Below are positions 1 through 64,000 of a stretch of DNA of 64,000 nt, one piece after another. The position numbers and the translations under genes were made by a program. The stretch comes from Halorussus caseinilyticus (GTDB lineage Archaea > Halobacteriota > Halobacteria > Halobacteriales > Haladaptataceae): assembly GCF_029338395.1 (NCBI RefSeq), contig NZ_CP119809.1:186001-250000 (forward strand). Direction: 5' to 3'. The notes beneath the pieces were generated by a model, which ran no database searches, was not told the origin of the DNA, and saw only the letters and a list, made by a program, of their open reading frames with translations. How positions within the stretch are numbered: the stretch's first letter is position 1; each line of letters begins with the position of its first letter.

Positions 1-433
1 AAAAGGCGAGTTCGGAGGGGTCTTTCTCGGGCACCCACGGACACATCGGGAACCACGCGTTGTCGGCGAACGCGGCGTACGCCTCGGGAGTCTCGTCGTC
101 CGGGACGCGGGTGACTGCCCCGCGAAGCATGACGCTGGTCCACTCGGGCGGTTGCACGTCGGCGACGAGGAACGTCGCCGTCGCGGTGGCGTCGAGGTAG
201 CGCATCTTCTCCCCGTCGTCGTCGGTGTGGACGTGGAAGTAGACCGTCCCGTCGCCGTCGTACCCGAACGAGATGGGTATCGAGTAGGCCGACCCGCCGT
301 CGGCCAGCGTCAGGCATCCCCACCCTTGCTGTTCGAGGAACGCGGCGACCGCGTCGGGATGCATCCGTAGGTCGGTTGGTTCCTCGACCGATGCGCCTCC
401 GTCCGTCCCATCGCGTTGTACGTGCATCGACAT
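1..433 (-). CDS. Pyridoxamine 5'-phosphate oxidase-like FMN-binding protein (partial)
   Basis: The gene reads leftwards from an ATG at 433 and leaves the window before its stop, so only about 144 N-terminal residues are visible. After a short acidic leader, GWGCLTLADGGSAYSIPISF and a following strand-rich stretch (YFHVHTD, ATFLVAD, WTSVMLRGAVTRV) fit the split beta-barrel of small FMN-binding pyridoxamine-phosphate-oxidase-like proteins, a family common in haloarchaea. Substrate is unknown; most such proteins are flavin reductases or oxidases rather than true PdxH. A second ATG lies two codons downstream (427). A TATA-like CATTAAATG on the minus strand at about 466-474 would give a nearly leaderless transcript, which supports this start. 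Confidence 0.8.
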   Translation of the reverse strand, partial: MSMHVQRDGTDGGASVEEPTDLRMHPDAVAAFLEQQGWGCLTLADGGSAYSIPISFGYDGDGTVYFHVHTDDDGEKMRYLDATATATFLVADVQPPEWTSVMLRGAVTRVPDDETPEAYAAFADNAWFPMCPWVPEKDPSELAF

Positions 434-861
434 CTTCGACAACGAGAACCTACCGACGCCGGACACATTTAATGGGCGTCTGATTCCAGCACACTGAAAA
501 CAGAGCGAAGCCCCGTCCGGAGTTGTCCGATTTGCGGTAATTACGGGATGAGAGAAGAGATTTATGGATAGAGGCCGCCCTATAGTTGAACATCTTCGGA
601 GGTTCGGGAACGTATGTCACAGCTATTCGCCGGGCGACGGCGACGACGCGTCGTCGCCGTCGCCCGTTCCGTCGCTCCGTCGTCACGGCGTCGGACGAAC
701 GGGACAAAATAGATGATGGCTTTAGCCGTGTAAAAATTTCTTTAGCAATGAAAAACAAGTCTAAAGCAAATCTGTAGGATGAGAAAACGTAGATGGATTG
801 GCGACCGGGCCTCTGTGGTCGAACCCCCATAGTTATGGTCGTAGGCTCACAACGTACACAC
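434..861. other. Intergenic region with a 36-bp perfect palindrome
   Basis: No supported gene. The stretch holds the minus-strand promoter of the oxidase-like gene (about 466-474), the palindrome at 631-666, an AT-rich block around 700-775, and a plus-strand TATA-like element at 829-840 ahead of the antitoxin gene. Reading frames here lack haloarchaeal codon bias. Confidence 0.6.
631..666. repeat. 36-bp perfect GC-rich palindrome
   Basis: The left arm cgggcgacggcgacgacg (631-648) is followed without spacer by its exact reverse complement (649-666). It lies in non-coding DNA, about 200 nt from either neighbouring start codon. It is too GC-rich and lacks the T-run expected of an archaeal terminator. 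Confidence 0.85.
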
Positions 862-1164
862 ATGAGTGCCGACAAGAGGCGGGTCCAGTTCCGCGCTCCC
901 TCACGGCTCATCGACCGCACGGACTCGCTCGCGGACGTGTTCGGGTCCGACCGGACCGACGTTCTCATCGACGCCCTTCGCCAGTTCCTCAGAGACGCCG
1001 CTCACGACGACGAAATCAAACAGGAAATCGCGGGCGCGTACTACGACGACGAAATCACGTTCGAGCAGTTGAAACTGCTCGTCGGGAAGGAGGAAGCCGC
1101 CAACTTCCGCGTGCTGAAACGACAGTTGGACGAGGACCTGACCGACGAACTCGCCGAACTATAG
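862..1164 (+). CDS. Antitoxin-like protein paired with a PIN toxin
   Basis: A 100-residue protein starting MSADKRRVQF. Residues 6-45 (RVQFRAPSRLIDRTDSLADV then TDVLIDALRQFL) look like a ribbon-helix-helix DNA-binding unit, and the C-terminal part (ITFEQLKLLVGKEEAANFRV) resembles the UPF0175-type antitoxin tail. The TAG stop is directly followed by the ATG of the PIN-domain gene, a zero-gap arrangement typical of toxin-antitoxin operons. The start at 862 is preferred over an upstream in-frame ATG at 793 because a TATA-like element sits at 829-840. Such proteins normally neutralise the toxin and repress the operon; this is inferred from family and context. Confidence 0.75.
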   Translation: MSADKRRVQFRAPSRLIDRTDSLADVFGSDRTDVLIDALRQFLRDAAHDDEIKQEIAGAYYDDEITFEQLKLLVGKEEAANFRVLKRQLDEDLTDELAEL

Positions 1165-1659
1165 ATGACGGTCGTCGCCGACACGTCGGCGCTGGTGAGT
1201 CTCGGATGTGCGACGGACCCTCCGCTTCTGGACCTCGTTCTCTCGGAGTACCACGTCGCCGTTCCCGAAGTAGTCGTCACCGAACTCCGAGAAGTCGCCG
1301 CCTACGACGACGCCCAAGCGCGAAGTGCGGGACGCCTGTTGGACCGAACCGACGAACTCTCGACTGCAGACGTTTCGCTCGACGCCGACTTCCCCTTGGA
1401 CGACGGGGAGAACGCCGCAGTCGAGTTGGCCAACGACCGAAACGCCGGGATGTTGCTCTGCGACGAGTTCAACCAACTCGGTCTGATTCACGCCTCGCTG
1501 GACGACGTGCAACTCGTCACGACGCCGAAGTTCCTGCTCGTCCTCGACGCGAAGAATCTGGTCTCGGCGTCGGACGTGGAGTCGCTACTGGACGACATCG
1601 GCGCGGTCCGAAGTTGGGACGGAAATAGCTACGTCGGGCGCGTCCGAAACCGGCTCTGA
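1165..1659 (+). CDS. PIN-domain toxin-like ribonuclease (DUF3368-like)
   Basis: A 164-residue protein. It begins MTVVADTSALVSLG, the classic PIN start with the first catalytic Asp (D6). Further acidic residues expected for metal binding are visible at TELREV (about 39-44), DDGENAAVELA (about 76-86) and CDEFNQL (about 97-103). PIN toxins cleave RNA with Mg or Mn; the target is unknown. It forms an operon with the preceding antitoxin (no gap). It converges on the PIN-ATPase gene with only 19 nt between stops. VapC toxins are usually about 130 residues; the extra C-terminal segment fits the DUF3368 group. Confidence 0.8.
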   Translation: MTVVADTSALVSLGCATDPPLLDLVLSEYHVAVPEVVVTELREVAAYDDAQARSAGRLLDRTDELSTADVSLDADFPLDDGENAAVELANDRNAGMLLCDEFNQLGLIHASLDDVQLVTTPKFLLVLDAKNLVSASDVESLLDDIGAVRSWDGNSYVGRVRNRL

Positions 1660-1678
1660 GTCCGGACTGCGCGCCCCT

Positions 1679-3544
1679 CTACGCTCCGACGACCGTAATC
1701 GCCTGCTCGCGGTCTATCGCTCGCTCCAACTCCTCGGCGATGGCGCTCCCGCGCGAGACCTGAATGTCGCCGCCGCGACCCACCGTCGCGGTGAAGAGGT
1801 ACTCGCCGTCGGCCTGCACTTCGACCGTCTCGCCCGCGTGCCCGTCGGTCGGGAGGACGATGTGCCGGGAGGTGATGTCCGGCGTCACCGTCTCGCCGCG
1901 CGTGGCCGCGCCTGCGCCGCCCGCGCTCCCGCCACCGGACGCGCCCGAGACCGACTGTGGTTTCTCGCTGTGGGTCCGCACGTCGATGTCGATGCCCAAG
2001 CGATTCTCGATGTCCTCGATTCGGCCGCCGCCCTTCCCGATGACGTAGGAGATGTCGTCGTCGGTGACGTACACCGTCGCGCGGTTCTGGCCCTGCACTT
2101 CCACGTCCACCGCGCCGCGGGCGACCGACTGAATCTCGCGCTCTATCTCCTGTTTCGCCAACTTCGAGACGCCGCTCTCCTCGCGTTCGCCCTCGTTCAG
2201 GGGAACGGTGACGACCTGCCGGTTGAAGGTGTAAATCTCGTACTCGGGGCGACCCGTCTCGAAGTCCTGAATCATGATGACCGGGCGCGCGAGGTCCTCC
2301 TCCATCAGGCCCTCGGGCACCTTGACCTGCGTGGACACGTCGTAGACCTTCGCTACCTTCCCGGCCTCGATGTAGACTACGGTGTCCACGATTTGGGGAA
2401 TCATGCCGAGTTCGACCCGGCCGACGAGTCGCTGGAGGGCGTCGATGGCGCGGGTCGCGTGGACGACGCCAATCATGCCGACGCCCGCGAGTCGCATGTC
2501 GGCGAACACCTCGAAGTCGTCGGTCTTGCGCACCTCGTCGTAGATGGTGTAGTCGGGCCGGACCATCAACAGCGAGTCGGCGGTCTTCTCCATCTCGCCG
2601 CCCAACTCGGTGTACTGGGTGATTTCCGGGCCGACCTGTAGGTCGCGGGGCTTCTCCATCGTCTTGACCGCGAAGTCGTTGTGCGCGAGGAACTCGCCGA
2701 CCGCTTGGGCGAAGGTGGACTTCCCGGCACCGGGCGACCCGGCGATGAGGACGCCGCGCTGACGTTCGAGCAGGCGGTCTTTGAGTTCGTCGGCGTACTC
2801 GTAGTCCTCCATGTCGGTCTTGACGATGGGCCGGACCGCGGTAATCTCCCACCCGTCGGCGAACGGCGGTTCCGCGATGGCGATGCGGTAGTCGCGGAAC
2901 TGGACGATGGTCATGCCGGGTTCGTCCAACTCGATGAACCCCTCGTTGCTCTCTTTCGCGCCGTCGATAATCTCGCTGGCTATCTCGCGGACCTCCTCCT
3001 CGTCGGTCGGGTCCTCGCCGATGGTCTGGTAGTGCATATCGCCCACGTCGCCGCGCTTTGCCATCGGTTCGACTCCGGCCTTGAGGTGGACGCTCATCGT
3101 CTGGTCGTCGAAGTAGTCCTCGATGGAGAGGCGACCGACTTCGGTCTCCTCGACCCGCGGCGAGACGTACTCGACTTCGACGCCCTTCGCCTGTGCGACT
3201 TCGCTCTGCACCACGTCGCTGGTGACGAACACCGCGTCGTGTTCGGCCGCGAGGTCCCGGATGAGGGCGTCGATTTCGCCCTCGCTCGCCAGTCCTTTCT
3301 CGGTAGCGTCGGGTCGTTCGCCGACGTACTCCAGTTCGATGGACCCCTCGTCCGCGAGGTCGGCGAGTCGCTGAAGTTCCGACAGGCCGTCCCACCCGCT
3401 CTCGGCACCGCTGTTGGCCTGCGCTTCGAGTTCGGCCACCACCGCCTCGGGCACCAGTACTGTCGCGCCCTCGAAGTCGCCGTCTTCGACGCGCTCGGAG
3501 ACCCGGCCGTCGATGACGACGCTCGTGTCCGGTAGAACGTTCAT
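1679..3544 (-). CDS. PIN domain-ATPase-KH domain protein (PilT-like, COG1855)
   Basis: A 621-residue cytoplasmic protein with three parts. An N-terminal PIN domain starts MNVLPDTSVVIDGRV, with acidic residues continuing to about 130. A secretion-ATPase-like P-loop domain has the Walker A motif GSPGAGKST at 269-277. A C-terminal KH RNA-binding domain carries GKGG at 503-506, followed by a glycine-rich linker and a small beta-rich tail. This layout matches the archaeal COG1855 family, thought to act on RNA with ATPase help; no substrate is established. The start at 3544 is chosen over an upstream ATG at 3613 because the PIN domain begins there. Confidence 0.9.
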   Translation of the reverse strand: MNVLPDTSVVIDGRVSERVEDGDFEGATVLVPEAVVAELEAQANSGAESGWDGLSELQRLADLADEGSIELEYVGERPDATEKGLASEGEIDALIRDLAAEHDAVFVTSDVVQSEVAQAKGVEVEYVSPRVEETEVGRLSIEDYFDDQTMSVHLKAGVEPMAKRGDVGDMHYQTIGEDPTDEEEVREIASEIIDGAKESNEGFIELDEPGMTIVQFRDYRIAIAEPPFADGWEITAVRPIVKTDMEDYEYADELKDRLLERQRGVLIAGSPGAGKSTFAQAVGEFLAHNDFAVKTMEKPRDLQVGPEITQYTELGGEMEKTADSLLMVRPDYTIYDEVRKTDDFEVFADMRLAGVGMIGVVHATRAIDALQRLVGRVELGMIPQIVDTVVYIEAGKVAKVYDVSTQVKVPEGLMEEDLARPVIMIQDFETGRPEYEIYTFNRQVVTVPLNEGEREESGVSKLAKQEIEREIQSVARGAVDVEVQGQNRATVYVTDDDISYVIGKGGGRIEDIENRLGIDIDVRTHSEKPQSVSGASGGGSAGGAGAATRGETVTPDITSRHIVLPTDGHAGETVEVQADGEYLFTATVGRGGDIQVSRGSAIAEELERAIDREQAITVVGA

Positions 3545-3637
3545 GGGTGTCCGTTCGGACGGAGCGCCCATAAGGGTGTCTTTGACGCCTCCCGCGACGG
3601 CGAAAAGGTTCAATCGCGTGGACGCCTTGCCTCGGGT

Positions 3638-4225
3638 ATGGACGCGGCCGGGTCGCCGACCGGCGACGACGCCCCCCGACTCAGTTGGGTGTTCGTCGGT
3701 CTCCTCGCGGCGTCGATAGCCGAGAACCTCGTCAGCGGCGACCTAATCTGGACGGTCTTTCTCGCGGCGGCGCTGGTGGTTCTCGTTCTCCCTGCGGTCG
3801 CGGCCCGCGATTCGGCGGCGATGCTCCCGCCCGAGGTGACGGCGCTGGCGGTCCTCCCGGCGGTGACGCGGGCGCTCGGACCGGCGTGGGCCACCGAGTA
3901 CGCGACGTACCTCTCGGTGGCCGCCCTCGCTCTCGCGGTGGTGGCCGAACTTTCGCTGTTCACCAGCGTCGAGATGGCTCCGTGGCTAGCCAACGCGATG
4001 GTCGTGTTGACAACGATGGCCGCTATCGGCGTCTGGGCCGTTCTCCAGTTCTACTCCGACGCGTTCCTCGGCACCCACCTCGTCGGGTCGGCCGACGACG
4101 TGAACGTGGCGTTCGTCAGGGCTACCGTCGCGGGTCTCGCGGCCGCGGTCGTCTTCGAGCGCTACTTCGCGGACCACGCGGACGCCGAGAGCGCGTCCGA
4201 CCTTCCGGAAGGTGAGACCGGATGA
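3638..4225 (+). CDS. Multi-pass membrane protein of unknown function
   Basis: A 195-residue hydrophobic protein with about six predicted membrane segments (for example VFVGLLAASIAENLV, FLAAALVVLVLPAVA, LSVAALALAVVAELSLF and VAGLAAAVVFERYF). The C-terminal tail is hydrophilic and acidic. Its last four bases overlap the start of the next gene (ATGA), so the two are translationally coupled and probably act together in the membrane. It diverges from the PIN-ATPase gene. I do not recognise a named family. Confidence 0.8.
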   Translation: MDAAGSPTGDDAPRLSWVFVGLLAASIAENLVSGDLIWTVFLAAALVVLVLPAVAARDSAAMLPPEVTALAVLPAVTRALGPAWATEYATYLSVAALALAVVAELSLFTSVEMAPWLANAMVVLTTMAAIGVWAVLQFYSDAFLGTHLVGSADDVNVAFVRATVAGLAAAVVFERYFADHADAESASDLPEGETG

Positions 4226-4839
4226 CGGACCCGCTACGCGACAGTCACGAGAGGTGGCTGGTTCGGGCGCTACAGGTCGGACTGGCCGTCGTCGCTGGCT
4301 ACGGACTCTACCGGGGCGAGACTGCCGTCTTCGTCAACGGACTCGTCTCGCTCGGGGTCACGTTCGTCCCGGCGTTGGTCCGGCGTGACCTCGGCATCTC
4401 GATGGACACGAGTTACGTGCTGGTGATTTCGGTCGCCGTGTTCGTCCACGCCGTGGGGTTGCTGGGACCCTACCGGACGCTCCCGTGGTACGACTCGGTG
4501 GCCCACGCGCTCTCGGCGACCGTCGTCGCGGGCGCTGGCTACGTGACGGTCAAAGCTGTCGAACGGAACTCCGAGCGGACGACTCTGCCTCCGGAAGCCG
4601 AGTTCGTCTTCATTCTCGTCTTCGTGATGGCGTTCGGGGTCCTCTGGGAGATTGTCGAGTTCGGCGCGGAACTGGCGTCTGCCGCGGTGGGCGGAACGGC
4701 GGTGTTGGTCCAGTACGGACTCGACGACATCATCAACGACCTGCTGTTCAATCAGGTGGGCGCGCTCGTCGTCGCCGGGTGGGACGCCGCTCGGCCAGAG
4801 AAAGCCGCGGACGAGGCGGCCGAGGCGATGGACGACTAG
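4222..4839 (+). CDS. Membrane protein, DUF2238/YjdF-like
   Basis: A 205-residue protein with five or six membrane helices. Polar residues inside helices are conserved-looking: WYDSVAHALSATVVAG near 89-104, LWEIVEFGAEL near 139-149 and DDIINDLLFNQVGALV near 167-182. This H-x-x-S / W-E-x-x-E-F / D-x-x-x-D pattern is that of the DUF2238 (YjdF) family, whose biochemical role is unknown. It overlaps the preceding membrane-protein gene by 4 nt. A 30-nt gap separates it from the next small gene. Confidence 0.75.
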   Translation: MTDPLRDSHERWLVRALQVGLAVVAGYGLYRGETAVFVNGLVSLGVTFVPALVRRDLGISMDTSYVLVISVAVFVHAVGLLGPYRTLPWYDSVAHALSATVVAGAGYVTVKAVERNSERTTLPPEAEFVFILVFVMAFGVLWEIVEFGAELASAAVGGTAVLVQYGLDDIINDLLFNQVGALVVAGWDAARPEKAADEAAEAMDD

Positions 4840-4869
4840 CTTTTCCCTGCCCGTCCCGTACCGCGGTCC

Positions 4870-5118
4870 ATGCGTCACGAACACCTCGTCGTCACCATCG
4901 AGGCCGGGACCAAGGAGCGAATCGACGCCGACTTGGACGCGGGCGAGTCGCTCGAAGCGTGGGTCGCCGACGCGGTGGAACGGAAGTTGGACGGCGGAGA
5001 AACCGACGCCTCCGACGTGACCGACGAAGCGTCCGACGCCTCCGACGTGACCGACGAAGCGTCCGACGCGGACGACTACGAGGAAGGATTCGAGTACGTG
5101 GACGACTGCGCTATCTGA
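4870..5118 (+). CDS. Small acidic protein with an internal tandem duplication
   Basis: An 82-residue protein. Residues 1-40 (EHLVVTIEAGTKERIDADL, then SLEAWVADAVERKL) look like a ribbon-helix-helix or antitoxin-like fold. The C-terminal half is a low-complexity acidic tail containing two exact copies of a 10-residue unit (DASDVTDEAS), encoded by an exact 30-bp tandem duplication. The unit repeat number could vary between strains. Its stop is immediately followed by the stop of the convergent channel gene. Function is unknown. Confidence 0.7.
   Translation: MRHEHLVVTIEAGTKERIDADLDAGESLEAWVADAVERKLDGGETDASDVTDEASDASDVTDEASDADDYEEGFEYVDDCAI
5005..5064 (+). repeat. Exact 30-bp tandem duplication inside a coding sequence
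   Basis: Two identical 30-bp units (5005-5034 and 5035-5064) beginning gacgcctccgacgtgaccga, plus five further matching bases. The length is a multiple of three, so the reading frame is kept and an acidic 10-residue unit is doubled. This looks like a recent replication-slippage duplication. Confidence 0.95.
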
Positions 5119-6273
5119 TTACTCCGACCACGTTACGTTCCGGGTGAGGACGAACACGAGCAGTGCCATCAGGAGTTGCCCGAGCAGGGCTTCGAGGGCC
5201 GCGAGCGCCCGCGCCCACCCGTGGAGCGGTTGCATGTCGCCGTAGCCGAGCGTGGCGAACGTCACCGTGCTGAAATAAACTGTCTTCAGTATGTAGACGA
5301 AGTTGAGGTAGATACCCTGCGACGGCTTGATTTGGTACGTCACGGTGGTCTCGGCGGTGGGTTCGATGACGCCGCTGGTCAATGGGTAGATTACCCCGCA
5401 GAGCAGGATGACCACGATGGACGTTGCGATTACTCGCCACGGGTTCGAACCGTACCCGGTCGTCCACCGCCACGCTTCTTTTGCGAGCGCCTGCGGGTAC
5501 GACCGGAACTCCCACGCCTCCCGTCGCCGGATGTTCTTCCGCTTGCGGTAGTACTCCCGCGACGCCGCGGTCAGGCCGTTGTCCTCTGCGAGTCGCTGGA
5601 GTTCGCTGTACGTCCAGTGGGCCGCTTCGTACCTGTCGAGTCGGTTGTCGTCGGGGTGTTTCGGCCCGACCACGTCGAGCGCCGAGATTCGCCGGTCGTC
5701 GTCGGTGTCGAGCAGTTCCTCCTCGTAGACGACGTTCTTCCCGAACGTCGTCTCCTCGGCGATGCGGGCGTTGTCGAAGACGGCGTAGTGCAGGCGCGCG
5801 CCGCAGAGGTCGGCCCCGCGGAGGTCGGTGCGGTCGAACTCGGCGTGTTCGAGGTTCGCGCCCCGGAGGTTGACGCCCTGCGCGTCCACGCCCTCGAATT
5901 GGGAGTATCGGAGGTCGGTACCGCTCAGGTCGGTCCCTTCGAGGTTGCAGTTGACGAATCGCGCGTCGGTGATGGTCAGTCCCGAGGGCCAGTCGGCGTC
6001 GGACAGTTCCACGTCCCGGAAGATGGCCCCGTCGAGACGCTCGCCGACGGTCGGCGCGGTTTCCTCCAGTTGGCGCGAGGGCTTCTGGGCTACGTCGGCG
6101 TGCCAGATGCATCGGTCCGTGTCGCCCCAGACGGGCCGCCAGCAACAGACGCCGCCGAGTCCCGTGACGGCGCTGGCCTCGTGAGTGTGGCCGCACCGCT
6201 CGTCCGCAACCGAACGCCGGTTCCCGGTCGCACCCACCATTTCCCCCGGTGTAGACTGCAGCTCTTCAGACAT
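5119..6273 (-). CDS. Pentapeptide-repeat ion channel (K+ channel-type pore)
   Basis: A 384-residue protein. The N-terminal region (about 25-75) is rich in Cys and His (ERCGHTHEA, GGVCCWRPVWGDTDRCIWH) and may bind metal. Pentapeptide repeats follow at about 90-190 (GTDLSGTDLR, GVNLRGANLEHAEF, RTDLRGADLCGARL). Then comes a two-helix pore module: a helix near 275-300, a re-entrant loop with the selectivity filter TLGYGD at 341-346, and a final helix. TxGYGD is the signature of potassium-selective pores. The pentapeptide part probably scaffolds or gates. The start at 6273 is preferred over 6318. It diverges from the frameshifted gene at 6403. Confidence 0.85.
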   Translation of the reverse strand: MSEELQSTPGEMVGATGNRRSVADERCGHTHEASAVTGLGGVCCWRPVWGDTDRCIWHADVAQKPSRQLEETAPTVGERLDGAIFRDVELSDADWPSGLTITDARFVNCNLEGTDLSGTDLRYSQFEGVDAQGVNLRGANLEHAEFDRTDLRGADLCGARLHYAVFDNARIAEETTFGKNVVYEEELLDTDDDRRISALDVVGPKHPDDNRLDRYEAAHWTYSELQRLAEDNGLTAASREYYRKRKNIRRREAWEFRSYPQALAKEAWRWTTGYGSNPWRVIATSIVVILLCGVIYPLTSGVIEPTAETTVTYQIKPSQGIYLNFVYILKTVYFSTVTFATLGYGDMQPLHGWARALAALEALLGQLLMALLVFVLTRNVTWSE

Positions 6274-6402
6274 AGACGCTGTAGTAGGCCGACGCTCTTT
6301 CCGTTTGTGCCCGACCACTCATGCGGTCGCCGCCCCGCACGTAGTTCTACCGGCGCTCGCGCGAAGGCCACTACGCCTTTTCTCGCGTCCCGTGGGTCCG
6401 GT

Positions 6403-6665
6403 ATGGCCGACCTCCGAGCGATTCACGAGGAAGTCCGCCGCGTCCGAGAGGACACCGACGCCGACCGCGAGGTTCGCCTGACGCCCCAGTCCATCGAGGA
6501 GTCGCTGTCGGGGATGCAGTCGGACGCGAACGACCCGCGCCCGACCGACTCAAGGAGGTCCGGGCGGAAATCGACCGCCTCGCGGACGACGCCGCGCCCG
6601 AAGTCGCGGACGAACTCGACCGACTGCGCCGACAGGTCCGGGAGTACGAACGAGAGAACCTGTAG
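6403..6665 (+). pseudogene. Small haloarchaeal protein gene with a frameshift
   Basis: The frame opening at ATG 6403 encodes MADLRAIHEEVRRVREDTD and continues in typical acidic style to about 6545 (DANDPRP). Haloarchaeal-like coding then continues in another frame (LKEVRAEIDRLADDAAPEVA, then DELDRLRRQVREYERENL) to a TAG at 6663-6665. From ATG to TAG the span is 263 nt, one base short of a multiple of three, so one base appears missing near 6540-6553. The restored product would be about 87 residues, helical and probably coiled-coil. Either the gene is broken or there is a single-base sequencing error. Confidence 0.7.
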
Positions 6666-6953
6666 CGGGGTGCGCGCCGGTCGTGGAATTCCTTCCCGTT
6701 CTTTGAAGCGCAATTTTATTGCCTTTAGACAGGATATTATTTGTCTACTATCGCTCTACATCCGTCTATCGCGGCTCACCGCGGGTGTCCGTGACTGCGA
6801 CCGCACGGACGATAACGGCGACGAAGGGACTAGCTACTGCTTGAGCCAATCAGACCGCGACCGCCCAGCACGGCACCGCGACGGCGGACCTCGCCCGGTA
6901 TCGAATCCTCGAAACCCACCGATTTCAAGCCGCTCGCGCCCCACGTCCAACCC
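6666..6953. other. Intergenic region, no gene seen
   Basis: About 290 nt with an AT-richer block at 6710-6760 (including caattttattgcc) that may terminate the upstream gene. A short inverted repeat gtccgtg/cacggac lies at about 6787-6810. No frame has plausible codon use. Confidence 0.5.
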
Positions 6954-8090
6954 ATGACCGAAGTCGCCGAGTTGACCCGCGAACTCGTCTCGATTCCGAG
7001 TCACGACGACGAGACCGAGGCGGGCGACTACGTGGAAAACTGGCTCCGCGAGGAGACCGACGCCGACGTGACCCGCGACGGGGCGGGCAACGTCGTCGCC
7101 AGACGCGACCCGGAGGGGGACGCCGCCGCCTCCGTCGCCGACGACACCTCCGAATCCGCCGAGTCGCTCGCGCTCGTCGGCCACCACGACGTGGTGCCGC
7201 CGGACGACTCCCAGACGACCGACGACGGAAGCTACGTCGTCTCAGAGCGCGACGGCCGCCTCTACGGTCGGGGCACCGCCGACATGAAGGGCGCAGTCGC
7301 CGCCGCGATGCTGGCGTTCCGCGATGCCGACCTCGGGGACACCGCCGCAGACTCGCCCCGCGAACTCGTCTTCGCCAGTTTCGTCGGCGAGGAGCAGGGC
7401 GGTATCGGAGCGCGCGCGGCCATCGAAGACGGGTTCGCGCCGGACTACGCCGTCGTCGGCGAGGGTTCGACGGGCTACTCCGCCGAGGGCGTGACCGACG
7501 TGGCAGTCGCGCACAAGGGTCGGCGCGGAAGCACCGTCGTCGCCCGCGGCACGTCCGCCCACGCCAGCGAACCCGAGGCGGGCGAGAACGCGGTCTACCG
7601 GGCCTGTGACGCCGTGGACGTGGTTCGTGACCTCGACTTCCCCGCGACCGAAGTTCTCGGCGAGGAAGTCCGGGGGAGCGTGGCCGTCACCGAAATCGAC
7701 GGCGGGAGCGCGTGGAACGTGATTCCCGAGGAGTGTACGGTGACGATAGACGAGCGGACCGTCCCCGGCGAGCGCGCCGACCTCGAACGCGTCGAGACCG
7801 TCGAGGGCGTCGAGTGGCGCGTGGACCAAGACCTGCCGCCGATGCGGTGCGACGACGAGGACTTCGCCGAGACGGTGCTGACCGCCGCGAGCGAGACCCA
7901 AGACTCCGACCCGCGACTCGTCTCGAAACCCCACGCCACCGACGCCGGGTGGTTGGCCGAGGCGGGAACGACCTGCGTGGTCTGCGGTCCGGCCGAACCC
8001 GGCGAGGCCCACACCGACGACGAGAGCGCGAGTCTCGCGGTGCTGGAGCGATGCTACGAGATTTACCGCGGCGCGGCCGAGCGGTTCTGA
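6954..8090 (+). CDS. M20-family metallopeptidase / deacylase (ArgE/DapE-like)
   Basis: A 378-residue cytoplasmic hydrolase of the M20/ArgE/DapE/ACY1 group, which cleaves amide bonds with a two-zinc centre. Visible motifs: GHHDVVPP at 76-83 (first metal His and catalytic Asp), GRGTADMKG at 105-113 (bridging Asp110), GEEQGG at 145-150 (catalytic Glu and metal Glu) and AHTDDE near 352-357 (last metal His). The central part (SAWNVIPEECTVTIDERTVP) is the dimerisation/lid domain. Candidates for substrate are N-acyl amino acids, succinyl-diaminopimelate or dipeptides; sequence does not decide. Confidence 0.85.
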   Translation: MTEVAELTRELVSIPSHDDETEAGDYVENWLREETDADVTRDGAGNVVARRDPEGDAAASVADDTSESAESLALVGHHDVVPPDDSQTTDDGSYVVSERDGRLYGRGTADMKGAVAAAMLAFRDADLGDTAADSPRELVFASFVGEEQGGIGARAAIEDGFAPDYAVVGEGSTGYSAEGVTDVAVAHKGRRGSTVVARGTSAHASEPEAGENAVYRACDAVDVVRDLDFPATEVLGEEVRGSVAVTEIDGGSAWNVIPEECTVTIDERTVPGERADLERVETVEGVEWRVDQDLPPMRCDDEDFAETVLTAASETQDSDPRLVSKPHATDAGWLAEAGTTCVVCGPAEPGEAHTDDESASLAVLERCYEIYRGAAERF

Positions 8091-8152
8091 GTACCCTCCG
8101 TTTCGTTCCGAAACCCTCCTTTTGATATTGTGTCACACCTAACGCACTCCCG

Positions 8153-9685
8153 ATGGCAAGCGAAGCCGCCACCGACGAGGCGTCCGACGCGTACTCGAAG
8201 TTCATTCGGAAAGTGAAGCGACTGGAGAACCTCGGCCAAGCCGAGACGGTCCTGAGTTGGGACCAGGAGGTAATGATGCCCGAGGGCGGCACGCCCGCGC
8301 GGTCGAAACAGCGGTCGGCGCTCTCTACGGTGACTCACGAGATACTCACCTCCGACGAGATGGCCGAACTGCTGGACGAACTCGAGGGCGAGGACCTGAC
8401 CGACGAACAGGAGGCGGTCGTCCGCGAGGTTCGTCGCGCACACGACCGGAAGTCGAGAGTTCCGGAGGACCTCGTGGAAGAACTTTCGGAAGTCTCCTCG
8501 GAGGCGATGCCCGTGTGGAAAGAGGCCAAGGCCGAAGACGACTTCTCGAAGTTCGCACCCACGCTGGAGAGACTGGTCGAACTCCGCCGGGAGTACGCCG
8601 AACACATCGACCCGGACCGCGACCCCTACGAAGTCCTGTTCGAGAAGTACGAACCGTATCTGGGCGTCGATACCGCCGAAGAGATTCTCCAGCGCCTGCG
8701 CGACGAACTCGTCCCCCTCGTGGACGCGATTCGGGAGAGTGACGCCGAACTCGCCACTGACACCTTCACCGGCGAGTTCGACACCGACACGCAGGAGGAA
8801 CTCGCCCGCGACGTACTCGACGAGTTGGGTTACGACTGGGAACACGGTCGCCTCGACACCGCGCCCCACCCGTTCTCGGCGGGCAACCAGTTCGACGCTC
8901 GCGTCACGACCCGGTTCAACCCCGAGGAACCCCTCGGTGCGCTGATGGCGACGGTCCACGAGTTCGGCCACGCCACCTACACCCTCGGTCTGCCCCGCGA
9001 CCACTACGCGACGCCGCTTGGCGACTCGCGGGACATGACGGTCCACGAGTCCCAGTCGCGCCTCTGGGAGAACCACGTCGGGCGGTCCCGAGCGTTCTGG
9101 GAGCGGTTCCTGCCGACGATGCAGGACCGCTTCCCCGAGAAACTCGCCGACGCCTCGGTCGAAGACGCGTTCGAGGCCGCCAACGAGGTGTACGAGGACA
9201 ACCTCATCCGCGTGGAGGCCGACGAACTCACCTACCACATGCACATCGTGGTCCGGTTCGAAATCGAACGCGACCTGATTCGGGGCGACCTCGATGTCGA
9301 AGACGTGCCGGAAGTCTGGAACGACAAGTACGAGGAGTATCTGGGTATCCGCCCCGACTCCGACGCCGAGGGCTGTCTACAGGACATCCACTGGAGTCAC
9401 GGCGACTTCGGCTACTTCCCGACCTACTCGCTCGGGAGCGTCCTCGCGGCTCAACTGTTCGCCAGCGCCGAGGACGACATCGAGAATCTGGACGACAAAA
9501 TCGCCGCGGGCGACTTCGAACCGCTCCACGAGTGGCTGACCGAGAGCGTTCACCGCCACGGGAGTCGCTACACCACCGACGACCTGATTCGGGAGGCCAC
9601 CGGCGAGGACTACACCGCCGACTACTTCCTCGACTACGTGAAGTCGAAGTACGGCGACCTCTACGAGTTGGACGACTACCAGTAG
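8153..9685 (+). CDS. Carboxypeptidase M32 (Taq-type), copy 1
   Basis: A 510-residue metallocarboxypeptidase of family M32, which removes C-terminal amino acids from peptides in the cytoplasm. The zinc motif HEFGH is at 269-273, within MATVHEFGHATYTLG. Other family blocks seen are WDQEVMMPEGGTPARSKQ near the N-terminus, DARVTTRF, ESQSRLWENHVGRS and VHRHGSRYTTDDLI near the end. Length matches the family (about 500). A TATA-like TTTTGATATTGTG lies about 30 nt upstream. A second M32 gene begins 625 nt after this stop. Confidence 0.95.
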   Translation: MASEAATDEASDAYSKFIRKVKRLENLGQAETVLSWDQEVMMPEGGTPARSKQRSALSTVTHEILTSDEMAELLDELEGEDLTDEQEAVVREVRRAHDRKSRVPEDLVEELSEVSSEAMPVWKEAKAEDDFSKFAPTLERLVELRREYAEHIDPDRDPYEVLFEKYEPYLGVDTAEEILQRLRDELVPLVDAIRESDAELATDTFTGEFDTDTQEELARDVLDELGYDWEHGRLDTAPHPFSAGNQFDARVTTRFNPEEPLGALMATVHEFGHATYTLGLPRDHYATPLGDSRDMTVHESQSRLWENHVGRSRAFWERFLPTMQDRFPEKLADASVEDAFEAANEVYEDNLIRVEADELTYHMHIVVRFEIERDLIRGDLDVEDVPEVWNDKYEEYLGIRPDSDAEGCLQDIHWSHGDFGYFPTYSLGSVLAAQLFASAEDDIENLDDKIAAGDFEPLHEWLTESVHRHGSRYTTDDLIREATGEDYTADYFLDYVKSKYGDLYELDDYQ

Positions 9686-9692
9686 CGACCAC

Positions 9693-10196
9693 TCACGCGC
9701 TTTCGAGCGCCTCTCTCACCTCTTGTGCGGTCTCGCGGTCGGTCACGTGAAACAGGAACCGCGCTTCCCACTCGCCCGACTGGATGGTCTCGGCCAACCC
9801 CGGACCGAGTTTCGCCTCCGAGAGCAGTTCGCCCTCGAAGTACGTCCGGAGTCGGTGGGGGTCGGGGTCTTCGAGCGCACCCGCCTCGCGGAGTCCGTCG
9901 GCGAACGAGTCGGCTCCGTCGTCGGTGAGCGTTATCGGCAGTCGGTAGGCGTCGGCGGTTCTGGCGGGTTCGACTTCGCCGACCGTCGCCACGTCCGCGC
10001 CGGTGAGCAGTTCGACTTCTCGGTCGCCGTCCGTGACCGTAATCCGGAACTCGCTGGCGTCGTCGGTGTCGGTTCCGCCGCTGGTCGTCTCGCCGCCGGT
10101 ACCACCGGCGGCGAGCGACTCCCGAACTTGACTACAACCGCTACCGCCCGCTAGTGCGAGACACCCCGCCGCGAGAACCTGTCTTCGAGAGGGCAT
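9693..10196 (-). CDS. Tat lipoprotein with a SecD P1-like domain
   Basis: A 167-residue secreted lipoprotein. The start at 10196 gives MPSRRQVLAAGCLALAGGSG followed by Cys21, a Tat signal ending in a lipobox. After a Gly/Thr/Asp linker, the C-terminal domain reads YRLPITLTDDGADSFADGL, then FEGELLSEAKLGPGLAETI, then FLFHVTDRETAQEVREALES. This spacing resembles the periplasmic P1 domain of SecD (extended strand ending in LTxxGxxxF, LDGxVLS, G-x-F-x-x-x-x-A). A role in helping exported proteins outside the membrane is inference. It lies antisense between the two M32 genes and diverges from the second. Confidence 0.7.
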   Translation of the reverse strand: MPSRRQVLAAGCLALAGGSGCSQVRESLAAGGTGGETTSGGTDTDDASEFRITVTDGDREVELLTGADVATVGEVEPARTADAYRLPITLTDDGADSFADGLREAGALEDPDPHRLRTYFEGELLSEAKLGPGLAETIQSGEWEARFLFHVTDRETAQEVREALESA

Positions 10197-10310
10197 GGCA
10201 ACACGTTGTCTCATCGCGCTGTTAAGCGTTCGGTGCGCGAGGGCCGTGGCGAATCTTCCCAGCCTCGCCGAGACCCGTATTTTGATACGTCGGCACGCCA
10301 ACTCGACGGT

Positions 10311-11792
10311 ATGGCCGACGCCTACGACGACTTACTCGACCGATACGAGCGACTCACCGCGCTGGAAGACGGACGCGAGTACCTCTACTGGGACCAACAG
10401 GTGACGATGCCCGAGGGCGGGACGCCCGCCCGGTCGCGCCAACTCTCGACGCTCTCTGCGCTCGAACACCAGCGACTGACCGCCGACGAGACCGGCCGAC
10501 TGCTCGACGCCGCCGAGGGCGAGGACCTGACCGACGAGCAGGAAGCGGTCGTCCGCGAGATTCGCCGCGAGTACGAACGGGCGGCCGAGGTTCCGGAGGA
10601 ACTCGTAGAGGAACACACTCGCGTCCGGTCGGAGGCCCAAGACGACTGGCAGGAGGCGAAGGCGAACGACGACTTCTCGGCGTTCGAGACCACGCTGGAG
10701 CGACTCCTCGACCTGCGGGTCCGGAAGGCCGAACACATCGACCCGGACCGCGACCCCTACGAAGTGATGTTCGAGGGGGGCGAACCCTACCTCGGACTCG
10801 ACACCGTAGAGCGAATCTTCGAGGAACTGAAAGACGGGTTGGTCCCGCTCATCGAGGACATCCGGGCGAGCGAGGACGTGCCGCCCGCCTTCGAAGGGAC
10901 GTTCGACGCAGACACCCAGATGGCGCTCTCGGAAGACGTGTTGGACCTGCTCGGCTACGACTGGGACCGGGGCCGTCTCGACACCTCCGCCCACCCCTTC
11001 ACGCTCGGCACCCAGTTCGACGCTCGGGTCACGACCCGGTTCGACGAGTCTGACCTCCTCGGCGCTATCGGTTCGACCATTCACGAGTTCGGCCACGCCA
11101 CCTACGCGCTCGGACTCCCCGACGACGCTTACGGGTCGCCGCTCGGGGAATCGCGTTCCCACGGCGTCCACGAGTCCCAGTCGCGGTTCTGGGAGAACCA
11201 CGTCGGGCGGACCAAGGAGTTCTGGGAGTTGTTCCTGCCGACCGTGAAAGAACACTTCCCGCAGGTCTCGGACGTGACGCCTGAGGAGGCGTACCGGGCC
11301 GCCAACCGGGTGAAAGCGGACAACGTGATTCGGGTCGAGGCCGACGAACTCACCTACCACATGCACATCGTCCTCCGGTCGGAGATAGAACGCGAGTTCG
11401 TCTCGGGCGACCTCGCCGTGAGCGAGATTCCGGCCGCGTGGGACGACAAGATGGAGCAGTACCTCGGGGTCCGGCCCGACACCGACGCCGAGGGGTGTTT
11501 GCAGGACATCCACTGGACCGGCGGCTTTGCCAACTTCCAGAACTACACGGTCGGGAGCGTCCTCGCGGCCCAACTCTGGGCGACCATCGAGGACGAACTC
11601 GACGGCCCCCGCGGCCTGATTCGGGACGGCGACTTCGACCCGCTCCACGACTGGTTCCGCGAGAACGTCCACCGCCACGGGAGTCGCTACACCACCGACG
11701 AACTGATTCGGGAGGCAACCGGCGAGGACCTGACGGCCGAGTACTTCTTGGACTACGCCCGAGAGAAGTTCGGCGACATCTACGACCTGTAG
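10311..11792 (+). CDS. Carboxypeptidase M32 (Taq-type), copy 2
   Basis: A 493-residue paralogue of the gene at 8153, with the same blocks: YWDQQVTMPEGGTPARSRQ, HEFGH at 258-262, ESQSRFWENHVGRT, DAEGCLQDIHWTGG and VHRHGSRYTTDELI. The ATG at 10311 is chosen because the M32 helical N-terminus begins there and a TATA-like TATTTTGATACG lies just upstream. The two copies have clearly diverged (different N-termini, several small indels), so the duplication is old. Different substrate preferences are likely but not shown. Confidence 0.95.
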   Translation: MADAYDDLLDRYERLTALEDGREYLYWDQQVTMPEGGTPARSRQLSTLSALEHQRLTADETGRLLDAAEGEDLTDEQEAVVREIRREYERAAEVPEELVEEHTRVRSEAQDDWQEAKANDDFSAFETTLERLLDLRVRKAEHIDPDRDPYEVMFEGGEPYLGLDTVERIFEELKDGLVPLIEDIRASEDVPPAFEGTFDADTQMALSEDVLDLLGYDWDRGRLDTSAHPFTLGTQFDARVTTRFDESDLLGAIGSTIHEFGHATYALGLPDDAYGSPLGESRSHGVHESQSRFWENHVGRTKEFWELFLPTVKEHFPQVSDVTPEEAYRAANRVKADNVIRVEADELTYHMHIVLRSEIEREFVSGDLAVSEIPAAWDDKMEQYLGVRPDTDAEGCLQDIHWTGGFANFQNYTVGSVLAAQLWATIEDELDGPRGLIRDGDFDPLHDWFRENVHRHGSRYTTDELIREATGEDLTAEYFLDYAREKFGDIYDL

Positions 11793-11904
11793 GGAGAGTC
11801 GCTCCGGGGCCCCAATCCCGCCCGAACGGTCCAGAGAACCCGGCAAAGTCGGGGCGGTGGGAAACCCTTATGCGCGCGGCGAAGATAGTTCCGGCAGAAC
11901 ACCA

Positions 11905-12171
11905 ATGACTGTCACCTTGAAGGACTTCTACGCCGACTGGTGCGGCCCGTGCAAGACCCAAGACCCCATCCTCGAAGAGATGGAGGCCGACTGGGATGGC
12001 GTCGAGTTCGAGAAGATCGACGTAGACGAGCATCAGGACGTGGCCAACGAGTATCAGGTCCGGTCCATCCCGACCATCGTGGTCGAGAACGACGACGGCG
12101 TCGTGGAGCGATTCGTCGGCGTCACTCAGCGCGACGAACTCGAAGACGCGCTCGAAGAGGCGGGCGCGTAA
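11905..12171 (+). CDS. Thioredoxin
   Basis: An 88-residue cytosolic thioredoxin. The active site WCGPC is at residues 12-16 (FYADWCGPCKTQDPILEEM), and the conserved cis-Pro is visible in RSIPTIVV. It reduces protein disulfides at the expense of a thioredoxin reductase. ATG 11905 is preferred over an upstream in-frame start because the thioredoxin fold starts there. The protein is unusually short because the first beta-strand and helix are trimmed; glutaredoxin-like archaeal thioredoxins have this form. Confidence 0.9.
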   Translation: MTVTLKDFYADWCGPCKTQDPILEEMEADWDGVEFEKIDVDEHQDVANEYQVRSIPTIVVENDDGVVERFVGVTQRDELEDALEEAGA

Positions 12172-12342
12172 CCGTCCCGAGGGTCCGTCGTTCGCGGGCC
12201 TCGAACCGTTTCCTTATCCGTAGAAGTGGCGAGATGTAGGTCGTTAGCTATCTTTCTGCGAGGAGAGACCCCGCCGTTCGCGCACGCCGAGACCCCGCGA
12301 CGCTCCGAAAGGTTTAGGCGAGCGGCGAACGCACCGACGGAC

Positions 12343-12507
12343 ATGAGCAGTGGCCAGAACTCCGGCGGCCTGATGTCCAGTGCCGGACTCGTCCGGTACT
12401 TCGACGCCGAGGACCGCAACGCGATACGCATCGACCCCAAGACCATCGTCGCCTTCGGCGTCCTCTTCGGCGTTCTCATCGAAGTCCTGAACATCCTCGG
12501 ACTGTAG
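12343..12507 (+). CDS. Preprotein translocase subunit Sec61 beta
   Basis: A 54-residue protein with the archaeal Sec61-beta layout: a short polar N-terminus ([19 protein letters not shown]), then one C-terminal membrane helix ([18 protein letters not shown]). It is the non-essential beta subunit of the SecYE translocon. A TATA-like AGGTTTAGG about 30 nt upstream indicates a leaderless transcript. After the TAG stop the same frame stays open for another 122 codons (see the next entry). Confidence 0.9.
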
Positions 12508-12876
12508 TCGGTTCCGAATCGCGTTCTTCTCGCCTCGCCGACGGCCGCCAGTCCTATCTCCGTCCCCGTCGGCGGGACCGTCTTCGGCGCGCTCACGCCG
12601 TTCGACTCGCCGCGCGGGTCGCGGGGCTTTCGGCGTTCGAGGGAGGATTCGAGAGGAGACGACTCCGGCGAGACGGCCGTCCGGGAGGCCCTCGGGCTGG
12701 TGTGGGGTAGCGTCTACGCGCTGGCGCTCTCGGTCTTCGGCGAGCGAATCGTGTTGGGGCGTCTCCTCGGATTGGACCTCGACGTGGACGAGCGTCTGGT
12801 CTTCCACGCGGGCCACCTTATCTACGGTCTCGGTTTGGGCACGCTGTTCGGGTCGCGGGCGAGCGACGACGGGTAG
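12508..12876 (+). pseudogene. Start-less fragment of a membrane protein (DUF6789/YagU-like)
   Basis: Directly after the Sec61-beta stop, and in the same frame, 122 sense codons run to a TAG at 12874-12876. The translation has haloarchaeal codon use and membrane character: VWGSVYALALSVFGERIVLG and then FHAGHLIYGLGLGTLFG. The HLIYGLxLG pattern recalls DUF6789/YagU-type membrane proteins. No ATG, GTG or TTG occurs in the N-terminal half; the only GTG lies at codon 66. Most likely it is the 3' remnant of a membrane-protein gene whose beginning has been lost. Read-through from Sec61 beta is possible but unsupported. Confidence 0.55.
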
Positions 12877-12958
12877 GTGGCGGCGAACGAGTAGGTGACG
12901 GCGAGGGGTCGCACTCCGAGACGCGCCACTTTTGGACTCCGAATCCCTACTCGCGGGC

Positions 12959-13591
12959 ATGACTCTCACAGCGGGCGTCGTCGCGGTGCAGGGCGACGTG
13001 AGCGAACACGCCGAGGCGGTCCGACGCGCGGGCGAGGTCCACGGCCGCGAGACCGAAGTCCGCGAAATCCGGACCAGCGGGACGGTCCCCGACTGCGACC
13101 TCCTGTTGCTTCCCGGCGGCGAATCGACCACCATCTCGCGGTTGCTCCACGACGAGGGCATCGCCGAGGAAATCGTCGCGCACGTCGAGGCCGGAAAGCC
13201 GGTGCTGGCGACCTGCGCGGGCCTCATCGTGGCCGCGACCGACGCGGGCGACGACCGAGTTCGGAACCTCGGCGTCGCGGACGTGACGGTCGAACGCAAC
13301 GCCTTCGGCAGGCAGAAAGACAGCTTCGAGGCCCCGCTGGACGTGGCGGGTCTCGACGACCCGTTCCCGGCGGTTTTCATCCGCGCACCACTCATCGGCG
13401 ACGTGGGCGAGGGCGTGGAGGTTCTCGCGGAGTGGGACGGCCGCCCGGTCGCGGTCCGGGACGGTCCGGTCGTCGGCACCTCGTTCCACCCCGAACTCAC
13501 GCCCGACTCGCGGATTCACGGTCTCGGTCTCTTCGACAACGACGGCCGAGCGGTCGCCGAGGACGGCGCGGAGCCGACCCCCGACCGGTGA
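12959..13591 (+). CDS. pdxT: Pyridoxal 5'-phosphate synthase glutaminase subunit PdxT
   Basis: A 210-residue class-I glutaminase that releases ammonia from glutamine for the PdxS synthase in de novo vitamin B6 synthesis. Visible features: GVVAVQGDVSEH at the N-terminus, LLLPGGESTTIS (oxyanion region), nucleophile Cys86 in LATCAGLI, and the His177/Glu179 pair in SFHPEL. Length fits the family. The ATG at 12959 is preferred because GVVAVQGD normally starts about five residues in. The pdxS partner is not in this window. Confidence 0.95.
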   Translation: MTLTAGVVAVQGDVSEHAEAVRRAGEVHGRETEVREIRTSGTVPDCDLLLLPGGESTTISRLLHDEGIAEEIVAHVEAGKPVLATCAGLIVAATDAGDDRVRNLGVADVTVERNAFGRQKDSFEAPLDVAGLDDPFPAVFIRAPLIGDVGEGVEVLAEWDGRPVAVRDGPVVGTSFHPELTPDSRIHGLGLFDNDGRAVAEDGAEPTPDR

Positions 13592-13625
13592 CTCCCGGCC
13601 AGAAACCCCCGTTTCTCCTCGCCTT

Positions 13626-13677
13626 CCGGAATGCGCTCGGCCCAACAGACCACCGGAATGCGCTCGGCCCAACAGAC
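13626..13677 (+). repeat. 25-bp direct repeat, two copies
   Basis: The copies at 13626-13650 and 13653-13677 are identical (ccggaatgcgctcggcccaa plus cagac) and separated by two bases, giving a 27-nt period. They lie between pdxT and the nuclease gene. Only two copies exist, so this is not a CRISPR array. Confidence 0.95.
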
Positions 13678-13701
13678 TACGGTTTGGGTAGATAAAAGGG
13701 G

Positions 13702-13748
13702 CCGCCCGCTCGCGGTCACGCGAGCGGGCGGGGCTTTCTGGGCGTTCG
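13702..13748 (+). repeat. GC-rich hairpin followed by a 17-mer shared with 24434-24450
   Basis: A 13-bp perfect stem (ccgcccgctcgcg, 13702-13714, pairing with 13719-13731) has a 4-nt loop. It is followed directly by ggctttctgggcgttcg at 13732-13748. The same 17-mer follows another hairpin at 24406-24428, with one extra base between. A related element on the minus strand at about 17019-17036 shares the GCGGGCGG...GGCTTT part. Confidence 0.8.
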
Positions 13749-13838
13749 ACCCGACGATGCTTGCGGTCGCGTCGTCTGCGTTCGAGTCATGGTTTCCAGT
13801 AAGGCAGACTTTTCTTTCTGGCTCCCGTCGGTCCGGCC

Positions 13839-14291
13839 ATGGACGCCGACATCGACGCGGTGCGCGTGGCGATGACCGACGACGGGCCGGTTCCGGTCAT
13901 CGTACTCGCACCCAACGACGAGGAGGGCGTACTCCCGATATTCATCGGCTTCGAGGAGGCCGTCAGCATCGCTCGCGGAATGGAGGCCGAGGACATCGGC
14001 AGGCCGATGACCCACGACCTGACGCTCGACCTCGTGGAGGAGCTGGGCGGGCGCGTCACTCGCGTCGTGGTCTCGGCGCTGGAAGACAACACCTACATCG
14101 CGGACCTCCACGTCGATACGCCCCGCGGCGAGGCGGTGGTGGACGCCCGGCCGAGCGATTCGCTGGCGCTGGCCGCCCGGACCAACGCCCCGGTCGAAGT
14201 CGAAGACGACGTGTTCGAGTCGGGCCGCCGGGACCGCGACGAGTTCGACCAGTTGCAGGACATCAAAGAGGTCGTGGACCTCGAACCATGA
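13839..14291 (+). CDS. Bifunctional nuclease family protein (DUF151)
   Basis: A 150-residue protein of the DUF151/BFN family, which includes nucleases acting on single-stranded DNA and RNA. The family signature PIFIGFEEAVSIARGMEAED (about 33-52) is followed by RPMTHDLTLDLVEELGG and then DARPSDSLALAARTNAPVEV. It overlaps hisE by 4 nt (ATGA), indicating translational coupling, although no functional link to histidine synthesis is known. Confidence 0.9.
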   Translation: MDADIDAVRVAMTDDGPVPVIVLAPNDEEGVLPIFIGFEEAVSIARGMEAEDIGRPMTHDLTLDLVEELGGRVTRVVVSALEDNTYIADLHVDTPRGEAVVDARPSDSLALAARTNAPVEVEDDVFESGRRDRDEFDQLQDIKEVVDLEP

Positions 14292-14623
14292 GCGACCAAT
14301 CGGCCTCCGGCGAATCCCCGACCCACGCCGAAGACGCGACCGACGCCGTGCTTGAGGAGTTGTTCGCGGTCGTAGAGGACCGCAAGGAGACTCTCCCCGA
14401 GGACTCCTACACCGCCTCGCTGTTCACCCACGAGAAAGGCGAGAACGCGGTGCTGGAGAAGTTGGGCGAGGAGACCACCGAACTCCTACTGGCGGCGAAA
14501 GACGACGACCGCGAGGAAATCGCCCACGAGAGCGCCGACATCGTGTATCACCTCCTCGTCCTGCTGTCGATGAAGGAGATGGACGTGGCGGACCTGCGGG
14601 CGGAACTGCGCGACCGGCGCTGA
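14288..14623 (+). CDS. hisE: Phosphoribosyl-ATP pyrophosphatase HisE
   Basis: A 111-residue all-alpha NTP pyrophosphohydrolase that converts phosphoribosyl-ATP to phosphoribosyl-AMP, the second step of histidine synthesis. Visible: EELFAVVEDRKETLPEDSYT, HEKGENAVLEKLGEETTELL (Mg-binding EExxE motif) and ESADIVYHLLVLL (ExxD motif). The first 20 residues are a polar extension. The start overlaps the nuclease gene stop. A T-rich stretch with a 7-bp stem follows the stop. Confidence 0.93.
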   Translation: MSDQSASGESPTHAEDATDAVLEELFAVVEDRKETLPEDSYTASLFTHEKGENAVLEKLGEETTELLLAAKDDDREEIAHESADIVYHLLVLLSMKEMDVADLRAELRDRR

Positions 14624-14660
14624 AAGATTTCTCTCTCTTTCTCTGAGAAATGTTTTGCAT
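14624..14660 (+). terminator. Possible terminator of the nuclease-hisE operon
   Basis: The hisE stop is followed by pyrimidine-rich sequence with T-runs (atttctctctctttctctg) and a weak 7-bp inverted repeat (14627-14633 with 14645-14651). Archaeal termination mainly needs T-rich tracts, which are present. Confidence 0.45.
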
Positions 14661-14836
14661 CACGAGGTATTCCTATATCTTCGTTCGACAAACCAAAATC
14701 TGTCTTTGCTCTCGGTGGGCACGTGCGGGAGCGGCACGCGCGCGCCGCGCCCGAACACGCGGTGACGCACCGTCGTTCGCGCAGTAGCGACTCGCCGCGT
14801 AGCGCCTGTGAAACGATTCGCTCCACTGCGGAACCG
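14661..14836. other. Intergenic region, no gene seen
   Basis: Between hisE and the convergent ASCH gene; AT-rich start, GC-rich end, no supported frame and no clear promoter. Confidence 0.5.
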
Positions 14837-15151
14837 CTACGCCACCTTCTCGACGCGGTGCATCACGACTTCGCTGTCGGGGTCCCACTCGAAGTCGTCG
14901 TGCGCCCGGTTCAGCATCTCGCGGTACTGTTCCATGTCCGACATCCCCTCGGCGCGGGCGTCCTCGTCGGTCAAGTCGCCGAGCGTCCGCTCTCGGATTT
15001 CGACGACCTCGAACTGGTCGCCGTCCAACTCGAACCGGTCGCCCTCGTCGGCGTAGTGGTCGCCGCGGTGAATCTGAGTGATTTCGCCCGCGCTGACTCC
15101 GCGTTGCATGTGTTCGCTCGGGAACAGGTCTCCGGCGTCGATAGTTGCCAT
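14837..15151 (-). CDS. ASCH-domain protein
   Basis: A 104-residue protein, MATIDAGDLFPSEHMQRGVS..., with the ASCH-type beta-barrel pattern: EITQIHRGDHYADEGDRFEL, then FEVVEIRERTLGDLTDEDAR, then the helical segment MEQYREMLNRAHDDFEWDPD and the final strand EVVMHRVEKV. ASCH proteins bind RNA and may act in translation or RNA modification. ATG 15151 is preferred over the in-frame upstream ATG at 15223 because the extension is basic and unlike the rest. Confidence 0.8.
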   Translation of the reverse strand: MATIDAGDLFPSEHMQRGVSAGEITQIHRGDHYADEGDRFELDGDQFEVVEIRERTLGDLTDEDARAEGMSDMEQYREMLNRAHDDFEWDPDSEVVMHRVEKVA

Positions 15152-15241
15152 ACCACGGGGTTCGGACCGAGCGCAAAAAATCCTTATCTCTTTGACTCGA
15201 CACCTCGAAGGCGCGCGTTGCACTTCTCCGCGCGCCTCGCG

Positions 15242-15607
15242 TCACTCCTCGGCGACCCACCCGCCGACTGCACCGGCGAGCGCACTTTCGAGACCCATGA
15301 GGAGCGCGATGACGACGCCGACGAGGAAGACGCCGCCGCCGAGCAGGGGACCGAACGGGCCGAGTCCGACCGCACCGAGGACGCTCACCGCGACGCTGAA
15401 TATCAACGCGACGAAGATGCCGCCGAGCGACCCGGCGAGCAGGCCGTGCCACCCTCCCCGTCGTGGGCCGCCAGCGGCCACGTACCCGGCGACGAACCCG
15501 CCGACCAGTCCCGCGGTGAGTTGGCCGAGACCGGGGATAGCGAGACCGACGACCCCGACGACGGTCATGACGACGAACCCGAGCGTGACTGCGTACCAGT
15601 TGGTCAT
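15242..15607 (-). CDS. DUF5518 membrane protein
   Basis: A 121-residue protein of four hydrophobic segments: WYAVTLGFVVMTVVGVVGLA, LTAGLVGGFVAGYVAAG, GIFVALIFSVAVSVLGAVG and GVFLVGVVIALLMGLESAL. The N-terminal pattern WYAVxxGF...PGxGQLxAGLxGGFVAGY followed by GxWHGLLAGSLGG is that of DUF5518, a haloarchaeal membrane family without known function. It stands alone between the ASCH and AIR-synthase-like genes. Confidence 0.85.
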   Translation of the reverse strand: MTNWYAVTLGFVVMTVVGVVGLAIPGLGQLTAGLVGGFVAGYVAAGGPRRGGWHGLLAGSLGGIFVALIFSVAVSVLGAVGLGPFGPLLGGGVFLVGVVIALLMGLESALAGAVGGWVAEE

Positions 15608-15675
15608 CTTGGCCCTCTGTACGCCGTGAGGCGGGTTAAGGGTTCGTCGTCGCGGGCGTCGGGGAAGCGACGGCG

Positions 15676-16695
15676 TTACTCCAGTCCCACCCGCTCGGCG
15701 TACTCCTCGAAGACTTCCCACGTCGGGTCCACCTCGGGGTGGGACACCTCTTCGCCGTCTACGACGACGCCTTCGCCCTCGCGGACCCGGCCGATTTCGG
15801 CCGCCGGGATGTTCTCGGACTCCAGCGCGGCGAGTACGTCGTCCACGCCGCCGGACTCGACGGTCAGGACCAGCGTCCCCTCGCTGGTCGCGGTCCACGG
15901 GTCGATGCCGAAGTACTCGCAGGACTCCGCGACGCCGGGGAGGACCGGCACCGCGCCGGAGTCCACGTCGAGGCGGACGCCTCCGGCGCGGGCGAGTTCG
16001 ACCAGCGCGCCCTGCAACCCGCCTTCGGTCGCGTCGTGCATCGCGGTGACCGGCCCTGCGGCCGCGGCGGTCAGCGCGTCCCGGACCGGACTCATGTCCC
16101 AGAACCGCTCTTTCGCCTCGGCGAGGGTCGAGTCGGGCAGGTCGATTTCGTCCTCGAACAGCGTCACGAGGAAACCGGGGACTTCGATTGCGGGTCCCTT
16201 CGTGACGAGCAGGTGGTCGCCGGGAGTCGCGCCGTCGGGTCGCACGAGGTCCGCGGGGTCGCCGACCGCGAGGGTGGTCGCGCCCCCGACCCACGGGTAC
16301 TGACACCCGCCGTAGCGGGCGGTGTGGCCCGTGACGATGGCGACGCCCAACTCGGTGGCTTCGCGGTCGAACGTCTCCCAAACCGTGGCGAACTCGTCGT
16401 CGGTCATCTCCGGCGGGAGGGTGAACGTGACCGCGAGGTGCGAGGGCGGGATGCCCGACACCGCGGCGTCCGAGAGCGCGACGTGGACCGCGAACCACGC
16501 CGCCTTCTCGAACCCGAGCGCCGGGGTCAGCGAGAGTGGGTCGCTGGCGAGGACGACTGCTTCGCCGCCGACCTCCACGACGCCGAAGTCGACGCCGTGT
16601 TGCGGTCCGAGGCGAACGTCTCCGCGGTCGGCCCCGAGGTGCGGGTAGATGTGCCGGTCGAAGAAGTCGCGGTCCACCTTGCCGAGGTCAGTCAT
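15676..16695 (-). CDS. AIR synthase-related protein (HypE/PurM superfamily)
   Basis: A 339-residue ATP-binding protein of the PurM/HypE/ThiL superfamily. The N-terminal half has LASDPLSLTPALGFEKAAWF and VHVALSDAAVSGIPPSHLAV, the usual nucleotide/metal region. The C-terminal half has HDATEGGLQGALVELARAGG, the family's glycine-rich motif. Archaeal members of this HypE-like group (COG1973) have no proven substrate. No hydrogenase genes are nearby, so a role in NiFe-hydrogenase maturation is unlikely. ATG 16695 is chosen because the upstream frame is low complexity. Confidence 0.85.
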   Translation of the reverse strand: MTDLGKVDRDFFDRHIYPHLGADRGDVRLGPQHGVDFGVVEVGGEAVVLASDPLSLTPALGFEKAAWFAVHVALSDAAVSGIPPSHLAVTFTLPPEMTDDEFATVWETFDREATELGVAIVTGHTARYGGCQYPWVGGATTLAVGDPADLVRPDGATPGDHLLVTKGPAIEVPGFLVTLFEDEIDLPDSTLAEAKERFWDMSPVRDALTAAAAGPVTAMHDATEGGLQGALVELARAGGVRLDVDSGAVPVLPGVAESCEYFGIDPWTATSEGTLVLTVESGGVDDVLAALESENIPAAEIGRVREGEGVVVDGEEVSHPEVDPTWEVFEEYAERVGLE

Positions 16696-17183
16696 TGGCG
16701 ACGGTTGGGGCGGTGCGGCCAAATCGGTGGTGGTTCGCGGGGACGGTAGTACCCTGTTCGGCAGAGCTGACGACTGTGGCGAATTAGGTAGAACCGACGG
16801 CGACGGCGAGACGGTAGCTTCAGGGCTGAGCACGGGAGTTTACCGAACCGCAGACCGCCACCGCAACCGCGACCACACGGCACCGCGCCCCGGACCTCCC
16901 GCCGCGGGCGCGCAGTTCTGCGCGCCCGCGGCGCGTCCCGTGGCTTGCCACGCCGGTCGCGCTCGGTTTACGTTTCAGATGCGCGATGGCAGGACAATCG
17001 GCCGCCGTCGTGATGAATAAAGCCCCCGCCCGCTCGCGGTCTCGTCCCGAACTAAGCAAACAAATACGCCCACTAAGAAAATGAAAATGAGTCTAAGACA
17101 AATACAAAAGCACCTCTTCCTACAGGCCGCCTCGCCTAACGGCCAAAACGTAATGACGGTCGCCGTGTTCGTAGGCCCACGGA
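16696..17183. other. Intergenic region upstream of the Mrp operon
   Basis: A 488-nt region. It holds a 15-bp-stem hairpin (16900-16933), a minus-strand copy of the GCGGGCGG...GGCTTT element (about 17019-17036), and then an AT-rich block (17040-17115, with aaaatgaaaatgagtctaag) that probably contains the Mrp operon promoter. Reading frames here look non-coding. Confidence 0.6.
16900..16933. repeat. GC-rich hairpin, 15-bp stem
   Basis: cgccgcgggcgcgca (16900-16914) pairs exactly with 16919-16933 across a gttc loop. It is intergenic and lacks a T-tract. Confidence 0.85.
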
Positions 17184-17744
17184 ATGAGGGGGAGCGAGCT
17201 ATCGTCGTCCACGGAGAGTCCGACCGCCCGCCTGCTGGCTACGTTCGCGGTCTCGTACGGGTTCTACCTCGCGCTGGGTAACGCCGCCGACCCGTTCGAC
17301 CTCGTTACCGGCGCGGTCAGCGCCGGAGTCGTCGCCGTCGCGTTCGCGGGGTTCGCGTTCCCCGAGTCGCCGTCGGTGCGTCGGACCGGCGGGCGACTCG
17401 TCCGGGCGCTGGCGGCACTGCCCGTCCTGCTCTGGGAGATTCTGAAGGCCAACGTCGCGCTGGCGGCGATTCTGCTCGACCCGCGACTCCCCATCGACCC
17501 CTCGGTCGTCCGGGTGGAATCGGCGGCCGAGTCGGACCTCGAACGCACCGCCTTCGCCAGCGCGGTCACGCTCACGCCCGGCACGGTGGTCCTCGACGTG
17601 ACCGACGACGCCTATCACGTCCACGCGCTGACCGCCGCCTCTCGGGAGTCGCTCCGCGAGGGGTCGCTCTCGCGCGTCGTGGCCTCCGTCTTCCGGGACC
17701 GTGAGGACCTCGAGCGCCGGGAAGGGGACGGAGGGCGAGAATGA
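17184..17744 (+). CDS. mnhE: Mrp antiporter subunit E (MnhE)
   Basis: A 186-residue membrane protein and first gene of the nine-gene cation/proton antiporter operon. MnhE features: two or three N-terminal helices (LLATFAVSYGFYLALG, LVTGAVSAGVVAVAFAGFAF, LLWEILKANVALAAILLDP), then the soluble domain with FASAVTLTPGTVVLDVTDDAYHVHAL, the family's most conserved stretch. MnhE is part of the Na+(K+)/H+ antiporter membrane complex; its precise role is not known. Its end overlaps mnhF by 4 nt. Confidence 0.92.
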   Translation: MRGSELSSSTESPTARLLATFAVSYGFYLALGNAADPFDLVTGAVSAGVVAVAFAGFAFPESPSVRRTGGRLVRALAALPVLLWEILKANVALAAILLDPRLPIDPSVVRVESAAESDLERTAFASAVTLTPGTVVLDVTDDAYHVHALTAASRESLREGSLSRVVASVFRDREDLERREGDGGRE

Positions 17745-18055
17745 CGGACGCGCCGACCGACTTTCTGCTCGGGGTCGCGGTGGTGCTGGTCGCGCTGGCG
17801 GGGGTCGTCGGCTATCGCGTCGTGGTCGGGCCGACCCTCCAAGACCGGGTGGTCGCGGTCAACGCCCTCGGAACCACTGCCGTCGTCGTCCTCGCTCTGC
17901 TCGCCGCGGCGTTAGACGACCCCGGCTTGCTCGACGTGGCGCTGGCCTACGGCCTGCTCAACTTCCTGCTGAGCGTCGGTCTCGCTCGGGTCCTCGGCGA
18001 GCAGAACGCGCCCACCGCGGGGAAGTCGCCGGACGCGGACGGAGGCCCGCGATGA
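17741..18055 (+). CDS. mnhF: Mrp antiporter subunit F (MnhF)
   Basis: A 104-residue protein with three membrane helices: FLLGVAVVLVALAGVVGYRV, AVVVLALLAAALDDPGLLDVA and ALAYGLLNFLLSVGLARVL. The loop motif GPTLQDRVVAVNALGTTAV is the MnhF signature. It is a small membrane subunit of the Mrp complex. Overlaps of 4 nt at both ends show strict translational coupling. Confidence 0.92.
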   Translation: MTDAPTDFLLGVAVVLVALAGVVGYRVVVGPTLQDRVVAVNALGTTAVVVLALLAAALDDPGLLDVALAYGLLNFLLSVGLARVLGEQNAPTAGKSPDADGGPR

Positions 18056-18402
18056 CCCCGCGGGAGGCCGTCGTCGCCCTGCTCGCGGTCGGGAGCGTGG
18101 CGTTCACCGGTCTCGCGGCCGTGGGTCTGCTCCGCCTGCCCGAGGTGTACTCGCGCGCCCACGCCGCCTCGAAAGCCGACACCCTCGGTGCGCTCTCGGC
18201 GTTCGCGGCGGTCGGAGTCGCGTTCGGCGTCGATTCGGCCACGCTGAAGACGATTTTCCTCTTCGTCTTCGTGCTGGCGACGACTCCCGCCGCGACCCAC
18301 GCAGTGGTTCGGACCGCCTACCGTGCCGAGAGCGAGCGCGGAGCGAGACCCGTCGAATCCGCCGACTCAGCGGGCGACGACCGGGGTGAGCGCGATGACT
18401 GA
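18052..18402 (+). CDS. mnhG: Mrp antiporter subunit G (MnhG)
   Basis: A 116-residue protein with three helices. The conserved MnhG stretch GLLRLPEVYSRAHAASKADT and then LGALSAFAAVGVAFGV is present, followed by LKTIFLFVFVLATTPAATHA. The tail (about 30 residues) is charged. It overlaps the previous gene by 4 nt and the next by 8 nt. Confidence 0.92.
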   Translation: MTPREAVVALLAVGSVAFTGLAAVGLLRLPEVYSRAHAASKADTLGALSAFAAVGVAFGVDSATLKTIFLFVFVLATTPAATHAVVRTAYRAESERGARPVESADSAGDDRGERDD

Positions 18403-18931
18403 CCCCCTCGTGGTCGCGCTTCTCGCGCTCGCGGTCCTGCTGGCGGTCGGGATTGCGGTCCTCGCCGACGCGGTGGCCACGGTGGTCGTCTTCGGCGCGT
18501 ACGGTCTCTCGCTCGCCCTGCTCTGGGCCGCCCTGCGCGCGCCGGACGTGGCGCTGACCGAGGCCGCGGTCGGGGCCGGTATCTCGACCGCGCTGTTTCT
18601 GGCGGTCTTGGGGCGCTCTCCGGCCGAGTTCGCGGTCTCGCTCTCCCGACCCCGGTTTCGGGTCCGGCCCGCGACTGCGCTCACGGCGGTCGGCACGGCG
18701 CTCGCGCTCGGGGTCACGGTCCCGGCGCTCCCGGCGTTCGGCGACCCGAGCGCGCCGCCGTTCGGCCGGGTGGTCCCGTTCTACCTCGCCGACGCGCCGA
18801 CGCTCGGCGTCGAGAACGTCGTGACCGCGATTCTGGTGGTCTATCGCGGGTTCGACACCTTCGGCGAGGTGGTCGTGGTGTTCACCGCGGGCGTGGCGGC
18901 CGCGGCGGTCCTCCGGGAGGTGTCGGCGTGA
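18395..18931 (+). CDS. DUF4040 subunit (MrpA C-terminal / MbhD-like plus MbhE-like)
   Basis: A 178-residue membrane protein corresponding to the C-terminal part of bacterial MrpA, encoded as a separate gene as in archaeal Mrp and Mbh complexes. The DUF4040 signature APDVALTEAAVGAGISTALF is at about 48-67. The second part (LGVENVVTAILVVYRGFDTF, GEVVVVFTAGVAAAAVL) matches the MbhE/MrpB-N-like segment. It may help form the cation path. The start ATG at 18395 lies inside the end of mnhG. Confidence 0.85.
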   Translation: MTDPLVVALLALAVLLAVGIAVLADAVATVVVFGAYGLSLALLWAALRAPDVALTEAAVGAGISTALFLAVLGRSPAEFAVSLSRPRFRVRPATALTAVGTALALGVTVPALPAFGDPSAPPFGRVVPFYLADAPTLGVENVVTAILVVYRGFDTFGEVVVVFTAGVAAAAVLREVSA

Positions 18932-19374
18932 GCGACACCGAGGACGGGACGCCCGGCGATGACGCCCGCGGCGTCGTCGCCGACGCGACCGCCAGACTGG
19001 TCGCGCCGTTCGCGGCTACCTTCGGCCTGTTCACGACGTTCCACGGCACGTCGTCTGTCGGCGGTGGCTTTCAGGGCGGCGTCGTGCTGGCGGCCACGGT
19101 CATCCTGTTGGCGTTCGCGGTCGGCCCGCCGCGGGTGCGCGCGGCGCTCGCGGTTCCGCGCACGTCCGCGCTCGCGGCCGGTGGCGTCCTCGGGTTCGCG
19201 GCGGTCGGGGTCGGGCCGGTCGCGTTCGGCGGCGCGGTCCTCGAACTCGCGGCGTACCCGATTCCGAAGCCAGCGGTCTACGCGACCGAACTCGCGGAGG
19301 TCGCCATCGCCGCCACCGTCGCGGCCACACTCGTCGGACTCTTCTTCGTCCTCGCGGGGGAGACCGATGCTTGA
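18928..19374 (+). CDS. mnhB: Mrp antiporter subunit B (MnhB)
   Basis: A 148-residue protein with a GTG start overlapping the upstream stop (GTGA). About four helices are present. The MnhB motif FGLFTTFHGTSSVGGGFQGG and then VVLAATVILLAFAVG is clear. The C-terminal helix region is ATELAEVAIAATVAATLVGL. It is a membrane subunit of the Mrp complex. Confidence 0.9.
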   Translation: MSDTEDGTPGDDARGVVADATARLVAPFAATFGLFTTFHGTSSVGGGFQGGVVLAATVILLAFAVGPPRVRAALAVPRTSALAAGGVLGFAAVGVGPVAFGGAVLELAAYPIPKPAVYATELAEVAIAATVAATLVGLFFVLAGETDA

Positions 19375-19702
19375 AGCGTACCTCGCTCGCCTGCCCTATC
19401 TCGCGGCCGTCGCGCTGGTCGGGGTCGGACTCGGCGTGCTGGTCGGCGAACCGAGTCGCCTCAAGAAGGTGGTGGGTCTCAACGTCTTCCAGACCGGCGT
19501 CCTCCTCTTTTTCGTCGCGGCGGCCTACCGGTCCGGCGGGCGCTCGCCGCTGGTTCGGGACGCGACGCGGGACGCGCCGTCGGTCAACCCGCTCCCCCAC
19601 GTCCTCGTGCTGACAGCCATCGTGGTCGGGGTGAGTCTGACCGCGCTAGCGTTGGCGCTCGTGGTGCGAGTCCGGGCGGAGGAACGGGGAGGTGGCGCGT
19701 GA
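19367..19702 (+). CDS. mnhC: Mrp antiporter subunit C (MnhC, NuoK-like)
   Basis: A 111-residue NuoK homologue with three helices: LPYLAAVALVGVGLGVLV, LKKVVGLNVFQTGVLLFFVA and PLPHVLVLTAIVVGVSLTAL. The G-L-N-V-F-Q-T-G-V pattern and PLPHVLVLTAIVV are diagnostic. It overlaps mnhB by 8 nt and the next subunit by 4 nt. Confidence 0.92.
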   Translation: MLEAYLARLPYLAAVALVGVGLGVLVGEPSRLKKVVGLNVFQTGVLLFFVAAAYRSGGRSPLVRDATRDAPSVNPLPHVLVLTAIVVGVSLTALALALVVRVRAEERGGGA

Positions 19703-21195
19703 CCGCACTCTTGCTCCCCGCGCTGGTCGCGCTCCCGGTCGTCGGCGCGGCGCTGGCAGTCCTCGCGGGCGACCGACTCGGCCGGTGGGTCACGGCGGGG
19801 ACGCTCGCGCTCCAGACTGGTCTCGCGGCCGCGCTCGTGGGCCGAGTCGCCGACGACGGTCCGACTCGGACCGTCGTCGGCGGGTTTCGCCCGGCGGTGG
19901 GCGTCGAGTTACGCGCCGACCCGCTTGCCGCGCTGATAGTCGCGCTGGTGGCCGCCGTCGCTGGCGGCGCGGCGTGGTACGCGGGAGCGGTCGGCGCGCG
20001 GTCGGCCCACGCAGACGCCTTGGTCCTCTTGCTGGCGGCCGGTCTCTCGGGCGTCGGACTGACCGCAGACCTGTTCAACCTCTACGTCGTCCTCGAAATC
20101 ACGGGGCTGGCGGCCTACGCGCTGGTCGCGCTGGGCGAACGCGGGTCGGCGCGCGCGGCCCTGCGCTACCTCTTTGCCGGAACGGTCGGCGCGACCCTCT
20201 ATCTGCTCGGTGTCGGCTATCTATACGTTGCTACGGGGCATCTAAACATTGATAAGAGCAGTGTATTCGTTTCCGGACTCGCTCCGTCCTCGACGCTCGC
20301 GCTCGCGGCGTTCGCGTTCGTCTTCGCGGGACTGGCGGTTAAGATTCCGCTCGTGCCCGTCCACACGTGGCTTCCGGACGCCCACGCGCAGGCATCGGTG
20401 TCGGCCAGCGTCGTCCTCTCGGCGCTGGTAACGACCGCGGGCGTCTACGCCCTCGTGAAGGTTCTCTACGGCGTCTTCGGCGTCGAGTTCCTGACCGCGG
20501 TTCCGGCGGTCGGCGCGCTCGTCTCGGGTCTCGGTGCGGTCAGCGTCCTCGTCGGCGGCGCGCTGGCGCTCCGGGAGTCGAAGGTCAAGCGCGTGCTGGC
20601 CTACTCGACCGTCTCGCAACTCGGCGTCGTGGTGGTCGGCGCGGGTCTTGGCACCCGCCTCGGACTGACCGGCGCGGCGGTCCACCTGTTGGGCCACGCG
20701 ATTACGAAGGCGGGCCTGTTCTTCGCGGCGGGACTGCTCTCGCTCTCGACCGGAGCCAAGACCGTAGAGGAGTGCGCGGGCGTCGGGAAGCGCGCGCCGG
20801 TGGTCGGCGCGGCGTTCGCGGTCCTCTCGCTCGGGATGGTCGGCGTCCCCCCGACGGTCGGGTTCGCCGGGAAGTGGTACGTCCTCGTCGCGGCCGCGAG
20901 CGCGGAGGCGTGGCCGCTCGTCGCCGCCGTCCTCGCCAGCTCCCTGCTCTCGCTCGCCTACTTCGGGCGGATTCTGGCCCGGATGTTCTTCGCGCCACCG
21001 GCCGACGGACTTCCCGCGGACGCCGGAGAACCGTCGGTCGGTGGCGGTACCCCGGCGAACGCGGACGCGCCGACCGAATCGGTCGGCGCGTCCGTCCTCC
21101 CGATTTTGGCCGCGCTCGCGACGCTCGCGCTCGGTCTGTCGGCGGCGACCCTCGCACAGTTCCTCGAACCGGCGGTTTCGAGTCTCCTGACATGA
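19699..21195 (+). CDS. mnhD: Mrp antiporter subunit D, copy 1 (NuoL/M/N-like)
   Basis: A 498-residue proton-translocating antiporter-like subunit with about 14 membrane helices and a GTG start overlapping the mnhC stop. Family motifs are visible: DLFNLYVVLEITGLAAYALV (the conserved membrane Glu), AGLAVKIPLVPVHTWLPDAH (Lys and HxWLPDAH) and ESKVKRVLAYSTVSQLGVVV. It is the first of three D-type subunits in this operon. A low-complexity acidic loop lies near the C-terminus. Confidence 0.9.
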   Translation: MTALLLPALVALPVVGAALAVLAGDRLGRWVTAGTLALQTGLAAALVGRVADDGPTRTVVGGFRPAVGVELRADPLAALIVALVAAVAGGAAWYAGAVGARSAHADALVLLLAAGLSGVGLTADLFNLYVVLEITGLAAYALVALGERGSARAALRYLFAGTVGATLYLLGVGYLYVATGHLNIDKSSVFVSGLAPSSTLALAAFAFVFAGLAVKIPLVPVHTWLPDAHAQASVSASVVLSALVTTAGVYALVKVLYGVFGVEFLTAVPAVGALVSGLGAVSVLVGGALALRESKVKRVLAYSTVSQLGVVVVGAGLGTRLGLTGAAVHLLGHAITKAGLFFAAGLLSLSTGAKTVEECAGVGKRAPVVGAAFAVLSLGMVGVPPTVGFAGKWYVLVAAASAEAWPLVAAVLASSLLSLAYFGRILARMFFAPPADGLPADAGEPSVGGGTPANADAPTESVGASVLPILAALATLALGLSAATLAQFLEPAVSSLLT

Positions 21196-22706
21196 CCGGC
21201 GCGCTGGCGCTCCGTCCGGCGCTCGCGGTCGCAGTTCCGGCGCTGGCCTCGGCGCTCGTCCTCGCCTCTCGCGGGCGGCCGACCATCCGCGAGTCGTGGA
21301 CCCTGCTCGCGGTCGGCGTCGAACTCGCGGTGGTCGGGAGCCTCGTCCCCGACGTGCTGGCGGGCCGAATCCCGACCGCCTCGCTCGGCACCTTCGCCAC
21401 GGGCGTCCCGCTGGCGTTCCGGGCCGACGCGCTCGGGACGCTGTTCGCGTCGGTCGTCGCGGTCCTGTGGGGGGCCGCCAGCGTCTACAGCGTCGGCTAC
21501 ATGCGCAAGCTCGACGAACACGACCAGACGCGCTTTTTCGCGGCGTTCGCCGCCAGCATCGCGGCCACGCTCGGGGTCGCGTTCGCCGCGAACCTGCTGA
21601 CTCTCTTCGTCGCCTACGAACTCCTGACGGTCGGGACCTACCCCCTCGTGGCCCACGCCGGAACCGACGAGGCCCGCCGCGCCGGGCGCAAGTACGCCCT
21701 CTACGCCTTCGGCGGCGGCGTCGCGGTCCTCGGCGGGACCGTCCTCGTCTACGCGCTCGCCGGAACCCTCGCGTTCGCGCCCGGCGGACTCCGCGCCCTC
21801 GGGACCGCAGACCCCCTGCTCGCCCACGCCGCGTTCGGCCTGCTCGCTGGCGGGTTCGGCGTCAAGGCCGCGGTGATACCTCTTCACGGTTGGCTCCCGA
21901 ACGCGATGGTCGCGCCGACGCCCGTCTCTGCGCTCCTCCACGCCGTCGCCGTCGTCAAGAGCGGCGTGTTCGGCATCGCTCGCGTGGTCCTGTTCGTCTT
22001 CGGTCCGGAGGCGGTCCGCGGGTCGGCGCTCCGGTGGCCTCTCGCTGGCGCGGCGGCCGCGACGATGGTGCTGGCCGGGTTCCTCGCGCTCCGGCAGGAC
22101 AAACTCAAGCGCGTGCTGGCCTACTCGACCGCCAGCCAACTCTCGTTTATCGTCCTCGGCCTGACGATACTCACCCCCACGGCGGTCCTCGGGGCGTTGT
22201 TCCACCTCGTGACCCACGCCTTCATGAAGATTACCGCCTTTTTCTGCGCCGGGACCGTCTACGTCGAGACGAAGGCCGAGTACGTCTCGGAGATGGCCGG
22301 AATCGCGCGCCGACTCCCGACCACGCTCGCCGCGTTCTCGGTCGCCGCCGCCGGACTCGTCGGCATCCCCCTCGTGGGCGGATTCGTCAGCGAGTGGTAC
22401 CTCGCCTTGGGGACTCTCGCCGGGCCGATTCCGGCGCTCGCGGCGGCCTACTGGTTGGCGGCGTTCGTGAAACTGCTCTTCTTCTGGCCCATCGTCTCGA
22501 CGGCGGTCTTCGCGGACCCGACCGACGGAGACCGCCAGCAGTGGGCCGGTCCCGACCCCGGTGGCCTCCTCTCGGAGGCGTCGTGGGCCATGCTCGGACC
22601 CCTTCTTTTCACCGCCGGGGTCGCGGTCCTGCTCGGGGTCGTCCCGACCGCCACGCCCTACTTCTCGTTGGCCGAGGCGGTCGTCGCGGAGGTGTTCGGG
22701 GCGTGA
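21192..22706 (+). CDS. Mrp antiporter subunit D, copy 2 (NuoL/M/N-like)
   Basis: A 504-residue proton-translocating subunit. Motifs: SVYSVGYMRKLDEHDQTRFF, FVAYELLTVGTYPLVAHAG, FGVKAAVIPLHGWLPNAMVA and RQDKLKRVLAYSTASQLSFI. The text around YMRKLDEHDQTRFFA resembles NuoL/MrpA-type subunits more than copy 1 does, so this may supply the MrpA N-terminal function. It overlaps copy 1 by 4 nt. Confidence 0.9.
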   Translation: MTGALALRPALAVAVPALASALVLASRGRPTIRESWTLLAVGVELAVVGSLVPDVLAGRIPTASLGTFATGVPLAFRADALGTLFASVVAVLWGAASVYSVGYMRKLDEHDQTRFFAAFAASIAATLGVAFAANLLTLFVAYELLTVGTYPLVAHAGTDEARRAGRKYALYAFGGGVAVLGGTVLVYALAGTLAFAPGGLRALGTADPLLAHAAFGLLAGGFGVKAAVIPLHGWLPNAMVAPTPVSALLHAVAVVKSGVFGIARVVLFVFGPEAVRGSALRWPLAGAAAATMVLAGFLALRQDKLKRVLAYSTASQLSFIVLGLTILTPTAVLGALFHLVTHAFMKITAFFCAGTVYVETKAEYVSEMAGIARRLPTTLAAFSVAAAGLVGIPLVGGFVSEWYLALGTLAGPIPALAAAYWLAAFVKLLFFWPIVSTAVFADPTDGDRQQWAGPDPGGLLSEASWAMLGPLLFTAGVAVLLGVVPTATPYFSLAEAVVAEVFGA

Positions 22707-24403
22707 CCCTCCCGTGGTCGATTCCCCCGGCGCTCTTCCTGTTGGCCGCCGCGGTCGTCTGTTCCCTCGCCGAGCGCAGAGTCGGCCACGCCGCGGGCGT
22801 CCTCGCGGGCCTGCTCGCGCTCGCGTGGTCGCTCGCGGCCCCGACGGGCGGCCACCTCCCGGCCCGACTCTTCGGCTTCGAGGCGATGCCGGTCGCAGTC
22901 GACCCCCTCTCGCGCACGATGGGAGTCGCGCTCGGGTTCGTCGCGGCCGCGGACGCGGCCTACGCCTACGCCACCGACGCCGACGCCACGATGACGGCTT
23001 ACGCGCTGGCCTACGCTGGCGTCTGCCTCGGCGCGGTGTTCGCGGGCGATTGGCTCACGCTCGTCGTCTGCTGGGAACTGATGGCAATCGGGGCCACCCT
23101 GCTGGTCTGGCACCGCGGCGGCCCGGCGCTCCGCGCGGGGTTCCGATACGCGATTTACCACGAAATCGGCGGCGCGTTCCTCATCGCGGGCGTCCTGCTT
23201 CACTACCTCCGAGTCGGGAGTTTCGTCTTCGGCGCGGGCGGTGTGGGGGGATTCTCGCCCGGTCTCCCGGCCCTGCTCGCGGTGGTCGGCATCGGCCTGA
23301 ACGTCGGCTTTCTCGGTCTCCACCCGTGGCTGGTGGACTCGTACCCTCGCCCGCACGTCGCCGCGAGCGTCGTCCTCTGCGGGTTCACCACGAAGGTCGG
23401 CGTCTACGCCCTCGCCAGAGCCTTCCCCGGCGGCCACGACGCAATCGCGGCGATGGGTGGCGCGATGGTGCTGGTCGGGGTCACGCTCGCCATCCTCCAG
23501 ACCGAAGTCCGTCGCCTCCTGACCTACCACATCGTCTCGCAGGTCGGCTACATGGTCGCGGGGGTCGGCGTCGGGTCGGCGCTCGGTCGGGCGGGCGGGA
23601 TGGCCCACCTGCTCAACAACGTCCTCTACAAGTCCCTGCTGTTCATGGTCGGCGGGTGGCTGATACTCAGGACCGACTCGGAGAAGCTCAAGCGGATAGG
23701 CGGACTGGCCCGCGAGACGCCGGTCCTGTTCGCCACCTACGCGGTCGCCGCGTTCGCCATCGCGGGCGTGCCGGGGTTCAACGGCTTCGTGAGCAAGGGG
23801 ATGGTCATCGACAGCGCGGACGCCGCGGACCTCGACCTGCTCTGGTGGGCGCTGGTCGTCGGCGGGGTCGGCACCGTCGTCTCGTTCGCCAAGTTCGGCT
23901 ACTACGCCTTCCTCGGGGAGCGCCGCGGCGAGTCGGACAGCACGGTCGCCCGCCTCTCGCCGGTGGAGGCCGCGCCGCTGGTCGCGGTGGCGCTGGCCTG
24001 CGTTCTCCTCGGTCTCTTCCCAGACCTGCTGTTCGCGCTCGTCCCGCCGGGCACCGACGCCGCGAAGGTGTTCGTCGTCTCCCAGTTCACGAAGGCCGGT
24101 GCGGTTCTCGTCGCGGGTCTGGCGGCGTTCGCCCTGCTGAAGCGCCCCCTCTCGCGTCTCGGTGCCGTTCCGGACCTCGATTCGGTCTACCACCCGGCGG
24201 GCCGCGCGGCCCTCGACGCCGCAGTCGAGGCGACGACCCGGATCGCCCGCGCTCTCGACTCGCTGGCGAGCGCCGGGGACGCGGCGGTCGAACGCTGGCG
24301 GACCGCGGGGTTCCCCGAGGGCCGCCTCGACCCCATCGGCGTCAGCGTCCTGCTGGTCGTTCTCGTCCTCGCGGCCGCGCTGTTCGTGGTGTTCGCGGCG
24401 TGA
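22703..24403 (+). CDS. Mrp antiporter subunit D, copy 3 (NuoL/M/N-like)
   Basis: A 566-residue protein with a GTG start and the last gene of the operon. It has the same antiporter core (GDWLTLVVCWELMAIGATLL, LNVGFLGLHPWLVDSYPRPH, ILQTEVRRLLTYHIVSQVGY). HPWLVDSYPRPH replaces the usual HxWLPDAH, a notable divergence in the proton channel loop. A C-terminal extension contains amphipathic and membrane segments (ISVLLVV-type end). A hairpin starts 2 nt after the stop. Confidence 0.9.
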   Translation: MTLPWSIPPALFLLAAAVVCSLAERRVGHAAGVLAGLLALAWSLAAPTGGHLPARLFGFEAMPVAVDPLSRTMGVALGFVAAADAAYAYATDADATMTAYALAYAGVCLGAVFAGDWLTLVVCWELMAIGATLLVWHRGGPALRAGFRYAIYHEIGGAFLIAGVLLHYLRVGSFVFGAGGVGGFSPGLPALLAVVGIGLNVGFLGLHPWLVDSYPRPHVAASVVLCGFTTKVGVYALARAFPGGHDAIAAMGGAMVLVGVTLAILQTEVRRLLTYHIVSQVGYMVAGVGVGSALGRAGGMAHLLNNVLYKSLLFMVGGWLILRTDSEKLKRIGGLARETPVLFATYAVAAFAIAGVPGFNGFVSKGMVIDSADAADLDLLWWALVVGGVGTVVSFAKFGYYAFLGERRGESDSTVARLSPVEAAPLVAVALACVLLGLFPDLLFALVPPGTDAAKVFVVSQFTKAGAVLVAGLAAFALLKRPLSRLGAVPDLDSVYHPAGRAALDAAVEATTRIARALDSLASAGDAAVERWRTAGFPEGRLDPIGVSVLLVVLVLAAALFVVFAA

Positions 24404-24405
24404 AG

Positions 24406-24450
24406 CCGCCGAAACGCAGTTTCGGCGGGCGGAGGCTTTCTGGGCGTTCG
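24406..24450 (+). repeat. Hairpin plus the 17-mer shared with 13732-13748
   Basis: A 10-bp stem (ccgccgaaac, 24406-24415, with 24419-24428, loop gca) starts 2 nt after the Mrp operon stop. It is followed by gcggaggctttctgggcgtt and cg, whose last 17 bases match the element at 13732-13748. It could act in 3'-end processing, or be a copy of a dispersed repeat. Confidence 0.75.
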
Positions 24451-24573
24451 TCGCACGACACCGGGACTTTTCGTCTCGATTCGCGCAGTCGCTACGACGA
24501 CTTGCGCCCCGAACCGTCCGACGAGACGACGCCCCCACGAACCCTTTTGCCCGCCCGCGTCGTGGACGACTCC

Positions 24574-24957
24574 ATGTCGAAACCACAGTACGACCGCCTC
24601 GCCGCCGACCTCGAAGCCGAGTTCGGCGACCGCCTGCGGTGGGTCGCGTCGTTCGACAGTGACGACTACACCTACGACGTTCGGTACGTCCGGGAGGACC
24701 TCAAGTCCGACCTCTCGGGGTTGGAACTCGACACCATCATCCACCGCTCTATGGCGGTGTTCAACCGCGAACACGTCGAAGACGTGTACTTCCACCTCGG
24801 AGACGCCGAGTCCCTGCTGGTCCGCCACGAGCGAGCGACGGCGCTCCACCTCTACCTCTCGCGGAACCGCGGCGTCGTGGTCAAACTCGAAGCGGACGCG
24901 AGCTTTCGGTACCCCGACTTTCTGGACGAGTGCGTCGGGACGCTCCGGGGGGAGTGA
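24574..24957 (+). CDS. Haloarchaeal hypothetical protein (DUF7522-like)
   Basis: A 127-residue acidic alpha/beta protein. Residues 17-40 (FGDRLRWVASFDSDDYTYDV) are followed by RYVREDLKSDLSGLELDTII, VYFHLGDAESLLVRHERATA and LHLYLSRNRGVVVKLEADAS. Cytoplasmic, with no catalytic motif seen. It resembles a family widespread in haloarchaea; the DUF number is from memory and should be treated as tentative. It is a single gene between the Mrp operon and the HxlR regulator. Confidence 0.75.
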   Translation: MSKPQYDRLAADLEAEFGDRLRWVASFDSDDYTYDVRYVREDLKSDLSGLELDTIIHRSMAVFNREHVEDVYFHLGDAESLLVRHERATALHLYLSRNRGVVVKLEADASFRYPDFLDECVGTLRGE

Positions 24958-24989
24958 CCGCTTCCGGAGGTCGGGCTCCCTACGGATGG

Positions 24990-25046
24990 GTTACCTACGG
25001 TAACTAGATGGTTGGAGGTAACTTTTTACGGGTAGCCGGAGTAACC
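24990..25046 (+). promoter_or_regulatory. Operator repeats around the TATA box of the HxlR gene
   Basis: An inverted repeat gttacc-tac-ggtaac lies at 24990-25004. A further ggtaac is at 25017-25022 and gtaacc at 25041-25046. Between the last two is the TATA-like actttttac (25021-25029), about 25-30 nt before ATG 25053. The GGTAAC half-sites flanking the TATA box suggest autoregulation by the HxlR protein. Confidence 0.65.
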
Positions 25047-25052
25047 CCGTCC

Positions 25053-25427
25053 ATGACCGACGCGGACGAGCGACTACCAATCTGGTGCGCCGGGAAGGAA
25101 TGGTGTCCGATTACCGCGACTGCGACGCTCATCGGTAAGAAGTGGCATCCGGTGGTCATCCACCGACTGCTCGACGGCGGGCCGATGGGGTTCAACGAAC
25201 TCAAAGACGAGGTAGACGGCATCTCCAGTAAGGTCCTCTCGGACAGTCTGGAGGACCTCGAAGAGAAGCGACTGGTGAACCGGGAAATCGTGAGCGAGAA
25301 GCCGGTTCGGGTGAGTTACTCGCTGACCGAACGGGGCGAGTCGCTCGAAACGCTCATCTTCGAGATGCGCGATTGGGGTCAGGAACACCTCACGCCCGCA
25401 AACGACAAGGAAGGCGCTATCTCGTAG
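25053..25427 (+). CDS. HxlR-family winged-helix transcriptional regulator
   Basis: A 124-residue MarR-like winged helix regulator of the HxlR group. WCPITATATLIGKKWHPVVI, HRLLDGGPMGFNELKDEVDG, ISSKVLSDSLEDLEEKRLVN and VRVSYSLTERGESLETLIFE follow the family closely. Cys at CAGKEWCP near the N-terminus could sense redox or electrophiles, as in related HypR/YodB proteins; this is inference. The start at 25053 is preferred over 25008 because the upstream part overlaps the promoter. GGTAAC repeats upstream suggest self-control. Confidence 0.88.
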   Translation: MTDADERLPIWCAGKEWCPITATATLIGKKWHPVVIHRLLDGGPMGFNELKDEVDGISSKVLSDSLEDLEEKRLVNREIVSEKPVRVSYSLTERGESLETLIFEMRDWGQEHLTPANDKEGAIS

Positions 25428-25716
25428 TCCGACCACTGACGGGGTTCGACCCGACACTCTTCCCGGACGGTAGCTCGTACATGACGCCGGGCCGCTCGTA
25501 GGCCACGTTCGGAGTCCCCGAGGTGGCGGTCGCCCGGTCGGCATCGAAACCGTTCTTCGGGAGCGCGAGCCCGAGAGTGTGCTGGCCCAATCGGGACCCG
25601 ACCCGCAACGCTTCTGGTCTGGCGCGCCTCTCGTAAACGTCCCGCCCGCCCAAACTAGTCAATTCGCCATAAGATTTAATATGTAATCGAGCTATCTATA
25701 TGGCTGAGATAATAAA
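25428..25716. other. Intergenic region with the promoter of the Tat-exported paralogue
   Basis: No gene. From about 25655 the sequence becomes AT-rich (taagatttaatatgtaat), with a TATA box about 45 nt before the next ATG. A similar element stands before the second paralogue (aaagtttaatatatg at about 26681-26695). Confidence 0.6.
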
Positions 25717-26577
25717 ATGAACAGAAGAAGTGTACTTAAGAAGATTGGCGGTACTGCGACCGTACTGACCGTAGCGACCCAACCCGCCCTCGGCGGCGAG
25801 CCGGCCGTGGCACAGATGAAAGAACTCGACACCTCTGACCACTCCAACCTCGACGGCGTCACGGTGACGCTGTTCGAGAACGGTCACGCGAAGGTCGAGA
25901 TGTCGGGCACCCGTCCCGCCGACCCGAGCGAGGCGACGGGGTACAGCGTCCGACTCGGCGAACTCGGACAGAATCCGGGCGCACGTGCGCTCGACCGTGC
26001 AAACGCCCGCGTCGAGTCACTGCCGGCCGACGAGGTCCTCGCGCAGGACGGTGTCAGCACGGAGACGACCACGGGCAAGACCGGCTCCGGCTCGGACACG
26101 GCGTCGAGTTCGGACATCGGGACCATGGACCACGGAGGCAACGACGGCGAGGACAACTACGAGGGTGGTCTCTGGGTTCGCTCCGAGGACTCCGCCGACT
26201 TCACGCTGGCCATCACCGAAGGCTGGATCGACTGGACCACCAGCGGCGGCGAAGCCGACTACGTCGACTGGCTGTGGCACGCCACCGCCTGCGCACCCGG
26301 ACTGGCGGACTGGAACATCGACGACGCTGGCCACAGCTACACCGACTGGAGCGGCGACGACGTTGAGGTCAAGTTCTACGGCGATTACTACGACTACGCC
26401 TCGGGCGACGACAGCAAGCGAACTGACTCTTACCACCGGCTGTACGCGTACGGGAACCCCGACGGGTCGATGGACTGGGACACCACTCACTGGTACACCG
26501 GTGAGGACGCCAGCGGATACCGCTTCGACGCCGGGTACTTCTCGGGGTACGACCAGCACGCTGCCGGTCACTGCTAG
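25717..26577 (+). CDS. Tat-exported protein of unknown function, paralogue A
   Basis: A 286-residue secreted protein. MNRRSVLKKIGGTATVLTVA is a Tat signal. The mature part has a beta-rich N-terminal region (VTVTLFENGHAKVEMSGTRP), a Ser/Thr/Gly/Asp linker (about 110-140) and a Trp/Tyr/Asp-rich C-terminal domain (LWVRSEDSADFTLAITEGWI, DWTTSGGEADYVDWLWHATA) ending in Cys. The acidic aromatic domain may bind carbohydrate or calcium, but no known family is recognised. A paralogue follows 149 nt downstream with its own promoter. Confidence 0.75.
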   Translation: MNRRSVLKKIGGTATVLTVATQPALGGEPAVAQMKELDTSDHSNLDGVTVTLFENGHAKVEMSGTRPADPSEATGYSVRLGELGQNPGARALDRANARVESLPADEVLAQDGVSTETTTGKTGSGSDTASSSDIGTMDHGGNDGEDNYEGGLWVRSEDSADFTLAITEGWIDWTTSGGEADYVDWLWHATACAPGLADWNIDDAGHSYTDWSGDDVEVKFYGDYYDYASGDDSKRTDSYHRLYAYGNPDGSMDWDTTHWYTGEDASGYRFDAGYFSGYDQHAAGHC

Positions 26578-26726
26578 CCCCCGAACCAGCCTCCAGCCCC
26601 TCGAACCTGCTTCGGGCCGATAGTTCCACCGATGCACATCTTTAGTGAGGGCTAAAAATCTATAATTTATTATTGCCACAAAGTTTAATATATGGGGGTC
26701 TTATTAATTAATTGAGGTGAAAAACC

Positions 26727-27599
26727 TTGAAAAGACGAAACTTACTCAAGAAACTCGGTGGTAGCGCGACAGCAGTGACTCTGGCGACCCAGTCGGTACT
26801 CGGCGACGAACCCGAGGTGGCACGGACGATAGACTTGGACACGTCCAGTAATCCGCACCTCGACAGCGTCACGGTGACCCTCTACGCGGACGGTCGGAAG
26901 AACGTCCGGATGTCGGGAACCGCGCCGGCGGAGGCGACCGAAATCAGCGGATACAGCGTCCGACTGCTCGGCCTCTCGAACGCTCAGGGTGAGTACACGC
27001 CCTCGCAGGCGAGCGCCCGAGTCCAGGCGGTCCCGGCCAGCGAGGTCATCTCGTCGAACGACTCCGGCGGTACGGTGAACGGTGAGAACTCCGGGTCGGG
27101 CTCGGACGGCACGTCCAGCGACTCGGACTTCGGCACTGCGAGTCACGGCGGTAATGACGGTCAGAGCGACTACGAAGGTGGTATCTGGGTCCGCTCGGAG
27201 GACTCGGTGGACCTCGACCTCGCCTACACCGAGGGCTGGATCGACTGGACCACCAGCGGCGGTGAAGTCGACTACGTCGACTGGAAGTGGCACGCCGTTC
27301 CGTGTGACACCGGCTGTTCGACGTGGTACATCGAGGATGCCGGCCACAACTACTCGGACTTCGCGGGCGACACCGTCGAAGTAAAGTTCCACGGCGACTT
27401 CTACAATTACGACTTCCCGAGCGACGGCGGGCGGACGGAGGCTCATCACCGACTCTGGACCACGGGTAACCCCGACGGCTCGATGGACTGGACGACCGAC
27501 CACTGGCACAGCGGCGAGCACGCGTGGTCGCTACGCACCGACGCGGGCTGGTTCGACAAGTACGACGAGCACGCGAACCACTGTGCGCAGGGCTGCTGA
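26727..27599 (+). CDS. Tat-exported protein of unknown function, paralogue B
   Basis: A 290-residue paralogue of the preceding gene with the same order: Tat signal MKRRNLLKKLGGSATAVTLA, a beta-rich part (VTVTLYADGRKNVRMSGTAP), a Ser/Gly linker and the C-terminal domain with IWVRSEDSVDLDLAYTEGWI and DWTTSGGEVDYVDWKWHA. Extra Cys residues (CDTGCSTW and the final QGC) suggest disulfides. The start is TTG at 26727, supported by gaggtga at 26713-26719, a rare clear Shine-Dalgarno in this window, and by the signal peptide beginning right there. Confidence 0.75.
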   Translation: MKRRNLLKKLGGSATAVTLATQSVLGDEPEVARTIDLDTSSNPHLDSVTVTLYADGRKNVRMSGTAPAEATEISGYSVRLLGLSNAQGEYTPSQASARVQAVPASEVISSNDSGGTVNGENSGSGSDGTSSDSDFGTASHGGNDGQSDYEGGIWVRSEDSVDLDLAYTEGWIDWTTSGGEVDYVDWKWHAVPCDTGCSTWYIEDAGHNYSDFAGDTVEVKFHGDFYNYDFPSDGGRTEAHHRLWTTGNPDGSMDWTTDHWHSGEHAWSLRTDAGWFDKYDEHANHCAQGC

Positions 27600-27863
27600 G
27601 CCTCGCCGTCCGGACTGTCGGCTCCGGCCGGTCGTCCCGACTCGAACTTCCGACTCGTTTTCTTTAGGTGTGCTCCCGTCGACGCGTTGGTTCCTCACGT
27701 CCGTACTTGGTGAGCGACTGCGCTCGCGAGGGCGTTCCGAGGAAGTCGACCGGGGAGCGGCGACGCGCCGAGACGGTCACACGGCGACGCGAACGTGCCT
27801 ACCGTGAGAAGGAGTCCGAAGGGTGAAACGACGGCGAAATCCCGAGCGAATCGAAGGTTCGGG
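27600..27863. other. Intergenic region, no gene seen
   Basis: A T-rich ttttctttagg at about 27658 may terminate the paralogue B transcript. The rest lacks coding bias. Confidence 0.5.
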
Positions 27864-28490
27864 TCAGCCGAGTTGCTTCGACGTGAGGACGCGAGCGACG
27901 TATATCTGCTTCCACAGCAGCCAGCCACCGACACCGACCGCGAGTAATCCGAGGACGCTGCCACCGACCGCGAACCAGTGGGTGTTCTCGAGGGCGCAGG
28001 CCAGCGTCTCGTTCGCACACGCATCGAACAGACCGCTTCCGGTAACGGCGCTGACGTAGACGAGTACCGCCCCGAGAACTATCGAGCCGAGGCCTGCGCC
28101 CGTCTTCAGTACAGTCTCTCGCACGGACGGCGGGTTCGCGGCGATGGTTTTGCGGGCGTTCCCGCGGGGACCGGTCCGGTGGGAGAGTAGGGCGGCACCG
28201 AGCAAACACACTGCTGCGGGTGCGACGTACGGGCCGAACGACAGCATCGCCGTTATCGAGAGTCCCGTCAACAGGACGGCGGCGACCCACGCGAGCGGGG
28301 TTCGGTTCGTCCACGCGGCGATTCCGCCGACGAGGGCGATGAGGACGCTTCCCACGACCCACGCGGCAAAGAACGCGTCTGCGAGCGGATTCGGGAGGAG
28401 GACGACGGCTGCTGCTACGACCGCGAACAGGACCGCGAGGCTACCGAGCAGTCGACGGCCCGTCCCAGTCGAGTTGGCTGTGGAAACCAC
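27864..28490 (-). CDS. Multi-pass membrane protein
   Basis: A 208-residue protein with about six hydrophobic segments: LLGSLAVLFAVVAAAVVLLP, FFAAWVVGSVLIALVGGIAA, WVAAVLLTGLSITAMLSF, PAAVCLLGAAL, GLGSIVLGAVLVYVSAVTG and FAVGGSVLGLLAVGVGGWLL. The loop between the fourth and fifth contains RTGPRGNARKTIAANPPSVR. No named family is recognised. An AT-rich promoter region lies just upstream on the minus strand (28500-28530). Confidence 0.7.
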   Translation of the reverse strand: MVSTANSTGTGRRLLGSLAVLFAVVAAAVVLLPNPLADAFFAAWVVGSVLIALVGGIAAWTNRTPLAWVAAVLLTGLSITAMLSFGPYVAPAAVCLLGAALLSHRTGPRGNARKTIAANPPSVRETVLKTGAGLGSIVLGAVLVYVSAVTGSGLFDACANETLACALENTHWFAVGGSVLGLLAVGVGGWLLWKQIYVARVLTSKQLG

Positions 28491-28595
28491 GTCTCATAGT
28501 TCGCTAGTAGACAACAAAAACATTTTGGCTGTCTGAACAGTTTCCCGGCGTTCTCGCCGGTCCGACACCGTTTGCGTCGCGAAGCGGGCAGTCTC

Positions 28596-28760
28596 GTGGC
28601 CTCCAAGAACCTCGGCAGCGTCTACGACCTGCCGGTGTTGAACCACCTCAGCAAGGTGTTCATCTTCGGGTCGGCCCTACAGGACAGCGGCACGGTAGTG
28701 TGGGCCAGCGTCGAGTGCTTGCGCGAGGACGAGATGGGCGACGCCTCGGCGGCCGATTGA
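28596..28760 (+). pseudogene. 3' fragment of a TauE/SafE (TSUP) transporter gene
   Basis: The translation VASKNLGSVYDLPVLNHLSK and then VFIFGSALQDSGTVVWASVE aligns with the last 55 residues of the intact TSUP gene at 29602-30603 (VASKNLGNAYGVELLNQVSM, ALIFGSALLVSGAVVWASVR), including the Ala-Asp end and TGA stop. No upstream part of a transporter is found. This is a truncated paralogue remnant, diverged enough that the duplication is not recent. Confidence 0.85.
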
Positions 28761-28795
28761 CCCGGTGAGCGTGCGGTCCTCGCGCCGCTGCCCGT

Positions 28796-28808
28796 ACTTT
28801 TAAATCGG
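28796..28808 (+). promoter_or_regulatory. TATA box in front of a decayed DUF6735-like gene
   Basis: tacttttaaatcg lies about 25-30 nt before ATG 28830, the usual haloarchaeal spacing for a leaderless transcript. Confidence 0.5.
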
Positions 28809-28829
28809 AGGGCGGGACGAACCCCGCCG

Positions 28830-29075
28830 ATGGGACACCGTGCACTCGTCGCGTACCGCCGCGACCCGACGCTCCTGAAGACAGTGCCGAGCAGACGCCC
28901 TCCGACGCCCGATACGATCTCCACCGGACCCACTTGGGGCGGTGTCGGGTTCGCGCTCCTCGACCGCCACTCTGTCGACCTCGCGCATCTAGTCGGCGGT
29001 GACCGCGGGCACTGCGGTCCCGGCCGCCGTCCGGAAGGCGTCGCGGGGCATCGTCCCCACTTCGGCCCGGAGTGA
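28830..29075 (+). pseudogene. Decayed DUF6735-like gene
   Basis: The start MGHRALVAYRRDP is the hallmark N-terminus of the haloarchaeal DUF6735 family (from memory: MGHRALVAY followed by a YDLHxSHWG block). Here a YDLHRTHLG-like block appears about 25 codons on but in another frame, and later codon use is poor. I read this as a frameshifted, decaying copy. An 81-codon frame stays open to 29075, so a short novel product cannot be excluded. Confidence 0.5.
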
Positions 29076-29449
29076 CTTCGGTCGTTCGGGTGTGCTGGCG
29101 ACCGTCGCACGTGTCGACGCCGCTCGGGGGCGTCCTTCCACACCTCGGTCGTCGGAAGTCGCCGCTCGATTCGGGCAGGGCGGGACCGATGTCCGGCGGT
29201 GCGCGCGAGGAGTCGTGTGGTGTATTCCCAAAGACGCACATTTAAATCCCGTCGGAAAGCCGGTGTCGTTTCCGGAATATCGCTCCCGTATTCGAAATCC
29301 GATAAGTTATGACTATGCAACGTGACGTGATTCCAATCCTACGGATATTCTATCTTGTTCGATATACACAAGACTATTAAACGGCAATGGCCTGAGCACT
29401 GACTGTCGATGAACGCGACACGCGCGAACGGGAACGCGGTGATGGAGCG
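29076..29449. other. Non-coding stretch, probably degraded DNA
   Basis: GC-rich disordered sequence to 29220, then an AT-rich block (29235-29390) with TATA-like elements (catttaaatccc, ctattaaacgg) that probably drive the small gene and the TSUP transporter. No convincing frame. Confidence 0.55.
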
Positions 29450-29599
29450 ATGGTAGGGTTCGAAACGCTGGGCCAGAACGGACGGGCCGTCGCGGACGTC
29501 GGGACGGTCCTCGCGGAGGCGACGGTGCTGTACGTCGGCTACGGCGCGCTCACGGCGGCCCTCCGCGAGAAGGTAGAACGCGCGCTCGGAGGTGAGTAG
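29450..29599 (+). CDS. Small membrane protein (DUF7512-like) upstream of TSUP
   Basis: A 49-residue protein: MVGFETLGQNGRAVADVGTV, then LAEATVLYVGYGALTAALRE and KVERALGGE. One hydrophobic segment is present. Its stop lies 2 nt before the GTG of the TSUP transporter, so the two form an operon. Similar tiny proteins sit beside TauE/SafE genes in other haloarchaea (recollection, family number tentative). It may be an accessory membrane peptide of the exporter. Confidence 0.7.
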   Translation: MVGFETLGQNGRAVADVGTVLAEATVLYVGYGALTAALREKVERALGGE

Positions 29600-29601
29600 C
29601 C

Positions 29602-30603
29602 GTGGCCGCGGAACTGTTCGGCATCGCGGCGACCCAACTCGGCCTGTTCGTCGGGTTCGGCCTGCTCGTCGGCATCCTGTTCGGGTTCTTCGGGATGGGC
29701 GGGTCGTTCCTCGTCACGCCCGCACTGCTCGTGATGGGCTACGACTCGACGACCGCGGTCGGAAGCGGTCTCGCGTTCGTGTTCGGCACCTCGGTCATCG
29801 CGGCGCTCCGACACCGCGACCACGGGCAGGTGGACTACAAACTCGGCCTGCTGTTCATCGTGGGGATGACCGCGGGCATCGAAGTCGGCAAGGAAGTCGT
29901 CTACTACCTGCAAGAACTCGGGTCGGCCGACCTCGTGGTCAGCCTCTCGTACATCGGCCTGCTCTCGACCGTCGGCCTATTCATGCTCCGAGACGCCCGC
30001 AAGGACGCCGACGCGGACGGAGACGACGAGTCTCCCGTCGTCCGGAAACTCCAGTCGGTCCGAATCCCGCCGATGGTCTCCATCAAGGGCGGCGCGGAGG
30101 TGTCGCTGTGGCTGACCCTCGCCATCGCCGCGTTCATCGGCGTTCTCTCGGGCTTTCTCGGCGTCGGCGGCGGCTTCCTGCTCATGCCCGCGATGATGTA
30201 CGGACTGGGCGTCCCGGCCGCCGTCGCGGTCGGAACCGACGTGTTCCAGATTACGGCCTCGGGCGCGTTCGGCGCGTTCACCTACGCCAAGTCCGGCGCG
30301 GTGGACCTCACCATCGTCCTGCCTCTGCTTGCCGGGTCCGCGATGGGTGCCCGCGTCGGCGCGGCCGCGACCGCACTCGTGGACGAGGACGACATCACGG
30401 AGTACTTCGCCGCGATGCTGTTGGCGGGTGGGGCCGCCGTCGCCAGCAAGAACCTCGGCAACGCCTACGGCGTCGAACTCCTGAATCAGGTCAGCATGGC
30501 GCTCATCTTCGGGTCGGCGCTACTGGTCAGCGGTGCCGTCGTCTGGGCGAGCGTCCGAAGCCTACAGGACGGCGAGACGGCCGCGACTTCGAGCGCCGAC
30601 TGA
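29602..30603 (+). CDS. TauE/SafE (TSUP) family membrane transporter
   Basis: A 333-residue protein with about eight membrane helices in two repeats. Each repeat begins with the family signature: GILFGFFGMGGSFLVTPALL (about 24-43) and GVLSGFLGVGGGFLLMPAMM (about 180-199). TSUP proteins move small organosulfur or other anions such as sulfite, thiosulfate or sulfoacetate; the substrate here is unknown. An acidic loop (DADADGDDESP) separates the halves. The start is GTG at 29602, 2 nt after the upstream small gene. Confidence 0.88.
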   Translation: MAAELFGIAATQLGLFVGFGLLVGILFGFFGMGGSFLVTPALLVMGYDSTTAVGSGLAFVFGTSVIAALRHRDHGQVDYKLGLLFIVGMTAGIEVGKEVVYYLQELGSADLVVSLSYIGLLSTVGLFMLRDARKDADADGDDESPVVRKLQSVRIPPMVSIKGGAEVSLWLTLAIAAFIGVLSGFLGVGGGFLLMPAMMYGLGVPAAVAVGTDVFQITASGAFGAFTYAKSGAVDLTIVLPLLAGSAMGARVGAAATALVDEDDITEYFAAMLLAGGAAVASKNLGNAYGVELLNQVSMALIFGSALLVSGAVVWASVRSLQDGETAATSSAD

Positions 30604-30619
30604 CCGCCGTCCCGAAGGC

Positions 30620-32035
30620 TCACAAGCCGATGGACTTCTCGTCGGCCTCCCCCGCTGGCGGCAGTGACCGAAGCGCGGGGTGAGCGAGGAAGTAGAGACC
30701 GAACAGCGGCAACGCCGCCCCGAAGAGGTACAGCACCGTCTCGGTGCCGACGTACCCGCCCATCGTCCCGCCGAACAGCGCACCGGTGGGTGCCATAATC
30801 GAAGTCGCGCCCTTCACGAGCGAACTGACCCGGCCCAAAAGCGACTCGTCTACGGCCGACTGGACCAACGTGAACACCATCACGTTGAACGTCCCCGGAA
30901 AGACGGCGGTGGCGAACAACAGGGCCGCAGTGGGCCACGTCCCCGGAACGGTGACGGCACCTGCCAGCGTCACCCCGGCTATCGGATAGCCGACGATGGT
31001 GACGCGACTGACCGAGCGCTCCTCGACGAGGAACGCCCCGGCGCTTCCGACGAACGTCCCGGCACCGATGGCCGCGAGCAACACGCCGTAGGCGTCGGGA
31101 CCGCCCAGCGACTCGGCGAACGCCGGAAGCACCGCGTCGGCCGCCATGAAGCCGAAGTTGATGACCATCGCGCTGAAGATTATCGGGACGAGCGCCGACC
31201 CTCGGACGTAGTCGATGCCGTCACGGAGTTCCGAGAGGTACGACTCGACGGCCCCGCCGTCGGTCTCTCGGGACGACTCGCTTGGCCCGCCGTCGCTCTC
31301 CTGCGGCGACCCGTCCGGTCCGTCGTCGTCCCGTTCGTCGCCGGTCTTCGTGCCGCCGTCGCTCGCGGCTTCTACGTCTCGCTCGCGGCCGTCAGACCTC
31401 TCGCGTTCGGTCTCGTCGCTCTCGCTCGTCTCGCCCGACTTCGGAACGCTGACGCCGAGAAACAGCACCGCGGCGACGGCAAACGTCACCGAGTCCACGA
31501 CGAACAGCGAAGTCGCGCTGACGAGCGCAATCAGCGCACCGCCGATGCCCTTGCTCACCGTGTCGATTGCCCGGACGGAAGTCGAGAACAGCGAGTTGGC
31601 CTTCGTCAGTTGCGCCTTCTCCACGACTCGGGGGAGCGCGGCGTTCTGGGCGGGGTAGACGAACCCGTTGACGAACGTCAGCAACGGCACGAGGACGACG
31701 AGCAACCATATCGAGAGATGGCCCAGCGCCGCCGCCGCGGGGACGACCAACACCCCGACGCCGTTGAGAACCTGCGTGGCGACGAGGACCCGCCGCAACT
31801 CCCACCGGTCTACGAGCGGACCGACCAAGAAGTTGAGCGCGGTCGGAATCTGGACGAGTGCGACCGCCAGTCCCGTGTAGAACGTGGAGTTCGTCAGTTC
31901 CCACACCAGCCACATCGTGGCGACGAAGTAGAGCGAGTCGCCGGTGTCGGTGATGACTCGCCCGCCGAAGAGTCTCAGGAAGGTGGCGTTTCGGAGCAAC
32001 TCGCGATAGCCACCGGCCCTTTCATACAGTCCCAT
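30620..32035 (-). CDS. MFS transporter (possible exporter of the lanthipeptide locus)
   Basis: A 471-residue major facilitator with about 12 helices, similar to the MFS_3/EntS-type drug or siderophore exporters. Motifs: FLRLFGGRVITDTGDSLYFV, ALNFLVGPLVDRWELRRVLV (motif A region) and GFVYPAQNAALPRVV. A long acidic loop (about 65 residues, full of Glu, Asp and Ser) sits between the two halves. The start at 32035 is chosen because the upstream frame runs antisense through the neighbouring gene. It diverges from the DUF6895-like gene beside the lanthipeptide enzymes and could export the product; that link is positional only. Confidence 0.85.
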   Translation of the reverse strand: MGLYERAGGYRELLRNATFLRLFGGRVITDTGDSLYFVATMWLVWELTNSTFYTGLAVALVQIPTALNFLVGPLVDRWELRRVLVATQVLNGVGVLVVPAAAALGHLSIWLLVVLVPLLTFVNGFVYPAQNAALPRVVEKAQLTKANSLFSTSVRAIDTVSKGIGGALIALVSATSLFVVDSVTFAVAAVLFLGVSVPKSGETSESDETERERSDGRERDVEAASDGGTKTGDERDDDGPDGSPQESDGGPSESSRETDGGAVESYLSELRDGIDYVRGSALVPIIFSAMVINFGFMAADAVLPAFAESLGGPDAYGVLLAAIGAGTFVGSAGAFLVEERSVSRVTIVGYPIAGVTLAGAVTVPGTWPTAALLFATAVFPGTFNVMVFTLVQSAVDESLLGRVSSLVKGATSIMAPTGALFGGTMGGYVGTETVLYLFGAALPLFGLYFLAHPALRSLPPAGEADEKSIGL

Positions 32036-32141
32036 GCGGAGGGAATTTTTAACCCTGTAACAAGTATTTTGCTCTCCAATCGGTTTTCCGCGCGGTTCGA
32101 GATGGACAAAGTATTTTTCCGGTAGCCTTCGTCCACGAATT

Positions 32142-33485
32142 ATGAGCGACGAGGCTTCGACGGACGACGTTCGGGAGGCGTTCGACCCGACGCCCCGAGT
32201 TCCGGACCGAGACGTACCCGCGATGGCCCGACGACTCGAAGCGACGACCACCTCGTGGGTAGAAGGCCACGCCGACCGCTTCGACCCCTTCCGGTGGGAG
32301 GACAAACGCGAGCAGAACCTGCGTCGGAAGGCGTTCGGCGAGGCGGGTCTCTACCTCCTGCACGCCCACGAACTCGGCGGCGGCGACGACCTGCAATCGC
32401 TTTCGAGCGTCGTCGCCGACCACGCCAACGACGAGCGATACTTCCGCCTCCTCCAGCGCCGTCCCACGATGGTCCGGAAGTTCGCGTACCCCGCGCTCTA
32501 CGCCGACCGGTCCGGAAACCTGCGCGACGACCGACTCTCGGGCCGCCTCACCGAACTCCTGAACGACGAGGCGGTGTGGGCGAAACAGCGCACCTCCTTC
32601 GAGCGGTTCGACCTCTGGCACGTCGCCAAACTCTCGGGCGTCGAACCGCCCTTCTCGACCGACGGACTGCTCGCAGGGTCGCCCCTCGCCCACCGACCCG
32701 ACCCGTTCCGCGCGACGGCCAAGGACGTGAACGGACTCGTCCACGAACTCATGTTCTGGCGCAATCTCGGCATGGACGCCGCGGGCGCGTCGTTCCCGGA
32801 CGAACCCGCACCCGGCGGCGACCTGCGCGAAGTTCTCACCCTGCTTCTGTTCCGGTACGTGGCCGAACAGAACTACGACGTGGGCCTCGAAGTGGTCATG
32901 TCGGCCGTCCTGCAACGGACGGTCGCCCCCGACTTGGTGCGGACGTTCGTCGGCCACGCCCTGTCTCGCGCGGAAGAACTCGGCTACCTGCCCAAGAGCG
33001 AGTCGAGTCTCGACTCGGACCCCCGGTTCGAGCGCTTCTCGGCGTCGGCCTCCGAGTGGGCCACCCACTACCACGCCAATCTGGTCGCGGGGTTCGCAAG
33101 CCGGGTCCTCTGCGACCACTGGGACGAGTTCGTCGCCGAGTCCGCGCCCGCCGAGAATCACGACTACGACCACGAGGACCTCCTGAAGATGGGCCGGATG
33201 GTCGAAGCCCTGATGGACTACGACCTGCAGTCGGGCGCTCGCCGACTCCGTGACCTCGCCGGAACGTCCGTGGCCGCGGCGTATCCCGAGGCGTTCGACG
33301 CCGCCGTCCGGTTCCTCCGGAACCAGCGCCGCCCGGACGGGACGTTCGGCTACTGGACCGACGTGCGCTCGAAGTACGTCTCGCTGACCGGCGACGGCGA
33401 GCGCTTCGACGAGGAAATCGTCGAATCGACGACCGAGGCGTGTTCGGCGGCGCTGGCGGAAATCGACCAACTGGCGTCCGAGTAG
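32142..33485 (+). CDS. DUF6895-like alpha-helical protein beside the lanthipeptide enzymes
   Basis: A 447-residue soluble, helix-rich protein. The C-terminal part (FDAAVRFLRNQRRPDGTFGY) has the Q-x-x-PDGTFGxW motif of alpha/alpha-toroid repeats seen in terpene-cyclase-like and DUF6895 proteins. Earlier blocks include NLRRKAFGEAGLYLLHAHEL and DVNGLVHELMFWRNLGMDAA. I recall DUF6895 members near peptide-modification genes, but no enzyme activity is established. Its stop lies 6 nt from the stop of the convergent LanC gene. A TATA-like tatttttccgg lies about 30 nt upstream. Confidence 0.6.
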   Translation: MSDEASTDDVREAFDPTPRVPDRDVPAMARRLEATTTSWVEGHADRFDPFRWEDKREQNLRRKAFGEAGLYLLHAHELGGGDDLQSLSSVVADHANDERYFRLLQRRPTMVRKFAYPALYADRSGNLRDDRLSGRLTELLNDEAVWAKQRTSFERFDLWHVAKLSGVEPPFSTDGLLAGSPLAHRPDPFRATAKDVNGLVHELMFWRNLGMDAAGASFPDEPAPGGDLREVLTLLLFRYVAEQNYDVGLEVVMSAVLQRTVAPDLVRTFVGHALSRAEELGYLPKSESSLDSDPRFERFSASASEWATHYHANLVAGFASRVLCDHWDEFVAESAPAENHDYDHEDLLKMGRMVEALMDYDLQSGARRLRDLAGTSVAAAYPEAFDAAVRFLRNQRRPDGTFGYWTDVRSKYVSLTGDGERFDEEIVESTTEACSAALAEIDQLASE

Positions 33486-33491
33486 GCCCCC

Positions 33492-34682
33492 TCACTCGAA
33501 CCGCGTCACCGACGGCAACTCGTCGGGGCGGACCAACCGCAAGAGCGCGTAGCCGATTCCGGCGGTTCCGGCGAAGAAGGTGGGGTCGTACAGTCCGCGC
33601 GAGCGATGGGCTAACTCGTAGTGGCCCTGCGACTCCTTGCGCTCGATTGCTCGGTCGGCCAAGCGCCGCGCTTGCTCGGCGTACTCGCCGTCCCCCGTGT
33701 GGCGCGACAGGTCCACGAGGAGGTTGACTTGGGCGAAGGTGCCGTCGCAGACGGCGTCCGACCGACCCAACTCGGGGTCGAAGGCGTCGAGTCGGTCCAC
33801 GTCCCGCGCCACGGCGTCGGACTCGCAGTACTCCGCGCTCCCGAGTCGCGCGCTCCCGACGCCAGCGAGTCCGAACCGCCACCCGAGTTGGTAGTGTGGC
33901 AGGAAGACCCAGTTGCTCCGCCAGTTTCGCTCGCGGTCCGAGTAGAAGGCGTTCTCGAACGCAATCGCGTCGTCGGCCGCCCGCCGGAACTCGTCTCTGC
34001 CGGTGTGGTCGGAGAGGCGGTAGAGCGCGTAGGCGATTCCCGCCGCGCCGTGGCCCATCCCGGTCGAAAAGCTTCGGACGCCCTCGTCCCAACTCGTGTC
34101 CCACACGCGATACCCCCACTTGTCGTACCGGTCGTCCAACAGGTGTTCCCCGCACCGAACTGCGCGCTCCTTCGCAACCGACGCGCCCGACCGCTCGTAG
34201 AGTCCCAACAGTCCCGTCAGCGCGCCCGCCGCGCCGGTCAGCACGTCGTAGCGTTCGTCGCCGCGAATCGCCTCGGCGGTTATCTCGCGGGCGAACTCGA
34301 CCGCCAACTCCTCGTACCGGGTTTCCCCCGTCAGTTCGTGCATCACCGAGAGACCGTAGACGAGCGCGCCGGTCCCGGTGCCCGCTCCGAGACCGACGCC
34401 CTTGACCAGTTCCCCGGTCTCCTCCTCGAACAGGTAGCGAACCGCGTCGTAGGCCGACTCTCCGTAGGACTCGCCCGGAAAGCAACGGTGCATCGCGGCG
34501 AAGTACGTGGCCACCCCCAACTGTCCGGAGTACAGTCCCTTCTGGCCTCGCAGGGAAGGTTTCCCCTTTGAGGACCCGTAGCCGACCCACCCGGCGTCGC
34601 CGCCCGGCAGGTCGAACCGGGCGTCCGCCACGTCGTCGGCTATCGCTTCGGCCTCCTCGCGCAGTGTCTCGTTCGGTATCAT
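33492..34682 (-). CDS. LanC-type lanthionine cyclase (separate from LanM dehydratase)
   Basis: A 396-residue toroid protein corresponding to the cyclase half of a class II LanM. Family blocks: KGLYSGQLGVATYFAAM (49-65), ELVKGVGLGAGTGTGALVYG (91-110), GMGHGAAGIAYALYRL (208-223, with His211) and the C-terminal FAGTAGIGYALLRL (370-383). It should add Cys thiols to dehydrated Ser/Thr. Two of three canonical zinc ligands appear lost: GWRFGLAGVG (267-276) has Arg269 where GWCxGAPG is expected, and VCDG (311-314) replaces CHG. Its ATG overlaps the dehydratase stop as TGATG, so the two are translated together. Confidence 0.88.
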   Translation of the reverse strand: MIPNETLREEAEAIADDVADARFDLPGGDAGWVGYGSSKGKPSLRGQKGLYSGQLGVATYFAAMHRCFPGESYGESAYDAVRYLFEEETGELVKGVGLGAGTGTGALVYGLSVMHELTGETRYEELAVEFAREITAEAIRGDERYDVLTGAAGALTGLLGLYERSGASVAKERAVRCGEHLLDDRYDKWGYRVWDTSWDEGVRSFSTGMGHGAAGIAYALYRLSDHTGRDEFRRAADDAIAFENAFYSDRERNWRSNWVFLPHYQLGWRFGLAGVGSARLGSAEYCESDAVARDVDRLDAFDPELGRSDAVCDGTFAQVNLLVDLSRHTGDGEYAEQARRLADRAIERKESQGHYELAHRSRGLYDPTFFAGTAGIGYALLRLVRPDELPSVTRFE

Positions 34683-36586
34683 CACAATCTGTTTCCGGGT
34701 AGCTCTCGCTCGCTCTCGGGCACGTCGGAACCGCGGAGACACGACTCTATCAGTCCGGTCTGGAAGGTTCGGTCCTCGGCGGACAACCGGTCGATTCGAC
34801 GCTGGACGCGTTCGAGACCCGCCGCCGCCGACCGGCACACCGTCTCATCCTCGAAGGTAATCGCCTCCGCGTCGGCCGAGGTGTGGAACTTCGGCACGTC
34901 CCGCCGGAGCAACGCTTCGCGCTCCGCCGCGACGATTTCCGAGACCGACTCCGGCGTGGTCGTGGAGTACTCGGCCCACGTCTTCGAGAGGGTGTCGCGT
35001 ATCTCGTTCCCGAAGACGACGCCGTTTCGCAGGGGCGTGGGGTTCGTCAGCGTGTTCAGAAGCGACTCGTACTGGGCCGTGTCTTGGAGGACGCATCTGA
35101 GTCGTACCCCGTCGAACCGGTCGGTCACGTCGTCTTTCACCTCGTCCGGGGCGCTCGCAACCGCGTCGTAGGCCGCCTCGAATCCCTCGACTATCCGGTC
35201 TGCGAACAACTCCGGCGGCGCGGGGTCGCCCTCGTAGAGCGGGTAGTTCTCGTCGTCCTCGACTCCGGGTCGCCGGTACTCGAAGTCCATCGCGTCCGTG
35301 TTGACGTGCGTCCAGACGAGCGTCCGGGTCGTCGCTCGCTCGGCGTCGTTCACGCCGAGTCCGGACTTGTCGGTCTCGCTTCGCGCGTCGTGCAGTTGTA
35401 CCATCTGGGTCTTGAGGACGCTCGACTCGTGGACTTCCTTTCGCAACTTGTCGAACAACTCCGTCCGGGGCACCTCGTACAGCGACGGTGCCAGCACGGT
35501 TTCGGCGTCTACCAGCACCGCCGACTCGTCGCTGGCTAGCAGGTTCTCGCCGTGGCAGTCCGAGACGTTCAACAGGTACAGCACGAACGACAGCGCCCCC
35601 GTCTTCCGGTAGTACCGCTCGACATCCGACTTGCTCGTCAGGGTCGCCCGTTCGACGCTCTCCATCCACCCGTAGTCCCCGCGAGTTCGCAGGGCCGGAG
35701 TCGGGAGCGTCGGAAACGCGTCGAACCGGTCGGCCAACCAGTTCAAAAAGCCGTAAAACTCCCTCTCGGCGTCGAGTTCGCGGGGTTTGTAGAACACCTC
35801 GCCGCGCTCGAACTCGACGCGAAACACCGACCTCCCGCGCTCGTGTGGGTCACCGTTGGATTCGACGCGCGCCACGTCGCCGACGGTCCCCTCGCCGACC
35901 ATCCCGCAGATGTCGTCGTAGTCGGCGTGCAGTCGCTCGGCGAACTCCGCGACCGATTCGCGCCACTGGGTCGTGACGACCGAGAGCAGTCGGGCCACCA
36001 TCGCGTACTCCTCGAAGAACGACTCCATCCGACCGTCGTAGAACGCCCGGACGTAGCTCTCGTACCACTCTCTGGAGTCGGGGGACCGCCGCTCGTCCGC
36101 GATAACCTCCGGGTCTCGCTCGACGATGAACCTGATAAAATCGAGGTGAAGCGGCTGTGCGCAGAGGTCGGTCAACCGGTCGAGCAACTGGGCTTCGAGA
36201 CTCGCTATCGCGTCGTCGGATAGTCTCGCCGTTGGTGCCGAGTCGAGGACACTCTCGACGCAGTGGTCGGCAATCGGAGCGACGATTTCCCGAAAGGGAA
36301 CCTCGCGGCGCTCCCCGCCCGAGAGGGGTTCCCGAACCGACTTCAGGCGGTCGTAAACGTCGCCGAACGCTTCGACCCAGTCGGGCAACTTCTCGTTGGG
36401 CCACGTTTCGAGGTTCGCGTACTCGACGGCGTCGCTCCCGAAGTTCTCCCGGAGTTCCTCGGCGAGCGACTCGTCTACGTAGTCGAACGCTTCGAGCGTG
36501 GTTCCGTCTTCGGTCGGCGCGCGGTGGCCGTCGTCGATTCGCTCCTGAATCAGTTCCGCGGACGCCGCGAGGTTCCTGACATCCAT
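34682..36586 (-). CDS. LanM-type lanthipeptide dehydratase (DUF4135), stand-alone
   Basis: A 634-residue protein matching the dehydratase half of class II LanM enzymes, which phosphorylate Ser/Thr of a precursor peptide and eliminate phosphate. Kinase-like motifs are intact: GDPHERGR (245-252), YKPR (266-269), SDCHGENLLA (342-351) and VDAETVL (359-365). Further conserved blocks are WTHVNTDAMDF (425-435), then VRLRCVLQDTAQYESLLNTL and EREALLRRDVPKF. Typical LanMs are about 1000 residues with a fused cyclase; here the cyclase is the next gene. A TATA-like GTTTATC lies about 25 nt upstream. The precursor genes begin about 75 nt further upstream. Confidence 0.93.
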   Translation of the reverse strand: MDVRNLAASAELIQERIDDGHRAPTEDGTTLEAFDYVDESLAEELRENFGSDAVEYANLETWPNEKLPDWVEAFGDVYDRLKSVREPLSGGERREVPFREIVAPIADHCVESVLDSAPTARLSDDAIASLEAQLLDRLTDLCAQPLHLDFIRFIVERDPEVIADERRSPDSREWYESYVRAFYDGRMESFFEEYAMVARLLSVVTTQWRESVAEFAERLHADYDDICGMVGEGTVGDVARVESNGDPHERGRSVFRVEFERGEVFYKPRELDAEREFYGFLNWLADRFDAFPTLPTPALRTRGDYGWMESVERATLTSKSDVERYYRKTGALSFVLYLLNVSDCHGENLLASDESAVLVDAETVLAPSLYEVPRTELFDKLRKEVHESSVLKTQMVQLHDARSETDKSGLGVNDAERATTRTLVWTHVNTDAMDFEYRRPGVEDDENYPLYEGDPAPPELFADRIVEGFEAAYDAVASAPDEVKDDVTDRFDGVRLRCVLQDTAQYESLLNTLTNPTPLRNGVVFGNEIRDTLSKTWAEYSTTTPESVSEIVAAEREALLRRDVPKFHTSADAEAITFEDETVCRSAAAGLERVQRRIDRLSAEDRTFQTGLIESCLRGSDVPESERELPGNRL

Positions 36587-36662
36587 CTTGCGCTCACACC
36601 TGCCGATAAACTTGGCTCGGTATCGGCTAAAATATCCGGTGATAAAAAACTGCGGCGTCTGA

Positions 36663-36779
36663 CTACGCGGTGATGGAACACCAGTTGTCGGCTAACTGCT
36701 GTTCGGGGGCGTCTTCGTCGCTGTGGTCCTCTTCGAATTGTTCGATGAGTTCGTCCGGACTGATGTTTTCAGCGGACAT
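36663..36779 (-). CDS. Lanthipeptide precursor-like peptide 1 (38 aa)
   Basis: Leader MSAENISPDELIEQFEEDHS, then DEDAPEQQLADN and the core end WCSITA. It shares the S-P-D-E-x-I-E-Q-(F/L)-E leader and the W-C-x-I-T-A end with two further genes upstream. The only Cys is C34; Thr37 lies three residues after it, and no Thr precedes it in the core. Its own TATA box (36803-36817) is about 30 nt before the ATG. It is the precursor nearest to the dehydratase gene, in the same direction. Acidic leader plus a Ser/Thr/Cys end is what LanM enzymes use; no mature product is known. Confidence 0.8.
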   Translation of the reverse strand: MSAENISPDELIEQFEEDHSDEDAPEQQLADNWCSITA

Positions 36780-36802
36780 GTGACACACTAAAACAATATG
36801 CT

Positions 36803-36817
36803 CATTAAAACTTTTGG
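36803..36817 (-). promoter_or_regulatory. TATA box of precursor gene 1
   Basis: On the minus strand, ccaaaagttttaatg lies about 24-38 nt before ATG 36779. It resembles the elements before precursors 2 and 3 (AAAG-T/C-TT-T/G-A). Confidence 0.65.
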
Positions 36818-36885
36818 CTGATGTGGAGCATCTTGGTTCTCCGGTTCGTCGGCGGTGCCGGAACCGAAGAATCGACAGCTAACCG

Positions 36886-37014
36886 CTACTCTTTGGACGG
36901 CTCTTGGGCGGTGATGGCGCACCACGCGTCGTGGGTCGGCGGGTTGTCGTCCTCGCCGTGGCCTTCTTCGAGCTGTTCGATGAATTCATCCGGACTGACA
37001 TCTTCTGCGAATAT
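36886..37014 (-). CDS. Lanthipeptide precursor-like peptide 2 (42 codons, ATA in place of ATG)
   Basis: In frame from 37014 the codons read ATA-TTC-GCA-GAA, then DVSPDEFIEQLEEGHGEDDN, PPTHDAWCAITA and QEPSKE. This aligns over its length with precursors 1 and 3, but the codon matching their ATG is ATA, preceded by TTT and an in-frame TGA. No ATG, GTG or TTG is available before the leader motif. The TATA box at 37042-37055 keeps the usual distance. Either the gene has lost its start codon recently, or ATA is used on a leaderless mRNA. The core keeps THDAWC and WCAIT. Confidence 0.6.
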   Translation of the reverse strand: MFAEDVSPDEFIEQLEEGHGEDDNPPTHDAWCAITAQEPSKE

Positions 37015-37041
37015 AAATCAGAATACTAACTGCCCTGTCCA

Positions 37042-37055
37042 CATTAAAGCTTTCC
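37042..37055 (-). promoter_or_regulatory. TATA box of precursor gene 2
   Basis: Minus strand ggaaagctttaatg, 28-41 nt upstream of the ATA codon, with the same spacing as in the sister genes. Confidence 0.6.
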
Positions 37056-37080
37056 GAGAAAAATGCGCCGCTACTGCGCC

Positions 37081-37203
37081 TTATTCCTTGGTCGCGGTGA
37101 TGGTACACCAAGCGTCGTGGGTCGGCGGGCTGTCGTCTTCGCCGCTGTGGTCGTTTTCGAACTGTTCGATCATTTCGTCGGGGCTAATGTCTTCAGCAGA
37201 CAT
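37081..37203 (-). CDS. Lanthipeptide precursor-like peptide 3 (40 aa)
   Basis: Leader MSAEDISPDEMIEQFENDHS, then GEDDSPPTHDAWC and TITATKE. One Cys (C33) is preceded by Thr28 and followed by Thr34, Thr36 and Thr38. Leader residues 1-16 are nearly identical to precursor 1, while the core matches precursor 2 (PPTHDAWC), so the three genes form a tandem family with recombined parts. Start ATG 37203 is supported by the TATA box at 37226-37244. An in-frame ATG at 37323 would add a non-homologous extension and is rejected. Confidence 0.82.
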   Translation of the reverse strand: MSAEDISPDEMIEQFENDHSGEDDSPPTHDAWCTITATKE

Positions 37204-37225
37204 GCATTGCTTTAATTCCGGCCCA

Positions 37226-37244
37226 TGCTTTATCAAACTTTTCC
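37226..37244 (-). promoter_or_regulatory. TATA box of precursor gene 3
   Basis: Minus strand ggaaaagtttgataaagca, about 23-41 nt before ATG 37203. Confidence 0.6.
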
Positions 37245-37383
37245 AAGAGAAAGTACCGACGTAACTGCTATTCTCCGGCGGGGGGCATCCGAATACGCTA
37301 CTTTCACGCACCGAACGCACCATTTATTGGAATAATTCAGAAGGATAAAAACAACTAAGTGAGGAGAATATCTGAAAGCAAGT

Positions 37384-38640
37384 ATGGAAATCGGCTACGT
37401 AGACTACGGGTATCCGAGCTATCCGTTAAAAAAGTTGGACAACGGTTACGTAATCGCCGACGTTTCTATGGACGAAGTTCACCGGAACCATCAGAAACAG
37501 GTGGAAAATCAAGTGGAGGTCGCCGTTACCGCCGACGAACTCGGGTACGACTACGCTCTCCATCCGGAACACCACTTCCTGATGCAGAACGGGTCTGCCA
37601 ACAATCCCCTGTTCACGCAGTCCGCGGTCGCTTCCCGGACCGAGGACATCCGCTTGCTCCAGACCGCCATCATCCTCCCGTGGAACGAACCGATTCGCAT
37701 CGCGGAACAGGCCGCGATGCTCGACATCCTCAGCGACGGCCGCGTTGACATCGGCATCGGCATCGGGACGAGAACGCTGGAGAACGAACCGCTCGGACAG
37801 TACTGGGGCGCGTCGTCGCAAAACCGGGCGGAGGCGTGGGAGTCGTTCGAGGAGAAGTACGAGATACTGGTTCAGGCGTGGACCGAGAACTTCGTGGACC
37901 ACCACGGCACCTTCCACGACGTTCCCCCGAAACACACCATCTGGGAGAACAAACACGACTACTACTACCTGAAACACACCGAGGACAGTCCCGCGCCGAC
38001 GGAATTCATGTCCGCGGAAGGCGACGAGGTTACGCTGAACTCTCTGCCTATCTTCCCCCAACCGAAACAGGACCCGCACCCGATGATGTGGCGTCCCACC
38101 ATGTCCGAGGGGTCGGTGAAGTGGGCGGCAGAGCGCGGCATCAACGGGGCCGTCCTCCCCGGCACGATTTCGCAGGCGAAGAACCTGATAGACACCTACT
38201 ACGAAGTCGCGGAGGAAGCGGACTGGCCCGACCACCGACCCGAACACGACGGCGAACCGTTCAAGTTCGGTTGGGACGCCGACCGACGCCGCGGCGTCGC
38301 CTGTTGCGTGACGGTGTTCAACACCGATGTCGCAGACGACGAGACGCTCGAACGCTGGCGACTCGGCCAAGAGTTCGTCCAGAGTAACAACATCGGCGCG
38401 AAACCCGACGTTAGCGGGGCCGCAATCGACGCGACGCCGCAAATTGAGTCCGACGAGACGCTCCCGATGGTGACGGACACCGAGGGAATCATCGAGAGAA
38501 TCACCGAACTTAAAGAGGCCATCGGCTACGAGGACTTCATCCTGTTCGTGAAGGCGAGCAACCCCGGCCTGTCCCGTGAGGAGACCGAGGCACAACTCCG
38601 AGCGTTCTCCGAGGAAGTCGCGCCGCACTTCGAGGAGTAA
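37384..38640 (+). CDS. LLM-class flavin-dependent oxidoreductase (luciferase-like)
   Basis: A 418-residue TIM-barrel flavin enzyme of the bacterial-luciferase-like superfamily. LGYDYALHPEHHFLMQNGSA contains the E-H-H-F motif (62-65) typical of LuxA-type monooxygenases. RVDIGIGIGTRTLENEPLG is the usual glycine-rich flavin phosphate segment, and MWRPTMSEGSVKWAAERGIN is a late conserved block. It diverges from precursor gene 3 across an AT-rich 180-nt region, which places it in the lanthipeptide locus. It could oxidise the peptide. Some members of this superfamily are F420-dependent reductases that convert dehydroalanine to D-alanine in lanthipeptides (LxmJ in lexapeptide). Confidence 0.85.
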   Translation: MEIGYVDYGYPSYPLKKLDNGYVIADVSMDEVHRNHQKQVENQVEVAVTADELGYDYALHPEHHFLMQNGSANNPLFTQSAVASRTEDIRLLQTAIILPWNEPIRIAEQAAMLDILSDGRVDIGIGIGTRTLENEPLGQYWGASSQNRAEAWESFEEKYEILVQAWTENFVDHHGTFHDVPPKHTIWENKHDYYYLKHTEDSPAPTEFMSAEGDEVTLNSLPIFPQPKQDPHPMMWRPTMSEGSVKWAAERGINGAVLPGTISQAKNLIDTYYEVAEEADWPDHRPEHDGEPFKFGWDADRRRGVACCVTVFNTDVADDETLERWRLGQEFVQSNNIGAKPDVSGAAIDATPQIESDETLPMVTDTEGIIERITELKEAIGYEDFILFVKASNPGLSREETEAQLRAFSEEVAPHFEE

Positions 38641-38671
38641 CCAGCGGTTCCGACTCCGTTTCAACTCTCTC

Positions 38672-39391
38672 ATGTTGAGTCCCGTCGCCACCGTCGCCTC
38701 CGAAGACGCCTCGGTCGAAGTCGCCGTCGAATCGAAGACGCTGACCGTCGGCGGGACCGACGAGGTCGAAATCGGCGTCAGCGACACGTCCGGCGAGTTC
38801 CGCGTCGAGTCGCTGGACCTCGAAATCGGCACGTACTGCCGCACCTCCGGCGGGTACGAGCGCGTTCCCGTCGAACGCTTCGCGTTGGCCGACGGGCTTT
38901 CGGCCGATTCCGGATTCACCACCACTCGCGTCGAATCGGTCTCGCTCCCCCACACCGCGCCGACCTCCATCGGGTCGGTCGATGCGTGGGCGCGGACGAC
39001 GATAGCGACCGCCGACTCCACTGAGACCCGAGAGACCTACGTCAACCTCCACCCGAGTCCGACGTTTCTGGCGGTCTTCGACGCCGTAATCGACGCGGGA
39101 TTCGCGTTCCGGGACATCGAGTGCTATCGGCGTCCGGACACCGACCGGCGTCGGTTCGACCAAGCGTTGGCGTTTGTCCCGCGGTCCGGCCCCTACGAGC
39201 GAGCGATGGACGAACTCCTGCTGGTCGTCCACGCGGAACCCGACACGTTAGAGGTGTATGCGGCCGCCGACGCCACCTACGACGAACTCCGGCCGGTCGG
39301 CGAGACGACGCCGACCGTCTTACCGGCCGACGCGGACGAAAAGCGGTGCGCCGCCGAACTCGACTCGCTCCTCGGCGAGCGATTCGGATGA
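38672..39391 (+). CDS. Spo0M-like (arrestin-fold) protein
   Basis: A 239-residue soluble protein. The N-terminal half (VEVAVESKTLTVGGTDEVEI, VESLDLEIGTYCRT) and the later VNLHPSPTFLAVFDAVIDAG, FAFRDIECYRRPDTDRRRFD and YERAMDELLLVVHAEPDTLE fit the SpoOM/Spo0M family, which has an arrestin-like beta-sandwich. In Bacillus Spo0M affects sporulation; its archaeal role is unknown. It lies 31 nt after the LLM gene in the same direction, so co-transcription is likely, but a role in peptide modification is not obvious. Confidence 0.7.
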   Translation: MLSPVATVASEDASVEVAVESKTLTVGGTDEVEIGVSDTSGEFRVESLDLEIGTYCRTSGGYERVPVERFALADGLSADSGFTTTRVESVSLPHTAPTSIGSVDAWARTTIATADSTETRETYVNLHPSPTFLAVFDAVIDAGFAFRDIECYRRPDTDRRRFDQALAFVPRSGPYERAMDELLLVVHAEPDTLEVYAAADATYDELRPVGETTPTVLPADADEKRCAAELDSLLGERFG

Positions 39392-39428
39392 CCGGTCGGT
39401 AGCGCGAGCAAGTGAACTGCGAACTCCG

Positions 39429-39460
39429 GCGCGTCTCGCCGCGTCCGCGGCGAGACGCGC
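39429..39460. repeat. GC-rich hairpin, 15-bp stem, between convergent genes
   Basis: gcgcgtctcgccgcg (39429-39443) pairs with 39446-39460 across a 2-nt loop. It lies between the stops of the Spo0M-like gene and the halogenase. The arms contain GCGAGACGC, also seen in the palindromes at 50136 and 62214. Confidence 0.85.
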
Positions 39461-39469
39461 GATGAACGA

Positions 39470-40954
39470 CTACCCGTAGAACTCGTCGTACGACAGGTAC
39501 TCCTCGACCGATTTCTGTATCTCCTCGTAGGATTCGTCTATCGCGCTCGCGATTTCGGGTCGCACGTCGAGGTCGAGGTTTTGATAGAACTCCGACTCGA
39601 CGCCGAACCCTCGCAACACCCGGAAGTACGCCCAGTGGGGGAAGCGGAACGGTCCGAGCGGAACTTCGAGACCCTTGTCCAATTCCTGATGGAGGTGGAA
39701 GCCGTTCTGCTGGTAGTGGGTGTACTGGGGCACCGTCTTCTCGCTGTTGACCGACTGCACGTCCTCCCAGAACTCGGTGCCACCGGGCGCGTGCTTGTAG
39801 TGGATGCTGATGTACTCGTACACGTCCCGCCACGCGCGCGAGGTGAAGGTGTTGTAGAGGCTACGCACGCCCTGATTGTTGAGTTGGTAGCCTTTCTCGA
39901 CCAACTCGGCGAACTTTTTGGCGAACAGCGCGCTCTGGGTCAGCGCGGTCGATTGCAGGGGTTCGATGAATCCCAGCGCGTTCCCGACGGCCACGCAGTT
40001 GCCCACCCACGCCTTCTCGTAGTATCCCGACTCGAACTCGTACTCTTGGATGTCGGCTTCCGAGATGTCCTCCTTGCGGGTCTCCATCATCTCGGCCTTG
40101 GCTTCCTCGGCCGACATGTGCGACGACGAGTAGACGTACCCGAGGTCCCGGCAGTCGTAGGTGTCGATTTGCCAGAACCACCCCGCCTCGCCCGACTCGA
40201 TGACCGTCGCGGGGACGACTTCCGACAGCGGAAGGTCGGTCTGGGCGACGACGGCGGCGTCGATGGGCAGGTCGAAGTGGTTGTACTCGTTGTCCAGATT
40301 CCGCATCAGGAGTCGCTTGAATCCCGTCGCGTCCACGTAGAGGTCGGCGTCGTACTCCGTGGCGTCGCTGGCGATGGTCGCTATCTCCTCGTCCTCGACG
40401 CGGACCTCCTCGATTCGGTCGTCTATCAACTCAATTTCCCGCTCCTCGCACAGGTCTTCGAGCAGGTCGTTGAACCGCTTGAGACTCAGGTGATAGGAGA
40501 TGTGGGGGTAGCGGTCGCCGTCCTTCGACTTGAAGGGGGTCTTGCCCTGCTCCACGAACTCCGTGTTCGGCGTCCGGTACTCGTGGTTCCGGTACCGGTA
40601 GTACATCTCTTCGAGTTGCTGGTCGGACTTCTCGGTCAGGGGAAAGAGGTCGTCGTCGAACGGCAGGTGGAACGAGTCGCGGCCACACCAGTCCTCGAAG
40701 TGTATCGACGCCTTCCAGACGGGTTTGGCTTCCTCGATGAACCGGTCCTCGTCGATGTCGAGTACGCCGTGGAGTATCGTCCGGAGGTGGTTGATGGTAC
40801 TCTTTCCGGTCTCCGGGGGGTCCTCGTCGAAGTCGTCGACGACCGTGACGCGGAACCCCGGATTTATCTCCTTCACGAGCAGTGCTGTGAGAAGACCGAC
40901 ATCCCCGCCACCGACGATAGCTACCTCGTCAACGTCGTAGCTCGTGGCTGTCAT
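39470..40954 (-). CDS. Flavin-dependent tryptophan halogenase homologue
   Basis: A 494-residue FAD-binding protein of the tryptophan-halogenase family, which uses FADH2, O2 and halide to halogenate aromatic rings. The Rossmann motif is VAIVGGGDVGLLTALLV (11-27). GKSTIN (50-55) sits where halogenases have GxGEAT. The catalytic Lys is likely K81 (PVWKASIHFEDW). The W-x-W-x-I-P fingerprint appears as WFWQID (259-264), with Asp for Pro. C-terminal blocks WVGNCVAVGNALGFIEPLQS and WRDVYEYISIHYK are clear. A flavin reductase partner is not adjacent. The conserved Trp next to Cys in the precursor cores is a plausible substrate. Its promoter is AT-rich (40960-41000). Confidence 0.87.
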   Translation of the reverse strand: MTATSYDVDEVAIVGGGDVGLLTALLVKEINPGFRVTVVDDFDEDPPETGKSTINHLRTILHGVLDIDEDRFIEEAKPVWKASIHFEDWCGRDSFHLPFDDDLFPLTEKSDQQLEEMYYRYRNHEYRTPNTEFVEQGKTPFKSKDGDRYPHISYHLSLKRFNDLLEDLCEEREIELIDDRIEEVRVEDEEIATIASDATEYDADLYVDATGFKRLLMRNLDNEYNHFDLPIDAAVVAQTDLPLSEVVPATVIESGEAGWFWQIDTYDCRDLGYVYSSSHMSAEEAKAEMMETRKEDISEADIQEYEFESGYYEKAWVGNCVAVGNALGFIEPLQSTALTQSALFAKKFAELVEKGYQLNNQGVRSLYNTFTSRAWRDVYEYISIHYKHAPGGTEFWEDVQSVNSEKTVPQYTHYQQNGFHLHQELDKGLEVPLGPFRFPHWAYFRVLRGFGVESEFYQNLDLDVRPEIASAIDESYEEIQKSVEEYLSYDEFYG

Positions 40955-41119
40955 TGTTGGTTCCCTATGCGCTATTAAAATAAATTTTCCGGCTTTTACA
41001 ACGATACATAGTCGGTCGGCCGAGCGATTCCGGCGACCGCTTCGGGCCGAGGTTCCTCCGAACGGAGTCCCGCGCGCGCCTTCGCAATCCACAAGGTGGC
41101 TTCGCGCCAACGGTTCTCC

Positions 41120-41935
41120 ATGGCGCTGTCCGACCGCGAGTGGCGGCTGATTCGAGAGGAGTCCCGACCCGGCCAGCTCAACATGGCTTTGGACGAAATC
41201 GCGGCCGAGACCGCCGCTAACGGCGGTCCTCGGACGGTCCGGGTCTACCAGTGGGACCCCAGCACGCTGTCGCTGGGCTACCGGCAGGCGACCGACACCG
41301 TGGCGTGGGACTACTGCGACCGCGAGGGCATCACCGTGACTCGCCGACCCACGGGCGGGGGCGGCATCTACCACGACCGCCACGGCGACATCTCCTACTC
41401 CATCGTCGCGCCCGCCGAGGAACTGCCGGGAGACCTGATGGACACCTACGAATTGCTCTGCGAACCGGTCTTCGACGCCTTCGACCGACTCGGCATCGAC
41501 GCCCGCTTCACCGACGAGAAACTCCCCGAAATCCACCAACCGGCCTGCTACCTCCGGGAACTCCACCCGGCCCACGACGTGGTGGCCGGAGCGGACGGAC
41601 GAAAGATTTCGGGCAACGCCCAGTACCGCCGGAAGGACGCAATCATCCAGCACGGGTCGCTCAAGTTCGACGCGGACGCCGAGCGTCACCTCGCCACGTT
41701 CGCCGACCCCGAGACGACCCCCGAGGAGTTCCGCGAGCGCGTGACCACGATGCGCGAGCAGTCGGGCGCGAGTAGGGGCGAAGCGGTCGAGGCCGTCGAG
41801 GAAGCACTCGGCGAGTGGGCCGACGCTGGGGAGGGGAGTTGGACCGACGAGGAACTGCGGCGCGCCCGAGAGCGCGCCGAAGAGAAGTTCGAGAGCGGGG
41901 CGTGGGTCCGAGAGCGAGAGGACCCCACGGAGTAA
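41120..41935 (+). CDS. Lipoate-protein ligase A family protein
   Basis: A 271-residue enzyme of the LplA/LipB/BPL fold, which attaches lipoate or octanoate to lysines of 2-oxoacid dehydrogenase and glycine cleavage proteins. Motifs: RVYQWDPSTLSLGYRQATDT, TRRPTGGGGIYHDRHGDISY (acyl-AMP loop), GADGRKISGNAQYRRKDAII and HGSLKFD. The C-terminal region adds an acidic helical tail (EEALGEWADAGEGSWTDEEL). ATG 41120 is preferred over GTG 41096; either is possible. Not obviously related to the neighbouring lanthipeptide locus. Confidence 0.9.
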   Translation: MALSDREWRLIREESRPGQLNMALDEIAAETAANGGPRTVRVYQWDPSTLSLGYRQATDTVAWDYCDREGITVTRRPTGGGGIYHDRHGDISYSIVAPAEELPGDLMDTYELLCEPVFDAFDRLGIDARFTDEKLPEIHQPACYLRELHPAHDVVAGADGRKISGNAQYRRKDAIIQHGSLKFDADAERHLATFADPETTPEEFRERVTTMREQSGASRGEAVEAVEEALGEWADAGEGSWTDEELRRARERAEEKFESGAWVREREDPTE

Positions 41936-41961
41936 CGCCATCCGGGACGCGAGTGTTCGCG

Positions 41962-42276
41962 CTACCCCGTCCGGCCGTGGTAGTAACTCTGTTCGCCAGC
42001 GCCCGTATCCACGACGCGGCGGTCCAGCGCGCCGTTGTCCACGAGTCGGTCCAGAATCGCGCTCACCGTCGCCACGTCCAGCACCCACCCGACGTGTTCG
42101 TCGTCTTCGAAGGGGTGTTCGACGTTCGACTCCGACCACCCGATGTCCATGACCGCCTCGGTGACTTCCTGAACGTTGTACGCCTGCTGGTCGTTCTCCT
42201 GTAGGAACGACAGGACTCGCTCCTCGATGGAGTATCGCTCCCCGCCTCGTTCGAAGGTGTCGAGGCTGATAGGCAC
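41962..42276 (-). CDS. Hypothetical winged-helix-like protein
   Basis: A 104-residue protein with a GTG start ([20 protein letters not shown]). The layout suggests a winged helix: [60 protein letters not shown] and a final [17 protein letters not shown] wing. It could be a small transcription regulator. It diverges from the endonuclease IV gene; no closer assignment is possible. Confidence 0.65.
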
Positions 42277-42405
42277 ACGTCGGCTAGGTCCCGAAGTCCA
42301 ATAAGCGTGTGGTCCGGTAGAACACTGCAAGGGTCGGTCGGCGGCGTCGGGGAGTCCGACCCCGGTTCCGAAGCGCCTTTCACCCCTCCATCCCTGCCCG
42401 AACAC

Positions 42406-43236
42406 ATGAGAGTTGGCGCGCACGAATCCATCGCTGGCGGCGTCTACAACGCCGTGGACGCCCAAATCGAGGACGGGGGAAACTGCGGACAGATATTCAC
42501 ACACTCCCCGCAGGTGTGGCAGGACCCGAACATCGGCGACGACGAGGCCGAGCGGTTCCGGTCGCTGTCGGCCGAGAACGACGTGGGTCCGTGGGTCATC
42601 CACTCGTCGTACCTCGTGAACCTCTGTACGCCGAAAGACGACCTGCGCGAGAAGTCCATCGACTCGATGCAGAAGGAAGTCGAGGCCGCCGACAAGTTGG
42701 ACATCCCCTACGTCAACGTCCACCTCGGCGCGCACACCGGCGCGGGCGTGGACGGGGGTCTCGACAACGCCGCGAGCGCGCTGGACGAGTTGGAGATTCC
42801 CGAGGGCGTGACGGTCCTCATCGAGAGCGACGCCGGGTCCGGCACGAAATTGGGCGGCGACTTCGAACACCTCGCGGAGGTCCTCGCGCGCTCCGAACAG
42901 GACCTCGACGTGTGCATCGATACGGCCCACGCCTTCGCCGCGGGCTACGACCTCTCCAGCGAGCAAGCGGTCCACGACGCCATCGCGGAGTTCGACGACG
43001 TGGTGGGACTGGAGCATCTGGAGTGCGTCCACCTCAACGACTCCAAACACGAGTGCGGCACGAACAAGGACGAACACGCCCACATCGGCGAGGGACTCAT
43101 CGGCGAGGAAGGGATGCGGGCCTTTATAAATCATCCCGACCTCGCGGACGTACCGCTGGTGCTGGAGACGCCCCACGAGGACGGCAAGGGCTTCGCGTGG
43201 AACATCGAGCGCGTTCGGGAACTGCGAAAAAAATGA
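42406..43236 (+). CDS. nfo: Endonuclease IV (AP endonuclease)
   Basis: A 276-residue TIM-barrel DNA repair enzyme that cuts at abasic sites using three zinc ions. Family signatures: [17 protein letters not shown] at the start, [63 protein letters not shown] and [20 protein letters not shown] followed by GEGLIG. All metal-ligand motifs are intact. Length fits the family (about 280). The ATG at 42406 starts directly with the conserved strand. Confidence 0.93.
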
Positions 43237-43251
43237 GTCTCGGGAACGACG

Positions 43252-43842
43252 ATGGTCGTCGCTGACTCGACCTCTCGGCGCTCTCTCCTCCGTGCGTTCG
43301 GCGGTGTCGGTACCGGAGTACTCGCCGGATGCAGTAGACTCGGTTCGGACTCCCGACTGACCGTCGATGCGGCACCAGCGCCCGACGCACTCGAGGCGGA
43401 CCTCGGCGTATCGGTCGCCGACGGAATCTCGGCCGAGAGTCCCGCGATGCTCCGTATCAAGTGTGAACCCCACGGCAACTTTGCTACTCGCCTCGTCTTC
43501 GGTCCGTTGCCGCCGTTCTCGGGACTAGTCGGCGAAGGTCCCGATAGCGCGGCGCTGTGGCTCTATCCGATGGGTCCGGGGGAGAATCTGCCGACGGCGA
43601 ACGACGATACCGGTGCGTGCTGGCGGGGCGGACCCTACGAGCCAGAGTCGTCCGAAAACAGCATCTCCGTCGGTCCGGGCGGATTCGAGCGTCGGTATCT
43701 CGTCTACGCGACCCCCGACAACGAGCCGTGTATCCCGACCGACACCTACCGGTTCGTTTCAACCGAGTACGGCGTTCCGGGCGGACCGACCGGGTTGGAG
43801 TGGTCGTTCGAGGTGACTGTAACCGAGTCCGTTCGGACGTAG
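43252..43842 (+). CDS. Tat lipoprotein of unknown function
   Basis: A 196-residue exported lipoprotein: TSRRSLLRAFGGVGTGVLAG is a Tat signal followed by a lipobox Cys (GC at 26-27). The mature part is beta-rich (PAMLRIKCEPHGNFATRLVF, FERRYLVYATPDNEPCIPTD) with a few Cys residues that could pair. It starts 15 nt after endonuclease IV. No family is recognised. Confidence 0.7.
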   Translation: MVVADSTSRRSLLRAFGGVGTGVLAGCSRLGSDSRLTVDAAPAPDALEADLGVSVADGISAESPAMLRIKCEPHGNFATRLVFGPLPPFSGLVGEGPDSAALWLYPMGPGENLPTANDDTGACWRGGPYEPESSENSISVGPGGFERRYLVYATPDNEPCIPTDTYRFVSTEYGVPGGPTGLEWSFEVTVTESVRT

Positions 43843-43936
43843 AGCTTCGCTTTCCGACGACGGTCGGCGGCCCTTTCCCGGATGATTGGGCGAGACCGCC
43901 CCGCTTTTCACCGCCCGCCCCCAACGCCGAGTCACC

Positions 43937-44731
43937 GTGCGACAGTTCTCCGCCGACTACCTCCGGGACACGCGCCGCGGGATGTGGGACGACCGTTCTG
44001 CGCTCGCGGACCTCGAACTCGAAACGCGTGAGCGCGTCCTCGACGTGGGATGCGGCACCGGCGAACTCTCCAAAATCCTCGCCGAGGAGACGCCCGGCGA
44101 GGTGGTCGGCGCGGACGCCGCCCCCGACTTGCTCGCGGTCGCCAGCGAAGTCGTCCCCGTGGTCGCGGGCGACGCGCTCCGCCTCCCGTTTCCGGACGAC
44201 GCCTTCGACCTCGTGGTGTGTCAGGCCCTGCTCATCAACCTGCCCGACCCCGCCGCCGCGGTGCGGGAGTTCCGGCGGGTCTCCTCGGACCTCGTGGCGG
44301 CAGTCGAACCCGACAACGCCGCGGTGTCGGTCGAATCGACGGTCGAGGCGGAGAGTTCCCTCGCGGCGCGAGCGCGCCGGGCGTACCTGCGCGGGGTCGA
44401 GACCGACGTGACGTTGGGCGGCGAGGGCACCCGCGAGGCGTTCGAGACCGCCGGACTCGCGGACGTGGCGACCCGCCGCCACTACCACTCGCGGACGATT
44501 GAACCGCCCTACGCCGACCGCGACCTGCGCTCGGCCCGCCGAAAGGTCAGCGGCGAGGGACTGGCCGACGACCGGGCGACCCTGCTCGCGGGCGACCTCT
44601 CGGTCGAGGAGTACGACGACCTCCGGAGCGACTGGCGCGAGATGGGACGCAACGTGGTCGAACAGATGAGCGCGGGCGAGTACCGACGCGCCGAAGTCGT
44701 CCCCTTCTACGTCACGGTCGGGTCGGTGTGA
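43937..44731 (+). CDS. Class I SAM-dependent methyltransferase
   Basis: A 264-residue cytoplasmic methyltransferase with a Rossmann core: VLDVGCGTGELSKILAEE (motif I), VVGADAAPDLLAVAS (motif II), DAFDLVVCQALLINLPDPAA (post-II) and then VREFRRVSSDLVAAVEPDNA (motif IV-V). It is Methyltransf_11-like; substrate unknown. The GTG at 43937 is preferred; a TTG at 43886 would add 17 residues unlike the family. Confidence 0.8.
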   Translation: MRQFSADYLRDTRRGMWDDRSALADLELETRERVLDVGCGTGELSKILAEETPGEVVGADAAPDLLAVASEVVPVVAGDALRLPFPDDAFDLVVCQALLINLPDPAAAVREFRRVSSDLVAAVEPDNAAVSVESTVEAESSLAARARRAYLRGVETDVTLGGEGTREAFETAGLADVATRRHYHSRTIEPPYADRDLRSARRKVSGEGLADDRATLLAGDLSVEEYDDLRSDWREMGRNVVEQMSAGEYRRAEVVPFYVTVGSV

Positions 44732-44748
44732 GCGCGGCGAATCTTCCT

Positions 44749-44784
44749 CTCTCTGGCGCGCGCAGTCCTGCGCGCGCCGGAGAG
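44749..44784. repeat. GC-rich hairpin, 16-bp stem
   Basis: ctctctggcgcgcgca (44749-44764) pairs with 44769-44784 with one G-T pair and a gtcc loop. It lies between the methyltransferase stop and the iron-type operator. Confidence 0.8.
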
Positions 44785-44816
44785 GGCGGCGAGCGAGCGC
44801 GAGCAGAACAGTTAAG

Positions 44817-44838
44817 TAGTTTAGGCTGGCCTAAACTA
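44817..44838 (+). promoter_or_regulatory. DtxR/IdeR-type (iron repressor) operator
   Basis: The near-perfect inverted repeat tagtttagg-ctgg-cctaaacta ends 3 nt before ATG 44842. TTAGGCTnnCCTAA is the classic half-site arrangement of DtxR/IdeR/SirR metalloregulators, which haloarchaea use (Idr proteins). Its position over the likely transcription start suggests iron-dependent repression of the small gene that follows. Confidence 0.65.
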
Positions 44839-44841
44839 GAT

Positions 44842-44955
44842 ATGGGACTCGACCGACTCGGCGGGAAGCGGACGAAGCGAACGCGAACGTGGGCCGCGGT
44901 GTGCGCCGGACTGTTCGGCGGGTCCGCGTCGGACGAACGCGACGAGACCCAGTAG
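44842..44955 (+). CDS. 37-residue basic protein behind an iron-type operator
   Basis: MGLDRLGGKRTKRTRTWAAV then CAGLFGGSASDERDETQ. It is basic in the first half (KRTKRTRT), unusual for a haloarchaeon, then a short hydrophobic patch and an acidic end. The ATG lies 3 nt after the iron-type operator, so regulation by iron is likely if it is expressed. It may be a genuine small protein or the start of a lost gene. No homologue is recalled. Confidence 0.5.
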   Translation: MGLDRLGGKRTKRTRTWAAVCAGLFGGSASDERDETQ

Positions 44956-45001
44956 CCGTCACCGCTTTTGACGCGGACGACGAGGTTCGGACGGGAGAGC
45001 C

Positions 45002-45478
45002 ATGTCCGAACTCTCGATTCGAACCTCGGCGTTCACTCACGGAGAGTCGATACCCGAGACGTACACCTGCGAGGGCGACGACGCGTCGCCGGAACTGACC
45101 GTCGCGGACGTACCCGACGACGCCGCGGCGCTGGCGGTAGTCGTGGACGACCCGGACGCGCCTGCGGGCACGTTCACCCACTGGTTGCTCTGGAACCTGC
45201 CCGCCGACACCGTGGAGGTTCCCGAAGGCGTGGTCCGACGCGAGCGACTCCCGGACCTCGGCGGTGCCGCGCAGGGCGAGAACGACTTCGGCGAGGTGGG
45301 CTACCGCGGTCCCTGCCCGCCGGAGGGCGACGGTCCGCACGAGTATCGGTTCACGCTCTACGCGCTGGACGAACGACTCGACGTGGAGGCCGGTGGGACT
45401 CGTCCGGAGGTCCAAGACGAACTCGACGCGAAGACGCTCGACTCCGACCAGTTCACCGGGACGTTCGCCCGGACGTGA
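45002..45478 (+). CDS. YbhB/YbcL-type PEBP (phosphatidylethanolamine-binding-like) protein
   Basis: A 158-residue PEBP-family protein. Signature motifs: YTCEGDDASPELTVADVPDD, VVVDDPDAPAGTFTHWLLWN (DPDAP and HW ligand-pocket residues) and GYRGPCPPEGDGPHEYRFTL (GxRGPxPP and HxYRF). The bacterial/archaeal YbhB group binds small anions or phospholipid head-groups, and its cellular role is unclear. It starts 46 nt after the 37-residue gene. Confidence 0.92.
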   Translation: MSELSIRTSAFTHGESIPETYTCEGDDASPELTVADVPDDAAALAVVVDDPDAPAGTFTHWLLWNLPADTVEVPEGVVRRERLPDLGGAAQGENDFGEVGYRGPCPPEGDGPHEYRFTLYALDERLDVEAGGTRPEVQDELDAKTLDSDQFTGTFART

Positions 45479-45815
45479 CGACTCCGGCACGTCCTCGGAA
45501 GCGGTCCGGCACGTCTGCAGGGTCGAGTTCCGGTTCGGGTCGGTATTTCGATATAGGGACAAGACTAGTTAGACTCCGTGTACCGACTCGTGGGGTAGCC
45601 ATTACTTTGATAAGGGGTACCGGAAATGGCAGGTTGCCAACTCCTCAGGCGGGAATCGAGCGGAACGCCGGAGAGAACCGGAAAGCGGGTTTCTCTGACG
45701 TGGACTCTCGGCATTACCGGCCGGAAATCCGTATTATCGCCGCCAAACGCTTTCTTTCAGCGTTGAACGATTGGACCGTTATAATATACCCTCCGGCGAT
45801 TTGTCGGATGGTGCC
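45479..45815. other. Intergenic region, no gene seen
   Basis: 337 nt; AT-rich near 45590-45620 and 45770-45795 (ataatataccc), which is probably the promoter of the next gene. No coding frame with haloarchaeal codon use. Confidence 0.5.
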
Positions 45816-46403
45816 ATGGGAGAAAAGACACCAGATACAGACGAGAGTGGAATCGAGCGACGAGACGTGATGAAAGGCCTCGGATTCGGGGCCATGAGTG
45901 CGGTCGGTGTGAGCGCGCTCGCAGGGAACGTCGTTGCCCAACAAGAACCCGACGGACGGGAAGCCGACATCCAAGCGTCGTGCAACCCCGGAATAATCGA
46001 CTACGCCCACCTCGTTCCGCCGGGTGAAGACCCCGACAACCCCAGCGGGTCGTACGCCGACGCACCCGACGGCGGGATGGACCTCGTTTTCCAACTCGAC
46101 GAAGACGGGATGCCCGAAAACGGGTCGAAGCCAATCGGGTACCAAGTCGTCCTCGTCCGCGACAACAACCAACCGGCAACAAAGTCCGTCGAAGAGGGTC
46201 GCACGCGAGGGTTCGCGGGAACCGTCCACACGACTCCCGGCGGCGAAACCCAACGCCGCGAAGAGTTCAGCACGTCCGGCCTACAGACCGGAGACGGACC
46301 GACTCGCTACTGGACCGTTCTGACCGTCGCCGACTACTCGCAACTTCCCGAGGGAATCCCGCTGGAGGCCGCCGTCGTCCCGGTCGACATCACCTCTCAG
46401 TAA
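45816..46403 (+). CDS. Tat-exported protein, paralogue C
   Basis: A 195-residue secreted protein. IERRDVMKGLGFGAMSAVGV then SALAGNVVAQ is a Tat signal. The mature part has ASCNPGIIDYAHLVPPGEDP, GGMDLVFQLDEDGMPENGSK, VEEGRTRGFAGTVHTTPGGE and then TQRREEFSTSGL. Strand-rich, of unknown function. It is followed 11 nt later by a paralogue, so the two are probably made together. ATG 45816 is chosen over TTG 45771. Confidence 0.75.
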   Translation: MGEKTPDTDESGIERRDVMKGLGFGAMSAVGVSALAGNVVAQQEPDGREADIQASCNPGIIDYAHLVPPGEDPDNPSGSYADAPDGGMDLVFQLDEDGMPENGSKPIGYQVVLVRDNNQPATKSVEEGRTRGFAGTVHTTPGGETQRREEFSTSGLQTGDGPTRYWTVLTVADYSQLPEGIPLEAAVVPVDITSQ

Positions 46404-46414
46404 CTCGGCCAACC

Positions 46415-46981
46415 ATGACCGACAAACGAGACGACGAGAGCGGAGTCGAACGCCGCGACCTACTGAAGGGTCTCGGCGTCGGCGCGGTCGGCAGTAGTCT
46501 GCTGGCAGGACGAGCGGCGGCGCGCCAAGCGCAGGCGGAGGGGACGGACCTCATCGACTACGCCGCCCTCGTCGCGCCGGGGGACGACCCCGACGAACCG
46601 AAGTCGGACGTTCAGGACAGACCGGACGAGGGGCTAGACCTCGTGTTCCAATTGGACGCACCCGGGATGGAAAAGAGCGGGACTCACACCATCGCCTACG
46701 AGATGGTTCTCGTCAAAGATGAGGGGAGGGTCGTGACCGACGCGTTCGAGGAGGGCCGCACGCGGGCGTTCGCCGGGACAGTCCGAACCACGCCCGGCGG
46801 CGAGACCCAGCGACGAGAATCGTTCAGCGTCTCCGGACTAGGACCGGACAACCCTATCAAACGGTCGTACCACTACTGGGCCGTTCTGTTGGTCAGCGAC
46901 CTGTCTGGACTGGCTGACGGGGATGGTACTTGTCGGACGGACTGCAAGGTTAACCAGTTCACCGTCGAAAAACCGATGTAG
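46415..46981 (+). CDS. Tat-exported protein, paralogue D
   Basis: A 188-residue paralogue of the preceding gene: Tat signal VERRDLLKGLGVGAVGSSLL, then DLIDYAALVAPGDDPDEPKS, LDLVFQLDAPGMEKSGTHTI, FEEGRTRAFAGTVRTTPGGE and TQRRESFSVSGLG. Two Cys near the end (GTCRTDC) could form a disulfide; paralogue C instead has a Cys near its mature start. The shared RTTPGGETQRRE-type motif is the best handle for a family search. Confidence 0.75.
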   Translation: MTDKRDDESGVERRDLLKGLGVGAVGSSLLAGRAAARQAQAEGTDLIDYAALVAPGDDPDEPKSDVQDRPDEGLDLVFQLDAPGMEKSGTHTIAYEMVLVKDEGRVVTDAFEEGRTRAFAGTVRTTPGGETQRRESFSVSGLGPDNPIKRSYHYWAVLLVSDLSGLADGDGTCRTDCKVNQFTVEKPM

Positions 46982-47307
46982 AGCCGGTAGTAGCCGAACA
47001 CCACGACCGACCTCACCTTTTCGGCTTCCGTCCCCGCCACAGAACGAATCAGAACTGGCAGACATTCTTTCATCCACTCTTAAGCAAGATATACGTTTCC
47101 AAGAGCAACGTCTACGTGTCTAACACCGTCGTCCGAGGTGCGAGCGAATCGCGGACGCGATTCGCTCGCGTCCGACAGTTATGCACACCTATCCCACGGC
47201 CGCGCGGTCACAACGTGCGGTTGCGCTCAGACGGTGAAAGCGGACAGAAGTACCTTTCTGTCGCGTTCGAGAGAGCGGCGAGGGCGGTCCTCCGGTTTCG
47301 GCCCGAG
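46982..47307. other. Intergenic region with a hairpin
   Basis: Contains T-rich sequence after the paralogue D stop and a 13-bp-stem hairpin at 47140-47169 (gcgagcgaatcgc with a ggac loop). No supported gene. Confidence 0.55.
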
Positions 47308-47472
47308 TCAGTTTCCGCCGCCACCGCTACCGCGCCCGCCGCCACCGCCGCCCGGCCGGTTCAGCGACACGTCGTTGAACATCTGACGACTCGTGCCCGC
47401 CGCGCCGAACTTCGGAGTCCGGGCGCGGTCGTACCGGAACCGCTGTTCGAGTCGATGGTGGACGCCGAGCAT
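47308..47472 (-). CDS. Possible small protein with a Gly-rich tail
   Basis: From ATG 47472 the frame reads MLGVHHRLEQRFRYDRARTP, then KFGAAGTSRQMFNDVSLNRP and a tail of glycines with single Arg, Ser and Asn, 54 residues in all. Third codon positions are nearly all G or C, as in real genes here, and the frame is open upstream to a GTG (about 47523) near a TATA-like ATACAAAAT. Lack of known homology keeps confidence low. It diverges from RIO2 kinase. Confidence 0.4.
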   Translation of the reverse strand: MLGVHHRLEQRFRYDRARTPKFGAAGTSRQMFNDVSLNRPGGGGGGRGSGGGGN

Positions 47473-47666
47473 CGCCGTCGGCAACACCGACCGAAAACCC
47501 CGGTCCGCCCCGAACACCACATTTTGTATCGCTTTTGTTGGTTTACAACTACCTGCCGAGCGTATCTGGCCCCGATACCGAAGTGTGGAATCCGGCACCT
47601 ACCAGCGTCGTCGCGCCGGTCGGCGTCCCGCGGGGCTTTTATCCGGCGGGCGTCTACGTGGCGGTG

Positions 47667-48584
47667 ATGGTCCAGAACGTCGCGGGCATGCTGGCCGAGT
47701 TGGAAGCCGAGGACTTCCACTTGCTGTCGGGCGTAGAGCAAGGGATGCGCTTCTCGGAGTGGGTCGCCCGCGAGAAGATTCCCGAGTTCTCGCGGCTAAC
47801 TCCCGAAGAGGTCGATTACCGGCTCGACAGATGTCTCGACCGGGAACTCATCGAACGCAAGACGATACAGTACGAGGGCTACCGACTCAAGTTCGAGGGC
47901 TACGACGCGCTGGCGCTGCACACCTTCGCGGAACGCGAGTCCATCGAGGGGTTCGGCGCGCCCCTCGGCGTCGGCAAGGAGAGCGACGTGTACGAGGTCC
48001 AATCGTACAAACCGCTGGCGCTGAAGTACCACCGCGAGGGCTACACCAACTTCCGCGAGGTGATGAAAGAGCGCGATTACACCTCGGACCGCGAACACGT
48101 CTCGTGGTTCTACACCGCCCGGAAAGCCGCCGAGCGCGAGTACGACGCCCTCGAAGCCCTCTACCCCGACGTGAAGGTGCCCCGGCCGATAGACCACAAC
48201 CGTCACGCCATCGTGATGGAGAAGATAGACGGCGTGGAACTCTCGCGGACCAAACTCGAAGACGAGCAGGTGGTGCCCATCCTCGACCTGATTCTCGCCG
48301 AGATGGGCGACGCCTACGAGAAGGGCTACGTCCACGCCGACATGAGCGAGTACAACGTCTTCGTCAACACCGAGGGCATCACCATCTTCGACTGGCCCCA
48401 AGCCACCCCGACCGACCACGAGAACGCCGACGAGTTCCTCGAACGCGACGTGGACAACGTGGTCGGCTACTTCCGCCGGAAGTACCCCCGACTCGTCCCC
48501 GACGACGTTGACACCGCGGCACTCGCCTCGGCCCTCGCCGCCGGGGAGTTCGAGACGGTCCGCGAGTACGGGTCCGGAGAATAA
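47667..48584 (+). CDS. rio2: RIO2-type serine/threonine kinase/ATPase
   Basis: A 305-residue archaeal Rio2. The N-terminal winged helix starts VQNVAGMLAELEAEDFHLLS. The kinase domain has GAPLGVGKESDVYEVQ (P-loop), ALKYHREGYTNFREVMKERD (catalytic Lys), YVHADMSEYNVFVN (catalytic loop) and ITIFDWPQAT (metal-binding Asp). In archaea and eukaryotes Rio2 acts in small ribosomal subunit maturation. The ATG at 47667 gives the usual N-terminus; a TATA-like ggcttttatcc is about 30 nt upstream. Confidence 0.93.
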   Translation: MVQNVAGMLAELEAEDFHLLSGVEQGMRFSEWVAREKIPEFSRLTPEEVDYRLDRCLDRELIERKTIQYEGYRLKFEGYDALALHTFAERESIEGFGAPLGVGKESDVYEVQSYKPLALKYHREGYTNFREVMKERDYTSDREHVSWFYTARKAAEREYDALEALYPDVKVPRPIDHNRHAIVMEKIDGVELSRTKLEDEQVVPILDLILAEMGDAYEKGYVHADMSEYNVFVNTEGITIFDWPQATPTDHENADEFLERDVDNVVGYFRRKYPRLVPDDVDTAALASALAAGEFETVREYGSGE

Positions 48585-48673
48585 CGCTTCTCTCGCCGGG
48601 TCGCTGGCGTTCGTTCGCCGCAACCGTAATTATTTAGTCACGTCAGAAGCCTGTAAAATACAGGTGAATATCG

Positions 48674-49600
48674 GTGAAAGATAACGGCGCAGGTGTGAAC
48701 AGACGGCGATTCCTCCAGACGACCGCGGCCGTCTTCGGGACGGCAGTCGTCGGCGCGGGCGCGGCGGCCGCAACCGGCGAAGGTCCGATAACCGCGACCG
48801 GACGGCGCATCCACCGGTTCGTCCCGGACGGCGACACCTACCGACACGAAGACCAGTTCGTGAGTTCGGACCTCGTGGGTCGGTACGGCGACGAAGCGGT
48901 CTCGTTCGAGACCGAACGAGTCCCCCGGAAGGCGGTTCCGGGCAAGCACAAGAACCCCGACCGCGCGTTCACGCGGACCTACCGGGAGACCGTCGTCGTG
49001 GGCGCTCCCGAAGAACACGCCGCGGCCGAACGAGCGGAACGCGAGCGGTTGCAGTCCGACGACGTGTCTACCTCCGGCGTCAGCACCGACAGCCAACCGT
49101 ACTACTACGGACCGCTGTACGTCTACAAGGACGGCGACCAACTCGTCCGCACCGGCCCCATCAACGTCGGGTGGCGGCGCTACCTCGGCATGGACGCGGG
49201 CGAAGTGGACTCGAAGATGTACAATCAGGCCGACTGGAACGGCTACTGGGAAGGGTTCGCCGGGGACCGTTACGTCCTCCTCGACAACGGCACGACGATG
49301 AAGAAACAGGACGTTCACGCCTCGAAACCCACGGGACTGTCCTCGCAGTGGCACGGCCGACTGTACAATCTACCGACGGACGAGAGCGACGACTACGCCG
49401 TCGTCTGTCAGGCCCACCACGACCCCGAGTGTCACTGCTACAGCGACTGGGACTTCGCCGACTCGCGCCGGAAGTTCCTCGACGTGTGGGACAGCAACAT
49501 CGACGACGGCTACTACCTGACCGACAACGTGGACGTGTACAACGGAACCGGCTACTCCGACGACGAATCGTCGAACGGCCTGTTCGGTGTCGTCTACTGA
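48674..49600 (+). CDS. Tat-exported protein of unknown function
   Basis: A 308-residue secreted protein with a GTG start. NRRRFLQTTAAVFGTAVVGA is the Tat signal. The first mature third is charged (SFETERVPRKAVPGKHKNPD); the second is rich in Tyr, Trp, Asp and Asn (QPYYYGPLYVYKDGDQLVRT, YNQADWNGYWEGFAGDRYVL). A His/Cys cluster CQAHHDPECHCYSDWDF could bind metal. No family is recognised. It stands alone with an AT-rich promoter (48630-48665). Confidence 0.75.
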   Translation: MKDNGAGVNRRRFLQTTAAVFGTAVVGAGAAAATGEGPITATGRRIHRFVPDGDTYRHEDQFVSSDLVGRYGDEAVSFETERVPRKAVPGKHKNPDRAFTRTYRETVVVGAPEEHAAAERAERERLQSDDVSTSGVSTDSQPYYYGPLYVYKDGDQLVRTGPINVGWRRYLGMDAGEVDSKMYNQADWNGYWEGFAGDRYVLLDNGTTMKKQDVHASKPTGLSSQWHGRLYNLPTDESDDYAVVCQAHHDPECHCYSDWDFADSRRKFLDVWDSNIDDGYYLTDNVDVYNGTGYSDDESSNGLFGVVY

Positions 49601-49621
49601 CGGTCCCGGACTGACCGGCCG

Positions 49622-49774
49622 TCACAACACGAGCGAGACCACCGCGAGTACGAGGAACGCGATTACCAGCCACTTCGCGATGTCCATCGACAGGCCCGCG
49701 ACGCCGCCCGCTCCGAGCGCTCCCGCGATGATTGCGAGGACGGCGAACGCGATGGCGAGTTCGAGGATTGCCAC
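49622..49774 (-). CDS. DUF1328 small membrane protein (50 aa)
   Basis: A GTG start gives [20 protein letters not shown], then [20 protein letters not shown] and [10 protein letters not shown]. This matches the two-helix DUF1328 family ([25 protein letters not shown]), small membrane proteins of unknown role found in bacteria and haloarchaea. Just upstream on the same strand, a 21-codon open frame from ATG 49841 ends with TAG 1 nt before this GTG, a possible translationally coupled leader. Confidence 0.8.
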
Positions 49775-49775
49775 G

Positions 49776-49841
49776 CTATCGACCCCCCGCGAGTCGCGTC
49801 TGTCGTGCGCCGAACCGTGCGTCGAGTCTCTCGTGTGCCAT
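49776..49841 (-). CDS. Possible 21-codon leader peptide upstream of DUF1328
   Basis: [20 protein letters not shown] then R and TAG; the stop is 1 nt from the GTG of the DUF1328 gene. A TATA-like ATAACAAAG near 49870 would start transcription close to this ATG, making the leader leaderless itself. Too short for a codon-use test. Confidence 0.3.
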
Positions 49842-50189
49842 GCTCGGCCGTAGCGCGTCGAGGCTCTTTGTTATCCGGCGACTAACCGGTCGAGCGTCAG
49901 ATACGCCCAGAACGGGACGTATGGAACGGTTTGCAACCGAAATCGGTCGCACGGAACGGAGTCCGAAGACGAAGGCCTTAAACCCGAACGACGTGAAATT
50001 CGGCCTAACTCGCTGGCAGACGGGCACCAGCGGGCACCTGTGGGCCGCGCGGGACTGCTCGCGGTTTCACCGCCCCAACTCGCGGCGCTTCGCGTCGCGC
50101 ACCCTCGCGCGCGGCCGCAGGACGGAATGTGGCCCGCGAGACGCGACGCGTCTCGCGGGCTGAACCACCCAACGCCCGTGGTGATAACC
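49842..50189. other. Upstream region of the L15e gene, with a strong palindrome
   Basis: The most likely L15e TATA box (aaggccttaaaccc, about 49973-49986) lies some 200 nt before the ATG, implying a long 5' leader for a haloarchaeal mRNA. The leader contains the hairpin at 50132-50160. An open frame through this region lacks homology and ends just before L15e. Confidence 0.5.
50132..50160. repeat. GC-rich palindrome 30 nt upstream of the L15e start
   Basis: gcccgcgagacgcg (50132-50145) and its reverse complement (50147-50160) are separated by one base. The inner 10-nt arms gcgagacgcg / cgcgtctcgc are the same as in the palindrome at 62214-62234. Its place in the L15e leader suggests possible post-transcriptional control. 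Confidence 0.8.
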
Positions 50190-50780
50190 ATGGCAAAAAG
50201 CTTCTACTCCCACATCAAGGAAGCGTGGAAAGACCCGGACGACGGCGACCTCGCCGAACTCCAGTGGCAACGAAAGCAGGACTGGCGCGACCAAGGCGCT
50301 ATCGAGCGCATCGAACGCCCGACCCGCCTCGACAAGGCCCGTGAACTGGGCTACAAGGCAAAGCAGGGCGTCGTCGTCGCCCGCGTCAGCGTCCGCAAGG
50401 GGTCGGCCCGCAAACAGCGGTTCACCGCTGGCCGACGCACCAAGCGACAGGGTGTCAACCGCATCTACCGACGCAAGAACCTCCAGCGCATCGCCGAGGA
50501 GCGTTCGAGTCGGAAGTTCAAGAACCTGCGCGTGCTGAACTCCTACTGGGTCGGCGAGGACGGCAGTCAGAAGTGGTTCGAGACGATTCTGCTCGACCCC
50601 GAGCATCCGGCCATCGAGAACGACGACGACCTCAACTGGATTTGCGACGACTCCCACAAGGGCCGGGCCTTCCGCGGCCTGACCAGCGCCGGTCAGAGCA
50701 ACCGGGGTCTCCAGCAGAAGGGGAAGGGTAGCGAACACAACCGCCCGAGCAACAACGGCGGTCAGGGTCGCGCGAAGTAA
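50190..50780 (+). CDS. rpl15e: 50S ribosomal protein L15e
   Basis: A 196-residue archaeal/eukaryotic-type ribosomal protein of the large subunit. MAKSFYSHIKEAWKDPDDGD, RLDKARELGYKAKQGVVVAR, RFTAGRRTKRQGVNRIYRRK and VLNSYWVGEDGSQKWFETIL are all family blocks. The C-terminus (RGLQQKGKGSEHNRPSNNGG) is the basic tail that enters rRNA. Length is standard. Confidence 0.97.
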   Translation: MAKSFYSHIKEAWKDPDDGDLAELQWQRKQDWRDQGAIERIERPTRLDKARELGYKAKQGVVVARVSVRKGSARKQRFTAGRRTKRQGVNRIYRRKNLQRIAEERSSRKFKNLRVLNSYWVGEDGSQKWFETILLDPEHPAIENDDDLNWICDDSHKGRAFRGLTSAGQSNRGLQQKGKGSEHNRPSNNGGQGRAK

Positions 50781-50818
50781 GCGGACTGCACGCTCCGCGC
50801 CCGACCGAACTCGATTTT

Positions 50819-51706
50819 TTATCCGACGACCACTGCCAGAGCCGACAGGCCGACCAGCACGACGTGGAACGTGGCGTGCGACACCATCGCGGCCTCCAGA
50901 CTGTCGCGCCAGTAGAGCCACCCGAACCCGATTCCCGCGACGGCGTTGAGCGCCACGGTCCGGACGACCAGCTCAGTCGTCGGCTCTGTGACCGTCGCCA
51001 GCGCGGGCAGGTGGCCGACGCCGAACAGCACCGCCGACAGCAGGATGGCCGTCCACGCGGACGAGCGCGCGAGCGTCGCGCGCTCGTCGCCGACGCGAGC
51101 GCGCACGGCGTGGATTGTCCACGCGAACAGCGTCAGCAGACCCCAGCGCAACAGGATTTCCTCGGTGACGCCCCCGTAGAGCAGTCGGACCGGGAGGCTG
51201 GCGAGGAGCGCCGAGAGCGTCCCGGCGTCGGGCGCGGGCGTGGCGGCCGCGAGGTCGGCGGCGGTGAAGGGCGCGAAGAGGGCGTCGAGCGCAATCGTGG
51301 CGAAGAAGGCCGCCGCACCCACTCCGACCGCCCGGCGGAGTTCGGGCCGGAGCGCGGTCGAAACCGGCGGTCCACCGCGGACGCGCGCCTCGACGTGCGA
51401 CCGGAGGCCCACTCGCGGCGCGAGCAGGACCCCGACGAGGGTAGCGACCGCGAGCAGAATCGTCGGCTGAATCGTCACCAGTAGTGCTAGCTCGGGCGCG
51501 GACGCCGCCGGGAGACCCGGAACGCCTCCCTCGCCGGTCGCGGTCACGACGCCGACGGCGACGACCCCGACCATCCCGAGGGCGAACAGCGCGGCGAATC
51601 GCTTCGGCAGGGAAGCGTCGGCAGAGTGTTCGGCGGGCGAGCGTTCGGCGGATGGACGGTCGGACGACGAGCGTTCGGAGGTCGCCGTCTCGTCGGTCGG
51701 AGACAC
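50819..51706 (-). CDS. CPBP-family intramembrane glutamic protease
   Basis: A 295-residue protein with about eight helices. CPBP (Abi/Rce1-like) motifs: VTEEILLRWGLLTL (EExxxR), AVLFGVGHLPAL (FxxxH) and a late SHATFHVVL. These proteases cleave membrane-embedded or prenylated substrates; the substrate is unknown. A Ser/Asp/Glu-rich N-terminal tail precedes the first helix. The start is uncertain: the frame is open upstream into the divergent ubaA gene. GTG 51706 avoids that overlap and is the only start codon I see before the tail. Confidence 0.8.
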   Translation of the reverse strand: MSPTDETATSERSSSDRPSAERSPAEHSADASLPKRFAALFALGMVGVVAVGVVTATGEGGVPGLPAASAPELALLVTIQPTILLAVATLVGVLLAPRVGLRSHVEARVRGGPPVSTALRPELRRAVGVGAAAFFATIALDALFAPFTAADLAAATPAPDAGTLSALLASLPVRLLYGGVTEEILLRWGLLTLFAWTIHAVRARVGDERATLARSSAWTAILLSAVLFGVGHLPALATVTEPTTELVVRTVALNAVAGIGFGWLYWRDSLEAAMVSHATFHVVLVGLSALAVVVG

Positions 51707-51790
51707 GTCGTCGTCCGACGCCGGGAGGCCCCAAAACGTCGTCGGTCGTTCGACCGCGGATTTATACCCGAAAGCGTCCAACCTCCGGCC

Positions 51791-52606
51791 ATGAGTCTCT
51801 CGCTCGACCCGACCCAACTCGACCGCTACTCGCGGCACATCATCATGGACGAGGTGGGACCCGAGGGCCAGCAGTCGCTACTCGACGCCGCGGTGCTGGT
51901 CGTCGGCGCGGGCGGTCTCGGTTCGCCGGTCGTCCAGTACCTCGCGGCTGCGGGCGTCGGGGAGTTGGGCATCGCCGACGACGACGACGTGGAGTTGAGC
52001 AACCTCCAGCGCCAGATTATCCACGGAAACGACGACGTGGGCCGACCCAAAGTCGAGTCGGCGGCCGAGTACGTCGCGGACCTCAACCCGGACGTGGACG
52101 TGCGAACCCACCAGATTCGCGTCGAACCCGACAACGTGGAGGACCTCATCGCGGACTACGACTTCGTGGTGGACGCGACCGACAATTTCCGGACGCGCTA
52201 CCTCGTCAACGACGCCTGCACGCTCTCGGGGACGCCCTTTTCCCACGGCGCGATTTACAAGTTCGAGGGGCAGGTCACGACCTTCACCACGGAGGGGCCG
52301 TGTTATCGGTGTCTGTTCCCCGAAGCGCCGCCGGAGGGGATGGTCGCAGACTGCGCGAGTACCGGCGTGCTGGGCGTCCTGCCGGGGACGGTCGGATGCA
52401 TTCAGGCCACCGAGACGGTGAAGTACCTGCTCGGCGCGGGCGAGTTGCTCGACGGTCGGATGGTGTTCTACGACGCGATGGCGATGTCCTTCGAGGAAGT
52501 CGAGTTCCGACGGAATCCCGACTGTCCAGTCTGCGGCGACAATCCCATCGACTCGCTGGCCGAAGTCGAGTACGCCGAGGACTCCTGTCCGGTGAACGCC
52601 GACTGA
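51791..52606 (+). CDS. ubaA: UbaA, E1-like activating enzyme for SAMPs (ThiF/MoeB family)
   Basis: A 271-residue adenylating enzyme. The nucleotide motif is VLVVGAGGLGSPVVQYLAAA (about 35-54), and NLQRQIIHGNDDVGRPK is a further conserved block. Zinc CxxC pairs are CYRC (171-174) and CPVC near the end. Cys188 (VADCASTGVLG) corresponds in position to the catalytic Cys of Haloferax UbaA. It activates ubiquitin-like SAMP proteins for protein conjugation and for sulfur transfer to tRNA and molybdopterin. The TATA box ggatttatacc lies about 25-30 nt upstream. Confidence 0.93.
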   Translation: MSLSLDPTQLDRYSRHIIMDEVGPEGQQSLLDAAVLVVGAGGLGSPVVQYLAAAGVGELGIADDDDVELSNLQRQIIHGNDDVGRPKVESAAEYVADLNPDVDVRTHQIRVEPDNVEDLIADYDFVVDATDNFRTRYLVNDACTLSGTPFSHGAIYKFEGQVTTFTTEGPCYRCLFPEAPPEGMVADCASTGVLGVLPGTVGCIQATETVKYLLGAGELLDGRMVFYDAMAMSFEEVEFRRNPDCPVCGDNPIDSLAEVEYAEDSCPVNAD

Positions 52607-52670
52607 CGACTCCGGACCGAACACGTTCGGCGCGAGATTCACCATTCTACGGAACTGGGAACCACGCTCT

Positions 52671-52713
52671 ATTTATATACCCTATCGGTGCGTCTGTCCA
52701 ACTGTAAGGTGAA
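52671..52713 (+). promoter_or_regulatory. Promoter and ribosome-binding site of the DoxX gene
   Basis: The TATA box atttatatac (52671-52680) and a clear Shine-Dalgarno aaggtgaa (52706-52713) lie 5 nt before ATG 52719, one of few visible ribosome-binding sites in the window. Confidence 0.7.
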
Positions 52714-52718
52714 CTCCG

Positions 52719-53288
52719 ATGGCAACTAACGAAATCAACACCCGAGCGAACGAGTTCGAGAGTACGATTGGCGGCGTCACGGTCCACGGGAAGGCCCACA
52801 GTCTGAGCGCGTGGTTCGTCCTCGCGTTGCGTCTCATGATGGGCTACGCCTTCCTCTACTCCGGATGGACGAAGATTACGGCGGCCGAACCGTTCAGTGC
52901 GACTGGCTACCTGATGAACGCGGTCCCGGCCGAGAGTCCGCTACTCGGCCTGTTCCACTGGATGGGAAGCACGCCGTGGTTCGCTGACTTCCTCAGCGTC
53001 GCCGTGCCGTGGGGCGAACTCCTCATCGGACTCGCCCTGCTCGCGGGCATCCTGACCCGCCTCGCGGCGTTCTTCGGCGCGTTCATGATGCTGATGTTCT
53101 ACTTCAGCAACTGGGATGTCGCACACGGCTTCATCAACGGGGACTTCGCGTACATGCTCGTCTTCCTCGCAGTCGCGGCGTTCGGCGCGGGCCGCATCCT
53201 CGGACTGGACGCCATCGTGGAGCAGTACGACCTCGGCGGCGAGACGCTGGTCGAGAAGTACCCGAAACTGCGCTACGTCCTCGGCTGA
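52719..53288 (+). CDS. DoxX-family membrane protein
   Basis: A 189-residue protein with four helices: SAWFVLALRLMMGYAFLYSG, then WTKI; FADFLSVAVPWGELLIGLAL; LAAFFGAFMMLMFYFSNWD; and AYMLVFLAVAAFGAGRILGL. LRLxxGYxFLxxGWxKI and WGELLIGLALLxGxxTRxAA are typical DoxX/DoxD (quinone-linked) motifs. In some archaea DoxD is a thiosulfate:quinone oxidoreductase subunit; here only a membrane redox role can be proposed. It has its own strong promoter. Confidence 0.88.
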   Translation: MATNEINTRANEFESTIGGVTVHGKAHSLSAWFVLALRLMMGYAFLYSGWTKITAAEPFSATGYLMNAVPAESPLLGLFHWMGSTPWFADFLSVAVPWGELLIGLALLAGILTRLAAFFGAFMMLMFYFSNWDVAHGFINGDFAYMLVFLAVAAFGAGRILGLDAIVEQYDLGGETLVEKYPKLRYVLG

Positions 53289-53521
53289 ACGCTTTTTTAT
53301 CGCGGTAGTTACTCGTCCTGTTCACGGTGCTTGCGACGGGCCGACTCGATGACGGTGTCTTCCAACTACGCCCGATAGATTCGAGCGCGTTCGGCGTCTG
53401 TCGGTTTTCCTCGATACTCCGTGACGCTGTACGTCCCGACTCCTGCGAGAACAGTCACAGTCAGAATATCACGCCGATGGCGGCAAACCCTCGCGTGGGA
53501 GACGGCGATAAGCCCGGAGAC
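53289..53521. other. Intergenic region with a possible 30-codon peptide gene
   Basis: On the minus strand a GTG at 53458 opens a short frame ending at 53366 (VTVLAGVGTYSVTEYRGKPT, DAERARIYRA). The composition is protein-like (short hydrophobic stretch, then a charged end), but it is too short to judge and may be the remains of a longer gene. The rest holds nothing recognisable. Confidence 0.3.
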
Positions 53522-54595
53522 CTACAACTCCATGACCGACCCCTCGTCGGCGCTCTCGTAGATGGCGGCCATCGCCTCGATGTCCGCGAGTCCGTGACGG
53601 CCGTCGGGGTAGATGTCGCCGTCGGTTCGGAGTTGGTGGGCGAAGTAGTCGAACTCTTCGAGCATCTGGTCAACCTGCTTGTAGTCGAGGCTCATCCGGT
53701 TCCCGTCGACTTCGAGCGCGAACTTCCGGTTCTGGCGGTCGAAGAACGCGGGTTCGACGCTCACCTCGCCCTCGGTGCCGACGACTTTGAGGTGGCTGGA
53801 CTGGGAGGCGTTCTGGCTCGCCGAACACGCCGCCAGCGTGCCGTCGTCGAACTCGACTTGGAAGGTCGCCACCTCGTCGGGCACGTCCGAAAACGCGTCG
53901 CCGGTCGAGCGAGCGAACGACGAGACCGCCGTCGGGTCGGCGTCGAGGACGAACCGGGCGGTGTTCAGCGGGTAGATGCCGAGGTCCATCACCGAGGTTC
54001 CGGGACCCGAGAGGTCGGGATTCAGACGCCACTGGTCGGGATTCGGAATCATCTCCAGCAGGTCTTGGGACATGCTCCCGTGGACCACCATCGGGTCGCC
54101 GATGGCTCCTTCGCGGACGAGTTCGCGCGCCCGGCGGACCGCGGGTTCGGTCTGCATCCGGTAGGCGACCATCAGCGTCACGTCGGCGTCCTCGCAGGTC
54201 TCGACCATCCGGCGGGCGCGCTCGGGGGTCGCCTCCATCGGTTTCTCGCAGAGGACCGCCTTTCCGAACTCGGCGGCCGACTCCGCGAATTCGAGGTGCT
54301 TGGCGTTCGGGGTGGCGACGTAGACGGCGTCGTACTCGTCGGTGGCCGCGCCGTCGTGGAACTCGTCGTAGGTGATGGCCGTCGCGGTGTCGTCGGCGAT
54401 TTCGGCCACGTCCTCGGCCTTGTCGTGGTGGCCGCTGACGACCACCGTCGTCTCGCACCGGTCGCTCTGTTCGGTCGCGGGGATAGCTTCCTCGCGGGTC
54501 CACCATCCCAGTCCGACCATGGCGAACCGAACTGATTCGAGGTCGGTCTCGGTCTCCCAGTCGCGGCGTCCGAACTCCGAGAGGGCGTCGTCCAT
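53522..54595 (-). CDS. Gfo/Idh/MocA-family sugar dehydrogenase (Gfo6/xylose dehydrogenase-like)
   Basis: A 357-residue NAD(P)-dependent oxidoreductase. N-terminal Rossmann: [20 protein letters not shown] (about 22-41). [20 protein letters not shown] contains the E-K-P motif with the catalytic Lys, and [20 protein letters not shown] is the family's G-x-x-x-x-x-N/H block. The [13 protein letters not shown] start resembles the haloarchaeal Gfo6-type D-xylose 1-dehydrogenase, so oxidation of a sugar to its lactone is likely; the substrate is not certain. A Tat-exported alpha-amylase gene diverges upstream. Confidence 0.85.
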
Positions 54596-54738
54596 AGCGA
54601 ACGCTCGACGCCCATCCGGACGTAACTTTCGGCGCGGTCGAACACCACAGAAAATATATAAAATTATACTAGTACTATATGAAAACTTAATCGAGCGTGA
54701 GATAATGTTATACTATTTCATCACACATTCAGGGATGG
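54596..54738. promoter_or_regulatory. AT-rich divergent promoter region
   Basis: The most AT-rich stretch of the window (for example aaaatatataaaattatact at about 54652-54671), between the sugar dehydrogenase and the alpha-amylase. It holds several possible TATA boxes for both directions, as expected for a regulated carbohydrate locus. Confidence 0.55.
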
Positions 54739-56049
54739 ATGGCGAGAAAGACCAAGGGAGACAGTCTCTCACGGCGCAACGTGTTGAAAGGAATCGGCGG
54801 ACTCGGCGCGGCCGCCGCGGGCGCGCAGTTCCTCACCGGCAACGCGGCGGCACTCGGTTCGGGCGCGGTGTACCAGTACTACCACACCGACTGGTCCACC
54901 ATCGAGAGCGACCTCTCGACGATTGCGAACCAAGGCTACGACGCGATTCAGGTTCCCCCCGCGCAGTTCAGTCGGGTCTACAAGTACGAGCGCGAGTACA
55001 CCGGCGAGAAGTACGACCCGCCGCTGGGCTACCAACCCATCGACCTGCTGGACTTCGACAGCGAGTTCGGGACCGAAGCGGAGTACCGGTCCATGGTGGA
55101 CGAGGCTCACAACCAAGGCCTTGAGGTCATCGCCGATGCGGTCATCAATCACATGGCCGCTGGCGGCGACACGTTCGACCGGAAGGTGACGTTGGACGAC
55201 CTGCCCCAGTTCGACAGTGACGACTTCCACCCCGAGTGCGACATCGACTACTCCAGCGACTACTCCGTCGAGGGGTGTTGGCTCGTCGGCCTGCGCGACC
55301 TGAAACAGGAGTCGTCGTACGTCCGGAGTGAACTCAAGAAGTACGTGGACAAGTACCGCAACATCGGCGTGGACGGCATCCGCTGGGACGCCGCCAAACA
55401 CGTCCCCGAATCGTTCTTCGCCGACTACGCCAACCAGTGGGCCAGCGACATCTACACCGTCGGCGAGGTCATCCCCGAATCCTACGACGGCAAGTCGAAG
55501 CTCGACTACCTGCAAGGGTACGCTGACACCGGCATGTCCGTCACCGACTACAGACTCTACAACGTGATGAAGTATCAGGTGTTCTACGGTCCCGGCGGCG
55601 ACATGAGCGCGCTGGCCGGTGCCGGGTTCGTCAACCGCGACCCGTTCGCGGCCCTGACGTTCGCGGGCAACCACGACAGCCCCGACCCCGCCCAGTCGTT
55701 GCTCGCACACGCGTTCATCCTCACCTACGAGGGCTACCCGCGCGTCTACAGCGAGGACTACGGCGTCAGCGACGACGCGATTGCGAACCTCCTGTGGATT
55801 CGCAACAACCTCGCCAGCGGCACGGCCTACGACCGCGTGACCGACTCGGACGTGTACGCCTTCGAGCGGTACAACAACCTCCTCGTCGCCATCAACAACT
55901 CCACGAGCTGGCAGAACCGCACCGCGTACACCAGTTGGCGCAATCAGGACCTCAACGACTACACCGGCGACCAGAACAGTCGCGCCGACGGCAACGGCTA
56001 CGTCGATTTGTCGATTCCGCCCGAGGGCTACGTCGCACTCGCACCGTAG
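54739..56049 (+). CDS. Tat-exported alpha-amylase (GH13)
   Basis: A 436-residue secreted glycoside hydrolase. The Tat signal is SLSRRNVLKGIGGLGAAAAG. The four GH13 regions are intact: DAVINH (133-138), GIRWDAAKH (213-221, nucleophile Asp217), GEVI (242-245, acid/base Glu243) and NHDSPD (311-316). It hydrolyses internal alpha-1,4 bonds of starch outside the cell. The C-terminal beta domain ends YVDLSIPPEGYVALAP, with no separate starch-binding domain. ATG 54739 is used; ATG 54735 is out of frame. Confidence 0.95.
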   Translation: MARKTKGDSLSRRNVLKGIGGLGAAAAGAQFLTGNAAALGSGAVYQYYHTDWSTIESDLSTIANQGYDAIQVPPAQFSRVYKYEREYTGEKYDPPLGYQPIDLLDFDSEFGTEAEYRSMVDEAHNQGLEVIADAVINHMAAGGDTFDRKVTLDDLPQFDSDDFHPECDIDYSSDYSVEGCWLVGLRDLKQESSYVRSELKKYVDKYRNIGVDGIRWDAAKHVPESFFADYANQWASDIYTVGEVIPESYDGKSKLDYLQGYADTGMSVTDYRLYNVMKYQVFYGPGGDMSALAGAGFVNRDPFAALTFAGNHDSPDPAQSLLAHAFILTYEGYPRVYSEDYGVSDDAIANLLWIRNNLASGTAYDRVTDSDVYAFERYNNLLVAINNSTSWQNRTAYTSWRNQDLNDYTGDQNSRADGNGYVDLSIPPEGYVALAP

Positions 56050-56210
56050 CCGTCGGTTCGCCGTCGTCGCAGGGTTTCGCCGCTCGACCGGACGCACCAG
56101 CAACTTCTACCGTTGCTTGAGCCACTTCTTTCTTTCTTTCCCGATATTATAGGTCGCCCTAATGCCGCGGTACCGAGTACCCTATTTGGGAGCGTCACCG
56201 AGGGGGACGC

Positions 56211-56993
56211 ATGGCACACGACACGTACGACGTGGTGGTCGTCGGCGGCGGCATCGCGGGGCGCTCTGCGGGCATCTACGCCGCGCGCCACGGTCTCGAA
56301 ACGGCGATTCTGGACGCTGGCGGGTCGATTCTCCGGCGCAACGCCAGTCTGGAGAACTACCCCGGATTCCCGTCGGGCGTGGACGCCCGACTCCTACTGG
56401 AGATGATGGGAGACCAAGCCGAACGCGCCGGATGCGAGTTCCGCGAGACCGAGGTGACGGCGGTCCGTCGTCCCGAGGATGGCGAAGCGACAGACCACGG
56501 GAACGAGACCGAAGACGGCCACGGCTTCGTGACCGAAACCGACGAGGGCGGGCGCTACCTCTCTCGGTACGTCGTCGCCGCGACGAAGAACGCGACCGAC
56601 TTCCTCGAACCGCTCGACGGCGTGGAGTTGACCGACCGCGGGAAGTCGTTCGTCTCGACCGACGAGCGCGGTCGGACCGGCGTCGAGGGCCTGTACGCGG
56701 CGGGCCGACTCGCCGGGAAACCCCACCAAGCGGTCGTCAGCGCCGGGCACGGCGCGGAGGTGGCGGTGACGCTCCTCGAAGACGACGACCGGCCGTTCTA
56801 CCACGACTGGGTGGCCCCCGAGGGGTACTTCACCGGCCGCGGCCGGGAGGTACCGCCCGGATGCGAGGAAATCGACGACGACGAGCGCCGAACGCGCGAG
56901 GACGAGTCGCTGGCCGCGATGCGGGAGTACTTCGCCGAACCGCGCGCCGAGGACCCGGAGATGCACCCGAGCGTGGCGAGCGACGACGAATAG
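56211..56993 (+). CDS. FAD-dependent pyridine-nucleotide-disulfide-like oxidoreductase
   Basis: A 260-residue flavoprotein of the thioredoxin-reductase fold. YDVVVVGGGIAGRSAGIYAA (about 6-25) is the FAD GxGxxG motif; NYPGFPSGVDARLLLEMMGD is typical of TrxR-like proteins; EGLYAAGRLAGKPHQAVVSA is the C-terminal FAD-binding block. The NADPH domain and the CxxC redox pair of true thioredoxin reductases are missing, so it is a reduced, single-domain member. The C-terminal 60 residues are acidic. Confidence 0.82.
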   Translation: MAHDTYDVVVVGGGIAGRSAGIYAARHGLETAILDAGGSILRRNASLENYPGFPSGVDARLLLEMMGDQAERAGCEFRETEVTAVRRPEDGEATDHGNETEDGHGFVTETDEGGRYLSRYVVAATKNATDFLEPLDGVELTDRGKSFVSTDERGRTGVEGLYAAGRLAGKPHQAVVSAGHGAEVAVTLLEDDDRPFYHDWVAPEGYFTGRGREVPPGCEEIDDDERRTREDESLAAMREYFAEPRAEDPEMHPSVASDDE

Positions 56994-57011
56994 CGACGGG
57001 CCGACACCCAA

Positions 57012-57545
57012 TCACGCCGCGCCCGCCAACAGGTCGCCGACGACGAACGCGACGACGGCCGCGAGCATTCCGATGGCGAACATCTCCGCGCCGCTTCGCA
57101 CCCACCCGCGGGCGGTCACGAGACTCCTGCTCGCGCCGACGGCGAAGAAGGTGACGCCGGTAACTGCGACCGCGGCCGGGAACAGCGGCCGGATGCCGAA
57201 CGCGTAAGGGACCAGCGGCATCACGCCCGCGAGGACGAACGCGACGAACGTCGCCAGCGCGGTGCTGGCGGGGGACTTGCCGTCGGGGTCGGCGTCGTCG
57301 CCCTGACTCTCCCGGTATGCGAGTTCGGACTGCCTGCTCAGGTAGTTGCTCATCCCCATCGAGAAGCCGTCGGCGAAGAGGTTGGCCGCGCCGAGGACGA
57401 GGACGATGGACGGCGACAGCGACGCGCCCGCGACTCCGGCCACGACCGCGAAGGTCGTCACGATGCCGTCGTTCGCGCCGTAGACGAACTCCGCGAGGTA
57501 CGCGCCCGACGAGCGAGCGTCGTCGCCGAGCAGGACTTCGAGCAT
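57012..57545 (-). CDS. VIT1/CCC1-family iron/manganese transporter
   Basis: A 177-residue membrane protein with about five helices. LAEFVYGANDGIVTTFAVVA followed by GVAGASL and LGAANLFADGFSMGMSNYLS are the VIT1/CCC1 signature. Family members move Fe2+ or Mn2+ across membranes, often to detoxify. The start ATG 57545 is preferred; the frame is open further upstream, into the divergent gene. Shorter than eukaryotic VIT1 but normal for archaeal forms. Confidence 0.82.
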   Translation of the reverse strand: MLEVLLGDDARSSGAYLAEFVYGANDGIVTTFAVVAGVAGASLSPSIVLVLGAANLFADGFSMGMSNYLSRQSELAYRESQGDDADPDGKSPASTALATFVAFVLAGVMPLVPYAFGIRPLFPAAVAVTGVTFFAVGASRSLVTARGWVRSGAEMFAIGMLAAVVAFVVGDLLAGAA

Positions 57546-57672
57546 GGCCTCGGTTACGTCGCCGACGGTGAAAGAGTCTGTCCGTAGCGTGGTGACGGGG
57601 AGTTTCACTCCGCCGTCGGCGACGCCGGGCGGATGCAACGGATACAAATCGCCGCGAACCCGATACGCGGCC

Positions 57673-58800
57673 ATGAACACTCGTTCGGTGGCGCGGGGAA
57701 CTACGCTTCTGACCGCGCTCGGGGCGGTGCCGGTCGCTTCGGCCCACGGCGGCGAGGCGACACCGCCGATGCCCCAGTGGTTGGCGCTCGCGGTCCTCCT
57801 CGTCGGGGTCGTGGGCGCGGTCGGGAGCGCGTACGCGCGGCGGCGAACCACCGCGACGACGGCGCTCGGGGGAACGTTCGCCGGTCTCGTCGTGGCGGCA
57901 GTCGGCGCGGTCGGACTGGTCCAACTCTCGCCGGTCGAGACGCTGGCGACCAGCCAACCCGCCATCGCGCGAGCGTGGTTCGGTCCGCTGACGCTCGGTA
58001 TCGGTCTCGCAATCGTGGTCGGGAGCCTCGCCGTCGGTCGGATGCGCTGGCCCGACCGACCGCGGTACGCCGCGCTCGGGATGTTGCTCGGCTTGTGGGT
58101 CGCCTACCCCGTCCTCGTTCCGGGGTCGCTGACGAACCCGGTCGGCTACCTGCTCGCCGTGGCCGTCCCCGCGACGGTCGGGTACGTCGTCTGGCGCGAC
58201 AGCAGGGACCTGCTCGCGCGGGCGCTGGCCGACCGGCCGAGCAGGTGGTTCGGGACCGGTACGGGCGTCGTGGCCGCTCTGTTTTTCATGTTCTCGATGG
58301 GCATGCTGACCTTCGTGCCGGAGGCGGGCGGCGGCGTGGACCTGACCCGGAGTTTCGTCACGACGGCGCAGGTCACGAACCCGCTGGTCTACTGGCCCGC
58401 CGTGGAGTTCCACTTCCACGACGCATTCGGCACGACGCCGCTCAGCGGCGTCGTCTCGCTCGGGATGGCGCTCCTCGTGGGTCTGGTCGCGGTGCTGGTC
58501 GGCCTGAACGCCGCGCTCCTCGCCTTCCAGTGGCGCGCGAACGACGCCGCCAGCGACCCGGAAGCGAGCGGCAGTGCGGAGGCGACTGTCGGGTCTGCGG
58601 CCGTGGCCGCGCCGAACGCCTGCTGTTGCTGTGGCCCGGTCGTCGCGGAGTTGGCAGTCGTGTCGGTGGGTCCGGCCGCGGCCGCGCCGCTCTACTGGTT
58701 GTTCGTGGACCTCGCTTCGCCCGTCGGCGCGCTGTTCTTCGTGGTGAGCGTCGGCCTGTTGGCCGGGAATCTGGTGCGGTCGGGGAGTCGCTCGCGGTGA
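57673..58800 (+). CDS. Membrane protein with N-terminal signal and CCCC motif
   Basis: A 375-residue protein. A signal-like start (GTTLLTALGAVPVASAHGGE) is followed by about eight helices (QWLALAVLLVGVVGAVGSAY, FGPLTLGIGLAIVVGSLAV, GVVAALFFMFSMGMLTFVP and others). A striking run of four Cys (NACCCCGPV) lies near 315, and a His-rich patch VEFHFHDAFG near 255. These suggest metal handling, and the divergent VIT1-like gene fits that idea, but no family is recognised. Confidence 0.72.
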   Translation: MNTRSVARGTTLLTALGAVPVASAHGGEATPPMPQWLALAVLLVGVVGAVGSAYARRRTTATTALGGTFAGLVVAAVGAVGLVQLSPVETLATSQPAIARAWFGPLTLGIGLAIVVGSLAVGRMRWPDRPRYAALGMLLGLWVAYPVLVPGSLTNPVGYLLAVAVPATVGYVVWRDSRDLLARALADRPSRWFGTGTGVVAALFFMFSMGMLTFVPEAGGGVDLTRSFVTTAQVTNPLVYWPAVEFHFHDAFGTTPLSGVVSLGMALLVGLVAVLVGLNAALLAFQWRANDAASDPEASGSAEATVGSAAVAAPNACCCCGPVVAELAVVSVGPAAAAPLYWLFVDLASPVGALFFVVSVGLLAGNLVRSGSRSR

Positions 58801-58886
58801 CGTAGTTGACGATTCGTCACTAAGTTGCTCTCTCGCTTTGGTATCCGGAACAAACATATACCCGCAAATAGAGAGTGCATTGTACG

Positions 58887-59171
58887 ATGAGTCACGAGGT
58901 TACTTCACGCTACAGGGTGAAAGAAATAGTCGAATCTCAGGGAGACGTTTGGCTCGAAGACCTTCACCCCCAACGCTCCGGTTTCCTCGTGGCCGTAGAG
59001 ATGAACGCCCAGTACGACCGAGAACTGGATAATCGAGTCCAAGGGTTAGACGAGGGCGATACAGTCATAGCGACCCTGAAAAGCCAAGACAAACGTCACA
59101 CCGTGTGGCACTTCTCGAATATCGACGATGAACCGAGCAAGCAGTCGAGTCAGGCAGTCGCCCAGTCCTAA
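58887..59171 (+). CDS. Small hypothetical protein in an AT-richer pair
   Basis: A 94-residue protein: SRYRVKEIVESQGDVWLEDL, HPQRSGFLVAVEMNAQYDRE, then LDNRVQGLDEGDTVIATLKS and a polar end. The strand-rich pattern suggests an OB- or barrel-like fold. GC content is lower than in neighbouring genes. Its stop overlaps the stop of the convergent membrane-protein gene by 4 nt. The TATA-like aaacatatacccg lies about 30 nt upstream. Confidence 0.65.
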   Translation: MSHEVTSRYRVKEIVESQGDVWLEDLHPQRSGFLVAVEMNAQYDRELDNRVQGLDEGDTVIATLKSQDKRHTVWHFSNIDDEPSKQSSQAVAQS

Positions 59172-60085
59172 CTCAACTCTTCGGATTGCGACGTAACGTA
59201 GTCGGTGAAGAGATACTCGATAAACTCCTCTTCGTATTTCTCTTTGAGTTCCCAGAAGGAGTACGAGACGAGTCCAGTCAGCACCGATAGCGTCCAGACG
59301 GGACTCCAGATGTCGATTATCGCGGGAGTCCACGGTCTGATGCCGACGAGAGAGAAGGGTTGGTAAAACCACGCCGGTAACACGCCCGAAAACGCTACCC
59401 AAAAATAGAGAACGGAAGCGTAGAAACACGCAATCCACATCCCGCGTTGAAAGTTCCGAATCGCCTGAAATCGCAACGCGCGGGACGTTCCATGATTTTC
59501 CAAGTCGCTCGAAATGAGGTGGAGAAGGTCGCCGTAGTTGTCGTAGTTCTTGTCTAGTCGGTACTTCTTCTTGCAAATCATCCAGACTTTACTGGCTAAC
59601 CGATTGTCCGGCAACGGTTCGTCTTTTTTCACTTTCACCAGTAGTATCGCTTCGACGACCGAGCGGTAGAGGCGGGCGGGAAACACGACCATTCGACCGA
59701 CGAGAGAACGACCGACGTAGTTACGGAGTCGAGTAGTGACGTACTCGTTCCAAGCGTAGTACGGGAGGTAGAGACGCTTTCGATTGCCTTCGTAGTCTTC
59801 TAACTCGGTGGACGGAGACTGGTCGTACGACCGGGCGGAGAGTATCGTGTACTTGAACGTCTCGCGTTGACCGGCGGCCTCGGATGCGTGTTGCTGGATT
59901 ACGTGTCCGAGAGAAAAAGCGATAATCCCGAGTAAAAACTGCGTTCCGAGCGGCGCAGACGCGATATTCGTTACGTCTTCCATCGGAGAGATAGAGACGA
60001 AGGCCGCCAGTACGATAGTTCCCGGAATGAGATTGCCAAAAATATCGAATAGAGTGAATTTATTGAATATTCGACTAACGGCCAT
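59168..60085 (-). CDS. Membrane protein, AT-richer, possibly acquired
   Basis: A 305-residue protein. Two N-terminal helices follow the pattern NKFTLFDIFGNLIPGTIVLA and then TQFLLGIIAFSLGHVIQQHA. A long soluble middle part is basic and Tyr-rich (RKRLYLPYYAWNEYVTTRLR, KKKYRLDKNYDNYGDLLHLI), and two C-terminal helices follow. Basic composition and low GC are unlike the other genes here. The (F/Y)D-x-x-x-x-L-I-P-G start recalls membrane proteins often found in bacterial accessory and defence regions; this is only a resemblance. ATG 60085 is preferred over 60112. Confidence 0.68.
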   Translation of the reverse strand: MAVSRIFNKFTLFDIFGNLIPGTIVLAAFVSISPMEDVTNIASAPLGTQFLLGIIAFSLGHVIQQHASEAAGQRETFKYTILSARSYDQSPSTELEDYEGNRKRLYLPYYAWNEYVTTRLRNYVGRSLVGRMVVFPARLYRSVVEAILLVKVKKDEPLPDNRLASKVWMICKKKYRLDKNYDNYGDLLHLISSDLENHGTSRALRFQAIRNFQRGMWIACFYASVLYFWVAFSGVLPAWFYQPFSLVGIRPWTPAIIDIWSPVWTLSVLTGLVSYSFWELKEKYEEEFIEYLFTDYVTSQSEELS

Positions 60086-60127
60086 TTGGCCTGTGGTAAT
60101 TTCTACCTCCAATTATGCTTTGTCTTT

Positions 60128-60766
60128 CTACTCCCCGCCTTCGACCAGTCGCTCGAACTGCGCGGGCGGAATCGCGCCGCGCGCGGCGTGGCCCTCGTAG
60201 ACGAACGTCGGGATACCCGAGACACCGGCTTGCTGGGCCTGCTCGAACCGCTCGCGGAGGTCGGCCGCGAGTTCCTCGTCTTCGGTCGCGGCCCGAACCT
60301 CGTCGGGGTCGAGACCCGCGTCCGCCGCAATCGCGGCCAGCACGTCGGGGTCGCCAACGTCCCGGCCGTCCTGCCAGAGCGCGTCGAAGACTGCCTCGTG
60401 GAAGGTCAGAAAGGTCTCTTCGTCTTCGCTCTTCCGGACGAAGAGCGCGGCCTGTTGTGCGTTCCACGAGTCCACGTCTTCCGAGAAGTCGAGGGTCATC
60501 TCCACGTCGAAGCGCTCCTTGAGGCGTTCGACGTTCTCGCGGACCTGCGCGAAGTAGTCGTCGTCCTTGCCGTCGTCTACGTCGTCGCGGATGTCGCCCG
60601 ATTCGTCGCGTTTGTAGCCTCTGAGGTCGTAGAAACGCCACTCGACTTCCGGCGGGTCGTCGGCGCGTTCGCGGTACTGGTCCATCGCGGCCTTGCCGAG
60701 GTAGCAGAACGGGCATACGTAGTCGGAGTAGACGGTCAGCGCGTCGTCGGCCGATTGCTGGCTCAT
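60128..60766 (-). CDS. DsbA-family oxidoreductase (FrnE-like)
   Basis: A 212-residue cytoplasmic protein with a thioredoxin fold and helical insertion. The active site VCPFCYLG has Cys18 and Cys21. The cis-Pro segment GVSGIPTFVYEGHAARGAIP is characteristic of the FrnE/DsbA 2-hydroxychromene-isomerase-like group. The middle holds FVRKSEDEETFLTFHEAVFD. Likely a disulfide oxidoreductase; no signal peptide is present. Confidence 0.9.
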   Translation of the reverse strand: MSQQSADDALTVYSDYVCPFCYLGKAAMDQYRERADDPPEVEWRFYDLRGYKRDESGDIRDDVDDGKDDDYFAQVRENVERLKERFDVEMTLDFSEDVDSWNAQQAALFVRKSEDEETFLTFHEAVFDALWQDGRDVGDPDVLAAIAADAGLDPDEVRAATEDEELAADLRERFEQAQQAGVSGIPTFVYEGHAARGAIPPAQFERLVEGGE

Positions 60767-60908
60767 GGGTTCGATTGGGTCCGGAGACTCAAAAGCGGCC
60801 CACCGACGGCCGGGATTTCCGCAACTCGGTTCGTCGCGCCGAACCGAACTCCGACCCGCGTCGTGCAGGCCGGGGAAACTTGAACCTCCTCGCGGTCGTA
60901 TCTGTCCT

Positions 60909-61505
60909 ATGGCCCGACATCACCGATTGAAGTCCGCGCTCGCAGTCCTCGGACTCGCGGGAATCGCCGCGCTCGCGGTTCGTCGTCGCCGGGGTCGGGG
61001 AGCGACCGACGCCGCCGAATCTTCGACGGCCCGCCAACCGCCAGTCGCACCTGCGGAACCGCCAGCGCCCGACTGGGCCTACGACGTTATCAACCCCGTG
61101 ATGGAGCGACTCCTGCGGTCGCCGCTCCACGGACTCGTCAGCGACTCGCTGATGCTACTCACCTTTACCGGGCGCAAGTCGGGCGACGAGTACACCACGC
61201 CGGTCGGCTATCGGCAGGAGGGCGACGCCCTGACCGTGTTCACCCAGAGCGACTGGTGGAAGAACCTCCGCGGGGGTCAGCAGGTGCGGGTCTACCTCCG
61301 CGGCGAAGAGCGGTCGGGCGTGGCCGACGCGACGGCGGACCCGAAAGAAGTCGCCGAACACGTGCGGCGGTTCGTCGCAGAGCAAGGAGTCGAGAGCGCC
61401 CGACGGATTGGCTTGCGGGTGGAAGGCGAGCGACTGCCAGACGACGAGCGACTGGCGGCGGGCGTCGAGGGGATGGTCGCCATCGAAATCGAGTTGGACG
61501 AGTGA
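60909..61505 (+). CDS. Deazaflavin (F420)-dependent nitroreductase-like protein (DUF385)
   Basis: A 198-residue protein. An N-terminal helix (SALAVLGLAGIAALAVRRRR) may anchor it in the membrane. The split-barrel domain has SDSLMLLTFTGRKSGDEYTT, then PVGYRQEGDALTVFTQSDWW and KNLRGGQQVRVYLRGEERSG, which is the Ddn/F420-dependent reductase pattern (GRKSG...TPV). Haloarchaea make F420, so F420H2 is the likely cofactor. Substrate is unknown. Confidence 0.82.
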   Translation: MARHHRLKSALAVLGLAGIAALAVRRRRGRGATDAAESSTARQPPVAPAEPPAPDWAYDVINPVMERLLRSPLHGLVSDSLMLLTFTGRKSGDEYTTPVGYRQEGDALTVFTQSDWWKNLRGGQQVRVYLRGEERSGVADATADPKEVAEHVRRFVAEQGVESARRIGLRVEGERLPDDERLAAGVEGMVAIEIELDE

Positions 61506-61579
61506 GATTGAGTTAGGCTAAAAATAGAAAAATATTGCTAAAGAAAATAGAGATATTTCCCTAAGAATCCGCTACCGTG

Positions 61580-61945
61580 CTACGTCTCGCCGCCCGACTC
61601 CACGAACTCCACGACTGCATCGGTCCCCTGAAAGCCCTCGGCCATCCTGCCGACGAGTTCGCCGTCCTCGAACAGGAGCAGTGTCGGCACGCTCCGCACG
61701 TCGAACCGCTCGACCAGCGGCGGGTCGTCGCGGGGGTTGCAGAGCGCGACAGCGGCGTCGGTCGCGCGGGCGACGTTGCCCACCACGGGTTCGATGGCCT
61801 GACAGAGCGAACACCCCTTCGTGTAGAAGTCCACGAGCGCGAGGTCGTGGTCGGCGACGAAGGCGTCCAACTCGTCGGCGTCGGCGAGGTGGACGGGTTT
61901 ATCGGAACGGTCGGAGAACGCGGGGTCGTCGGTGGTCTCGGTCAT
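61580..61945 (-). CDS. Thioredoxin-like protein with a CSLC active site
   Basis: A 121-residue thioredoxin-fold protein. The active site YTKGCSLCQAIEP has Cys45 and Cys48 (CSLC instead of CGPC), and the cis-Pro is in VRSVPTLLLFEDGE. ALVDFYTKGC and VERFDVRSVPTLL follow thioredoxins. It probably reduces specific disulfides. The start at 61945 is chosen because the open upstream frame is not protein-like. Confidence 0.85.
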   Translation of the reverse strand: MTETTDDPAFSDRSDKPVHLADADELDAFVADHDLALVDFYTKGCSLCQAIEPVVGNVARATDAAVALCNPRDDPPLVERFDVRSVPTLLLFEDGELVGRMAEGFQGTDAVVEFVESGGET

Positions 61946-62458
61946 GCCCGGTCGTAGCCGTCGGCGACGGTTAGCCCTTCTGCTCGTCGGTGTTCTGGTG
62001 TGTTGTCGGTCTGGAGTTGGTGTTTCTGTCAGCTCTGTGTCTGTACTTCTGTCTGTTCTGCGTCCGAACTGTAGTTGCACTCGGGTGAGAGCGAGCGACT
62101 GCTTGAACCGATGACCAGTTCCACCGGCCGGACACTCGTGGACTGGTCCACCGAGCGCGTGCCTCACGCCTCCCCAACCTCCTGCGTTGCCTGCGACCGA
62201 GGGTCGCAGGTCAGCGAGACGCGTCGCGTCTCGCAAGCCTCGGTCGTCGCTCCCTACGGTCGCTCCTTCCTGTGCTACTCGTCCCTCGCGCGGACGGCCG
62301 CGACACGCTCCGCGGTTGCGCCCGCACGCGCCGGGATGGGGAAGTCGTGGTCTCGGAACTCCGGGGCGGTCGAATCAGTCGCCGTCCCGACCCACGCCCA
62401 CCGTCCCCTCGCCGCCTTCCGATTCCTATTTTTGGCTTCGGTTCCTCTACTTTCACTC
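61946..62458. other. Intergenic region upstream of mutS, with two adjacent hairpins
   Basis: No supported gene in 513 nt. Two stem-loops occur side by side (62190-62210 and 62214-62234). A TATA-like cctatttttgg at about 62426-62436 lies about 30 nt before the mutS ATG. Confidence 0.6.
62190..62234. repeat. Two adjacent palindromes upstream of mutS
   Basis: cctgcgacc (62190-62198) pairs with 62202-62210; gcgagacgcg (62214-62223) pairs with 62225-62234 across a single T. The second has the same arms as the palindrome upstream of L15e (50136-50156), differing only at the central base. Confidence 0.85.
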
Positions 62459-64000
62459 ATGGACGCGGCGCTGGGGCCACCCGAGAAGATGGCCGAGAAC
62501 GAGGACGACCTGACGCCGATGATGAGTCAGTACTTCGAACTCTGCGGCGAGTACGACGACTCGCTCGTGCTGTTTCAGGTGGGCGACTTCTACGAGACCT
62601 TCTGCGAGGCGGCCGAGCGCACCGCCCGACTGCTCGAAATCGCGCTGACTCAGCGCGAGGACTCGACCGGCACCTACCCGATGGCTGGCATCCCCATCGA
62701 CAACGCCGAGTCGTACATCGAGACCCTGCTCGACGCTGGCTACCGGGTCGCGGTCGCCGACCAAGTGCAGGAACCCGAGGAGGCCTCGGGCGTGGTGGAC
62801 CGCGCGGTCACGCGCATCGTCACGCCCGGCACGCTGACCGAGGACGAACTGCTCGACACCGACGACAACAACTTCGTCGCCTGCCTCACCGAGGACCCCG
62901 ACCGCTACGGACTCGCCTTCCTCGACGTTTCGACCGGCGACTTCTACGCGACCAGCGCCCGCCGCGAGGGGGCCGTCGCCGACGAGGTGAGTCGGTTCGC
63001 CCCCGCGGAGGCCATCGCGGAACCCGACGCCGCCATCGACCCCTTCGACGCCGACTGCATGGTCTCGCCCTACGACGCCGCGGCGTTCGACTACGAGGCG
63101 GCCCGCGAGCGAGTCGAGGCGTACTTCGGGTCGCCGGACGCCCTGCTCGCGGCCGACGCGGAAGTCCGGGCCTGCGGTGCCTTGCTCGCCTACGCCGAGT
63201 ACACCCGCGGGGGAGAGAACGACCACCTCGACTACCTCAATCACCTCACGCGCTACGAACCCCACGAGTACATGCTGTTGGACCGGGTGGCCCTCTCCAG
63301 TCTCGAACTGTTCGAGCGCCGGACGGTCCACGGCGACGCCGACGTGACCCTGCTGGGCGTGCTGGACGAAACGTCGTGCGCGCTCGGAAGCCGGAAGTTG
63401 AAAGACTGGCTCCGCCGACCCCTACTCGACCCCGACCGAATCGAGGCCCGACTCGATGCGGTCGAAGCGTGGACCCACGACGTGCAGGCCCGCGAGCAGG
63501 CCCGGAACCTGCTCCGAGACGTGTACGACATCGAGCGTCTCATCGCCCGCATCTCGCGGGGCCGGGCCAACGCCCGCGACCTGCGCTCGCTGAAGGCCAC
63601 CCTCGACGTGGTGCCCGAGCTGAAGACCGCGCTCGCCGACTTCGAGGCCGAGAAACTGGTCGAACTCCGGGCGGAGTTGGACGAACTCGCCGACGTTCGT
63701 GACCTCGTGGGCCGGGCCATCCGGGAGGACCCTTCGCGGGAAATCACCGAGGGCGACGTGATTCGGCCGGGCTACGACGACGAACTCGACGAACTCCGCG
63801 AGACCGAACGCGAGGGCAAGGCGTGGATAGACGACCTCGAAGCCAAAGAGCGCGAGCGGACCGGTATCGACTCGCTGAAGGTCGGTCACAACTCGGTCCA
63901 CGGCTACTACATCGAGGTGACGAACCCCAACCTCGATTCGGTGCCCGACGACTACAACCGCAGACAGACGCTGAAGAACTCCGAGCGGTTCTACACGCCC
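62459..64000 (+). CDS. mutS: DNA mismatch repair protein MutS (partial, 5' end)
   Basis: The first 514 codons of MutS; the gene continues beyond the window. Domain I has [20 protein letters not shown] and [20 protein letters not shown] (the Phe-x-Glu-type mismatch-contact region is nearby: GDFYETF). Connector: [20 protein letters not shown]. Core/lever: [27 protein letters not shown] and [20 protein letters not shown]; clamp: [18 protein letters not shown]. The ATPase domain lies outside. ATG 62459 is supported by the TATA-like element about 30 nt upstream. Confidence 0.95.

Follow-up and report, generated by a model that had tools for sequence, protein, structure and literature searches.

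A probable variant class II-type lanthipeptide locus of Halorussus caseinilyticus and its halogenase-family neighbour

Gene content and genomic setting

We analyzed positions 30620–40954 of a 64,000-nt window from Halorussus caseinilyticus (the window is the whole stretch of DNA that was analyzed, positions 186,001–250,000 of contig NZ_CP119809.1). The following genes and gene-like features are present:

30620–32035 (about), minus strand: MFS transporter, candidate peptide exporter, start inferred (Pfam PF07690/PF05977)
32142–33485, plus strand: DUF6895 protein, candidate peptide epimerase (Pfam PF21836, E 3e-31)
33492–34682, minus strand: LanC-like cyclase protein, overlapping the stop of LanM (Pfam PF05147, E 4e-44)
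34682–36586, minus strand: LanM-type dehydratase (DUF4135) without a fused cyclase domain (Pfam PF13575, E 1.2e-90)
36663–36779, minus strand: LanA3 precursor, MSAENISPDELIEQFEEDHSDEDAPEQQLADNWCSITA, 38 aa (ATG-started ORF; leader and WCxIT core common to copies 1 and 2)
36886–37014, minus strand: LanA2, precursor-like copy without start codon, (I)FAEDVSPDEFIEQLEEGHGEDDNPPTHDAWCAITAQEPSKE (sequence reading)
37081–37203, minus strand: LanA1 precursor, MSAEDISPDEMIEQFENDHSGEDDSPPTHDAWCTITATKE, 40 aa (ATG-started ORF)
37384–38640, plus strand: LLM-family (luciferase-like) oxidoreductase, candidate dehydroamino-acid reductase (Pfam PF00296)
38672–39391, plus strand: Spo0M-family (arrestin-like) protein (Pfam PF07070, E 6e-20)
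39470–40954, minus strand: Trp-halogenase-family flavoprotein, probably outside the peptide pathway (Pfam PF04820, 231 bits)

The DUF6895 protein, the LLM enzyme and the MFS exporter named in a preliminary description of this DNA were all recovered by Pfam matches; its gene list stood as a whole, save that it had passed over Spo0M, whose gene separates the halogenase homologue from the LLM gene. Comparisons were made with a sample of 392 haloarchaeal genomes, a subset of the order; genes in the neighbourhoods were predicted by a home-made caller, the starts of which may be misplaced.

Most of the genus members examined have lplA in divergent orientation beside the counterpart of the gene at 45002, with nfo-like and methyltransferase genes coming after lplA; five of these members also have a TauE-like gene 3–5 kb further on. 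Here the lplA-to-methyltransferase block is inverted in comparison with the genus members, and TauE and lplA are separated by the whole 30.6–41.0 kb stretch. This stretch is a genome-specific island, with which one acquisition and several are both compatible. The GC content of the halogenase homologue (0.61) equals that of the LLM gene (0.61), and its GC3 (0.87) matches the rest of the locus; since these two values point in different directions, composition does not decide its origin. A scan of the locus with bacterial-type promoter and terminator models, which are not meant for archaea, yielded no more than chance.

Precursor genes

LanA1 and LanA3 start with ATG and have in common the leader SPDE-x-IEQFE and the core W-C-x-I-T. 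With a conserved acidic leader, a core containing Cys and Ser/Thr, and an adjoining lanM gene, they have the features of class II LanA precursors. The LanA2 copy keeps leader and core; it has ATA at the position where the other two have ATG. Its frame begins TGA TTT ATA TTC GCA, and no ATG, GTG or TTG was found from the upstream stop to the leader; thus only LanA1 and LanA3 are clearly intact, and judging from its reading frame LanA2 is probably silent. Of the three related precursors described earlier, the shared leader and WCxITA core were seen again, and the middle one turned out not to be a clearly intact gene. About 30 bases upstream of each copy there is an AT-rich box (TTTGATAAA, CTTTAATG and TTTTAATG, read by eye; the LanA3 box is TTTTAAT), a pattern consistent with separate leaderless archaeal promoters, one per precursor copy.

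A profile of the three precursors gave nothing convincing in the other 391 sampled genomes, with weak partial matches at most. Cores at related loci read KACGSLTCFW (locus L104), GCPIATCLV (L102) and ESCVSLSCW (L103); they have the same Cys-x-x-Ser/Thr spacing as WCxITA, but contain two Cys, the first of which is not preceded by Trp. The QFE-x-x-H segment of the LanA leaders resembles the precursors of L102 and L104. Among the precursors compared, an invariant Trp just before Cys was observed only in this window.

Dehydratase and cyclase

The dehydratase resembles LicM2/CylM and scores 365 bits against NCBIfam TIGR03897 (cut-off 304). Its motifs GDPHERGR, VFYKPR, VSDCHGENLLA, LVDAETVL and VRLRCVLQDT retain the LanM residues GDxHxRG, YKPR, DCHxEN and DxET as well as the lyase Arg and Thr; the protein thus has the N-terminal DUF4135 dehydratase of a class II synthetase, its kinase and lyase residues intact, and the LanM kinase motifs described earlier are confirmed. 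A fused LanC domain is absent, the two ORFs (34682–36586 and 33492–34682) being separate. LanM genes were found in 38 of the 392 haloarchaeal genomes, and about ten further LanM frames are also just 630–700 aa long.

The cyclase has WRFG and CDG in place of the W-C-x-G and C-[HC]-G of its relatives. Two of the three zinc ligands (Cys, Cys, His or Cys) are thus gone (Cys to Arg, His to Asp) and one Cys is kept. The closest LanC relatives, those of L102 and L104 (49% identical), keep all three ligands, so the loss occurred in the lineage of the present protein. Ligand loss was seen in five of about 37 haloarchaeal LanC domains compared (this one, L088, L093, L111 and L113). Of the four LanM loci that have an LLM gene next to them, three have a ligand-poor LanC, versus two of the 33 others (Fisher p 0.005); this is a post hoc comparison of few and possibly related loci.

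The lost ligands make ring closure by this LanC doubtful; of the LanC-type cyclase reported earlier, the gene is confirmed and assured thioether closure is not. In the class III cyclase ThurKC, which is zinc-free, Asp at the position of NisC His331 is needed for cyclization (PMC10604976). As ThurKC cyclizes with Asp and without zinc, metal-independent cyclization by the present LanC is possible, and so is loss of function.

The latter raises the question of whether the locus is in decay, or was rearranged recently, and yields no complete lanthipeptide. Loss of zinc ligands that sister LanCs keep, loss of the LanA2 start codon and inversion of the flanking lplA-to-methyltransferase block would all fit such a history. 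Against it, every enzyme frame is open and long and the dehydratase motifs are intact; the LanA1 and LanA3 leaders differ by five synonymous versus three amino-acid-changing codons; and the Asp at the LanC His position is that of a working metal-independent cyclase. On balance we regard decay as unlikely.

Recurrent partners of haloarchaeal LanM genes

The DUF6895 family was found in eight of the 392 genomes, at 11 places, five of which have LanM no more than a few kb away. The present protein thus combines a PF21836 match with linkage to RiPP genes, as expected of a DUF6895 epimerase. Its predicted model is helical (pLDDT 83), and comparison of the model with PDB gave no fold match at E below 0.001; invariant residues were tabulated across 10 haloarchaeal members. 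For the LLM protein the best NCBIfam match is TIGR03619 (F420 family), below cut-off. Its four closest relatives (44–52% identity; two in genome G031, one each in G008 and G174) are all encoded beside LanM, together with an MFS gene. MFS homologues are located beside LanM in L088, L091, L093, L106 and L110, and Spo0M is also near LanM in L102 and L104.

The real module, then, is made up of split LanM, LanC and DUF6895, and of LLM and MFS; both sets recur beside haloarchaeal LanM genes. DUF6895 appears in a title as a lasso-peptide modification epimerase (ACS Catal. 2026, cited in PMC13352647), and LxmJ, an F420-dependent luciferase-like reductase of the LanJC type, converts dehydroalanine to D-Ala in the lanthipeptide lexapeptide (PMC8498797). 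By analogy with these two precedents, the first of them taken from its title, the recurrent partners suggest a product with D-residues.

Apart from the window, six haloarchaeal DUF6895 loci were observed to contain short acidic ORFs, often in tandem, with a common DLTE or DLTA-type leader: L167, L168, L169, L170 and L172, which have no LanM, and L106, which has a degenerate one. L167 encodes the peptide MSSEMTDLTEEVSDEEDVWKGSVALISL and a copy one residue different, L169 the peptide MTSELTIGELTELTEDGTEKRADYIAGWSDWVLAVDE; L106 has four tandem copies ending in IAWITW, IAWISW or FKIITW. Most of these peptide genes adjoin genes for an ABC transporter, an S9 peptidase or an MFS protein. By virtue of the repetition itself, the short peptides have the look of RiPP precursors, those of a family with DUF6895 as the modifying enzyme, and these loci supply peptide genes that can be tested directly.

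The halogenase homologue

MibH halogenates Trp of the bacterial lanthipeptide NAI-107 (microbisporicin), and a thioether peptide carrying a halogenated Trp had been put forward as the product of the present locus. In such a scenario the homologue would chlorinate or brominate the conserved core Trp. By sequence, MibH indeed tops the PDB matches (E 9e-40 with the single sequence, 2e-64 with a profile), and comparison of folds with PDB gave RebH, BrvH and MibH (TM about 0.78); with a Trp_halogenase fold and the FAD motif in place, the fold is certainly of the flavin halogenase type. The catalytic Lys (PrnA K79) is retained in PVWKAS, and every one of the 28 haloarchaeal homologues has Lys there.

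The catalytic Glu (PrnA E346), on the other hand, is replaced by Gln in 28 of the 28 (EPLQST/EPLQAT), whereas the best PDB relatives carry Glu; the E346Q variant of PrnA is about 100-fold slower (PMC5727139). All 28 have Asp for Pro in the WxWxIP motif, and nearly all have GKST instead of GE[AS]T, the others being three near-identical homologues with GQGT and one without the segment. Hence the halogenase motifs reported earlier hold for family, fold and Lys, and fail at these three sites. The search for viral relatives gave two contigs at 28% identity, both Glu-bearing, and in the open-access literature we found nothing relevant on haloarchaeal halogenases. As the invariant Lys leaves hypohalite chemistry possible, the clade may be a separate, conserved kind of enzyme and not an inactive one.

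One could speculate that the altered chemistry is that of an oxygenase acting on the peptide Trp. Gln for Glu and GKST, changes seen across the clade, point in this direction, as does a weak partial match to QhpG, an enzyme that resembles FAD halogenases and dihydroxylates protein-bound (peptidyl) Trp (PMC7876137). However, the match, at 41 bits, is far under the 240-bit cut-off, the invariant Lys is typical of hypohalite chemistry, and the linkage problem described below applies equally, which makes this role highly improbable.

Repeated co-occurrence of dehydratase and halogenase genes, proposed in the preliminary description as a check, was not observed. The halogenase homologue is present in 25 of the 392 genomes (the 29 listed minus four weak partial matches); three genomes contain both it and LanM, with 2.4 expected by chance (the Fisher comparison of linkage took 27 halogenase places, and the list holds 29). 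The two genes are adjacent at one of the 29 places, that in the window; in the other two genomes with both they are on different contigs, and genomes G102 and G130 of the same genus have the homologue and no LanM. At 20 loci elsewhere, and at seven from the GTDB collection, its neighbours are unrelated, with no LanM and no conserved partner; among them are what we take, by sequence reading, to be IleRS, mechanosensitive-channel-like and glycosidase-like proteins. The homologue was also found on haloarchaeal plasmids. Linkage to lanthipeptide genes of the kind expected for a MibH-like enzyme is thus not conserved, and the halogenase as a conserved partner of these genes was ruled out by the chance-level co-occurrence and the flanking genes.

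The homologue is transcribed convergently with Spo0M and divergently from lplA, which places it outside the LanM transcription unit; no flavin reductase gene was seen in the island. Halogenation of the peptide draws support from the similarity to MibH, from the retained Lys, and from a single coincidence (n = 1), the sole LanM-adjacent homologue being beside the sole precursors with a conserved Trp before Cys. Set against this are the Gln in place of Glu, the chance-level co-occurrence with LanM, the two same-genus genomes, the separate transcription unit beyond Spo0M and the flavin reductase not seen in the island. With the homologue standing alone in other genomes and a key catalytic residue missing, a chlorinated product is unlikely; we give halogenation a small chance, somewhat smaller than decay of the locus, which it owes to the conserved Lys and to this coincidence.

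Proposed pathway

The reading we favour, with moderate confidence, is a variant haloarchaeal class II-type lanthipeptide (RiPP) locus next to which the halogenase homologue is a bystander. The dehydratase, LanC and precursor genes bear out the earlier assignment as a haloarchaeal lanthipeptide-type RiPP locus. From its conserved motifs, the dehydratase is expected to phosphorylate and eliminate Thr/Ser in the W-C-x-I-T-A core of the two intact precursors. The Cys three residues before Thr could close a small reverse (Cys-before-Thr) thioether ring, a predicted structure whose C-x-x-[ST] spacing recurs in the related loci; with the LanC ligands lost, the ring would close without metal, in the class III manner, or spontaneously, or not at all. 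Going by the names of relatives and by recurrent linkage, DUF6895 may act as an epimerase on a core residue, and D-amino acids may arise from dehydro-residues through reduction by the LLM enzyme. The MFS protein would export the product, and the halogenase homologue, most likely a gene of its own beside the locus, would have no part in peptide halogenation.

Two sets of observations count against this bystander reading: the Trp-bearing precursors and the LanM-adjacent halogenase homologue both occur only here, as joint acquisition would look, and LanC ligand loss together with the start-less LanA2 would fit decay too. More tentatively, and with clearly less confidence than the locus assignment, we suggest that a metal-independent free-standing LanC, a DUF6895 epimerase and an LLM reductase may jointly produce a very small thioether peptide containing D-residues, and that DUF6895 may separately define an archaeal RiPP family, so far undescribed, whose leaders are of the DLTE/DLTA type.

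A halogenated archaeal lanthipeptide accordingly drops off the list of likely products. The questions raised instead are whether class II cyclases can function zinc-free, whether D-amino acids enter archaeal RiPPs via DUF6895 or LLM enzymes, and what role the Gln-bearing haloarchaeal halogenase homologues have.

Comparison with known systems

Haloarchaeal class II lanthipeptides described so far include archalans, sallans, larlans and medlans (PMC10105419, PMC12144867); sallan carries a Cys1-Ser5 ring, and rings with Cys before Ser/Thr are documented in haloarchaea (PMC12144867). The present locus is similar to these in its LanM-type dehydratase, short acidic precursors, possible Cys-before-Ser/Thr rings and clustered exporter. 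It differs in having separate LanM and LanC, a zinc-ligand-poor LanC, added DUF6895, LLM and Spo0M proteins, and a WCxITA family that was not seen in the other sampled genomes.

With ThurKC the LanC protein shares the absence of zinc ligands and the Asp at the NisC His331 position; unlike ThurKC, it is free-standing and of class II type, keeps one Cys ligand and has Arg at the first ligand position. The S-[SA]-D pattern of the L111 and L113 LanC domains is nearer to the S-F-D of ThurKC.

LxmJ and the LLM protein are luciferase-like enzymes encoded with lanthipeptide genes, likened here by family; LxmJ belongs to a class V actinobacterial pathway, whereas the LLM protein is archaeal and a candidate reductase by family match. 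The lasso-peptide epimerase, so far as its title tells, and the DUF6895 protein belong to the same Pfam family and to RiPP loci; the latter is found in an archaeal lanthipeptide-type locus and its epimerase role is putative. Finally, the NAI-107 system resembles this one in a halogenase-family protein near lanthipeptide genes and a Trp in the core; however, it is bacterial, has other biosynthetic genes, and its MibH has the catalytic Glu (EPLES), while the archaeal protein has Gln and is without such linkage in other genomes.

Halogenase homologues and the setting of the island

The Trp-halogenase homologues form a haloarchaeal clade of 28 loci (L002-L008, L068-L087 and the window), in which Gln replaces the catalytic Glu (PrnA E346) and GWFWQID replaces WxWxIP; the genes are mostly stand-alone, and some are plasmid-borne. 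In the window, the lanthipeptide island is inserted at the lplA side of an lplA-nfo-methyltransferase block (41075-44735), whose orientation is inverted in comparison with genus members. The window also holds two neighbouring paralogues with twin-arginine-like signals, MNRRSVLKKIGG and MKRRNLLKKLGG:

25717-26577, secreted-type protein
26727-27599, secreted-type protein

Short peptide ORFs and divergent lanthipeptide enzymes

Short acidic ORFs with a common DLTE/DLTA-type leader, frequently in tandem, adjoin the gene for DUF6895, a candidate peptide epimerase, at six haloarchaeal loci:

L167, 8538-8802
L168, 8971-9491
L169, 6391-7170
L170, 7631-7768
L172, 7614-7754
L106, 14460-14908

ABC transporter, S9 peptidase or MFS genes are close by at most of these loci; with DUF6895, the ORFs may represent an undescribed archaeal RiPP family. 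At L106, DUF6895 and tandem peptide ORFs devoid of Cys adjoin a further gene, near which no LanC match was found:

L106, 9322-11058, LanM-like dehydratase whose kinase motifs are degraded (TETFGTHRAL, HDCSADNLVV)

Two genomes of the window's genus, G118 and G066, have at least four LanM matches each, suggesting unusually numerous lanthipeptide loci. The LanC domains of L111 and L113 (genomes G317 and G024) carry Ser-[Ser/Ala]-Asp at the zinc-ligand positions, which is near the Ser-Phe-Asp of ThurKC, the metal-independent class III cyclase.

Follow-up and report, generated by a model that had tools for sequence, protein, structure and literature searches.

A split class II-type LanC-like protein of Halorussus caseinilyticus with Arg-Cys-Asp in place of the Cys-Cys-His zinc site

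For the lanthionine cyclases of classes I, II, and IV, zinc is held to be essential; class III enzymes work without it. Zinc-free cyclase domains are already known from class III and from the LanMbC enzymes, and LanM-like proteins without the ligands are known in Clostridium (PMC10301443). In the class III enzyme ThurKC, the NisC ligands Cys284, Cys330, and His331 correspond to Ser726, Phe770, and Asp771, and no metal was seen; the D771A substitution abolishes labionin formation, and Asp771 has been proposed as the general base (PMC10604976). CcaM, a fused LanMbC protein of the YcaO clusters for dehydrazoles, carries a zinc-free cyclase domain of the class III type that is needed by the dehydratase though no lanthionine is made (PMC10676384). 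In Clostridium acetobutylicum, the LanM-like protein CA_C0082 is missing not only the zinc-binding residues but the dehydratase residues as well, and no further lanthipeptide genes are known in that genome (PMC10301443).

The window (the whole analysed stretch of 64,000 nucleotides, positions 186,001 to 250,000 of contig NZ_CP119809.1 of H. caseinilyticus) encodes a standalone LanC-like protein of 396 residues with a class II-type cyclase fold and without two zinc ligands (33492..34682, minus strand; its ATG begins at 34682 and its stop codon ends at 33492). The match to PF05147 spans the whole domain (E 4e-44; 151 bits across 343 positions). Among the curated NCBIfam models, the best match was to positions 546-931 of TIGR03897 (LanM) with 240 bits, a score below the full-protein cut-off of that model because only the cyclase half is present. 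The class IV model (76 bits) and the class III LanKC model NF038151 (59 bits, against a cut-off of 575) scored far lower, and the protein has no fused lyase or kinase domains. The neighboring gene (34682..36586, minus strand) encodes a LanM-type dehydratase (DUF4135) of 634 residues (PF13575, E 1e-90; TIGR03897, 365 bits), whose stop codon shares a single base with the start codon of the cyclase (TGATG). The dehydratase matches the N-terminal half of LanM and the cyclase the C-terminal half, and the pair amounts to one class II LanM synthetase divided between two genes. The dehydratase looks intact, with its kinase-like residues kept and 5 of 52 conserved columns differing. No second LanC-like gene was found in the genome (99.7% complete), which has a single PF05147 gene and a single DUF4135 gene, so none would supply the zinc chemistry in trans.

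Compared with the class II LanM cyclase domains (LicM2, CylM, and the haloarchaeal LanMs), the protein shares the fold, sequence homology, a DUF4135 partner, the general-acid His, and the precursor type, the class II companions being the LanM dehydratase and precursors bearing Ser/Thr and Cys. It differs in being a separate protein and in having Arg and Asp for a zinc-ligand Cys and His. It is also unlike the fused LanMbC enzymes, and no YcaO gene was found near the cyclase, the nearest lying about 200 kb away.

In a sequence alignment with LicM2, a solved zinc cyclase from a class II synthetase (E 6.6e-14), R269 lined up with the Cys of WCHGAPG, and C312-D313 with the Cys-His pair of LCHG. 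A profile built from 24 relatives put the zinc motifs WChG and lChG of LicM2, GCR2, LanCL1, and LanCL2 at the same positions. The four site residues are H211, R269, C312, and D313, against H, C, C, and H/C in zinc cyclases, and the three-ligand set Cys, Cys, and His/Cys is thus represented by Arg269, Cys312, and Asp313. The first-pass annotation had named these residues in GHG, GWRFGLAG, and CDG and had counted two of the three canonical ligands as gone, with one Cys and H211 left. Reading the translation gave the same residues, in GMGHGAAG, GWRFGLAG, and VCDGTF, both alignments agree with the count, and a canonical zinc site would accordingly be unusable with Arg269 and Asp313 replacing its ligands. 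The starting motif named in that annotation needs a small correction: the ligand loss in GWRFGLAG is real, but close relatives read WWC[YN]G(L/V) rather than GWCxGAPG, and relative to them W267 to G and Y270 to F have also changed. By alignment and codon reading, Arg269 (CGG, 33876..33878, minus strand) occupies the place of the first ligand Cys, while Cys312 (TGC, ligand kept) and Asp313 (GAC, at the place of the His/Cys ligand) lie at 33744..33749 on the same strand. His211 (34050..34052, minus strand), within GMGHG, is the general-acid His of LanC proteins (PMC9934072, PMC10604976), and its equivalent is thought to protonate the enolate (PMC9934072); the near-invariant D146 is likewise retained. 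A single sequencing error was ruled out as the cause, since two ligands are changed and two base changes separate CGG from a Cys codon.

The AlphaFold2 model of the cyclase (pLDDT 91.1, pTM 0.93) was closest to LicM2 among solved structures (Z 40.9, rmsd 2.6 over 373 residues), followed by CuvL, GCR2, LanCL proteins, CylM, and ThurKC. We are confident from this model that the α,α-toroid fold is retained. Side-chain geometry at the site was inferred from homology, and three alternative Cys/His zinc ligands appear unlikely in the model.

LANC_like genes were present in 30 of 391 genomes of the class. A scan of genome contigs returned no relative with the single protein as query and 23 loci with the split-family alignment as query. 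The site reads H-C-C-C or H-C-C-H in 51 of the 60 cyclase domains examined, with fused haloarchaeal LanMs mostly C/C/C, and all split LanC genes outside the window are H-C-C-H (G399, of the same genus; G151, Halopiger djelfimassiliensis, locus L116; G410, MAG QS_1_68_20, locus L115; G124; G346; G434). The split clusters of L116, L115, G399, G124, and G346 share the two-gene architecture, mostly with a DUF6895 gene, and the five nearest split LanC homologues are 40-52% identical to the window's protein and all keep C/C/H. The alignment with haloarchaeal LanC-like proteins that the first-pass annotation had suggested as a check therefore finds every close relative zinc-competent by sequence. In a maximum-likelihood tree, the cyclase of the window was nested within the split clade (six rows; support 100/99). 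As the other members of that clade keep C/C/H, the ligand loss is derived, on the window's own branch, and the Arg-Cys-Asp site is the lineage's own replacement of Cys-Cys-His. Near residue 90, the split LanC of G346 (L023 1459-2826, minus strand) has an insertion in which a TDSYAGTE-like motif is repeated five-fold.

Ligands have also been lost independently in other haloarchaeal LanM-type enzymes, namely those of G005 and G272 (S/A/D and S/S/D), G104 (C/Y/A), and G379, a C/Y/C enzyme with Arg in place of the catalytic His. None of these four differs at more than one conserved column of the dehydratase, and loss of the zinc site alongside a preserved dehydratase is thus a recurrent event in haloarchaea; the dehydratases of the S/A/D and S/S/D enzymes look intact. 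A further group of LanM-type genes with lost ligands (G124, G123, and G052) is decayed. The S/A/D and S/S/D proteins are fused LanMs from two genera, otherwise well conserved (L185 6597-9896 and L186 6800-10039); no precursor was recognised beside them, and they accordingly count as putative cyclases only. At L184 (9000-12335), a fused C/Y/A LanM has MFS and LLM neighbors and precursors ending in DSCWSSSCN.

Whether the window's protein has lost its ligands selectively or through decay can be judged from its conserved positions. Across 57 haloarchaeal homologues, 45 columns reach a conservation of 85% or more, and the protein departs from them at two, both zinc ligands (269 and 313); the probability that two random departures would both fall on ligands is about 0.003. 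The loss is selective, with almost all other strongly conserved positions kept, and suggests that the protein was retained for a zinc-free job. Within the split clade, by contrast, its five relatives agree at 115 columns, and the protein departs from 16 of these; the corresponding count for L096, the next most divergent member, is 10 of 109. Its LanC identities to the remaining split members fall slightly below those of L096, and its dehydratase identities slightly above. These comparisons point to a mildly faster rate of change in the cyclase, in which the fold core is preserved.

Three precursor genes, recognised by sequence, were located upstream of the dehydratase on the minus strand and share the leader MSAE(D/N)ISPDE.IEQFE: peptide 1 (MSAEDISPDEMIEQFENDHSGEDDSPPTHDAWCTITATKE, 37081..37203), paralogue 2 (an open frame reading ...AEDVSPDEFIEQLEEGHGEDDNPPTHDAWCAITAQEPSKE, 36886..37017), and peptide 3 (MSAENISPDELIEQFEEDHSDEDAPEQQLADNWCSITA, 36663..36779). 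Paralogue 2 has ATA where its siblings have the start ATG and is probably silent. The cores read DAWCTITATKE, DAWCAITAQEPSKE (the copy without ATG), and DNWCSITA. The single core Cys assigned to these peptides at first reading is seen in all three copies, with Thr at +3, a variable T/S/A at +1, and W-C-x-I-T kept. A search of 392 genomes gave clear precursor matches in this genome alone. Two Cys, arranged as C-x-x-x-S/T-C (CxxxSC or CxxxTC), are present in the precursors found beside the split LanC genes of G399, G151, G124, and G346, whereas those of the window have one. The second Cys and the zinc ligands were lost on one and the same branch, a single event that cannot show cause. In archalan alpha, the MeLan ring joins Cys2 and Thr5, that is, Cys(i)-Thr(i+3) (PMC10105419), which is the Cys-x-x-Thr spacing of the window's cores.

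Several neighboring genes may act on the peptide. A DUF6895 protein is encoded at 32142..33485 on the plus strand (PF21836, E 3e-31), convergent with the cyclase; homologues adjoin four of the five split LanC genes closest to the window's (L095, L097, L098, and L099), there on the same strand as the LanC gene. Its structural model was poor (pLDDT 57). As a DUF6895 family member is reported to be a lasso-peptide epimerase in work cited in PMC13352647, a tailoring role is likely by analogy. In L095, the DUF6895 gene is broken into two frames. A candidate exporter of the MFS family (30620..32305, minus strand; PF07690; true start probably near residue 95) has homologues beside lanthipeptide genes in L096, L176, and L184. 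On the plus strand, 37384..38640 encodes a luciferase-like (LLM) oxidoreductase (PF00296, E 9e-41), a candidate dehydro-residue reductase. Across the 12 genomes searched, most full-length relatives of its subfamily lie near LanM genes; such relatives occur in G123 (two copies), G104, G124, and G399. In a class V lanthipeptide, Dha residues are reduced to D-Ala by the LLM enzyme LxmJ, which uses F420 (PMC8498797). By analogy with this reductase and with the reported epimerase, D-residues may occur in the product, in addition to a ring or in its place. An association of LLM genes with broken cyclases was considered and set aside, as two of the four loci with an LLM gene beside LanM carry a broken cyclase (the window and G104), a number too small for the claim. 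Two tandem paralogues of about 290 residues with secretion-like N termini are also encoded in the window (25717-26577 and 26727-27599, plus strand).

Our leading reading, held tentatively, is that the protein serves as a zinc-independent subunit with a cyclase fold, which still binds the peptide after dehydration and allows or assists the closure of a Cys-x-x-Dhb ring. In this scheme, Dhb would arise from the conserved core Thr through the dehydratase, the LanC protein would bind the peptide in its dehydrated form, and the Cys-x-x-Thr methyllanthionine ring would close without zinc. Asp313 could be a general base for the Cys thiol and His211 the acid for the enolate, and Arg269 might pair with Asp313 or stabilize negative charge. 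A peptide with one nucleophile would need little enzyme control, which could have permitted the loss of the zinc site; spontaneous ring closure is possible, and catalysis of thioether closure by the protein is putative only. Both zinc-free work and a scaffold role, the latter raised in the first-pass annotation, have direct precedents in ThurKC (PMC10604976) and in CcaM/LanMbC (PMC10676384).

ThurKC offers a parallel to zinc-free work. With the window's protein, in which two of the three ligands are replaced and Cys312 is kept, it has in common the lack of a zinc site, the Asp in the slot of the His ligand, and the toroid fold (Z 32.5); however, it is a three-domain lyase-kinase-cyclase with Ser in the first slot and Phe in the second, and the residue matching NisC His212 is Asp there, whereas the His is kept in the window. 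Asp in the third slot is common to the window's cyclase, ThurKC, the class III PDB entry 9wop, and the fused LanMs of G005 and G272. Class III motifs were read from PDB sequences using a piece of a Streptomyces LanKC; the third-slot residue is Asp for ThurKC and 9wop, Asn for PneKC and SalKC, and Gln for a Streptomyces protein, and Asp thus does not mark class III as a whole. The first slot in class III is small (S/A/G) and the second F/A, with Phe in most, against Arg269 and Cys312 here. The parallel between Asp313 and Asp771 of ThurKC is therefore suggestive only. A bolder version, in which a metal-independent thioether cyclase arose within class II separately from class III, with an Arg/Asp pair for the Cys/His ligands, Asp as the general base, and the S/A/D and S/S/D LanMs as a second case, seems to us doubtful.

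Zinc-free closure is opposed by Phe270, which adjoins the first ligand position and stands at the place of the proposed enolate stabilizer (Tyr285 in NisC; His, Lys, or Asn in LanMs), and by the absence of ATG from one of the three precursor copies. It is also opposed by zinc-ligand mutants of lacticin 481 synthetase, which, according to work cited in PMC9934072 and PMC11667668, still dehydrate but are impaired in cyclization. The same mutants, and CcaM as an example, fit a non-catalytic role, in which the protein no longer assists in closing the ring and persists because the split dehydratase relies on it for folding, for leader binding, or for presenting the core, with rings slow and spontaneous or absent. 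This role, somewhat unlikely in itself, is nearly as likely as the zinc-independent subunit. The conserved kinase residues of the dehydratase agree with it, and so does the LLM gene adjoining the precursors, related to LxmJ, whose product might reduce the dehydro residues. Against it stand the core Cys and Thr(+3), kept in every precursor copy, the retention of H211 and D146, and the setting of CcaM in YcaO clusters, of which there is none near here.

A cluster beginning to decay, with the ligand losses as its first hits, is improbable. The ATA of precursor 2, the excess of changed split-clade invariant columns over L096, and the inversion of the DUF6895 gene relative to its relatives could be early signs of it, but the frames are open, third-position GC is normal, the dehydratase looks intact, and two precursors are intact; moreover, changes among the most conserved columns are confined to the ligands, and the Arg codon is two changes from Cys. 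Very improbable is a remodelled site of the kind proposed at first reading, with Cys312 and Asp313, perhaps with His211 or water, binding zinc or another metal: Cys and Asp could serve as ligands, and by homology H211 sits in a neighboring central loop, but no positive support emerged, as the central-facing loops hold only H211 and C312 as Cys/His, Arg269 adds positive charge there, and the His at the H211 place is the proton donor in known LanC enzymes (PMC9934072).

In the literature searched, we found no report of a split class II cyclase with such a replacement, nor of zinc-site loss in haloarchaeal LanMs. Such loss is recurrent among haloarchaeal LanM-type enzymes and goes unmentioned in the archaeal lanthipeptide papers searched. 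The protein described here is a natural class II cyclase minus its zinc ligands but little else, and with zinc-bearing sisters about 50% identical it forms a clean pair. That pair could test the role of zinc, the replacement of the His ligand by Asp, and the persistence of cyclase folds as dehydratase partners.

Follow-up and report, generated by a model that had tools for sequence, protein, structure and literature searches.

Three precursor-like genes adjoin a split class II-type lanthipeptide synthetase with an altered zinc site in Halorussus caseinilyticus

Three short, related reading frames, each with a single cysteine next to a tryptophan, lie together in the 64,000-nucleotide stretch of Halorussus caseinilyticus DNA analysed here (the window). 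The locus raises the question of whether these frames encode lanthipeptide precursors, which enzymes would act on them and whether a halogenase encoded nearby takes part. Our analyses indicate that the array is real and that the first-pass annotation, made from the letters alone, was right to read it as precursor genes. The link to the halogenase is unsupported, and a split class II synthetase that has lost zinc ligands had been missed. The array comprises the following features.

36663 to 36779 (stop included), minus strand: precursor P1, 38 aa, core DNWCSITA
36886 to 37014 (stop included), minus strand: precursor P2, 42 codons, ATA at the start position, core DAWCAITAQEPSKE
37081 to 37203 (stop included), minus strand: precursor P3, 40 aa, core DAWCTITATKE
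36804 to 36809, minus strand: putative TATA-like box of P1, 30 bases before the start
37043 to 37048, minus strand: putative TATA-like box of P2, 34 bases before the start position
37232 to 37237, minus strand: putative TATA-like box of P3, 34 bases before the start

Related ORFs of 38, 42 and 40 codons had been proposed between 36663 and 37203, and all three were recovered on the minus strand, each with the common SPDExIEQ(F/L)E leader and WCxITA core. Pairwise local alignment scores among them ranged from 105 to 149, whereas 2000 shuffles of each pair never scored above 55. Every precursor has exactly one Cys, which upholds the earlier limit of one thioether per peptide; Thr is found at Cys+3 in all three and at Cys-5 in two, again as described. 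Small-sample estimates of dN/dS were approximately 0.15 (P2-P3), 0.37 (P1-P3) and 0.30 (P1-P2), with dS between 0.67 and 1.0. The three TATA-like boxes share the consensus TTT(A/G)AT. The statement that two of the genes were too short or start-less for routine gene calling held for P2 only: it has an in-frame TGA two codons upstream of its ATA and no in-frame ATG, GTG or TTG, whereas P1 and P3 both have ATG.

As class II systems require, each peptide combines an N-terminal leader with a C-terminal Cys plus Ser/Thr, and P1-P3 have the appearance of class II-type lanthipeptide precursors. The DNA pattern of the WCxITA core occurs at four places in the genome, namely the three precursors and one unrelated site within a longer ORF at window position 25101. 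A precursor profile matched four of 391 genomes of the class at E<=0.01, the host included, and the other three matches (E 3.8e-4 to 0.009) covered profile positions 10-33 only; among 28 genomes of the family, three had matches at E<=0.05, the two besides the host at 0.017 and 0.03. The close precursor family is limited to the host genome within the 391 class and 28 family genomes searched. Homologous short genes occurring commonly away from any LanM-type gene, named at the outset as evidence that would speak against the precursor reading, were not encountered, as no convincing homologue was found outside the host genome in these searches.

The LanM-type partner that the precursor reading presupposed is present next to the array, in two ORFs.

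34682 to 36586, minus strand: stand-alone class II dehydratase (DUF4135), 634 aa, matching LanM profile positions 3-521
33492 to 34682, minus strand: stand-alone LanC-like cyclase, matching LanM profile positions 546-931, overlapping the dehydratase ORF by 1 bp, with the zinc ligands C-C-H read as R-C-D

The two proteins match consecutive stretches of one LanM profile. Pfam assigned DUF4135 alone to the first ORF (PF13575 at 1.2e-90, with TIGR03897 at 365 bits against a cut-off of 304) and LANC_like to the second, where GH127 also matched below its cut-off, and it found no Ser/Thr kinase or lyase domain of class III/IV type in either. The enzyme sequence is nearer class II LanM (3.2e-71) than LanKC (3.1e-16), and the whole host genome has a single DUF4135 match and a single LANC_like match. 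In alignment with CylM and LicM2, the dehydratase retains GDxH, YKP, DxHxEN, D-x-ET and R-x5-T, motifs that we take to be catalytic. Since they align with the CylM active site, dehydration by the window protein is likely. The usual definition of class II, a dehydratase and a cyclase in one polypeptide, does not describe these two ORFs.

Dehydratase homologues were found at E<=1e-10 in 31 of the 391 class genomes, and eight split dehydratase/LanC pairs were found in five haloarchaeal genomes. Seven of these pairs (the window, L046 in genome G151, L047 and L048 in G124, and L050 to L052 in G346) consist of a stand-alone dehydratase of approximately 650-700 aa with a LanC directly adjoining. The eighth, L184 (G407), came from the 28 family genomes, belongs to the same genus as the window and likewise has its dehydratase and LanC in two ORFs. 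The junction was measured in seven pairs, with an overlap of 1-4 bp in six and a 6 bp gap at L047. A scan of genome contigs gave 71 loci; L055, L056 and L066, with clean stand-alone dehydratases, duplicate L046, L051 and L053 and were not recounted, while L072, L078, L121 and L125 (broken or short) and the G107 dehydratase (L054, in two frames) were excluded. In a tree of 54 dehydratase domains (9 stand-alone, 24 fused haloarchaeal and 21 bacterial, the last taken from the 71 loci), the seven split dehydratases formed one clade (100/98), with the window in a subclade supported at 100/99. L184 is absent from this tree and was placed only in trees of eight rows, where it joins the window subclade, which then comprises the window, L046, L047, L051 and L184. 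The stand-alone dehydratases L053 and L049 were rejected as members of the split clade, since the tree places both among fused LanMs, so that each lost its cyclase separately. The genomes that encode them, G308 and G183, gave no LANC_like match at all.

Precursor-like small ORFs adjoin seven of the eight split pairs (the window, L046, L047, L048, L050, L051 and L184, with two each at L046 and L184), and the leaders of the relatives are related to (V/I/L)-x-(Q/E)-(F/L/Y)-(E/D/N)-x-x-(H/Y). None was picked out at L052, where only short flanks were listed. A profile of ten precursor peptides, which included the window's three and one L049 peptide that sits beside a dehydratase without LanC, was run over 14,210 small ORFs. 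Its best matches outside the training peptides and their duplicates (L023 at 4e-4, L022 at 5.5e-4 and L057 at 0.019) all lie beside fused LanMs, which places the window leader with those of haloarchaeal LanA peptides. The next match, L010 (E 0.038), is not beside any LanM identified.

The cyclase sets the window apart from its split relatives. In alignment with LicM2, WCHG and LCHG have become WRFG and VCDG, so that two of the three zinc ligands expected of class II (C, C and H or C) are gone (R, C, D), whereas all seven other split LanCs have C, C, H. The ligands are C, C, C in 20 of 24 fused haloarchaeal LanMs, the exceptions being L029 (S,S,D), L030 (S,A,D), L020 (C,Y,A) and L057 (L,Y,A), and they are complete in 20 of 21 bacterial LanMs, with S,C,N in L090. 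The LanC fold is kept, as the predicted model (pLDDT 78) matched LicM2 with a Z score of 35.3 over 364 aligned residues (rmsd 2.9). The Asp at the zinc His position is the same His-to-Asp change as in ThurKC, and the position of ThurKC F770 is occupied by Cys. In both proteins the window lies on a long branch, 0.67 for LanC (sisters 0.26 and 0.33) and 1.09 for the dehydratase (sisters 0.46 and 0.39), and LanC is not accelerated beyond its partner. The GC3 of the LanC ORF, 0.864, is like that of its neighbours. With two zinc ligands lost, ring closure in the peptides may follow an unusual route or not take place at all.

The cores appear to have been altered too. Both MAFFT modes placed the window Trp on the first Cys and the window Ala on the second Cys of all six peptides from subclade relatives, and the window Cys, beside Trp, on a column without Cys; for cores this short the alignment is doubtful, and an earlier one with more distant peptides brought the Cys nearer by means of a gap. 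By alignment, then, Trp and Ala would stand where the relatives have their two core Cys, and a new Cys would have arisen beside the Trp. The window Cys aligns with a non-Cys position, so shared ancestry with the relatives would not explain a C-x-x-T ring. The idea that Cys loss simply follows zinc loss was considered and rejected: L020 and L057 lack ligands yet have two-Cys precursors, and the Cys-less peptides at L053 have a leader of the DUF6895 type, as at L139 and L141, not of the LanA type. For L167 and L168, whose fused LanMs are those of L029 and L030 with missing zinc ligands, a search of the upstream stretch on one strand found no precursors.

Further genes flank the array and the synthetase.

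30620 to 32119, minus strand: MFS transporter, probable exporter
32142 to 33485, plus strand: DUF6895 protein, putative tailoring enzyme
37384 to 38640, plus strand: luciferase-like monooxygenase, doubtful as a cluster member
38576 to 39391, plus strand: Spo0M-family protein

The DUF6895, Spo0M and precursor genes are kept in all five clusters of the window subclade. The four relatives in this subclade have ABC transporters in place of the window's MFS transporter (by Pfam at L046, otherwise read from the sequence). The luciferase-like gene was not found in the fetched stretches of the relatives' clusters. The DUF6895 gene of L184 is in two pieces (L184:8507-9834), from a frame break or a sequencing error.

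DUF6895 (profile A3) was detected in 11 of the 391 genomes, two of which have fragments only. A DUF6895 protein is named a lasso-peptide epimerase in the title of a paper (ACS Catal 2026, cited in the reference list of PMC13352647). Foldseek returned no match to the DUF6895 fold at E<=0.001; the best VIA score was a Z of 16.2 to squalene-hopene cyclase (258 aligned, rmsd 3.7), close to those of other helical toroids, and no function was drawn from these matches.

DUF6895 genes also occur without LanM. At L138 (8739-8891 and 9057-9170), L139 (10538-10802), L141 (8614-8754) and L143 (8631-8768) their neighbours are transporters of the ABC or MFS type and short peptides, in some cases in tandem, whose leader resembles M(T/P/A)(D/N)LTE or another LTE variant and whose C-terminus is hydrophobic (SVALISL or SWALISFD, for example). 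These may form a distinct family of epimerised haloarchaeal peptides. At L053 (13460-13908 and 8298-13148; G308, the same locus as Natrinema salsiterrestre L066), DUF6895, MFS and stand-alone LanM dehydratase genes adjoin four tandem Cys-less peptides that end in Trp (AWITW twice, AWISW and IITW). Elsewhere in the window, two similar adjacent proteins (25717-26577 and 26727-27599) have secretion-signal-like N-termini and no Pfam match.

The precursors, the split, the loss of zinc ligands and the conserved cluster can be read directly from the sequence, and from these we propose, with moderate confidence, that the split synthetase acts on P1-P3 and that the product carries one C-x-x-T methyllanthionine (Cys to Thr at Cys+3), closed without canonical zinc. 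The stand-alone DUF4135 dehydratase would recruit the peptide through the leader motif IEQ(F/L)ExxH, phosphorylate the Thr at Cys+3 and carry out the elimination; the Ser/Thr at Cys+1 in P1 and P3 would perhaps be dehydrated too. The sole Cys would then add to the dehydrobutyrine, giving one four-residue ring beside the invariant Trp. With the canonical zinc site lost, closure in the LanC-fold partner would either need no metal, like that by class III cyclases, or proceed spontaneously on the enzyme. One residue may be epimerised by DUF6895, and the transporter would export the product. A single methyllanthionine is favoured because the Cys and the Thr at Cys+3 are invariant and the C-x-x-T ring has a precedent in archalan alpha. 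The CcaM precedent of dehydration without lanthionine, the non-Cys column on which the window Cys falls, the absence of a usual start in P2, the long window branch in both enzymes and the Cys at the position of F770, which is essential in ThurKC, are points against this proposal.

More tentatively, one member of a split class II lineage could have become zinc-independent with a rebuilt core, in which both ancestral ring Cys were lost, a new Cys was gained beside Trp and one reversed C-x-x-T ring is formed; we regard this as possible rather than probable. If true, a class II cyclase arrived independently at the Asp-for-His solution of class III and, together with the fused pairs L029/L030 and L020/L057, zinc loss in class II cyclases would have taken place at least three times in Haloarchaea.

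A close rival to the ring, which we nevertheless consider unlikely, is an open dehydropeptide: the Thr would be dehydrated, the zinc-less LanC would serve only as a helper of dehydration, as in CcaM, leaving the Cys free or in a disulfide. Among the split members only the window has lost two of three zinc ligands, and its precursors are those in which, by alignment, both core Cys are replaced; in CcaM, dehydration needs the zinc-less cyclase domain and the product has no lanthionine. Stand-alone DUF4135 proteins exist in G308 and G183, which lack any LANC_like protein, and the four tandem peptides near the G308 dehydratase have no Cys. An open product leaves aside, however, that all three precursors retain the Cys together with its Thr at +3 and that the fused L020 and L057, with zinc ligands missing, still have two-Cys precursors. 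The genome encodes two YcaO proteins, the nearest approximately 200 kb from the precursors, and the setting therefore differs from that of CcaM.

Alternatively, the cluster could be a decaying relic with a start-less precursor, a broken zinc site and no product, which we judge distinctly improbable. Decay would account for the ATA of P2, the zinc-ligand loss in LanC and the long window branches, but the frames are intact in two precursors and both enzyme ORFs, the dehydratase motifs are retained, LanC is not specifically accelerated, GC3 is like that of the neighbours and precursor dN/dS is well below 1.

The remaining alternative concerns one further gene.

39470 to 40990 (ATG near 40954), minus strand: flavin-dependent halogenase homologue of the haloarchaeal GWFWQID type, with cluster membership not supported

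The Trp next to Cys had been taken to fit this nearby halogenase, a suggestion that found no backing in co-occurrence or synteny. Halogenase homologues occur in 20 and LanM-type dehydratases in 31 of the 391 genomes, with both in two, no more than chance predicts (Fisher p=0.67). No cluster gene lies within 1.5 kb of any of 13 halogenase loci examined, nor was a halogenase found in the fetched stretch of any split-LanM relative. The halogenase was rejected as a cluster enzyme on these grounds. In the haloarchaeal homologues L153 to L166, GWFWQID stands in place of WxWxIP in 14 of 14 read. A lanthipeptide with its Trp halogenated by this neighbour is thus very improbable, even though the gene lies approximately 2.3 kb from the precursors, retains the Lys in its VWKASIHFEDW stretch and has as best PDB match 5uao (named Tryptophane-5-halogenase, E 7.9e-40), which we take to be MibH of the lantibiotic NAI-107: LanM occurs in only two of the 20 halogenase genomes, the relatives' clusters lack the gene in the stretches fetched, and the WFWQID form is shared by all 14 family members read, 13 of them without a cluster gene within 1.5 kb.

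In the available text of PMC10604976 the zinc ligands are termed strictly conserved in every cyclase domain outside class III, and that of PMC7268733 assigns both steps in classes II-IV to a single protein. If the locus works, it contradicts both statements, the first of which is already bent by LanMbC (PMC10676384, in the part available). No paper describing a split LanM, and no zinc-less class II cyclase besides LanMbC, was found in the literature searched, which had most subscription journals outside its coverage. The split relative of the same genus, L184, has all zinc ligands and two-Cys cores and is a natural comparison, one that makes testable both the need of LanC for zinc and its role as ring closer or dehydratase helper.

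Haloarchaeal class II lanthipeptides comprise the archalans, medlans and larlans, according to the portions available of PMC10105419 and PMC12144867. Like the window, these systems have short precursors, a LanM-type dehydratase and a haloarchaeal host, and archalan alpha provides the C-x-x-T precedent with its Cys2-Thr5 methyllanthionine (PMC10105419). The systems in the accessible part of PMC10105419 mostly have a typical LanM with a C-like domain, whereas the window has two ORFs and a cyclase without two zinc ligands. The leader quoted there, Kx(Y/F)(D/E)xx(F/Y), agrees with IEQ(F/L)ExxH of the window at the aromatic (Leu in P2) and acidic positions but not at the K and the last aromatic.

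ThurKC closes rings without zinc, with S726, F770 and D771 in place of the ligands, and changing F770 or D771 to Ala abolishes cyclisation while dehydration remains (PMC10604976, as far as available). It resembles the window LanC in having a LanC fold without the canonical ligands and an Asp at the His position; as a class III enzyme it differs in its kinase and lyase domains, none of which was found by Pfam in the window ORFs, and the window enzyme is closer to class II LanM. In the dehydrazole system, the DUF4135 enzyme CcaM, with its zinc-less cyclase domain, dehydrates and forms no lanthionine (PMC10676384, in the part available). LanMbC/CcaM thus shares with the window the pairing of a DUF4135 dehydratase with a zinc-less cyclase, but there the two are fused and the cyclase is of class III type, whereas the window has separate ORFs and a cluster without YcaO.

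A halogenase conserved with the lanthipeptide genes, as in an NAI-107-type system, was not seen among the relatives in the stretches fetched. The lasso-peptide epimerase, known here by title, belongs to the same domain family as the window's DUF6895 protein and has a ribosomal peptide substrate; no lasso genes were noticed among the proteins scanned. Split LanB enzymes of class I (pinensin and others; PMC7268733, in the portion available) likewise spread a lanthipeptide enzyme over two polypeptides, but that split separates two LanB halves, whereas the one in the window separates a class II dehydratase from its cyclase.
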